Below, in pieces: positions 1 through 35,454 of a stretch of 35,454 nucleotides of DNA. This DNA comes from Gemmatimonadota bacterium. Lineage in GTDB: Bacteria > Gemmatimonadota > Gemmatimonadetes > Gemmatimonadales > GWC2-71-9. The stretch is from contig JADFIT010000018.1 of NCBI GenBank assembly GCA_022566515.1, forward strand, positions 1-35,454, in the 5' to 3' direction. Below the pieces are notes generated by a model. That model saw only the letters and a program-made list of their open reading frames with translations. It did no database searches and was not told where the DNA came from. A program made the position numbers and the translations under genes. Within the stretch, counting starts at the first letter, position 1; each line of letters starts with the position of its first letter.

Positions 1-386
1 TCGTCGACCACCAGCACCGCCGGACGTCGTTTTTGGTATTGCTCGAGCAGAAATTCGTTGAGCAGATGAAACGGGTCCCGCGAATGCTCGGGGTCGAGGC
101 CGAATTCGCGGCATACGGCGGTGACGATCCAATCGGGGTCGTTCTGTGGGTTGAGGATATAGGCGACCGCCTTGGTCTTGACCAATTCGCCGGTCAGTAT
201 GCGGCACATCAGGGTCTTGCCGGTGCCGACTTCGCCACTGACCTTGATGATGCCCTCGCCCCGTTCGATGGCGTAGGACAGCGGGGTCAGAACTTGCTGG
301 TGGCTGTCGCTGGGAAAATAGAGTTGACTGTTGGGGGTCAGCGCGAACGGTCGCTCGACGAGATTGAAATGGGCGAGAAAGGGCAT
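1..386 (-). CDS. ExeA/MshM-like AAA ATPase (general secretion/pilus-type), partial, runs off left edge
   Basis: Minus-strand translation from ATG at 386: MPFLAHFNLVERPFALTPNSQLYFPSDSHQQVLTPLSYAIERGEGIIKVSGEVGTGKTLMCRILTGEL...; Walker A (GEVGTGKT) and Walker B-like AVLVVD at the edge. Not in ORF track because it is open at the window end. Confidence 0.75.
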   Translation of the reverse strand, partial: MPFLAHFNLVERPFALTPNSQLYFPSDSHQQVLTPLSYAIERGEGIIKVSGEVGTGKTLMCRILTGELVKTKAVAYILNPQNDPDWIVTAVCREFGLDPEHSRDPFHLLNEFLLEQYQKRRPAVLVVD

Positions 387-417
387 CGCTTTATCACTGA
401 TCCTTCGGGTTCGCCGA

Positions 418-990
418 TCAATTCGACCGCAAGTAGCGCAGCCTTTCACGCATAGCGTCGACCGACAGGGGCAACGCTTCGGCGCTGCCGCCGGTGACCA
501 GAAGAGCATGCTCATAGGCGCTTATCGCCGCTTGGCTATCGCCGACCCGGTCATGCATGATAGCGAGATTGATCCAATAGACCGGGTTGTCGAGCGCCAG
601 GGCGGCGGCCTCGGACATCAGCCGGATGGCGTTGGCGCTGTCGCCGAGCTGCAGATGGATCATCGCCATCTGCGCCGCCACCGCGCCGAATCCGGGGTTG
701 TTCGTATAGAGCCGGCGAAGCTGTTGAAGGGCGCTCTCCGGGGTCTGCACGCCAATCAGGCCAAGCAGGTTGGTCAAGGCCGTGATCTCGTCGGGATAGT
801 GTCGCAGCACCGCCTCATAGGCGTTGATCGCATCGCCTGGTCGGTTCAACCGATGCAGCGCTGTCGCCTTGCCGAGCAAGGCGACGCGGTCGCGCGGCTG
901 TCGCTCCAGCAGTTCGTGCACTGATGTCGAGAAGATATTGACGCTTCCCAAGAAGTCGTCGATGAGGTTGTCGGAGCCGGTGTATGTCAT
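418..990 (-). CDS. TPR-repeat protein
   Basis: 190 aa ORF with repeated TPR-like helices (ALLGKATALHRLNRPGDAINAYEAVLRHYPDE; PVYWINLAIMHDRVGDSQAAISAYEHAL); same strand and adjacent to the ATPase. Confidence 0.8.
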   Translation of the reverse strand: MTYTGSDNLIDDFLGSVNIFSTSVHELLERQPRDRVALLGKATALHRLNRPGDAINAYEAVLRHYPDEITALTNLLGLIGVQTPESALQQLRRLYTNNPGFGAVAAQMAMIHLQLGDSANAIRLMSEAAALALDNPVYWINLAIMHDRVGDSQAAISAYEHALLVTGGSAEALPLSVDAMRERLRYLRSN

Positions 991-1123
991 CTGGGCGTCC
1001 AGAGGTCTTTGGGGTAGGGGCTTGGGCTCGTGAAGACCCCTTCACGTTAGTTAACCACATGAAATATAATGCGTGCAGGTCTTTTTGACTGCGGGTCGGA
1101 AGTAGCCGACTGTCTCCCACAAA

Positions 1124-1561
1124 TCAGTTTCTGAGGAGAAAGATCTGCCACTGGGCGTCGTCAAGTACGTCGTCCCCGTCGAAGTCGAACGCGGCGTTGC
1201 CGGTCGCGAGGCTCAGGTTGTCATCCTCCCTGACGGCGAGAAAAGGCTCCGGGGTCCCGCCGCCCACATCTGAGAACGTCAGGAGCGGATCGTCAGTGGT
1301 GAAGGTTCCTGAGACAGACGTGGTCGTACCGTCCGGGTCGCGGAAATCCCAAGTGTAATCCCCATCGGACGTGAACGTGATGGTGAGGCTGGCTCCTCGC
1401 CCGACGAGATCCACAGCCTCGCTGAGGTCGGCCTTGTTGATAAAGGCGTAACTGATGGCGTTCCAGGTGCCGGCGAGTGATCCGGAGTCGATCCCGACGG
1501 GATCGCTGCATCCGATTGTGAGTAATGCGACCGGTACTACGATCTTGGAGAGTTGTTTCAT
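1124..1561 (-). CDS. Small lipoprotein, lipocalin-like beta domain
   Basis: Start at MKQLSKIVVPVALLTIGCSDP: signal peptide with lipobox-like Cys; SLAGTWNAISY...SLTITFTSDGDYTWDF...SVSGTFTTDDPLLTF resembles lipocalin-like repeats. The track ORF starts further upstream; the internal Met is the likelier start. Confidence 0.65.
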   Translation of the reverse strand: MKQLSKIVVPVALLTIGCSDPVGIDSGSLAGTWNAISYAFINKADLSEAVDLVGRGASLTITFTSDGDYTWDFRDPDGTTTSVSGTFTTDDPLLTFSDVGGGTPEPFLAVREDDNLSLATGNAAFDFDGDDVLDDAQWQIFLLRN

Positions 1562-1599
1562 TCCGGGTTTCCAAGAACAAGGAATGCTCATAATATGCA

Positions 1600-2976
1600 T
1601 CACCGCGGCAGCTGCGTCGGCAAGTCTGCGACAACATATGCCAACACCGCCATGGCTGCAACGCACCGTGCCATTTCGTCGGGATCGAGTTTGTCTATAG
1701 TGTCGGCGTCGGTGTGATGGTACCAGAAATACCTGGTTCCCTCCACCTGCAGGCCTGCGCCTGGCACGCCTTCCCGCATTAGAGGTCCGATGTCCGCCCC
1801 GCCACCGCCGCGGCTGATGGTGCCGGCGCCTATCCGGTGAAGCAGCGAGCCGACCTCCCGCACGATCTCGAAGGCCTCATCCGAGCCGCTGAACCCGAAG
1901 CCCGTTGGCTTGAAGACGCCGGCGTCCGATTCAATGGCCAGCACATGTTTGTCGAGTTCATCTGCATGGCGGTCGCGATAACCGTTGCCGCCGCGAAGTC
2001 CGTTTTCTTCATTGGTCCACAGTACGACGCGAACCGTGCGCCGCGGCCGCAGTCCCAGTCGTTGCATGAGGCGCACCGCTTCCCATGCCGCGACGCTGCC
2101 ACCACCGTCGTCCATTGCGCCCTGGCCCACGTCCCAAGAGTCGATGTGGCCGCCGAGGACGACGACCTCGTCAGGCAGCTCGCGCCCGCGGATCTCTGCT
2201 ACCACGTTGCGGGACTGAACGTCCGGGAGCGTCTGCGCGTCCATCTTGAGGCGTATGTAGACCCGTTCGCCGCGGTCCTGCATCCGATGAAGCATCCGGG
2301 CGTCTTCTGCCGTGAGGGCGGCGTGGGGAATCTTCGGAACGTCTGGGTCGTAGCTCATGCCACCCGTGTGAGGTGTCTGGAGGGAGAACGATCCTGCGGA
2401 GCGTATCAGCGAGGCAACGGCACCGGCCTGAGCCGCAGCGATCGCTCCGCGCCGCCGGTAGGCCCTGTTGACACCGTAGTTCACCCAGTCGGGGTCGAAC
2501 AAGACGATCTTGCCGCGTGCCTCCTCGGCCCGGGCTTCCAGTTCCTCCCAGGAGGACACCACTAGTACCGGGGCGGTGATGCCCTCGGGAGGCGTGCCGA
2601 TGCTTCCTCCCAATCCGAGCATGGGAAGCTCGCGGTAACGGGGGCTCAGGAGTTCTGCCGACTCGTTGCCTCGCACCCAGTGGGGCACCATTACCGGTTC
2701 GCCGCGGACATTGTCCAGGCCGTCCTTCTTCATCTCTGCCAGGATCCAGTCGATCGCCTTCTCGAGGTTGGATGAGCCGGTGAAGCGGTGACCGAATTTG
2801 TCCACCAGGAGGGAGAGCCGTTGGTAGGCGGCGCTATCTGCCAAGGCGGCGTCGATGAGCCGGTCCGCGGCCTGGCTGTAGGTGCGCGCGATGTCCTGGG
2901 CTGCCGAGGGGATTGGCGTGATACCGCTGAGCAAGATCGCACATGCGGCCGTGACGGAAGTGGATATCTTCTTCAT
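1600..2976 (-). CDS. M28-family zinc peptidase (carboxypeptidase Q-like), secreted
   Basis: Signal peptide (MKKISTSVTAACAILLSG); PA-like insert; VVVLGGHIDSWDVGQGAMDDGGGSVAAWEAVRLM and WTNEENGLRGGNGY metal/catalytic motifs. Confidence 0.9.
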   Translation of the reverse strand: MKKISTSVTAACAILLSGITPIPSAAQDIARTYSQAADRLIDAALADSAAYQRLSLLVDKFGHRFTGSSNLEKAIDWILAEMKKDGLDNVRGEPVMVPHWVRGNESAELLSPRYRELPMLGLGGSIGTPPEGITAPVLVVSSWEELEARAEEARGKIVLFDPDWVNYGVNRAYRRRGAIAAAQAGAVASLIRSAGSFSLQTPHTGGMSYDPDVPKIPHAALTAEDARMLHRMQDRGERVYIRLKMDAQTLPDVQSRNVVAEIRGRELPDEVVVLGGHIDSWDVGQGAMDDGGGSVAAWEAVRLMQRLGLRPRRTVRVVLWTNEENGLRGGNGYRDRHADELDKHVLAIESDAGVFKPTGFGFSGSDEAFEIVREVGSLLHRIGAGTISRGGGGADIGPLMREGVPGAGLQVEGTRYFWYHHTDADTIDKLDPDEMARCVAAMAVLAYVVADLPTQLPR

Positions 2977-3071
2977 TGACGATTGTTTGTGGGAGGTTTG
3001 GGGGGGCAACCCGTACCGTTGGCACGAGTCGCATCAGAAGGTGACTTCATATAGTAAGGAAGGGATTACGC

Positions 3072-4085
3072 TCACGCCAACCCTTTGTCGATGAGCAACA
3101 CGCCGGTTCCATCTACTCGGCTGTGCTTCATGTCCTGGAGTGCGGCGTTGGCGTCGGCTAGGGAGTACGTCTTGACGTGGGGGCGTACACCTGCTTCAGC
3201 GGCTTCCGCCAGCAGTTCGCGTCCATCCTCCCGTGTGTTCGCCGCCACCGAGCGAATCTCCTTGTCGTAGAATAGATGTTGCTCGTAGTTGAGCGAAGGT
3301 ATGTCGGTGAGATGAATGCCGGCGATCGACAGGATGCCTCCCCGCTCGAGGGCCGCCATGATGGGAGGCACCAGTCTGCCGGCGGGTGCAAAGAGGATGG
3401 CGCTGTCCATCTTGTCCGGGAGATCAGCCGTGTCCGTCCCGACCCAAGCCGCCCCCATCGCCCGCGCCATTTGCACATGGTTCTCGCTGCGCGTCACCAC
3501 GAACGTATCGTAGCCTCGATACAGGGCGATCTGGAGAACGACGTGGGCCGAAGAGCCGAACCCGACGAGCAGCAGCTTTCCTCGATCCGGCACACCGGCG
3601 CGTTTGAGGGCACGGTAGCCGATGACGCCGGCACATAGCAGAGGTGAGCCCACCACGTCGTCGAATGTCCCGGGCAGCCTGTAGGCGAACTCCTCCGGCA
3701 CGACCGTGTATTCGGCGTAGCCACCGTCCGAGTGATATCCGGTGTAGCGAGAGCTGGGGCAGAGATTCTCCCGGGACGCCCGGCAGAACCGGCACGTTCC
3801 GTCCGTGCTTCTCAGCCAGGCGATGCCGATTCGGTCGCCCTCTTTGAGGGCACTGCAGCCGTCTCCCAATTCATCCACGACGCCCACCACCTGGTGCCCC
3901 GGGATGATGGGCCGCTTCCGCTCTGGCAGATCCCCTTCAATGATGTGAAGGTCGGTCCTACAGACGGCGCAAACGCTTACCCTGACCCGTACCTCTCCGC
4001 CCCCCGGGTGGGGGTCGTCCACCTCCCGCATCACCAGAGGCGAGTCGTCGATGTTCGCCGATCGATCGAGCACCATTGCCCGCAT
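3072..4085 (-). CDS. Zinc-dependent alcohol dehydrogenase (MDR family)
   Basis: CAVCRTDLHIIEGDLP, PGHQVVGVVDELG, structural Zn region CRFCRASRENLC, Rossmann segment LLLVGFGSSAHVVLQIA. Confidence 0.92.
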   Translation of the reverse strand: MRAMVLDRSANIDDSPLVMREVDDPHPGGGEVRVRVSVCAVCRTDLHIIEGDLPERKRPIIPGHQVVGVVDELGDGCSALKEGDRIGIAWLRSTDGTCRFCRASRENLCPSSRYTGYHSDGGYAEYTVVPEEFAYRLPGTFDDVVGSPLLCAGVIGYRALKRAGVPDRGKLLLVGFGSSAHVVLQIALYRGYDTFVVTRSENHVQMARAMGAAWVGTDTADLPDKMDSAILFAPAGRLVPPIMAALERGGILSIAGIHLTDIPSLNYEQHLFYDKEIRSVAANTREDGRELLAEAAEAGVRPHVKTYSLADANAALQDMKHSRVDGTGVLLIDKGLA

Positions 4086-4511
4086 GGGAAATAGCTCCTG
4101 CCCGGGTGCACCTCTCTACGTACTGCCTGGCTGCCGGCCCCCGCCTCTGGAGGTTGGGGGGCTTCCGGCATGACATTGGTAAGATATTACAGCTCAGCGA
4201 GTTATTCCCACCCCTAAGTCGTCGGCGCATCGCAATATCCCGTCGGCCGAGCAATCGGCTACATTTCGTGACGCGTAGTTCCCCGATCCTGAAACTCTGA
4301 TATTTGCCATGCGATTTGGAATCTCACGAACGAGGCCCCTCCCCAGAGATACCCGCCCAGGCATTTTTGCTCCGCCCAACGGAGTCACCCGGTAGGCCGC
4401 GCGCGCCGAAGCCTTGTCGGTGGCGTTCCAGCCAGGACACGGCTCGTGTGTGCGTAGGCCGGCTTGAGAGCTTTCCCCATATCGACTGAGTTTCTCTCAA
4501 TGGAGCCTACA

Positions 4512-5816
4512 ATGGGTGTGATCACAGTTTCTGCCGCTACCGTCTTTCCGACGCTGAAGAGCAATATTCTGGTCGATGGCTTTCACATTGTAATCGACCT
4601 TCAGAAATCCCACGGCTGCGTCATGGTGGATGCCTTGGAGGGGAAGGAATACCTCGATTGCTACGGCTACTTCGCGACGTTGCCCGTCGGCCACAATCAT
4701 CCGAAGATGCGCGACGAAGGCTTCCTCGCTTCTTTGATGACGGCGGCAATCAGCAACCCCGCCAACAGCGACGTCTACTCCCGGGAGTTCGCCGCCTTCG
4801 TCAAGACCTTTCGTGAGATTGCCGTACCCGATGAGTTCTGCCATCTCTTCTTTATTGCGGGAGGTGCTCTCGCAGTTGAAAACGCGATGAAGGCAGCCTT
4901 CGATTGGAAGGCACAGCGCAACCGGGCCAAAGGTATCGACGGAGGCGCCGATAAGATCCTTCATTTTCGAGAAGCATTTCACGGACGCAGCGGTTACACA
5001 CTATCCGTCACCAACACCGATCAGCTCAAGATTCGGGATTTCCCGAAGTTCGATTGGCCTCGAGTCTCCAATCCCACAATGCACTTTCCGGTAGACGATT
5101 CCGCGATCGCGGCAGGTGAAGAGCGGTCGGTGCGGGAGATCGAGGCCGCCTTTGCGAAAGATCCGCACGGTATCGCCGGGATTCTCATCGAGCCGATTCA
5201 GTGTGAGGGCGGTGACAACCATTTTCGGCCGGAGTTCCTGCGGCGTCTGCGCGCGCTAGCTGATGAACACGACGCGCTCTTGATCTTCGATGAGGTCCAA
5301 ACGGGAATGGGCGTGACCGGGTCCATGTGGGCATTCCAGCAACTCGGCGTCGTGCCGGACATCGTGGCCTTCGGCAAGAAGACCCAGGTGTGCGGCATCA
5401 TGAGCACCGATCGAATCGATGAAGTGGAGGACAATGTATTCAAGGTATCCGGGCGCATCAATTCCACCTGGGGAGGCAATCTGGTCGACATGGTGCGGTG
5501 CGCCTGGTACCTGAAAATCATCGAAGAGGAGGGTCTCGTAGAGAATGCGGCCCGAGTGGGTGGCATGTTCAAGGACGAATTGGAGAAGCTGCAAGAGGAG
5601 TTTCCGGTGGTGAGCAACGTGCGGGGGCGCGGTCTAATGATTGCGTTCGACTTGCCCGATGGGGACTCCCGTGACGAGTTCCGCGGGCACTGCTGGGAGG
5701 CAGGATTTGCCACGCTTGCGTGCGGCGACCGCACAGTGCGATTTCGTCCTCCACTGATATTCACGGAGGCCGATGTGAACCAGGCAATGAGCACAATGCG
5801 CACGGTACTCTCCTGA
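4512..5816 (+). CDS. lat: L-lysine 6-transaminase (class III PLP aminotransferase)
   Basis: FFIAGGALAVENAMKAAFDWKAQRNRAKG, FREAFHGRSGYTLSVTNTD, LLIFDEVQTGMGVTGSMWAFQQLGVVPDIVAFGKKTQVCG(K for PLP). ATG 4512 has a GGAG about 8 nt upstream; ATG 4500 is also possible. Confidence 0.87.
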   Translation: MGVITVSAATVFPTLKSNILVDGFHIVIDLQKSHGCVMVDALEGKEYLDCYGYFATLPVGHNHPKMRDEGFLASLMTAAISNPANSDVYSREFAAFVKTFREIAVPDEFCHLFFIAGGALAVENAMKAAFDWKAQRNRAKGIDGGADKILHFREAFHGRSGYTLSVTNTDQLKIRDFPKFDWPRVSNPTMHFPVDDSAIAAGEERSVREIEAAFAKDPHGIAGILIEPIQCEGGDNHFRPEFLRRLRALADEHDALLIFDEVQTGMGVTGSMWAFQQLGVVPDIVAFGKKTQVCGIMSTDRIDEVEDNVFKVSGRINSTWGGNLVDMVRCAWYLKIIEEEGLVENAARVGGMFKDELEKLQEEFPVVSNVRGRGLMIAFDLPDGDSRDEFRGHCWEAGFATLACGDRTVRFRPPLIFTEADVNQAMSTMRTVLS

Positions 5817-5818
5817 CC

Positions 5819-8800
5819 TTGCTACATCTCTATCGTACGCCTGGTCTGCCCGCCGCTCGTAGAAAGGCATTGCTCCATACGACGCGGCAATGTGTGTCCT
5901 CTGATATCGAGGATATCGAGACTGAGTTTTGCTTCAACGTCGACACCGCCGGTGAGTTGACAGCGGAGGAATTCTCGGTTCTCGGATGGCTGCTGTGTGA
6001 GACATTCGAGCCGGCGCAGTTCGGACGCGAGACTTTCCTCGCTGGGAACGGTGTCGTGCTCGAGGTCGGGCCTCGAATGAACTTCTCGACCGCCTGGTCT
6101 ACCAGCGCCGTCTCCATCTGTCACGCGTGTGGTCTCGACAAGATCCGGCGTATCGAACGATCCAGGCGTTACTCGATCAAGACGCCGGCACCGCTCACTG
6201 AGGAACAGAAGCAAGCTTTTTTGGAGAAGGTGCACGACCGGATGACGGAGTGCCCGTACCCGGAACCGCTCGCCAGCTTCGAGAGCGGCATGGTGCCCGA
6301 GCCGACCTTCGAGATACCTCTCGTAGAGGAGGGAAGGCGAGCGTTGGAGCGTGTGAATCGGGAGATGGGACTCGCGTTTGATGACTGGGACTTGGATTAC
6401 TACACGGATCTCTTTGTCAACAAGATTGGGCGCAATCCCAGCAACGTGGAGTGCTTTGACATCGCACAGTCGAACAGTGAGCACTCGCGCCATTGGTTCT
6501 TCAACGGCCGGTTGATTGTCGATGGGGAGGAGGTCCCCCATCACCTCATGGCCTTGATCCGGAACACGCTGAAAGCCAGCCCCAGCAACAGCATCATAGC
6601 TTTTCACGACAACTCGAGCAGTATTCGAGGTTTCCCCATCAAGACTATCGTTCCCACCCACACGGGGGAGCCGTCGCCTTTTGTGGCGGCGGATCTCGTG
6701 CACCACATCATCTTTACGGCGGAGACCCACAACTTCCCTTCAGGTGTAGCCCCCTTTCCCGGTGCCGAGACAGGAACGGGCGGCCGGATTCGAGATGGCC
6801 ATGCCACGGGTAGGGGCTCACTGGTCGTGGCCGGCACGGCCGCGTATTGCGTCGGGAACCTTCGCATTCCTGATTACGAGCTGCCCTGGGAATCATCAGA
6901 CTTTGCCTATCCGGACAATCTCGCTTCGCCGCTGCAGATCGAGATCGAGGCGAGCAATGGAGCGTCTGATTATGGGAACAAGTTTGGCGAGCCGCTCATT
7001 CAGGGGTATACACGATCGTTCGGCATGCGGCTGCCGAACGGCGAGCGTCGCGAGTGGATCAAACCCATCATGTTCAGTGGCGGCATCGGCCAGATCGATG
7101 CTCGGCACGTGGAGAAACACGCTCCCGAGAAGGGGATGTGGGTGGTCAAAATCGGCGGGCCGGCATATCGGATCGGCATGGGAGGCGGTGCCGCGTCGAG
7201 CATGGTCCAAGGCGAGAATGTCGCGGAACTCGATTTCAATGCGGTCCAGCGCGGCGACGCCGAGATGGAACAGAAGGTGAACCGTGTTATTCGGGCGTGC
7301 GTGGAACTTGGCGATCGCAATCCCATCGTGAGTATCCACGATCAGGGGGCGGGCGGCAACTGCAACGTGCTCAAGGAAATTGTCGAACCGGCGGGAGCGA
7401 GAATTGAGGTCCGAGAAATTCCGCTCGGTGATGAAACGCTGTCCGTACTCGAGATATGGGGTGCGGAGTACCAGGAGCAGGATGCCCTCCTCTTGCGACC
7501 GGAACACGTCGAGCTGTTCCGTGACCTGTGCAAGAGAGAACGAGTCCCCGTAGCATTCGTCGGTCGGGTAACAGGTGATGGCAAGATCGTGCTCCATGAC
7601 GAATCCGATGGTTCGACTCCGGTAGACCTCGAGTTGGCTGCGGTCCTCGGCGACATGCCTCAAAAGGTGTTCGAGTTGGAGCGGTTCAGCTCCAAGCTCG
7701 AATCACTGCGCCTGCCGGATGGGCTCACGGTTCGCGCGGCTCTCGATCGTGTGCTGCGATTGTTGTCGGTGGGGTCGAAGCGGTTTCTCACCACGAAGGT
7801 CGATCGTTGCGTGACGGGTCTGGTCGCGCGGCAGCAGTGTGCCGGCCCCTTACAACTCACCGTCTCCGACGTGGCTGTCATCGCCCAGAGTCATTTCAGT
7901 ACGACCGGCGCTGCCACCGCAATAGGTGAGCAACCCATCAAAGGGTTGGTCGATCCGGCTGCTATGGGCCGCATGTGTGTGGGGGAGGCATTGACGAACA
8001 TTGTCTGGGCGTTGGCGACCGGGCTGGAGGATGTAAAGTGTTCCGGCAACTGGATGTGGGCGGCCAAACTGCCCGGTGAGGGTGCTGCGCTCTACGATAC
8101 CGCCAAGGCCATGCACGATATCATGCTCGAGCTGGGTATCGCCGTGGACGGAGGCAAGGACAGCCTCTCCATGGCGGCCCACGCTCCAGGCCGATCCGAG
8201 GGCGACGAAATCGTCAAGGCGCCCGGGTCTCTGGTCATCTCGGCCTACGTCGGTTGCCCAGACATCACAGCCACCGTTACGCCAGACATCAAGCTCCCGG
8301 GCCGTAGCTCTCTCCTGTTCGTAGATCTCGCAGGTGACAAACACAGGCTTGGCGGATCGGCCCTGGCCCATGTGTTCGGCCAGGTGGGTGACGAATCCCC
8401 TGACGTCGAAGAACCACGCGTCCTGAAACGGGCGTTCAACGTGGTTCAGGAACTGATCGGGCAGCGCCTGGTCTCGGCCGGTCACGATCGTAGCGATGGC
8501 GGATTGATCACGACACTGTTGGAGATGGCGTTCTCAGGAAACTGCGGCATCGAGGTCGACCTGAGTGATGTGGATGGGACGGACCCCATCCCGTATCTGT
8601 TTGCTGAAGAGCTGGGACTGGTAATCGAGGTGAGCTCGGAGCACGAACGGCAGGTCAGAGAGGCGTTCGAGATTGCGGAAGTTCCTTGTCATCGCATCGG
8701 ATCGACATCGGTCGATAAGGCCGTACGAGTCCGGTTCAACGGCCGTGTCGTGGTGAACGAAGACGTTGCTGTCTTGCGGGATCTCTGGGAGGAGACGAGC

Positions 8801-9757
8801 TTCAGACTCGATCGGCTGCAGGCGAATCCCGACTTGGTCGAGCAAGAGTCTGTAGGTCTGCGGACACGAACCGGTCCGTCGTTCGCACTTTCGTTTGCCC
8901 CGGTTCCCACCGCCGCGGCTCTGCTCGAGAGAGACGACAAACCCCGCGTCGTCATCATCCGTGAGGAAGGGAGTAACGGCGACCGGGAAATGACCTCGGC
9001 GTTCTACGCTGCGGGATTCGAGCCCTGGGATGTGGTGATGTCCGACTTGTTGAACGGCAGAGTCGACCTGCGAGACTTCCGAGGCGCCGTGTTTGTGGGC
9101 GGCTTCAGTTTTGCGGACGTTCTCGACTCCGCCAAGGGCTGGGCAGGTGTGATTCGGTTCAACAAGGATCTCTGGCGGCAGTTCGAGGAGTTCTACGCCC
9201 GGCCGGACACGTTCAGCCTCGGCGTCTGCAACGGGTGCCAACTGATGGCCTTGTTGGGTTGGGTGCCCTGGCGTGGCATCGCCGAGGAGATGCAACCCAG
9301 GTTCGTACAAAATGCATCCGGCCGGTTCGAGTCGCGGTTCGCTACCGTCCGGATCCAGAAAAGCGCCGCGATCATGTTACGGGACATGGAGGAGGCTACT
9401 CTCGGCATCTGGTCGGCCCACGGCGAGGGACAGGCGTTCTTCCCCAGCGCGAAGATTCTGGAACAGGTGGAGAAAGAGGGTCTCGCGCCGGTACGTTTTG
9501 TGGACGACGACGGCGAGGTGACGGAACAGTACCCCTTCAACCCCAACGGGTCTCCCTCAGGCATCGCCGCCCTCTGCTCGCCGGACGGCCGCCACCTTGC
9601 CATGATGCCTCACCCCGAGCGGACGTTTCTCACATGGCAGTGGGGTTGGATGCCGGAGGAGTGGAAACGCAACCTGGCCGTTTCCCCCTGGCTCAAGATG
9701 TTCCAGAATGCCAGAGAGTGGTGTGAAGGAGGTAACCAAAACCACGGGTGCGCCTGA
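5819..9757 (+). CDS. purL: Phosphoribosylformylglycinamidine synthase, long single-chain form
   Basis: About 1310 aa; AQSNSEHSRHWFF, TAETHNFPSGVAPFPGAETGTGGRIRD, SIHDQGAGGNCNVLKEIVEP, C-terminal glutaminase GVCNGCQLMALLGWVP...MMPHPERT. Probable TTG start at 5819, 2 nt after the lat stop; the track ORF starts inside lat. Confidence 0.94.
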   Translation: MLHLYRTPGLPAARRKALLHTTRQCVSSDIEDIETEFCFNVDTAGELTAEEFSVLGWLLCETFEPAQFGRETFLAGNGVVLEVGPRMNFSTAWSTSAVSICHACGLDKIRRIERSRRYSIKTPAPLTEEQKQAFLEKVHDRMTECPYPEPLASFESGMVPEPTFEIPLVEEGRRALERVNREMGLAFDDWDLDYYTDLFVNKIGRNPSNVECFDIAQSNSEHSRHWFFNGRLIVDGEEVPHHLMALIRNTLKASPSNSIIAFHDNSSSIRGFPIKTIVPTHTGEPSPFVAADLVHHIIFTAETHNFPSGVAPFPGAETGTGGRIRDGHATGRGSLVVAGTAAYCVGNLRIPDYELPWESSDFAYPDNLASPLQIEIEASNGASDYGNKFGEPLIQGYTRSFGMRLPNGERREWIKPIMFSGGIGQIDARHVEKHAPEKGMWVVKIGGPAYRIGMGGGAASSMVQGENVAELDFNAVQRGDAEMEQKVNRVIRACVELGDRNPIVSIHDQGAGGNCNVLKEIVEPAGARIEVREIPLGDETLSVLEIWGAEYQEQDALLLRPEHVELFRDLCKRERVPVAFVGRVTGDGKIVLHDESDGSTPVDLELAAVLGDMPQKVFELERFSSKLESLRLPDGLTVRAALDRVLRLLSVGSKRFLTTKVDRCVTGLVARQQCAGPLQLTVSDVAVIAQSHFSTTGAATAIGEQPIKGLVDPAAMGRMCVGEALTNIVWALATGLEDVKCSGNWMWAAKLPGEGAALYDTAKAMHDIMLELGIAVDGGKDSLSMAAHAPGRSEGDEIVKAPGSLVISAYVGCPDITATVTPDIKLPGRSSLLFVDLAGDKHRLGGSALAHVFGQVGDESPDVEEPRVLKRAFNVVQELIGQRLVSAGHDRSDGGLITTLLEMAFSGNCGIEVDLSDVDGTDPIPYLFAEELGLVIEVSSEHERQVREAFEIAEVPCHRIGSTSVDKAVRVRFNGRVVVNEDVAVLRDLWEETSFRLDRLQANPDLVEQESVGLRTRTGPSFALSFAPVPTAAALLERDDKPRVVIIREEGSNGDREMTSAFYAAGFEPWDVVMSDLLNGRVDLRDFRGAVFVGGFSFADVLDSAKGWAGVIRFNKDLWRQFEEFYARPDTFSLGVCNGCQLMALLGWVPWRGIAEEMQPRFVQNASGRFESRFATVRIQKSAAIMLRDMEEATLGIWSAHGEGQAFFPSAKILEQVEKEGLAPVRFVDDDGEVTEQYPFNPNGSPSGIAALCSPDGRHLAMMPHPERTFLTWQWGWMPEEWKRNLAVSPWLKMFQNAREWCEGGNQNHGCA

Positions 9758-10509
9758 AACCGATTGCACTCCCGGCCGAACACGGGAGCTGGGGGCTGGT
9801 CTTGGAGCCGGTGGCGTTGGGGCTTCTGGTCGCGCCGTCGTGGGGTGGGTTGTCGCTGTCCATCGGGGTCGTTGCAGCGTTCCTGATACGCCGTCCGTTC
9901 AAAGTCATTCAGGTTGAATGGCGCCGGACACACTCGAGGAGGGGGCCGATCGCCTGGCGATTCGCGCTGGCCTACGGCGTGGTCGCCCTTGTAGGCATGG
10001 GGGGAGCCGTCGGGCTCGTCGGCCTCGCGCCGATGGCTCCCATAGTCGCGGCTATTCCTTTCATAGTGGTTTTCCTGGTCTACGACCTCACCCAGCAGAG
10101 CCGCAGTTGGCAGGCCGAAATGGCCGGGGCCGCGGCGTTCGCGGCGGTGGCGGCGAGTGTTGCCATGGCAGGCGGGTGGCAGTTCGTTGAGTCCCTGGCG
10201 CTTACAGGAGTCATCGTGGCCCGTGCGATCCCGACTGTTTCCTACGTCCGGGCCCGCATTAGACTCGACCGGGACAAGCCACGAAACGCACCTTTCGTCA
10301 TAGGCGCACACGTGTTCAGTCTACTCTTGATGTTGGCGTTGGTCTTGCTCGAATTGTTGCCCGTGTTGGTGATGGCGGCGTTTCTCGTATTGCTGTTTCG
10401 GGCTGCCGTCGGGCTTTCAGGTTTTCGCCGGCGCGTATCCGTCACCACGATCGGGTTCATGGAGGTGGGATTCGGCGTGCTGACGGTATTGTCCGTTGCC
10501 TTCGGCTGA
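9748..10509 (+). CDS. YwiC-like multi-pass membrane protein
   Basis: GTG start overlapping the purL stop; PAEHGSWGLVLEPVALGLLVAPSW...RRPFKV is characteristic of the YwiC-like family; hydrophobic throughout. Confidence 0.83.
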   Translation: MRLKPIALPAEHGSWGLVLEPVALGLLVAPSWGGLSLSIGVVAAFLIRRPFKVIQVEWRRTHSRRGPIAWRFALAYGVVALVGMGGAVGLVGLAPMAPIVAAIPFIVVFLVYDLTQQSRSWQAEMAGAAAFAAVAASVAMAGGWQFVESLALTGVIVARAIPTVSYVRARIRLDRDKPRNAPFVIGAHVFSLLLMLALVLLELLPVLVMAAFLVLLFRAAVGLSGFRRRVSVTTIGFMEVGFGVLTVLSVAFG

Positions 10510-10589
10510 CTGGTCCAGGGTGGTTGCCGTAGGGTATTCGTAATCTTAGCCTCTCGATCCGGGGCGTAGAGAGCAGTTGCAGGTCCTGT

Positions 10590-12011
10590 TCATTGTTTAT
10601 TTGCCGCTGACTCTGCGATTGCCTCAGCCGAGATCCCGTGCTTATCGAGGCGGTATCGTAGGGTGTCACGGCTCAGACAAAGCAGTTCGCCTGCGCGTGT
10701 TTTGTTACCGCGGGCGCGTTGCACGGCTTGACGGATAAGATCTTTCTCGAGTTCCTCCAAGTTGATGCCTCCAGGCGGCAGGGTGAATCCCGGCTCGAGA
10801 TCAATCGCCCTCGCGCCCGGTTGAAGTTCATCCGGTAGGTGTTCGGGTAAGATCTCTCGACCTTCTTCGAGAATGATGGCCCGCTCCAATACGTTGCGCA
10901 GCTCACGGGCGTTCCCCGGCCACGAATATCGTTCGAGCATGGCCAGGGCATCGCGCGAGATGTCCCTGGTAGGTCGTCTCATGGTCTTGATCATCCGCTC
11001 GAGGAAGTACCTTGCCAAGGGCTCAACATCTTCTGGTCGGTCGCGAAGCGGAGGAATCATCAACGGAATGACGTTTATCCGGTAGAAGAGGTCTCGACGA
11101 AACGATCGGTCACGCACTGCGGCTTCCAAGTCTCGGTTTGTCGCGGTAATGATGCGGACGTCGACGGAGATGTCTTGCAAACCCCCGATTCGCTTGAACG
11201 TCCGGGTCTCGAGGAAGCGCAAGAGTTTGGCCTGGGCTCCTGGAGAAAGGTCACCGATCTCATCGAGGAGCACGGTGCCGCGGTCGGCGAGTTCCAATAG
11301 GCCCTTCTTGCGCTCGCGCGCGTCGGTAAACGCCCCCCGCTCGTGTCCGAACAATTCAGATTCGAGCAGCGTATCCGGAAGTGCCGTGCAGTTGATCTCG
11401 AGAAATGGGAACTCGGCACGGGAGCTGTGCGCATGGATCGCATGCGCTACAACTTCCTTGCCGACGCCACTTTCGCCGCGCACAAGGACAGTCGAGGATT
11501 CGCTTGCTGCCACCTTGCCGACCAAATCGACTACCCGTTGCATCGCGGCGGAACGGCCGACGATTTCTACACCGGAGAACTGCCACCCGGCCTGTCGACG
11601 GAGTCCGGACACCGTGCGTTTCAGAGATCGAGCTTCGAGTCCTTTCGCAAGGGTTGTGAGCAGTACTTCGGGTTTCGGCGGCTTCTCTAGAAAATGGTAT
11701 GCCCCTAGCTTCACGGCCTCCACGGCAGTGTCGATGTCACCATGGGCGCTGAGCATGATGATGGCGACATCCGGATCGGTCTCGATGAATTCCTGGAGAA
11801 GGGTCATGCCGTCTCCGTCGGGGAGCTTGAGGTCGAGGATGACGGCATGCGGAGAATTTTTTGGAAAGTTCGCTCGTGCAGCCGCTACGTCTTCAGCGAG
11901 TGTTACCTCGTAGCCTTCATCCTCCAGAAAGACGTCGAGCCACTTTCGAATGAGATCCTCATCGTCGACAACCAAGACACGATCCTTAGCCACGAGTTGT
12001 TCCCTCCTCAT
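10590..12011 (-). CDS. NtrC-family sigma54-dependent response regulator (receiver, AAA+, Fis HTH)
   Basis: Receiver VLVVDDEDLIRKWL...VILDLKLPDGDG; Walker A GESGVGKE; L1 loop GAFTDA; ELADRGTVLLDEIGDLSPGAQAKLLRFLE; C-terminal Fis-type HTH NKTRAGELLCLSRDTLRYRLDKHGI. Confidence 0.95.
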   Translation of the reverse strand: MRREQLVAKDRVLVVDDEDLIRKWLDVFLEDEGYEVTLAEDVAAARANFPKNSPHAVILDLKLPDGDGMTLLQEFIETDPDVAIIMLSAHGDIDTAVEAVKLGAYHFLEKPPKPEVLLTTLAKGLEARSLKRTVSGLRRQAGWQFSGVEIVGRSAAMQRVVDLVGKVAASESSTVLVRGESGVGKEVVAHAIHAHSSRAEFPFLEINCTALPDTLLESELFGHERGAFTDARERKKGLLELADRGTVLLDEIGDLSPGAQAKLLRFLETRTFKRIGGLQDISVDVRIITATNRDLEAAVRDRSFRRDLFYRINVIPLMIPPLRDRPEDVEPLARYFLERMIKTMRRPTRDISRDALAMLERYSWPGNARELRNVLERAIILEEGREILPEHLPDELQPGARAIDLEPGFTLPPGGINLEELEKDLIRQAVQRARGNKTRAGELLCLSRDTLRYRLDKHGISAEAIAESAANKQ

Positions 12012-13746
12012 CGACAAGCGGTAGGGCGATGACAAAGGACGTTCCACCGCCCGGTGTGCTCTCAGCTCTCAGGGACCCGCCATGTCGCTGCACGATCTGT
12101 TGTGAAATCGACAACCCCAGGCCGGTTCCTTGAGGCTTGGTCGTATAAAACGGCCGGAAGATCTCCGAGCGCAACTCCGGCGGGATCCCGGGTCCGGTAT
12201 CACGGACGTCTATCCACACGTCCGGTGGGTGGCGGCTTACACACACCGTCAGCCGACCGGCCGGCGACATCGCCTCAATGCCGTTCAGTAAGAGGTTCAC
12301 CACTACCTGCACCATCAGCTCGGGGTCGACGCGGACCGATGTCGGAGCCTCAGTCGGTTCGACCTTCAGATCGATCTCAGCAGACTTCGCCGGTGCTTCG
12401 ACGATGCGGGCGGCCTGGTCGACGATACTGTTGGCATCCACCACCAATTCTCGAAGCTCTGGAGGGCGGGCGAACTGCAGCATCCGAGTCGTGGTTGTTT
12501 CCATTCGTTGAAGCTGAACTCGCGCCTCGTCCATCAATGGCAGCGTTGGATCGTCCTTGGGAATTCGACGTCGGGCTAGTTCGAGGGCGCCGATGATGCC
12601 GGTGAGTGGATTTCGTATCTCATGCGCGACGCCACTTGCCAATTCGCCGACACTGGCAAGCTGCTGTGCGCGCTCCATCTCTAGATTGTGCAATCGGTTT
12701 ATTTCTTGACGAGATTGTGTCGAGTCGTGCGCCATCTGCTCAAACGACTCGACCAGTGCATCGACCTCTGCCGAGCCCCGGTGGCCGATGGTACTGTACC
12801 GGCCCGTCTTGCCGAAGTCACGGGCCGCGATGGCCAGTTCCCGTAGTGGGGTGGTGATGAAGCGGGACGCGAGATGGGCGATGACGAAGATGAGCAACAC
12901 GAGAATCCCAGCGGCGAGAGCCGCTTGGTTTCTAAGCCTGGCCAGTGGAGCGAGCGCCACGTGGAGTGGGAGAGACGCCATGAGGAGCCAGTTGGCTTCG
13001 GTCACCGGGGCCGACAGCACGAGGGCGGGCACACCTCCTACCGAAGCCTGTACGACATCAACGGCGTCCCGGCTGACAACCCCTGCTGATGCGCGGAGTT
13101 CCGCTGCGCTGTGCGAGTGGGGAATCAAAATGGGGTCACCTGATCGACTGAATACAGCCAGCTCCACTCCCTCCATGAGATGCAACGGCACATCGAAGAG
13201 CCGGGCGAAATCGCCTTGCCGCACATGCCCTTCGAGCCATAGCCGGCGGCCAGCCTCCGGGACCGGGACGGCCATCAGATAGGCAACGACCCCGCTGTCG
13301 CCACTGTGAACCGCCACTGCTTCGACTGTCCAGTCCGCGGCCGGCGCATCCTGAGGCCAGTGGGGTGTGGCATCGCGGAGCGCGACGTCCGCGATCACGT
13401 CGCCGCTGGCATCGACCAGTCGGAGTCCGTCAAATACCCCATCATCGAGGAGGCTATTCCGCAGTAGATCTGCCACCTCATTCCCCAAAGCCGGGCCGCC
13501 CAACGCCTGGTTCGTGAGTTGGCCGACAATGGTTCTTAGGAGCAGTCGCTGCCTGCGAAGTTCTGTGACGAAATGGCCGGCCTGGCGGCTGCCGACCTCC
13601 CACAGCGCCTGCTCCGCTTGCTCGAGAATCGTCGCGCGGCTTACCGCGTAACCCACTCCCATCGACAAGCCTAGCGGGATCGCTCCGAAGGCGAGAAGCA
13701 GTACCAGCAGTTGCGTGTGGAGGCCGAAGCCTTGTGCCTTGATCAT
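11986..13746 (-). CDS. Membrane sensor histidine kinase (large periplasmic sensor domain, HAMP, HisKA, HATPase)
   Basis: Two TM segments flanking about 230 aa; HAMP-like SRFITTPLRELAIAARDFGKTG; H-box ASGVAHEIRNPLTGIIGALE; N-box VNLLLNGIEAM; GTGLGLSISQQIVQRHGG. Overlaps the response regulator start. Confidence 0.93.
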   Translation of the reverse strand: MIKAQGFGLHTQLLVLLLAFGAIPLGLSMGVGYAVSRATILEQAEQALWEVGSRQAGHFVTELRRQRLLLRTIVGQLTNQALGGPALGNEVADLLRNSLLDDGVFDGLRLVDASGDVIADVALRDATPHWPQDAPAADWTVEAVAVHSGDSGVVAYLMAVPVPEAGRRLWLEGHVRQGDFARLFDVPLHLMEGVELAVFSRSGDPILIPHSHSAAELRASAGVVSRDAVDVVQASVGGVPALVLSAPVTEANWLLMASLPLHVALAPLARLRNQAALAAGILVLLIFVIAHLASRFITTPLRELAIAARDFGKTGRYSTIGHRGSAEVDALVESFEQMAHDSTQSRQEINRLHNLEMERAQQLASVGELASGVAHEIRNPLTGIIGALELARRRIPKDDPTLPLMDEARVQLQRMETTTTRMLQFARPPELRELVVDANSIVDQAARIVEAPAKSAEIDLKVEPTEAPTSVRVDPELMVQVVVNLLLNGIEAMSPAGRLTVCVSRHPPDVWIDVRDTGPGIPPELRSEIFRPFYTTKPQGTGLGLSISQQIVQRHGGSLRAESTPGGGTSFVIALPLVDEEGTTRG

Positions 13747-13763
13747 GGGACTACTCGGCGCAG

Positions 13764-13781
13764 GTGGGGCATTTCCCCCGC
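13764..13781. promoter_or_regulatory. Motif site A of the GTGGGGCATWTSCCCCAC near-palindrome (putative enhancer/UAS)
   Basis: GTGGGGCATTTCCCCCGC, 113 bp upstream (start to start) of the sigma54-like promoter at 13877. Confidence 0.75.
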
Positions 13782-13876
13782 TCCGAGGGCCAATCGACCC
13801 GCCCAATTGGCGCGTGGCTGCAGATCCGGCGATGCATAAATATTTGCCATATCAACACTTGTGTCTTTTGCGCCTC

Positions 13877-13892
13877 CGGCTTGGAAATTGCA
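13877..13892 (+). promoter_or_regulatory. Putative sigma54 (-24/-12) promoter A
   Basis: CGGCTTGGAAATTGCA vs consensus TGGCACGNNNNTTGCA; GG-N10-GC spacing correct; upstream of the Spy/ZraP-like gene. Confidence 0.8.
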
Positions 13893-13996
13893 CCCCTCAC
13901 CGTGTTAGCCGCAAGTCTCGCTCCATCGCAATCGGCGTGGAGCAGCTTGCGAGAAAACCACTGAGCTAGGCGAAAGAAACAAGGAGATACCCGATC

Positions 13997-14572
13997 ATGA
14001 AAACGGTACTAATTGCAACGCTGGCGACGATCACGATCGCCGGCGGGCTCAATGCACAGCAATCTGGCCATTGCCAAGCCGCTCGCGACAGCACGGGCCA
14101 GATGCGATCCGGTGAGATGATGGGCATGATGCAGGGGAACATGATGCACGGAGGCATGATGCAGGGGGATATGATGTCGATGATGCCGGCTTCCGGCGCG
14201 GCCATGCGGGCGATGCTTTTTGCGCCTAAGCACGTCAAGGCGCTCGGCGACAGTCTGAATCTCACGGCCGAGCAGGTTGCTGGACTCGACCAACTCGTGG
14301 AACAGAGCGCGGCGGCCCGCCGCGACCTGATGGCGGCGGGGAAGGCTGCGGCGGAGAAGCTCGCCGAGCTTTTTGACGCCGGGACAGTCGATTCAGGGGC
14401 CGTTCGTGCCACAGCCCTGGATGCCTTTCAGCCTCAAGTGGCGATGCACGCCCAAATGCTGGTGGACGCAGTGGCAGTGCGGCGGATTCTGACGGCGTCG
14501 CAGCGGGATATGGTGGCGGATATGGCGATCCGGTCGCGTTCTGTAGGTCGTTGCGCTAGCGGCACCAGCTAG
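13997..14572 (+). CDS. Met-rich Spy/CpxP/ZraP-like periplasmic metal-stress protein (C-terminus probably aberrant)
   Basis: Signal peptide MKTVLIATLATITIAGGLNAQ; MMGMMQGNMMHGGMMQGDMMSMM; helical body with LTAEQVAGLDQL and LTASQRDMVADM (LTxxQ-type). Last about 15 codons (IRSRSVGRCASGTS) look foreign. Confidence 0.8.
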   Translation: MKTVLIATLATITIAGGLNAQQSGHCQAARDSTGQMRSGEMMGMMQGNMMHGGMMQGDMMSMMPASGAAMRAMLFAPKHVKALGDSLNLTAEQVAGLDQLVEQSAAARRDLMAAGKAAAEKLAELFDAGTVDSGAVRATALDAFQPQVAMHAQMLVDAVAVRRILTASQRDMVADMAIRSRSVGRCASGTS

Positions 14573-14709
14573 TACTCTGGGTAGTAATTGCGGTCACCGT
14601 CGGTTTGTTCCTGTCCGGCATCATGTTGGTGTCGGGTCTGGTAACGTTGATTTTACTTCCCGGCGCCATGCAATTGCTCAAGACTCGACTCTTTGCCCAC
14701 GCCGGCTAG
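14525..14709 (+). pseudogene. Possible remnant of the C-terminus of an MMPL/RND-type transporter
   Basis: VGRCASGTS (Spy frame) followed in another frame by LVLWVVIAVTVGLFLSGIMLVSGLVTLILLPGAMQLLKTRLFAHAG*; restoring one C (AGCTA to AGCCTA) joins them as ...VGRCASGTSLVLWVVIAV..., resembling MMPL C-termini. The following genes (LolA-like, OM barrel) commonly accompany MMPL genes. Confidence 0.45.
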
Positions 14710-14726
14710 AGCATGGGAGGTACACG

Positions 14727-15533
14727 ATGAAACCGAGCCCGGCGTCGTTGATCACCCCGATCGTCGGGTTGTCTCTACTTGCGCGTCCTGTGGTCGCTCA
14801 GGATTTGACGGATGTCGCGGAGATCGTGCAACGCGCCAATTTGGCGTCGTACTATGCGGGTAACGATGGTCGTGCCCGTGTCCGGATGACCATCACCGAC
14901 GCCCGGGGGCGAAACCGGATTCGCCAGTTCACCATCTTGCGTCGCGATCAGAGCGACGGGGGCGATCAGGATTACGCCGTGCTCTTCAGCAGGCCGGCGG
15001 ATGTGCGCAACACGGTCTTTCTGGTGAAGAAACACGTCGGCAGGGACGACGACCGGTGGCTCTATCTTCCCGCCCTGGATCTCGTCAAGCGTATTGCGGC
15101 GGGAGACAAGCGCACGAGTTTTGTGGGATCGCATTTTCTCTACGAGGATGTGTCGGGACGTTCCGTCGATGAGGACGAGCACGAGTTGGTGGAAACCACC
15201 GATGCGTTCTACGTGGTGAAAAACATACCGCGTGATGCGGGTTCTGTGGAGTTTACGTCGTGGACGGCATGGATAGACAAGACGACGTTCCTCCCAATTA
15301 AAATGGAATACATCGACGACGCCGGAGAGGTGTACCGGCGGATCGAAGCACTCGACGTGGCCGAGTTCGACGGCCACCCCACAGTTACCCGTATGCAGGT
15401 GTCAGATTTGCGCTCGGGCGGATACACGATTTCCGAATTTCGCAACGTGCAATACGATCTGGGCATCCCGGAGAGCGTGTTTACCGAGCGAACGCTCCGG
15501 AGTCCCTCACGGAGGTGGTTCTCGGTCAGGTAG
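14727..15533 (+). CDS. Outer-membrane lipoprotein-sorting protein-like (LolA-like fold)
   Basis: Signal peptide; DGRARVRMTITDARGRNRIRQFTILRRD...YLPALDLVKRIAAGDKRTSFVGSHFLYEDVSGRSVDEDEHEL is typical of this family. Confidence 0.85.
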   Translation: MKPSPASLITPIVGLSLLARPVVAQDLTDVAEIVQRANLASYYAGNDGRARVRMTITDARGRNRIRQFTILRRDQSDGGDQDYAVLFSRPADVRNTVFLVKKHVGRDDDRWLYLPALDLVKRIAAGDKRTSFVGSHFLYEDVSGRSVDEDEHELVETTDAFYVVKNIPRDAGSVEFTSWTAWIDKTTFLPIKMEYIDDAGEVYRRIEALDVAEFDGHPTVTRMQVSDLRSGGYTISEFRNVQYDLGIPESVFTERTLRSPSRRWFSVR

Positions 15534-15537
15534 GGTG

Positions 15538-16818
15538 ATGCGACGGGGTCCGCGGCTTCATCTCATCGTATGCGTCCTGGCTACCTCTTTCTGGTCGGTT
15601 CCAAACGCCTTGGCCCAGGAGGGGTGGGACGAGCGTGTGGTCGAGATCCACGGGTTCGTGGAAGCGGCCACTGCTGGCCGGGTCACCAGCGACAGAACCT
15701 AGCTCGACCGCCTGATCCTCGGCGAGGTGCGATTCCGCCTGGATCTCTCTCATTACGGCGATCGATTTGAGCTTGTCTTCAAGGGCGATCTGAGCGCCGA
15801 CGGCGTTAGCCGAGAGATGGACATCGACATCCGGCAAGCCGCGATCACGTTGCACCCGACCGAGTGGCTCGACCTGCGCGCCGGCCGACAAGTGCTCACG
15901 TGGGGAACCGGTGATCTCGTCTTCCTCAATGACTTGTTCCCTAAGGATTTCGTCTCGTTCTTCATCGGGCGTGAAGACGAATTTCTGAAAGCGCCATCGA
16001 ACGCGTTGAAGTTCTCGGTGTATGCCGGACCGATAAATCTAGATGTCGTATGGACGCCCATCTTCGAACCGGATCGTTTCATAACCGGGGAGCGGCTGTC
16101 CTTCTTCGATCCGTCGACAGCGGGACTCGTCAGCGCGACCTCAATGGGGCAACCGCTCGAGTCGTTTCTGCCGCCCAAGAAGTTCTCGAACGGGGAGCTT
16201 GCCGGGCGTATCTTTCGTACCCTGAGCGGCTACGAGTTGAGCTTGTACGGATACGTCGGCTTCACCAAGCAGCCACTGGCATTCGACCTCGCTGCAGACA
16301 TGGCGACGCATTCCGGGCTCAGCGTGTACGGAGCAAGCGCTCGGGGTACCTGGCTTGGCGGTGTCGCGAACCTGGAGGGAGCGTACTATGACTCCGCGGA
16401 CGACGAAGGAACTGACTCAAACGTTCCCCATTCGCAGTTTCGTGGGCTCGCGGGGTACGAGCGTGAGCTGATCGCCAACCTCACCATGGGTCTCCAGTAT
16501 TATCTGGAATGGACCCAGGACTACGACGAGTTGGTTGCGAACTCCGCTACGCCGCAATTCGAGCCGGACGAAATCCGTCACACCGTCACAACCCGGTTTA
16601 CCTACCGGCTTCGTCAGGAAACGCTCATGCTCACCCTGTTTGGGTTCTTCTCGTCCAGCGACGAGGATGGCCATTTGCGACCCTCACTAACGTACAAGCG
16701 GAGCGATGCGGTGACTCTGACTGCGGGGGCGAACATCATGTTCGGCGACGACGTGGCGTTCTCTGGACAGCTGAAGGACAACTCCAACGCCTACCTTCGT
16801 CTGCGGTACAGTTTCTAA
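15538..16818 (+). pseudogene. Outer-membrane beta-barrel protein gene interrupted by one in-frame TAG
   Basis: ATG 15538 gives MRRGPRLHLIVCVLATSFWSVPNALAQEGWDERVVEIHGFVEAATAGRVTSDRT-TAG(15700-15702)-LDRLILGEVRFRLDLSHYGDRFELVFKGDL... in the same frame to the stop at 16818; amphipathic strands and terminal RLRYSF. Confidence 0.8.
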
Positions 16819-16880
16819 GAGAATAGGGATTCCCAGGAACGAGAACCCAGGGTTCCAGTTGCCCTCAAGCGCCGTGAGAC

Positions 16881-16898
16881 GTGGGGCATATCCCCCAC
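16881..16898. promoter_or_regulatory. Motif site B (best palindrome)
   Basis: GTGGGGCATATCCCCCAC; palindromic except one base pair position; 111 bp upstream of the promoter at 16992. Confidence 0.8.
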
Positions 16899-16991
16899 CC
16901 AGTGTGCCTGGTGCCCCGCTCCACTCATTTCTGTTCATCGGTAGCACCACTCAACGCGTTATCTGAAAATGAGTTACGTCGTTGCGCCCTG

Positions 16992-17007
16992 CGGCCTGAC
17001 TAATGCA
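16992..17007 (+). promoter_or_regulatory. Putative sigma54 promoter B
   Basis: CGGCCTGACTAATGCA; GG-N10-GC; upstream of the SHOCT-type ORF and Cu ATPase. Confidence 0.7.
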
Positions 17008-17068
17008 CTAACGCCGCATAACGATAGGATTACCATGGATCGGGGCGCCAAAGAGAGGAGGCTGACCC

Positions 17069-17281
17069 ATGGGGTATTGGACGCACGATTTCGGGATGCT
17101 CTACTGGTGGGCTGGTATCGCCGCCGCATCCTTGGTGATATTCTGGTTCTTCGCCCGTTTTACGCCAGTGCCCGCACAGGATGAGAGTGCGGAAGAACTA
17201 CTGAGACGGAGCTTCGCCGCCGGTGAAATCGACGAGACGGAATTCTACGAGCGTTTGTCAGTGCTGCGGGGCAGCGAGTGA
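17069..17281 (+). CDS. Small membrane protein with SHOCT-like C-terminus
   Basis: One TM (LYWWAGIAAASLVIFWFFARF) then AEELLRRSFAAGEIDETEFYERLSVLRG; AGAGGAGG Shine-Dalgarno just upstream. Confidence 0.75.
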   Translation: MGYWTHDFGMLYWWAGIAAASLVIFWFFARFTPVPAQDESAEELLRRSFAAGEIDETEFYERLSVLRGSE

Positions 17282-17416
17282 TCCCCAGCCGATCGGAAAC
17301 AGGGATGAGTCTCCTGAATGCCATCCGCTGCCGCGGGCCTGTAGAGTCGACATTATGCCTGGGTGGAGGCCGTGACTCCACCTCTAGAGGTTTAAGAATC
17401 AACAGGGAGAACTTGC

Positions 17417-19894
17417 ATGAGTTCGAATCCTCGGCTGGAAAGCGACAAGGTGGAGCACCACCGTAAGGTCTCCGAGCCGGCCCACGACCCCGTCTGTGGA
17501 ATGACGGTGGACCCTCAGACTGATCTGAGGGAAGTTCATGCAGGCGTGACCTACGCTTTTTGTAGCGTTCACTGTCAAGCAAAGTTTCGCGAAAACCCTG
17601 AGCGGTACGTGGGTGAAGAGTCGCTGGAGGCAGGCGCTGTCGTTGGCGAGGTAGAGCGGGTCGCGGAGGGGGCCACGTATATCTGCCCGATGGATCCCGA
17701 AATCCGTCAAGATGGTCCCGGCTCATGCCCCAAATGCGGGATGGCATTGGAACCGGAGATCCCGGTGACCCCTGCGACCCGCACTCAATACACGTGCCCG
17801 ATGCACCCGGAGATCGTAAAGGATGAACCCGGGTCGTGCCCCATCTGTGGCATGGCCTTGGAGCCGATGACGGTGACGCTGGAGGAGGAGGAGAACGTGG
17901 AGCTGGTGGACATGCGGCGCCGGCTTTGGTTCAGCGCCGGTTTGTCGGTTCCAGTCTTCTTGATCGCCATGGGGGAGTTTCTCCCGGGAGCGCTGGGAAG
18001 GGTGGCCTCTCTCGGATGGCTGTCATGGGTGGAGTTGGCCCTGGCGACTCCCGTCGTCTTGTGGGGCGGGTGGCCGTTCTTTGTCCGCGGGTGGCAATCG
18101 GTGGTGACCAGGAATCTCAACATGTTCACGCTGATCGCCCTCGGAGTAGGAGTGGCGTACGTGTACAGCCTCCTGGGCACGCTGCTTCCCGGCATCTTCC
18201 CCGCGTCGTTCCGGAATGAACTGGGCGAGGTCGGCGTGTACTTCGAGGCGGCAGCGGTCATTGTCACTCTCGTGCTGCTGGGCCAGGTATTGGAGCTGAG
18301 GGCGCGCAGCCAGACCAGCGCGGCTATCAGGGCACTCTTGGGCCTGGCGCCGAAGACGGCTCGGCTCCTGCGAGACGACGGCACGGAGGAAGACATTCCC
18401 CTGGATCAGGTACAACCCGGAGACCGGCTCCGGGTACGTCCCGGAGAAAAAATCCCGGTTGATGGCGTAGTGGTCGAGGGGAACAGCTCGGTGGATGAGT
18501 CGATGATAACGGGCGAGGCGATTCCCGTAGAAAAGGTGGCCGGCGAACGTGTGGTGGGGGCCACCATCAACGGTACGGGATCGCTGGTGATGCGCGCGGA
18601 ACGTGTCGGCGCGGAGACTCTCTTGTCGCAGATCGTCCGCATGGTTGCCGAAGCGCAACGCAGCCGGGCGCCCATCCAGAAGTTGGCCGACGTCGTGGCG
18701 GGCTACTTCGTTCCGGTCGTGGTGCTGATCGCTGTGGCGACGTTCATCGTGTGGGGATTGGTCGGCCCGGAACCGCGCATGGCTATCGCCTTGATCAACG
18801 CGGTGGCGGTCTTGATTATCGCGTGTCCCTGCGCGTTGGGTCTTGCCACACCGATGTCCATCATGGTTGCCACTGGCAAAGGTGCCACTGTCGGAGTGCT
18901 GTTCAAGAACGCGGAAGCGATCGAGGTGATGCGTAAGGTAGACACGCTCGTGGTGGACAAGACCGGGACTCTGACGCTCGGGAAGCCGAAGTTGGTGAGC
19001 GTGATTCCGGCTGAAGGTTGGAGCGAGGAAGCACTGCTCCGGTCGGCGGCGAGTCTCGAGCGGGGGAGCGAGCACCCCTTGGCCGCCGCCATCGTGGAGG
19101 GTGCAAACGACCGCGGGGTATCGCTTGTTGACACCGAGTCATTCGAGTCGGTAACGGGCAAAGGCGTGAAGGGAACGGTGGACGACCGGGCTGTGGCGCT
19201 GGGCAACCGCAGATTGATGGATGACTTAGGGATCGATCTCGGCGTGCTGGTCGAGCGTGCCGAGGAGATGCGCAAAGACGGGCAGACAGTGATGTTCGTG
19301 GTGGTCGACGGGGAACCTGCGGGGCTCGTCGGTGTCGCCGATCCCATCAAGGACACTACACCCCAGGCGATCGAGCGTCTGCACGAGGAGGGAGTCCGGA
19401 TTACCATGCTGACGGGCGACAGCCGCACCACGGCCGAAGCTGTGAGCAAGAAATTGAATATCGACGAGGTCGTCGCCGAGGTGCTACCCGATCAGAAGGC
19501 CGAGGTCATCAAGAGGTTGCAGAGCGAAGGGCGTGTGGTTGCTATGGCGGGGGATGGGATCAACGACGCCCCGGCCCTGGCTCAGGCCGAGGTCGGCATC
19601 GCCATGGGAACCGGGACGGATGTGGCGATGGAGAGCGCCGGGGTAACTTTGGTCAAGGGCGACCTCCGGGGCATTGTGCGGGCCAGGCGGTTGAGCCGCG
19701 CCACGATGCGAAATATCAAGCAGAACCTGTTTTTCGCGTTCATTTATAATAGTCTGGGCATCCCCATCGCCGCGGGAGTCCTCTATCCGGTTTTCGGTCT
19801 GCTCCTGAGCCCGATGATCGCTGCCGCGGCGATGAGCTTCAGCTCGGTATCGGTTCTGAGCAACGCATTGCGATTGCGACGAGTCAAAATATAG
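17417..19894 (+). CDS. copA: Cu+-type P1B ATPase with N-terminal YHS and two heavy-metal-binding (CPMHPE-type) domains
   Basis: [65 protein letters not shown] and [58 protein letters not shown]. Confidence 0.93.
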
Positions 19895-19945
19895 GGCCGC
19901 TACTGGAGCATCGCCCCCAGCGGAAAACCGGAGGCCCTCCCGTGT

Positions 19946-21364
19946 TTATGCGCTCCCCTGTAGCCGGAACGTGACCGTCGTCCCCTTACCAGGTTCGCTC
20001 CAAACGTCGATGCTCCCCTCGTGGCTATCGATAATCGCCTTTGCGATGGGGAGCCCGAGACCGAATCCGCGGGCTTTGCGTCGATCCATGTTCCCGCGGT
20101 AGAACCTGTCGAACAAATTCGCGAGCTGTTTCTCAGGGATGCCCGGTCCGCGGTCCGAAACTGCCAGATCCACCCATCCATCGGCACCCCTCGAGGCTGA
20201 CAGCGTAATCTCGCCGCCACTGGCTCCGTACTTAATCGCGTTGTCAACCACATTCCCTAGGGCGCGGTCAAGTAGTGCCGGGTCCGCCTCGACAACAAGG
20301 TCGAAATCGAGCGTTGTGTGGATATGCAATCCGGCGATTTGCGCCATGGCGCCGAACTTCTTGGCCGTCTTGGACAAAAGGTCGGATACGTCAACCATCT
20401 GCAAGTGAGGTTCCAGCGCTCCACCGTCACTCCGGGCGAGCGTGATAAGATCATCTGCAAGGGTCGAGACATCCTTCAAGTCAGTGAGCGACTGCGCTAG
20501 TACCTTCTGGTATTCGGCCGCGGTTCGGGGGTGTCGTAATGCGACGTCGATGTCGCCGCGAAGAATCGTCAACGGTGTTCTAATCGAGTGGCCGGCGTCG
20601 GCCAAGAAGCGGCGCTGCAGGTCAAGCGTCTCATCGATACGGGTGAGCATTGCGTTGAGAACAGTAACGAGCTGGCTCAGCTCAACGGTATCTGGTTCCG
20701 CCGTGATCCGGTGATGTTGGCGTTTCACCTCGAACGCTTCCGCCTGGCGAGTGATTTCTACCACCGGGCGCACAGCGTACCCGGCGAGCCACCATCCCGC
20801 TCCAGCGCCGCCGGCCATCCCGACCAGTACCAGAACGGCGAGAAATTTGAGAACGTTGCGCAGGACCTCCTCAGTCTCGCCGGTCGAGGTGGCCACCTGC
20901 AAGAGGTGCGGGCGGTGTTGCTCTCCCACCAGCACCAAGGGGTATAAATACGACCGATAGGTGCGGCCATCCAGCTGCACCGTGAAGACCTCGGGCGTGC
21001 CTGTAGCCACAACCCGTTCCCGGACATCGGGGGGGAGCGGCAAGTCCCGCTCACCCAAATTAGCCGTTCGTACCTCGGGACTTCCATCCAACGTCCAGAC
21101 CTCTGCGTACCGCGAGAACACGTCTCCTTCTTCCGTATCCGTGGTCAGGAAGACGGCGTCGTGGAAATGGACGCTCTCGTCGGGAGAATCTGCTGTGGCG
21201 GACGCCTCGATTTCCGCCAGCCGCCTCAGCAGGGCGTCCAACCGTTCGTAAAGCACGTGGCGGAGGGCGACATAGGTCAGCGCCGAGCCGGTCACGGCCA
21301 ACAGCATCGCCATCACGCCGAAACGCAGCGCGAGCCGTCCCCTGAAGGATCGCGTGACGTTCAT
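19946..21364 (-). CDS. CusS-like sensor histidine kinase
   Basis: TM-periplasmic-TM; HISKA DAGHSIRTPLTILRGDIDVALR; NVVDNAIKYG; GLGLPIAKAIIDSHEG. Confidence 0.9.
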   Translation of the reverse strand: MNVTRSFRGRLALRFGVMAMLLAVTGSALTYVALRHVLYERLDALLRRLAEIEASATADSPDESVHFHDAVFLTTDTEEGDVFSRYAEVWTLDGSPEVRTANLGERDLPLPPDVRERVVATGTPEVFTVQLDGRTYRSYLYPLVLVGEQHRPHLLQVATSTGETEEVLRNVLKFLAVLVLVGMAGGAGAGWWLAGYAVRPVVEITRQAEAFEVKRQHHRITAEPDTVELSQLVTVLNAMLTRIDETLDLQRRFLADAGHSIRTPLTILRGDIDVALRHPRTAAEYQKVLAQSLTDLKDVSTLADDLITLARSDGGALEPHLQMVDVSDLLSKTAKKFGAMAQIAGLHIHTTLDFDLVVEADPALLDRALGNVVDNAIKYGASGGEITLSASRGADGWVDLAVSDRGPGIPEKQLANLFDRFYRGNMDRRKARGFGLGLPIAKAIIDSHEGSIDVWSEPGKGTTVTFRLQGSA

Positions 21365-22041
21365 TGCGTATCTGGATGCGACAGGGTGAAGCCGACCGCC
21401 TTCACCGTGTTGATCACTCGCGGGCGACTCGACGCTTCGAGCTTTTTCCGCAAGTGCGCCATATGTACGTCGATGAGGCTGGTCCCCGGATCAAAGGCCA
21501 TTCCCCACACGCGGTCGAGAATCTCGGTTCGCCTCACGACGCGGCCTGGATCCCGCATCAGGACCTCGAGCAGCTTGAACTCGGTGGGGGTGAGGTCGAG
21601 CGGGCGGCCAGCCCGGCGCACTTCATGTCTCATCCGGTCCATCTCAATATCGGCAAACCTCAGAACGCTCTCCTCCACCCGCGGGTTGCGTCGTCCCAAC
21701 GCGCGTAGGCGAGCAAGCAGTTCCGCGAAGTCAAACGGCTTGGTGAGATAATCGTCTGCTCCCACATCCAGGCCGTGCACCACGTCCTGACGCGAGTCCT
21801 TCGCCGTGAGGATGAGGATCGGTGTCAGGTCTCCCTTGGTCCGCAGTTCCGACGTCATCTTGAAGCCACTCTTCCCGGGCAGCATCACGTCGATGACGAT
21901 CACGTCGTATTGACTGACATAGGCATGGGAGAGGCCATCCTCGGCGTCCCCCGACACGTCCACAACGTGTCCCTCTTCGCGCAGTCCCCGGTTGATAAAC
22001 GCAGCGACCCGGGTGTCGTCTTCGACCACCAGAATCTTCAC
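21361..22041 (-). CDS. OmpR/PhoB-family response regulator (CusR-like)
   Basis: VKILVVEDDTRVAAFINRGLREEGHVVDVSGDAEDG, VIVIDVMLPGKSGF, winged-helix LDLTPTEFKLLEVLMRDPGRVVRRTEILDRVWG. GTG start at 22041 preferred over the track start at 22086. Confidence 0.92.
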   Translation of the reverse strand: MKILVVEDDTRVAAFINRGLREEGHVVDVSGDAEDGLSHAYVSQYDVIVIDVMLPGKSGFKMTSELRTKGDLTPILILTAKDSRQDVVHGLDVGADDYLTKPFDFAELLARLRALGRRNPRVEESVLRFADIEMDRMRHEVRRAGRPLDLTPTEFKLLEVLMRDPGRVVRRTEILDRVWGMAFDPGTSLIDVHMAHLRKKLEASSRPRVINTVKAVGFTLSHPDTQ

Positions 22042-22133
22042 AGCTCCCCTAGTCCATTCGGCCAGTCCGGTATGGGCTTTCCCCAAGAAAGCTAGATCGA
22101 ATCCCCTGCGCCCGCATCCAACGACTTCCTGAC

Positions 22134-22162
22134 CTTTAAGAAATCTTAGGGTTAGCTTAGGG
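22134..22162. repeat. Three 11-bp-phased heptamer repeats, putative OmpR-type operator
   Basis: CTTTAAG(22134)-AAAT-CTTAGGG(22145)-TTAG-CTTAGGG(22156); start-to-start 11 bp; lies between the response regulator and the divergent multicopper oxidase. Confidence 0.65.
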
Positions 22163-22378
22163 CGTACGCAGGCCGGGTGGGTTTAATCTGCTTGGTTGGA
22201 ACCAGACCTGGGGTTTGTGCCCTCGCCACTCTGCGAGGATCACCTGAATCATGCAGACCAGCAGCCCATGAATGCAGTCAACGGACATAGAGGCCCACAG
22301 CCATCGGAGGCGTTCGACCTCCGCAACGGCGTTCCAGGTTGAGGGGTGGGCTTGCGTAGATCTCACGGCGGCGTCGCG

Positions 22379-24109
22379 ATGGACCGGCGGGATTTCTTGC
22401 TGGCTAGCGGCGCCACCTTTGCCGGCCTCGCTGGGCTCAATAGTTTGCTCCCAGCATATGCGTGGTGTGAAGAGGGCATCGGTGTTGCGCGGGGGGGGCA
22501 AGACCAGGTCTTCGATCTGGTCATCGGCCGTACGGCGGTCCCGATTGGTGACCGGAGCGCGTCCGCGGTGACGGTCAACGGCTCGGTGCCAGCGCCACTC
22601 CTGCGGTTCCACGAGGGCGAGACCGTCACGTTGCACGTTGCCAACACGTTGGATGAGGACACGTCGATCCATTGGCACGGCATCATCCTCCCGAATGGAA
22701 TGGATGGCGTTCCGAAAGTCGCCTTCGCGGGGATCCGACCAGGCGAGTTGTTCACCTACCACTATCCCGTCAGGCAGAGCGGTACTTACTGGTACCACAG
22801 TCATTCGGGATTCCAGGAGCAGCTGGGCGTCTACGGACCCTTGATTATCGATCCGATCGAGCCTGAGCCGTTTGCGTATGACCGCGAGTACGTTGTGATG
22901 CTGTCCGACTGGACCTTCGAGAATCCGAATGATGTTTTGGCGAACCTCAAGAAGATGGGTGGCTACTACAACTTTCAGCGGCGCACACTTGGCGACCTGT
23001 TCCGGTCCTCCGATGCCGGGCTCGGCGACCGATTGCGCTGGGGGCGGATGCGGATGGATGCGACGGACATCGCGGACGTCACTGGCTACACCTACACGTA
23101 CCTGATGAATGGGATGCCGCCCGCCAGCAATTGGACGGGGCTGTTCGAACCGGGTGAGCGGGTGCGCCTCCGTTTCATCAACGCTGCGGCGGGGAGCTAT
23201 TTCGATGTCCGGATTCCAGGGCTCGAGATGACGATTGTGCAGGCCGACGGGCAGAACGTACAGCCGGTGCCCGTGGACGAGTTCCGTATCGCCATCGCCG
23301 AGACGTACGACGTGATCGTGGAACCCTCGGAGGACCGCGCGTACACCATCTTCGCCGAAACAATGGACAGGAGCGGCTACACGCGCGGCACGCTCGCACC
23401 GCGCGCGGGCATGAGTGCGCCGATTCCCGAGCGTCGGTCACGGCCCGTTCGGACGATGGCCGACATGGGCATGTACATGGGGAGCATGGAGATGCGCGGC
23501 GGCATGGCGGTGCCGGAAACGGAGCATGGCCGGCACGGGGAAAACGCTTCGGCCGCCCCCGCTCCGGTCCCACACGGGCCCGATCACCACGGGCCGGGGA
23601 ACTCGGCGGTGCCCGACGTTACCCGACCCCGGCTCGATGACCCGGGCGTTGGCCTCGGCAGCGACGGCCGGCGGGTGCTACTCTACAGCGACCTGCGCAG
23701 CGTCGTGCCGTGGCGCGACACGAGGGAGCCGGGACGGGAAGTCGAGTTGCACCTCACGGGCAACATGGAACGGTATCTCTGGTCGTTCGACGGGAAGAAA
23801 TTCAGTCAGGCCCCTGAGCCCATTCCCTTCCAGCTCGGTGAACGGCTCCGCGTCACGTTCGTGAACGACACGATGATGGAGCACCCCATCCACCTCCACG
23901 GAATGTGGATGGAACTGGATAACGGCTTGGGCGCATTCAACCCACGGAAGCACACGGTGAACGTGAAGCCGGCCGAGCGCCTGTCGGTCTTGGTGACGCC
24001 GGACGTCCCGGGCAAGTGGGCCCTCCACTGCCATATCCTCTATCACATGGAGACGGGAATGTTCCGCGTCGTGGAAGTGTCGAACACCGCTGCAACGGAG
24101 GACAGGTGA
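22379..24109 (+). CDS. Multicopper oxidase, CopA/PcoA-like, Tat-exported
   Basis: MDRRDFLLASGATFAGLAG Tat signal; IHWHGI, YWYHSHSGFQEQLGVYGPLII, HPIHLHGMWMEL, HCHILYHMETGMFRVV copper motifs; Met-rich MADMGMYMGSMEMRGGM. Confidence 0.92.
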   Translation: MDRRDFLLASGATFAGLAGLNSLLPAYAWCEEGIGVARGGQDQVFDLVIGRTAVPIGDRSASAVTVNGSVPAPLLRFHEGETVTLHVANTLDEDTSIHWHGIILPNGMDGVPKVAFAGIRPGELFTYHYPVRQSGTYWYHSHSGFQEQLGVYGPLIIDPIEPEPFAYDREYVVMLSDWTFENPNDVLANLKKMGGYYNFQRRTLGDLFRSSDAGLGDRLRWGRMRMDATDIADVTGYTYTYLMNGMPPASNWTGLFEPGERVRLRFINAAAGSYFDVRIPGLEMTIVQADGQNVQPVPVDEFRIAIAETYDVIVEPSEDRAYTIFAETMDRSGYTRGTLAPRAGMSAPIPERRSRPVRTMADMGMYMGSMEMRGGMAVPETEHGRHGENASAAPAPVPHGPDHHGPGNSAVPDVTRPRLDDPGVGLGSDGRRVLLYSDLRSVVPWRDTREPGREVELHLTGNMERYLWSFDGKKFSQAPEPIPFQLGERLRVTFVNDTMMEHPIHLHGMWMELDNGLGAFNPRKHTVNVKPAERLSVLVTPDVPGKWALHCHILYHMETGMFRVVEVSNTAATEDR

Positions 24110-24840
24110 ATCGGCATGCCGTGGGCATGGCCTTGGCAATCACCCTCGCGGTGGCAGTCGTCCGACCCGCTCTGCTTCGCGCGCAGGTGATGGACAACAA
24201 GGTCTATTCGCTGGTATTGTTCGACCTGCTCGAGTATCAGCAGACCGGGGCTGAGAACCCCGTGACCTGGGACATGCTGTGGTGGATTGGAGGGGATTTC
24301 ACTCGACTCTGGATCAAGAGTGAAGGGGCGCATTCGACGACCGTCGGAAGCGGTGACGTCGAGGTCCAGGCCCTTTTTAGCCGGCTGTTCGCGCCGTTCT
24401 GGGAGTGGCAGGCCGGCCTGCGTCTCGACATCCGATACGGCGCCGGCACGGCTCGCACGAGAGTGCTTGCCGTCGTTGGGTTGGAAGGCCTCGCGCCGTA
24501 CTGGTTCGAGATGGAGCCCGCCGTGTTCGTGAGCCAGGACGGGGACATCTCTGCGCGTGTGACGACAACGTACGACATGTTCGTCACGCAGCGGCTCATC
24601 GCCCAGCCGCGGATCGAAGTGAATGCCGCGGTGCAGGAGGTCCCGGAGTTTGGCGTCGGGTCCGGACTCAACGATCTCGATCTTGGGTTTCGCCTACGCT
24701 ACGAGATCCGGCGAGAGTACGCTCCCTACCTCGGCGTCAGCTGGCTGCGGCGGTTCGCAGGCACGGCTGACCTCGCGCGTCTGAGCGGCGAGGCGGTGAG
24801 CGATCTTGCGGCCGTGGGCGGACTTCGGGTGTGGTTCTGA
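24106..24840 (+). CDS. copB: CopB/PcoB-like outer-membrane copper resistance protein
   Basis: GTG start overlapping the oxidase stop (GTGA); MDNKVYSLVLFDLLEYQ, IGGDFTRLWIKSEGAHSTTVGSGDVEVQALFSRLFAPFWEWQAGLRLD...YLGVSWLRRFAGTADLAR. Confidence 0.9.
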   Translation: MNRHAVGMALAITLAVAVVRPALLRAQVMDNKVYSLVLFDLLEYQQTGAENPVTWDMLWWIGGDFTRLWIKSEGAHSTTVGSGDVEVQALFSRLFAPFWEWQAGLRLDIRYGAGTARTRVLAVVGLEGLAPYWFEMEPAVFVSQDGDISARVTTTYDMFVTQRLIAQPRIEVNAAVQEVPEFGVGSGLNDLDLGFRLRYEIRREYAPYLGVSWLRRFAGTADLARLSGEAVSDLAAVGGLRVWF

Positions 24841-24930
24841 AACGTACCAGAGACAACGGATGATCATGAGCATGCCGGAGGATTTTGGAATGACGAAGTG
24901 CTTGGCCGCCCACGCAACGACGAGGAGTAA

Positions 24931-25950
24931 ATGACGACGCCACCACCCACAGCAGGGCCGACGCGCCACGGACCTGTCGCCGAACGCCTTGCGCTTCACG
25001 GCTTGGACTATGACGTTCCGGCGAGAGCGAACCGACTCGACTTCATGCTCGGTGCGTTGACCCTCGTGTCCCTTACTCTCCTGGCGGTGACCGGGATCGT
25101 GCTGACGCAGTACTACAATCCGGCACCGCTGGCGGCGCACAGCTCGGTGCAGTACATCATCACCAATGTCCCGCTTGTGACGTTTTTGCGCGACGTTCAC
25201 GTGTGGAGTGCTTCGGGCGCGATGGTCTTGGTCTTCGCGCATCTTGCCGCCGTGTTCTGGCGGCGTGGGTTCAGGAATCCCCGTGAGGGCCTGTGGTGGA
25301 GCGGTGTACTGCTGCTCGCGCTATTGTTTGGTCTCTCCTTCACGGGAACCGTCCTGACCGGCGACCAAGAAGCCGTCGAGGCTTTGGCGCACGCGACGGC
25401 GGGAGCCGATCTTGTCGGCCCGCTCGGTGTTCCGCTTCAGGAAGCGTTTACTCCGTCGACTCCACTGCTCACACGCCTCTACGGGGTGCACGTCTCTGTT
25501 CTCCCGCTCGCTTTAGTGTTGATCCTCGGACTGCACCTTTGGCTGATACGTCACCTCGGGGTGAGCGCTGCCGGAACCGAACGCGCCTTGTTCCGTAGTC
25601 ATTTGCGACCCCTCGGTGGCTTTGCCTTGCTGCTGGTCGCGGTGGTCGGCATTTTTGCCATCGCGTTACCCCATGGTCTGCTGGCCCCAGGCGTCGGCGG
25701 GTTCGAGGTCACGAAGCCGCCCTGGGAATTTCTTTGGATCTACGCAGCGGAGAACCTCTTGGGCATGAATGGAATGCTGATCGCCCCAGCCGTCTTATTT
25801 GGTTTTCTGGCGATTGTGCCCATCAGTGACCGGCAGCCCGGACGAGGCGCGACGGTGACGCGTGTCTTGGGTGTGACGTTGTTCGTCATACTCGTTGTGG
25901 CGATCGTATATGCGGCGCTTGCCCCCGGGCAGACGCATTTGGGCATGTAA
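24931..25950 (+). CDS. Cytochrome b of bc/b6f type
   Basis: Haem ligand pairs HVWSASGAMVLVFAH and HVSVLPLALVLILGLH; ef-loop region VTKPPWEFLWIYAAENLLGMNG; C-terminal LIAPAVLFGFLAIVPISD. Confidence 0.88.
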   Translation: MTTPPPTAGPTRHGPVAERLALHGLDYDVPARANRLDFMLGALTLVSLTLLAVTGIVLTQYYNPAPLAAHSSVQYIITNVPLVTFLRDVHVWSASGAMVLVFAHLAAVFWRRGFRNPREGLWWSGVLLLALLFGLSFTGTVLTGDQEAVEALAHATAGADLVGPLGVPLQEAFTPSTPLLTRLYGVHVSVLPLALVLILGLHLWLIRHLGVSAAGTERALFRSHLRPLGGFALLLVAVVGIFAIALPHGLLAPGVGGFEVTKPPWEFLWIYAAENLLGMNGMLIAPAVLFGFLAIVPISDRQPGRGATVTRVLGVTLFVILVVAIVYAALAPGQTHLGM

Positions 25951-25982
25951 CGAATCAAAGCGAATCAAGAGGAGATGATTTC

Positions 25983-26591
25983 ATGTCGTTTTACAGAAGT
26001 TGGCCAGGTCGCGCGCTCATCGTAGGTAGTCTCGTGGCGGTGATCACGAGCATCCCGGCCACCGTCATTGCGGCCGACGCCCTCAGGCATCCTGAAGGAA
26101 CACTGAAACTCGCCAAGCGCCAACTCGTTGCCGGGAGCACGGTTCCGATCAGGGGAGAAATGTTCGCTGAGCACGGCAAGTTGGCACTGCTGCTCGTTGG
26201 CGTCGCCGGCCGTTTTCGCTTGGGCGACGTCACCACCGATTCGGTCGGGGGATTTGCTGAGTCGTTTGACATTCCAGCGGATATCGAGCTCGGAGCGTAT
26301 CGCCTCGTCGCCATCGCGACGGATGGAGACGAGGTTGCGAGCCTGAACGTCGAACTGCTGGCGGAGTCGCCGGCACCCGAGAAAGATCCGGGGATCTCGG
26401 AAGACGACGGCGGGCACGTGGAAGATGGTCACTCACACGATGCGGAATCCGCGGAAGACGCTCCAACGGACGAGCCCTTGATCCTTGAACGGGCGGGCAG
26501 TCCGTGGGTTAGGGGTGGGGCCGTTGTCGGGATCATTATCGCGCTTGTCGGTGGTGGTTTGTTGCTTCGCAGGCCTCAAGGAACCGGTTGA
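25983..26591 (+). CDS. Membrane-anchored extracytoplasmic protein with acidic His-rich linker, function unknown
   Basis: N-terminal signal, beta-rich domain, EDDGGHVEDGHSHDAESAEDAPTDE linker, C-terminal TM VRGGAVVGIIIALVGGGLLLRR. Confidence 0.75.
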   Translation: MSFYRSWPGRALIVGSLVAVITSIPATVIAADALRHPEGTLKLAKRQLVAGSTVPIRGEMFAEHGKLALLLVGVAGRFRLGDVTTDSVGGFAESFDIPADIELGAYRLVAIATDGDEVASLNVELLAESPAPEKDPGISEDDGGHVEDGHSHDAESAEDAPTDEPLILERAGSPWVRGGAVVGIIIALVGGGLLLRRPQGTG

Positions 26592-26612
26592 CCACAACAT
26601 GGAGAGGTAACG

Positions 26613-27089
26613 ATGAAAAGAACCTTTTGCACCGTTAGTTGGGTTGGCTTGGTGGCGGTCGCTGTACCGCCGATGGTCCAAGCCCAGACCTCTGACGCGG
26701 ACGCCATCCGCCAAGTCATAGAAGCGGTGGCTGCGTATTCTCAAGCCAACAATCTCGAGGCGATCGATACTCTCTTTGCGCCAGAGCGCGGTATCCACAT
26801 CATCGAGGGTGCCGGGATCAACCACGGGTGGGTGGACTACCGAGACAACCACCTCGGCCCTGAGCTCGAGAGCTTCGAGAACTTCGAGTATCGGTTCTAC
26901 GGCATCGAGCCCCAGGTCCGCGGGGACGTCGCTTGGTCGTCGTTCCGCTACGATCTCGCGGTGGATACACAGCGCGGGCATTTGGAGCGCGAAGGTCGGG
27001 GGACCGCGGTGTTGGAAAGGCGAGACGGTCGTTGGTTGATCGTGCACCTCCACACATCGGGACGGGCCAAACGCGAGCGTGGTTCATGA
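26613..27089 (+). CDS. NTF2/SnoaL-like (DUF4440-like) secreted protein
   Basis: Signal peptide; DADAIRQVIEAVAAYSQANNLEAIDTLFAPERGIHIIEGAG...RGTAVLERRDGRWLIVHLHTS. Confidence 0.8.
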   Translation: MKRTFCTVSWVGLVAVAVPPMVQAQTSDADAIRQVIEAVAAYSQANNLEAIDTLFAPERGIHIIEGAGINHGWVDYRDNHLGPELESFENFEYRFYGIEPQVRGDVAWSSFRYDLAVDTQRGHLEREGRGTAVLERRDGRWLIVHLHTSGRAKRERGS

Positions 27090-27892
27090 AGTCCCGTATC
27101 GCGATGGTACTCGGCCTCATGCTTGGAGGAGTCTCTGTCTTCTGAGCACACGATCTCTTTCTGAAGCTGGACAGCTATTTTCTTGCCCCAGACACATCGG
27201 CACGCATAACGGTGTTGAACGGTACGTTCACGAGTACTGAGGCCGCCCTCGTCGCCGATCGAATTACCGATATCAGCGTCGTTTCGCCGGACGGTGTTGC
27301 CCACCTCGATACGACCGCGTGGAGTGTGCGAGGGGATTCTAGCTTTCTCCGCTTCGAGACCGGAGGTTCGGGGACTTATGTGGTCGGGGTGGCGACGCGC
27401 GCGCGAAACCTGGACCTGGAAGCCGATGCCTTCAACGCGTATCTCGAAGGGGACGGCATTACCGACGTCCTCGATGCGCGTAGACGGGGCGACGAGCTGG
27501 GAAAGGCTGTGACCGAGCGTTATTCGAAACACGTCAAGGCCGTATTCCAAGTTGGCGCCTCCAGGAGCAGCGCATTCGACACACCGCTTGGCTACCCCGC
27601 CGAGATCGTACCGCTGCAAAATCCCTATTCCCTGAGTGTTGGGTCAGAACTGAGCGTGCGTTGTCTGGTAGACGGGCGACCCGTCGCGACCCAAGCCGTG
27701 ATCGCCGGGGGCGTCCACCGAGGCGCGACTATCGAGGAGCGGATGGTAAGAACGGATCATTATGGAGTAGCTCGAATCACTCTAGATTCTCCAGGAAAAT
27801 GGTACGTCAAGTTCGTCAACATGGTCGAGGTGATGGAGGACGATGTGGATTACAAGTCGAAGTGGGCAACGTTGACGTTCGAGATACGTTGA
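27086..27892 (+). pseudogene. DUF4198-like periplasmic protein gene with in-frame TGA at the signal peptide end
   Basis: ATG 27086 (ATGA overlap with upstream stop): MKSRIAMVLGLMLGGVSVF-TGA(27143-27145)-AHDLFLKLDSYFLAPDTSARITVLNGTF...; same frame continues to 27892. Confidence 0.75.
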
Positions 27893-28021
27893 GTTTCCGG
27901 CGAGGGGCGGTTCGTATCGCCGATTCACCTTTCCATCCGTAATCTGGCCACCCTGAGGTCCCGCGGCGTAGAGGCGGCGGAGGACGGAGTACATGCCAAC
28001 CTCGGCGCCTTGTCGTAGCTG

Positions 28022-28324
28022 TTACGTCATCGTCCGTGCGCAGTACTCGTGGTGAGTGCCCTGCCCAGCGTAGGCGACGGCGGTAATCAACTGCTCGGTG
28101 GTAACACGCTCGCCGTCGTAAAGCACGCGACTCACAGAGGGCACGAGTTTCACATGGGCTTCAGCCACACCGTCCACGCTCAGCAACGCGTTTCGCACAC
28201 GTATTGCGCAGTTGGGACAACCCATTCCTGCGATTACCAGACGAATCCCCGCCGTAACAAGCCCGTGAGGGGCGCTCTTGGGCTCGATCGGTCGCACGCA
28301 GCAGCCACATTGCGTCTTATCCAT
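28022..28324 (-). CDS. Heavy-metal-associated (HMA) domain protein / metallochaperone
   Basis: IAGMGCPNCAIRVRNALLSVDGVAEAHVKLVPSVSRVLYDGERVTTEQLITAVAYAG; N-terminal CGCC cluster. Confidence 0.85.
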   Translation of the reverse strand: MDKTQCGCCVRPIEPKSAPHGLVTAGIRLVIAGMGCPNCAIRVRNALLSVDGVAEAHVKLVPSVSRVLYDGERVTTEQLITAVAYAGQGTHHEYCARTMT

Positions 28325-28325
28325 A

Positions 28326-29000
28326 TCAACCTTTGATCTGCTTGCTTTCGGTGAGTTCTAACCGGCGCTTTGACGGCTCGCGCGTAAGTGTCTGGATCGC
28401 GCCCGAGCGCTCCTTGGCGTTGGGAACAGAAGAGGTAGTAGGCATGGCTGTCGCCGGCTGGTTTTCCTCCAAATCCATCAGTCGCCGGAAAAGCGCTATC
28501 GGAACGGGACCGTCCCACTCATAGGCGCCGATTTGCCTTTTGACGATCACACCGGCGCGGTTGATGACGTAGCTCTCCGGAACCCCGGTCGTCTGGTAAA
28601 GTCCCTCGATTCGCCGTCCCCGATCTTGCAGAACGTCGAACGTTAGATTGCGCTCCTGCACCCAGCCGAGGACCTTGGCCGTGGGGGCTATATCGATGCT
28701 CACGGCCACGATCTTTAGTCCGTCCGGGCCGAGAGTCTCATGCAGTCGTTGCATGGAGGGCATTTCCTCCTCACACGGTTTGCACCAGGTGGCCCAGATG
28801 TTCAACAGGACGACCTCGCCTCGGTAGTCGGCGAGGGTGGCGATTTCGCCTGTCGCCACGTCGACAGCTTCGAAATCCGGTGCCTCGCTGCCGGGACCGA
28901 TCAATCGACGCTCGGAAGTGAGCGCCGCTGTCACCACGAGCACCGCCGTCAGACCCGCAAGTACGAGACCCACTGCGAACCATTCTGTTTTTGCTGCCAA
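28326..29000 (-). CDS. TlpA/ResA-like membrane-anchored thioredoxin-fold protein
   Basis: N-terminal TM; VVLLNIWATWCKPCEEEMPSMQRLHE; TTG start with AGAGGA upstream; followed immediately by the HMA gene. Confidence 0.88.
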   Translation of the reverse strand: MAAKTEWFAVGLVLAGLTAVLVVTAALTSERRLIGPGSEAPDFEAVDVATGEIATLADYRGEVVLLNIWATWCKPCEEEMPSMQRLHETLGPDGLKIVAVSIDIAPTAKVLGWVQERNLTFDVLQDRGRRIEGLYQTTGVPESYVINRAGVIVKRQIGAYEWDGPVPIALFRRLMDLEENQPATAMPTTSSVPNAKERSGAIQTLTREPSKRRLELTESKQIKG

Positions 29001-29039
29001 GATCGAATCCTCTGGAGTTGTGTGACCGCTTCGTTCTTG

Positions 29040-29055
29040 AGCACGCTCAATGCCT
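29040..29055 (-). promoter_or_regulatory. Putative sigma54 promoter C (weaker match)
   Basis: Minus strand AGGCATTGAGCGTGCT; GG-N10-GC; predicted start about 28 nt before the tlpA-like gene; 112 bp from motif site C. Confidence 0.55.
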
Positions 29056-29149
29056 AGGGGTACTAGTCACCAAAGCGTTGAGTTTCCAACAGGTTATGAA
29101 TGCGTCGCCTCGAGCGGCTTCCCGGTACATGGGTCATGCGCCCCGCGGT

Positions 29150-29167
29150 GTGCGGCAGATCCCCCAC
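29150..29167. promoter_or_regulatory. Motif site C
   Basis: GTGCGGCAGATCCCCCAC (+ strand); flanking CCCAGTATG resembles CCCAGTGTG after site B. Confidence 0.6.
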
Positions 29168-29295
29168 CCAGTATGAGACGACCACCTGCATCCGGTGCTT
29201 GGCGGGGTCACGCCAGACACCCTTGGGATCATGACTTCTGACGTCCCGGGAGCTGTGCTGAACCTCAGAGCACCAGTCAGGAGGCCCAGATGCGA

Positions 29296-29313
29296 GTGGG
29301 GCATTTGCCCCGG
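29296..29313. promoter_or_regulatory. Motif site D
   Basis: GTGGGGCATTTGCCCCGG; 113 bp upstream of the promoter at 29409. Confidence 0.8.
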
Positions 29314-29408
29314 TGGCTGCGGCGTTTACCCCTACTAGCCCGCCTTAGCGAAAAGTTTAGACAGATCTAACACCTTTGCCACCAACATGTTAGCAGAGTT
29401 GGCCCCTT

Positions 29409-29424
29409 CGGCCTGACGCGTGCG
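29409..29424 (+). promoter_or_regulatory. Putative sigma54 promoter D
   Basis: CGGCCTGACGCGTGCG; shares CGGCCTGAC with promoter B; GG-N10-GC; upstream of cusCBA. Confidence 0.7.
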
Positions 29425-29473
29425 TTGGTGTCCTGTGAGGTCGTCTTGTAGAACGTGCTGACAGTGGAGTCTC

Positions 29474-30733
29474 ATGAGGATTCTAAAAGCGTTGGTCATG
29501 CTGGTCCCGATCGTTGCCGGGCCAAGGTTAGCCGAGGCACAGTACCCGTCGGATACGCTGGCTCTTGCGGATGCTATTGGCATCGCTCGGGCGGCGAACC
29601 CGGCACTCCTGGCCGCTCGGTTGCGTGCCGATGCCGCAGTGGAGCGGGTGTCACCCGCTGGAGCGTTACCCGATCCCCAGCTGTCGTTTGGATTCAGGAA
29701 TTGGCCAACGGACTTCGATACCGATCAGGGTATGACGATGAATTCCATTCAGTTGATGCAGCGTTTCCCATGGCCGGGCAAGCTGAAGTTCGGTCGGGAG
29801 AGGATGCGGCACCTGGCAGTGGCCGGTCGACTGGAGACGCAGGAGACTGAGGTGGTCCTGGTAGCAGGGGTCAAGTCGGTTTACTACCAGGTTGCTTATG
29901 TAGATCGGGCTCTGCGGATCATGGAAGAGACTCGAGAACTGCTGCGCGATTTTTACCAAGTTTCTTCAGCCATGTACGGAGTGGGCAGAGGGCTCCAGCA
30001 GGATGTGCTTCAGGCGCAAGTTGCCATTGCAACCATGACGGAGGACATCACCGTAATGGAGCAGGGCCGGGTGGCCATGGTGGCCCGATTGAACGCGCTG
30101 CTGGGCCGCGCTCCTACGGTTCCCGTGGGAGCGTTGGAGTTGCCGGTTCTGACCGGCGTCCTTCCGACGCAGGATTTGTTGATGAGCCTTGCCGCAGAGT
30201 CGCGGCCCGCGTTGCGGGCGGCGCGTGAGCGCGCCAGGGCGGCGGCGGCGGGTTACCGGGCCGCCCGGCGCACGCTTTATCCGGATTTAACGGTCACTCT
30301 GGGATATGGACAGCGGCCTCAGTTTGAGAACCTCGCGACGCTCATGTTCGGAATCAGCGTTCCGTTGTGGGCGGGGTCGCGGCAGCTTCCGCTTCGGCGC
30401 GAGATGGCTGCGATGCAGGCGATGGAGGAAGCCAAGGAGTTGGATCTTTACAACGAAACATTCGCCCGCATCGCCGAGCTTACGGCCGAGGCCGATCGGG
30501 CCCGCAGCCTGTCGGTGCTCTATGCCACGGCTATTCTGCCACAGGCCCGCGCCGCGGTCGAATCGGCGCTGTCCGCATATCGGGTTGGAGAGGTGGATTA
30601 CATGACATTGGTGCAGAACGAAATGACGGTCAACCGCTACGAGATCGAGAGCGTGCGGCTCACGGCCGAGTACCATCGGGCGGTTGCGCAGATCGAAGCT
30701 CTTATAGGCGGACAGATTGGAGAGGTGCAATGA
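29474..30733 (+). CDS. cusC: TolC-family outer membrane efflux protein (CusC/CzcC-like)
   Basis: ALADAIGIARAANPALLAARLRADAAVERV, QRFPWPGKLKFGRERM, GVGRGLQQDVLQAQV, YRVGEVDYMTLVQNEMTVN. Confidence 0.88.
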   Translation: MRILKALVMLVPIVAGPRLAEAQYPSDTLALADAIGIARAANPALLAARLRADAAVERVSPAGALPDPQLSFGFRNWPTDFDTDQGMTMNSIQLMQRFPWPGKLKFGRERMRHLAVAGRLETQETEVVLVAGVKSVYYQVAYVDRALRIMEETRELLRDFYQVSSAMYGVGRGLQQDVLQAQVAIATMTEDITVMEQGRVAMVARLNALLGRAPTVPVGALELPVLTGVLPTQDLLMSLAAESRPALRAARERARAAAAGYRAARRTLYPDLTVTLGYGQRPQFENLATLMFGISVPLWAGSRQLPLRREMAAMQAMEEAKELDLYNETFARIAELTAEADRARSLSVLYATAILPQARAAVESALSAYRVGEVDYMTLVQNEMTVNRYEIESVRLTAEYHRAVAQIEALIGGQIGEVQ

Positions 30734-31986
30734 AACGGCTCGCTGGGTTTTTGGCTTTGGGTGCCGGATGGCTCATCGGCTGCGGTGGCGGCGAAGATTC
30801 TTCTATGGAGGGAATGTCTGCTGCGGAGCACGCACAGATGCAGGCAGGCGGGCCGCAGGGTGAGCTCGACAGCACGGGCGCGATGGTGCGCCAGCCGGTG
30901 CATCTCAGCGCCGCTCAAGCTCGCGCGATCGGCGTTAGATATGCCACAGTCCGGCGTGACAGCTTGACACGCACTATCCGAACGGTTGGACTGATTCAGG
31001 TCCCGGAGCCAAACATCGTAGACGTCACGCCCAAAATCGACGGCTTCGTCGAGGAGCTGTTTGTTGATTACACCGGACAGTCGGTGCGCCGGGGTCAGCC
31101 GCTACTCACTCTGTACAGCCCCATGCTGGTGGCGGCCCAAGAGGAGCTGCTGACAGCGATGCGGCTGGCGTCGCAAGTGGACTCGAGTGCCGATGAAGCG
31201 TGGCGCAATGCCCAAATCATGCTCGAGGCGGCGAGGCGACGCCTGGTTTACTTCGACATCACCCCCGAACAGATCGAGCGAGTGGAAGCCACCGGTGAAG
31301 CGACCAAGACCCTTACCCTTGTCGCGCCCGTCACCGGCATCGTTCTGGAGAAACATGTTGTGCAGGGCCAGCGAGTGATGCTGGGGATGCATCTGTACCG
31401 CCTGGCCGACCTCAGAGAGATGTGGGTGGAAGGGGAGGTGTTCGAGCAGGATCTGCAGTTTGTAAGGACCGGGTCGCAGGCCGAGATCGAAGTCGCTGCC
31501 TACCCGGGAGAGCGCCGCGTGGGCAGGGTGAGCTTCGTTTACCCGATGGTCGACGAGCGGAGCCGTACGAACCGGGTGCGGATCACTGTGCCGAATCGCG
31601 ACATGGCGCTCAAGCCGGGCATGTATGCGACGATTTTCTTCGACGCCCTTATCGGAAGCGACGTTATCGCGATACCGCTCGAGGCGGTCGTGGTCACCGG
31701 GGTGCGTAATCTCGTGTTCGTCCGGGACGACGAGGGCATGCTAATGTCCCGCGAGGTGGTGCTGGGTCCGCGCGGGGGCGACCGTGTGCAGATCCTCGAG
31801 GGTCTGACAGAGGGTGAGACGATCGTCGTCTCGGCCAACTTCCTGATCGATGCCGAGTCACGCCTCGGCAGCAGCGGAGGTGGCATGCCCGGCATGCCTG
31901 GCATGTCGGGCACGCGGAGCGGCGGTGCGGCTGTCGATACGTCCCAATCCCAGCACAGCCAGGATGACACGGAGGGTCAATCATGA
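30730..31986 (+). CDS. cusB: RND periplasmic adaptor (CusB-like lipoprotein)
   Basis: ATGA overlap with cusC; lipobox LIGCGGG; IVDVTPKIDGFVEELFVDYTGQSVRRGQPLLTLYSPMLVAAQEELL; Met-rich tail GGMPGMPGMSG. The track ORF begins upstream in another frame of cusC. Confidence 0.9.
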   Translation: MKRLAGFLALGAGWLIGCGGGEDSSMEGMSAAEHAQMQAGGPQGELDSTGAMVRQPVHLSAAQARAIGVRYATVRRDSLTRTIRTVGLIQVPEPNIVDVTPKIDGFVEELFVDYTGQSVRRGQPLLTLYSPMLVAAQEELLTAMRLASQVDSSADEAWRNAQIMLEAARRRLVYFDITPEQIERVEATGEATKTLTLVAPVTGIVLEKHVVQGQRVMLGMHLYRLADLREMWVEGEVFEQDLQFVRTGSQAEIEVAAYPGERRVGRVSFVYPMVDERSRTNRVRITVPNRDMALKPGMYATIFFDALIGSDVIAIPLEAVVVTGVRNLVFVRDDEGMLMSREVVLGPRGGDRVQILEGLTEGETIVVSANFLIDAESRLGSSGGGMPGMPGMSGTRSGGAAVDTSQSQHSQDDTEGQS

Positions 31987-34900
31987 TTGACAGGATCATC
32001 GAGTGGTCGCTCCGCAACCGCGCGCTCGTGCTTCTCGCTTCGGCGGCGGTAATCGCTGGCGGGATTTGGGCGATGAGGACGATTCCGCTGGACGCCATCC
32101 CCGACCTGTCCGACGTGCAGGTCATCATTCGGACCGACTACCGCGAGCAGGCTCCGGAGATCGTGGAGGATCAAGTCACCTATCCGATCGCCTCGGAGAT
32201 GCTCAAGGTGCCCGGCGCCAGCGTTGTTCGCGGGTATTCCTTCTTCGGACTGAGCCTGGTGTATGTGATCTTCGAGGACGGCACGGACCTTTACTGGGCG
32301 CGATCGCGCGTCCTCGAGTACATGAGCGGTCTGCGTCAGAACATGCCACCGGGAGTGGAGCCCGTGCTGGGCCCGGATGCCACCGGTGTGGGCTGGGTGT
32401 TCATGTACACCCTGGAATCAGACAGCCTGGACCTTGCGGAACTGCGGACGCTCCAGGACTGGTATGTGCGCTACCAGCTTACTGCAGTGCCGGGGGTGTC
32501 CGAGGTGGCGACCTTCGGTGGGTTCGTCAAGCAATACCAGGTGGAGGTCAATCCCGAGCGCCTGCGGGCCTTTGGAATTCCGGTTACCCGTGTCGCACAG
32601 GCCATCGGCGCACATAACACCGACATCGGCGCGCGGGTTCTCGAGATGGGTGGCCGCGAGTATATGATCCGCGGACTCGGATACCTCGACGGTATCGAGG
32701 ACATCGAGAACGTATCCGTAGGAGCCACGTCGATGGGAACCCCTATCCGGGTGCAGGATGTGGCCACCGTGAAGCTTGGGCCCGCGCCTCGTCGAGGTGT
32801 CGCCGACCTGAACGGTCGTGGCGACGTGGTGGCGGGCATTGTGGTGATGCGTTACGGGTCCGATGCGCTCAAGACGATCGAAGCGATCAAGGCTCGTCTC
32901 CGGGAGATCGAGGAGGGGCTGCCGGCGGGTGTCCGCGTGCGTACCGTCTACGACCGCAGCGAGCTGATTCACGAGGCCATCGATACGCTACGCCACAAGC
33001 TACTCGAGGAATCGCTGATCGTGGCTGGCGTGGCGGTGTTGTTCTTGCTCCACTTCCGATCGGCCCTCGTGGCCATCATCGTGTTGCCGCTTGGCATTCT
33101 GGTCTCGTTCATTGTCATGCGTGTGATCGGCGTCGACGCCAACATCATGAGCTTGGGAGGCATCGCCATCGCCATCGGCGTGATGGTAGACGGCGCCATC
33201 GTCATGATCGAGAACATGCACAAGCATCTCGAGCGGGACGAGGGACGCTCGTCGCGGTGGGATATCGTTCTGAAGAGTACCAAGCAGGTTGGGCCGCCGC
33301 TGTTCTTCGCGCTGCTCATCATCACGTTCAGCTTCCTTCCGGTTTTTGCATTGGAGCAACAGGAAGGACGGCTCTTCAAGCCGCTGGCGTTCACTAAGAC
33401 GTTTGCCATGGCTGGTTCAGCCCTGTTGACGATCACATTGGTACCTGTTCTCATGGGATATCTGATTCGGGGCAAGATTCGCCCGGAGGCGGCGAACCCG
33501 GTGAACCGGCTGCTGCGCTGGGTGTACCGACCTATTATCGAGTTTGTCGTCCGGCGGCCGTGGGTGGTCATAGCTGGGTCGCTCGCCCTGCTCGCCGCGA
33601 CTGTCGTCCCGTGGCAGCGTCTCGGCAGTGAGTTCATGCCTCCCCTGGACGAAGGATCGATCCTGTTCATGCCGACCACCGTGCCGGGTGTGTCCATAGC
33701 GCAAGCCCGGAAGATCCTGCGCTACCAGGACAGCGTTCTGTTCTCGTTTCCCGAAGTTGTGTCGGTCATCGGTAAGGCAGGCCGCGCGACCACCGCGACC
33801 GACCCGGCGCCGCTTTCCATGTTCGAGTCGACGATCACGCTCAAGCCGCGGGACCAGTGGCGTCCGGGCATGACGTACAAGCAACTCATTGCGGACATGG
33901 ATAGGGCCGTGCAGCTTCCGGGTGTGACCAATTCCTGGACGATGCCTATCAAGGGTCGCATCGACATGCTCGCAACCGGCATTCGCACTCCGGTGGGCAT
34001 CAAGATCTTCGGCCCCAATCTCGATACGCTGCAGATGCTGGGGGAACGTCTCGAGCCGATCATTCGGGCGGTCCCTGGTACGCGGAGTGTCTTCGCGGAG
34101 CGTGGTGTCTCGGGTTACTACGTCGATATCGATATCGACCGCGCCGAAGCCGCTCGATACGGGCTAAACGTGGGTGATGTGCACAGCGCCATCATGGCCA
34201 CCGTGGGTGGAATCAACGCAGCGATCACGGTGGAGGGACGCGAGCGGTACGCGGTGAACGTGCGGTATCCTCGTGAGCTGCGGGATAACGTAGAGAAGAT
34301 TCGTGAGGTGGTCATCCCGGCCATGGGGGGAGCGCAAATCCCGTTGGGTCAGGTGGCCAGGGTAGAGGCCATCCAGGGTGTCGTGCTCGTCAAGACGGAA
34401 GGTGCGTTTCCGGTGACAAACATTTTTGTGGACATGGGAGGGCGTGACCTGGGGGGCTACGTGAGGGAGGCCCAGCAGGTAGTGGCCGAGCAGTTCACGC
34501 TTCCCCCCGGGTACTCGCTCATGTGGAGCGGTCAATACGAATTCATGCAACGCGTCGCACAGAAGCTGCGTGTTGTGATCCCGGTAACGCTGGCGATCAT
34601 CTTCCTTCTGCTGTATCTCAACTTTGGATCGACTGCCAAATCGCTGATCGTCATGCTCGCGATGCCTTTCTCTCTCGTGGGCGGTGTCTGGTTTCTCTGG
34701 CTCCTTGGATACAACATGAGTGTAGCGGTTTGGGTTGGGTTCATCGCGCTGGCAGGTGTTGCGGCGCAAACCGGCGTCCTGATGATGATCTATCTTGACG
34801 AGGCGTTCGAACGTAGGAGGCTCGAAGGGCGGATGGTCACCGGGAGGGATGTGCGTGACGCCGTGCGAGATGGGGCCCTCGAGCGGTTGCGCCCGGTGAT

Positions 34901-35141
34901 AATGACGGTGACCGCGATCATGGGCGGCCTCGCGCCGATCATGTGGAGTGCGGGAACCGGTGCCGATGTGATGAAGCGGGTCGCCGCGCCGATGGTGGGG
35001 GGTATGGTCACCGCTTCCGCGCTTACGTTGGGCGTGATTCCCGCGATCTACCTCCTTTGGCGGCAGTGGCAGGTCGCTCATCGCCCGCAAGCAATGGTAC
35101 CCGAGTCCCTGCGGGCGGTCGATGGCTCTCAAACCTGGTGA
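31983..35141 (+). CDS. cusA: Heavy-metal RND permease (CusA/HME type)
   Basis: 1052 aa; ATGA overlap with cusB; IPLDAIPDLSDVQVIIRTDYREQAPEIVEDQVTYPI, VIFEDGTDLYWARSRVLEYMSGLR, GIAIAIGVMVDGAIVMIENMHKHLE. Confidence 0.95.
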   Translation: MIDRIIEWSLRNRALVLLASAAVIAGGIWAMRTIPLDAIPDLSDVQVIIRTDYREQAPEIVEDQVTYPIASEMLKVPGASVVRGYSFFGLSLVYVIFEDGTDLYWARSRVLEYMSGLRQNMPPGVEPVLGPDATGVGWVFMYTLESDSLDLAELRTLQDWYVRYQLTAVPGVSEVATFGGFVKQYQVEVNPERLRAFGIPVTRVAQAIGAHNTDIGARVLEMGGREYMIRGLGYLDGIEDIENVSVGATSMGTPIRVQDVATVKLGPAPRRGVADLNGRGDVVAGIVVMRYGSDALKTIEAIKARLREIEEGLPAGVRVRTVYDRSELIHEAIDTLRHKLLEESLIVAGVAVLFLLHFRSALVAIIVLPLGILVSFIVMRVIGVDANIMSLGGIAIAIGVMVDGAIVMIENMHKHLERDEGRSSRWDIVLKSTKQVGPPLFFALLIITFSFLPVFALEQQEGRLFKPLAFTKTFAMAGSALLTITLVPVLMGYLIRGKIRPEAANPVNRLLRWVYRPIIEFVVRRPWVVIAGSLALLAATVVPWQRLGSEFMPPLDEGSILFMPTTVPGVSIAQARKILRYQDSVLFSFPEVVSVIGKAGRATTATDPAPLSMFESTITLKPRDQWRPGMTYKQLIADMDRAVQLPGVTNSWTMPIKGRIDMLATGIRTPVGIKIFGPNLDTLQMLGERLEPIIRAVPGTRSVFAERGVSGYYVDIDIDRAEAARYGLNVGDVHSAIMATVGGINAAITVEGRERYAVNVRYPRELRDNVEKIREVVIPAMGGAQIPLGQVARVEAIQGVVLVKTEGAFPVTNIFVDMGGRDLGGYVREAQQVVAEQFTLPPGYSLMWSGQYEFMQRVAQKLRVVIPVTLAIIFLLLYLNFGSTAKSLIVMLAMPFSLVGGVWFLWLLGYNMSVAVWVGFIALAGVAAQTGVLMMIYLDEAFERRRLEGRMVTGRDVRDAVRDGALERLRPVIMTVTAIMGGLAPIMWSAGTGADVMKRVAAPMVGGMVTASALTLGVIPAIYLLWRQWQVAHRPQAMVPESLRAVDGSQTW

Positions 35142-35191
35142 TCGCCCCTGTGCCACTGTTGGGATTCCTGGCGGTTGTGCCGATCAGCGAT
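35132..35191 (+). pseudogene. Short remnant of a cytochrome b C-terminus
   Basis: Frame gives NLVIAPVPLLGFLAVVPISD, matching MLIAPAVLFGFLAIVPISD of the intact cytochrome b at 25774-25830; no upstream cytochrome b sequence. Confidence 0.6.
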
Positions 35192-35271
35192 GGAAGTGAC
35201 TGGCCACCAATGTTCCTGAGCTTTACTTTAGCCTCGGCACCTACGCCGCATCTCCAGCTAGGAGGAACCCC

Positions 35272-35454
35272 ATGCCGCTCTCCCGCAGAGCGTTCTTCGG
35301 ACTCGAGGTGAGTGGAGGCCAGCCGACCGCGCCGCTCATCATCGCCAGGGGGCGCGAGGCCCTGGCCGAAGAACTCGGTCCCCTGGGCAGCGAAATCGGG
35401 GTGATTGAGCCCCCCCAAGACGGCGAGATCCGTATCTCGAGTAACGAGAACCCT
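35272..35454 (+). CDS. Histidinol-phosphate aminotransferase-like protein, partial, runs off right edge
   Basis: MPLSRRAFFGLEVSGGQPTAPLIIARGREALAEELGPLGSEIGVIEPPQDGEIRISSNENP; SNENP is the typical N-terminal motif; AGGAGG Shine-Dalgarno upstream. Confidence 0.65.
   Translation, partial: MPLSRRAFFGLEVSGGQPTAPLIIARGREALAEELGPLGSEIGVIEPPQDGEIRISSNENP

Follow-up and report, generated by a model that had tools for sequence, protein, structure and literature searches.

Two putative outward-facing sigma-54 enhancer-promoter units between tlpA-HMA and cusCBA in a metal gene cluster of a Gemmatimonadota bacterium

The 473-bp intergenic region (29001-29473) that separates a tlpA-like gene on the minus strand from a cusC-like gene on the plus strand very probably holds two complete sigma-54 units that face outward in opposite directions, one (unit C) for the tlpA-HMA operon and the other (unit D) for cusCBA, both under the NtrC-type regulatory system encoded at 10590-13746. 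All coordinates refer to the window, the whole 35,454-bp stretch analyzed, which has a GC content of 61% and is a contig from a metagenome-derived Gemmatimonadota assembly of 241 contigs. Sequence and comparison with relatives back the predicted dyads, their tandem arrangement, the promoter elements, the spacing, conservation at both genes, and the presence of RpoN and the regulator. In the mechanism we propose, a metal signal would act through the kinase to give the phosphorylated NtrC-type regulator, which would bind two GGGK-A--T-MCCC dyads separated by two helical turns (21 bp); once on the DNA, the AAA+ oligomer would loop across the ~97 bp between the distal dyad and the -24 element to sigma-54 polymerase at -24/-12 and would spend ATP to open the polymerase complex. 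Enhancer C would thereby serve promoter C and tlpA-HMA, and enhancer D would serve promoter D and cusCBA. Binding of the regulator to the dyads, copper or silver as the signal, and co-induction of both promoters are what we infer from the gene content (a copper-type P-type ATPase and CusA).

Promoter C is a -24/-12 element on the minus strand (AGGCATTGAGCGTGCT, 29040-29055) with GG-N10-GC intact and 8 of 12 specified consensus positions matched, and promoter D is a plus-strand element (CGGCCTGACGCGTGCG, 29409-29424), likewise with GG-N10-GC intact and with 7 of 12 positions matched. Both show the features by which sigma-54 promoters are recognized, a GG and a GC dinucleotide with 10 bp between them, set in a sequence like TGGCACG-N4-TTGCW. 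Each is preceded by a distal dyad, which an earlier note on this DNA had called site C or site D, and by a proximal dyad 21 bp nearer the promoter. For enhancer C these are GGGGGATCTGCCGC at 29152-29165 and GGGGCGCATGACCC at 29131-29144 (both minus strand, both 9/10 to the dyad consensus); for enhancer D they are GGGGCATTTGCCCC at 29298-29311 (plus strand, 10/10, a near-perfect palindrome) and GCGGCGTTTACCCC at 29319-29332 (plus strand, 8/10). From the end of the distal dyad to the -24 GG, the spacer is 97 bp in C and 98 bp in D. Starts predicted from the GC dinucleotides fall at 29029 (minus) and 29435 (plus), which would give leaders of ~30 nt for tlpA (29 nt) and ~40 nt for cusC, with plausible ribosome sites. 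The distal dyad centers lie ~128 to 130 bp and the proximal ones ~107 to 109 bp upstream of these predicted starts, and the dyads thus occupy the interval, roughly 80 to 150 bp upstream of a -24/-12 promoter, that characterizes an NtrC-type UAS. The divergent promoters are 354 bp apart, and each enhancer is ~250 bp from the promoter of the opposite operon. No sigma-70-like promoter or terminator was seen in the tlpA-cusC region, including the stretch before cusC; a terminator hairpin was also considered as a reading of this region and found no support.

A base-by-base check agrees with the earlier note on both motif copies and both -24/-12 elements, and its spacings are exact when counted, as it did, from the first G of GTGGGG to the first base of the 16-nt -24/-12 element (29167 to 29055, or 112 bp, for C; 29296 to 29409, or 113 bp, for D). 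Its remark that promoter C is the weakest match does not hold up, because a promoter matrix built from 24 units outside the window scores the four promoters of the window at 12.3 (A), 11.0 (B), 9.4 (C), and 8.1 (D). The weak part of unit C is its distal dyad, which has one mismatch (9/10) and is the weakest distal dyad of the four units; the proximal dyad GGGGCGCATGACCC compensates for this imperfection.

The gene that unit C faces encodes a TlpA/ResA-like thioredoxin-fold protein of 224 aa (28326-29000, minus; TTG start, Shine-Dalgarno AGAGGA; Pfam AhpC-TSA, E 1.7e-24). It is the first gene of its operon, and the second encodes an HMA-domain metallochaperone of 100 aa with the motif GMGCPNC (28022-28324, minus; Pfam HMA, E 2e-9), which is CopZ/MerP-like at scores below the NCBIfam cut-offs. 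On the other side, unit D faces the gene for a CusC-like outer-membrane efflux protein (29474-30733, plus; Pfam OEP, E 6.9e-35), the first of cusCBA, followed by an open frame that holds cusB (30367-31986, plus; Pfam HlyD_D23, E 6.5e-73; true start probably near 30730) and by cusA, a heavy-metal RND pump (31983-35141, plus) that at 1151 bits is over the cut-off of the NCBIfam CusA/CzcA family.

Two further units of the same design lie elsewhere in the window, both on the plus strand. Unit A (13766-13892; dyads 13766-13779 and 13787-13800, promoter 13877-13892) leads to an LTXXQ (ZraP-like) gene at 13997 (plus; E 5.5e-7) and stands between it and the kinase gene at 13746 (minus); a LolA-like gene (14727) follows the LTXXQ gene. 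For the kinase gene, which runs on the opposite strand, the distal dyad of unit A is ~20 bp upstream of the likely ATG (13746-13779), so binding there could also affect expression of the kinase-regulator pair. Unit B (16883-17007; dyads 16883-16896 and 16904-16917, promoter 16992-17007) leads to a 70-aa open reading frame and a copper P-type ATPase at 17417, which has a CPC motif and is over the NCBIfam copper subfamily cut-off. The metal cluster also holds an OmpR-type, CopR/CusR-like kinase-regulator pair (19946-22086, minus; regulator 21361-22086, below the family cut-off) beside a multicopper oxidase (22346-24109, plus), and it therefore contains two different kinds of metal-linked two-component system, one NtrC-type and one OmpR-type.

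The proposed activator of units A to D is an NtrC-family response regulator (10590-12047, minus; Pfam REC, Sigma54_activat, and HTH_8), and its partner is a membrane histidine kinase (11986-13746, minus) with HAMP, HisKA, and HATPase_c domains that is AtoS/ZraS-like below the cut-offs. The regulator has the receiver, AAA+ sigma-54 interaction, and Fis-type HTH domains of its family together with a GAFTGA-type loop. In place of the canonical GAFTGA, this loop reads GAFTDA, a form kept in the orthologs (two relatives at 53 to 55% identity have GAFSDA) and listed among the loop variants expected to keep activity (PMC4641369). RpoN is encoded in the window's own genome (PF04552, E 5.9e-64). The presence of the regulator goes with the presence of the unit across 22 genomes: a cusC unit was found in 7 of 7 genomes whose regulator ortholog is 71% identical or more (in one of them a contig end interrupts it) and in 3 of 15 that lack such an ortholog (Fisher p = 7e-4), the three exceptions being only 61 to 67% complete. 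The same genome encodes, on contig C53, a paralogous NtrC-type regulator that is 57% identical and may bind similar sites.

Conservation at tlpA and at cusC separately supports the earlier note's central claim that there is one enhancer-promoter unit per operon rather than a tandem pair for one promoter. The two closest full-length tlpA orthologs (G008 and G059, at 61% and 53 to 60% identity) both carry a C-type unit, as listed GGGTGATTTGCCCC, spacer 98, GGGCACCTAACTTGCT and GGGTTATCTGCCCC, spacer 97, CGGCATTCTCCTTGCT. The distance from dyad start to tlpA start codon is 166 and 169 bp in these orthologs and 165 bp in C. Since tlpA carries the unit in two other genera, at the same position relative to its start codon and not seen divergent from cusC, we assign site C to tlpA, and these ortholog units are the strongest evidence for C as the putative enhancer of tlpA itself. 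In G008, cusA and tlpA share a strand, with tlpA the downstream gene, and the tlpA unit is thus independent of the divergent arrangement. Identity among the three tlpA units is 81% in the distal dyads, 60% in the proximal dyads, and 65% in the promoter, and 28 to 31% in spacers and flanks. Most tlpA homologs (about 50% identity) are other TlpA/ResA proteins without units, and in the remaining 38 sequences scanned upstream of tlpA, which come from 31 distinct homologs with several in duplicate, no unit was seen at the ~97-bp spacing.

The cusC side gives a matching picture. D-type units with a spacer of 96 to 98 bp precede cusC orthologs in nine further genera, and cusC has a unit of its own also at loci without a nearby tlpA. 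A spacing-blind scan of 23 cusC upstream regions, which started from dyads matching 10/10 and covered spacings of 20 to 220 bp, returned 12 promoter-like matches, nine of them at 96, 97, or 98 bp; the remaining three were at 90, 120, and 166 bp, none of them one helical turn away. The cusC region of G104 adds a tenth unit, with a 9/10 dyad. In orthologous units, identity is 0.78 to 0.81 in the distal dyads and 0.59 to 0.65 in the promoter, with spacers at a background of 0.28 to 0.35, and the spacer from distal dyad to GG is 95 to 99 bp in 28 of 28 units, a range to which the search itself partly confined them. In G056, an independent second divergent pair has its minus unit (GGGGCAAGTGACCC, with tandem partner GGGTCACCGCCCCC, spacer 97, and promoter AGGCACTCCGCTTGCC) directed at a DUF5676 membrane gene and its plus unit (spacer 98) directed at cusC. 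Because the partner gene there is DUF5676 and not tlpA, divergent pairs seem to form as modules with their own switches come together.

The genome of the window also offers a check on the rule outside the window. An exact-motif search found a further unit on contig C53, next to the second NtrC-type kinase-regulator pair; this unit has a spacer of 98 and a TGGTACGCACCGTGCT promoter, and the spacing rule therefore predicted a promoter beyond the reach of the earlier note. A second cusCBA in this genome (contig C119, 5319-9000; cusC 66% identical) has no enhancer-promoter unit and is probably under other control. In another genome, G019, a full unit (C15:7318-7442) precedes the gene for an 869-aa RND/MMPL-like exporter, with a LolA-like gene after it, which suggests that envelope or lipid genes also belong to the regulon.

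Each enhancer is a tandem, with a second, weaker dyad 21 bp, or two helical turns, nearer the promoter, a feature absent from the earlier note. Across the 28 units, dyads at +21 score 6.6 on average, where the background is 3.1, and a dyad of at least 7/10 occurs at +21 in 15 of 28 against 1.4% at other offsets. With the six discovery units removed, the +21 dyad is still found in 9 of 22 (p about 5e-11), though the units share descent and the p values overstate their independence, even with linkers and spacers that have drifted. The +21 position outscores the -21 side in 26 of 28 units; in the intergenic region, the second-dyad score is 9 on the tlpA side of C against 5 on the opposite side and 8 on the cusC side of D against 3. 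The tandem is thus what appears to give an enhancer its direction, with C facing minus and D facing plus, and the outward and opposite orientation of the two second dyads agrees with one unit per operon. The earlier note has the motif facing the minus strand only here, and C is the sole minus unit in the window, but a direction is not readable from the single motif because it is near-palindromic (site C has 2 mismatches to the consensus on the plus strand and 3 on the minus strand). Beyond the dyad, sites B and C share 42 nt at 79% identity in the same plus orientation (16865-16906 and 29134-29175), possibly a remnant of duplication. At three other loci (contig C53 9425-9550 of the window's own genome, G208 C1:2894031, and G372 C20:8642), which lie near the 57% paralog regulator or in other families of the class, the second dyad seems to be offset by ~22 to 24 bp and not 21; this different tandem phasing may mark that clade.

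Could all this be chance, the product of GC-rich palindromes and loosely matching -24/-12 sequences in DNA of 61% GC? Taken singly, the elements are indeed frequent: the window has 191 loose GG-N10-GC sites (4 or 5 mismatches), and loose dyads, at around 100 per genome, number 127 per strand against 98 in the reversed-pattern control, so nearly equal that they do not discriminate alone (our genome-wide statistics are pattern searches with such controls). When they are combined into one rule (a dyad of at least 9/10 to GGGKNANNTNMCCC and a GG-N10-GC with at least 7 of 12 consensus positions at a spacer of 95 to 99 bp), both strands of the whole 35-kb window contain exactly four units, A, B, and D on plus and C on minus, every one before metal genes. 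A search of 399 genomes from the phylum with the composite pattern returned metal units plus scattered other matches. Among 4,000 dinucleotide shuffles of the 473-bp region, just one produced a minus unit (0.00025), and no divergent pair arose. Because relatives had already been seen when the dyad consensus GGGKNANNTNMCCC was refined, the window scan is not fully blind, and for this reason we lean on the orthologue comparisons, which are stronger evidence than either the scan or the shuffle test. Given orthologous conservation across drifted spacers, coincidence is hardly credible as an explanation, and for unit D we regard it as refuted.

The remaining alternatives read the elements differently. 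Enhancers C and D might form one four-dyad block between two sigma-54 promoters, a shared array that loops to both. Such sharing would be in keeping with the distance changes that sigma-54 enhancers tolerate (NtrC at glnA acts from 70 to over 1000 bp; PMC7408454), with the ~250 bp between each enhancer and the other promoter, and with the precedent of zraP/zraSR, where divergent sigma-54 promoters are under one activator (PMC4987338). A shared block would need neither the near-fixed spacing that each gene retains in its own unit even when alone nor a second dyad in each enhancer pointing to its own promoter, and we consider it unlikely. Partial cross-activation between C and D may occur all the same: the distance of ~250 bp lies within the NtrC-type range (PMC7408454), and tlpA may therefore have activators besides C.

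Much less probable is that C and D are a tandem pair for cusCBA only, with tlpA-HMA transcribed from an unrelated promoter. The slightly better fit of C to the consensus on the plus strand and the stretch it shares with unit B in that orientation would favor this, and the B-C similarity did lead us to consider C as plus facing, a reading rejected for want of a plus promoter at the right spacing. The tlpA orthologs carry their unit without an adjoining cusC, the region shows no sigma-70-like promoter to take over tlpA-HMA, and the cusC genes of relatives have the D-type unit without a C-type second enhancer, except for the outward-facing one in G056. There is similarly little to recommend the view that the dyads are operators for a different regulator, whether a repressor or the OmpR-type CopR-like protein at 21361-22086, and that the -24/-12 matches are incidental. 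A CopR/CusR-like pair is indeed present in the same metal cluster, but a dyad 96 to 98 bp from GG-N10-GC in many genera is the layout of a sigma-54 enhancer and not of an OmpR-type site, and the unit tracks the NtrC-type regulator. Several points do count against our preferred reading of two outward-facing units: promoters C and D fit the -24/-12 consensus less well than A and B do; the distal dyad of site C has its one mismatch; the OmpR-type pair (19946-22086) could also control cusCBA, in the manner of CusSR/CopRS, where an OmpR-type regulator would bind just upstream of a sigma-70 promoter; and the 57% identical paralog may bind sites of this kind.

The textbook view is that sigma-54 enhancers tolerate distance. 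Near-constant spacing across about a dozen genera, with the spacer sequence drifting, is at odds with that view, and we entertain tentatively the idea that these enhancers are length-locked and directional, none acting on any promoter but its own. A dyad pair at 21 bp, the weaker member promoter-proximal, would then set a single loop length, with spacers of 96 to 98 bp and not the neighboring helical repeats. If so, separate control of two divergent promoters at a distance of 354 bp would require no insulator, in contrast to the distance-tolerant NtrC type. The layout amounts to an exact, testable DNA code that opens the reasons for the placement of bacterial enhancers to direct test, and the divergent C/D pair is a natural place for testing promoter specificity. 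It also gives a phylum with few cultured members a concrete putative sigma-54 metal regulon comprising an efflux pump, a P-type ATPase, a thioredoxin-chaperone pair, and an LTXXQ protein. In the open-access literature that we searched, no such regulon is described for Gemmatimonadota.

Among known systems, ZraSR/zraP of Escherichia coli and Salmonella, with its divergent sigma-54 promoters (PMC4987338), offers a close parallel, as both systems pair an NtrC-type regulator with a membrane kinase, a metal or envelope signal, and divergent sigma-54 promoters. The resemblance extends to unit A, where the LTXXQ (ZraP-like) gene, with its predicted sigma-54 promoter, runs divergently from the kinase-regulator pair. 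Unlike ZraSR, the present regulon adds a P-type ATPase, CusCBA, and TlpA-HMA, each target with its own enhancer at near-fixed spacing, and the regulator, at 333.6 bits, misses the cut-off of 760 of the ZraR equivalog model (NF007689) by such a wide margin that we do not file the system as ZraSR. CorSR of Myxococcus xanthus is a sigma-54-dependent copper-tolerance two-component system whose targets include copA and a multicopper oxidase and whose cluster has several putative -24/-12 promoters, according to the parts of its description consulted here (PMC3707914). It resembles the proposed regulon in these respects; it differs in gene content and order and belongs to another phylum, and those parts describe no CorSR enhancer motif or spacing (PMC3707914). 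DVU2106 of Desulfovibrio vulgaris, a GAFTDA-loop activator of two divergent orp operons via sigma-54 (PMC4641369), shares the loop and the divergent operons with the system described here but is single-component, with cell-division and not metal targets. The NtrC enhancer of glnA, where an upstream set of at least two activator sites acts on a sigma-54 promoter by looping (PMC7408454), shares the multiple sites and the looping, whereas its distance is freely variable and that of the present units is 95 to 99 bp (28 units, partly screened for it). In sum, a ZraSR/CorSR-like sigma-54 metal regulon with near-fixed geometry, a known type of control in an unusually rigid layout, is a well-supported reading of these sequences.
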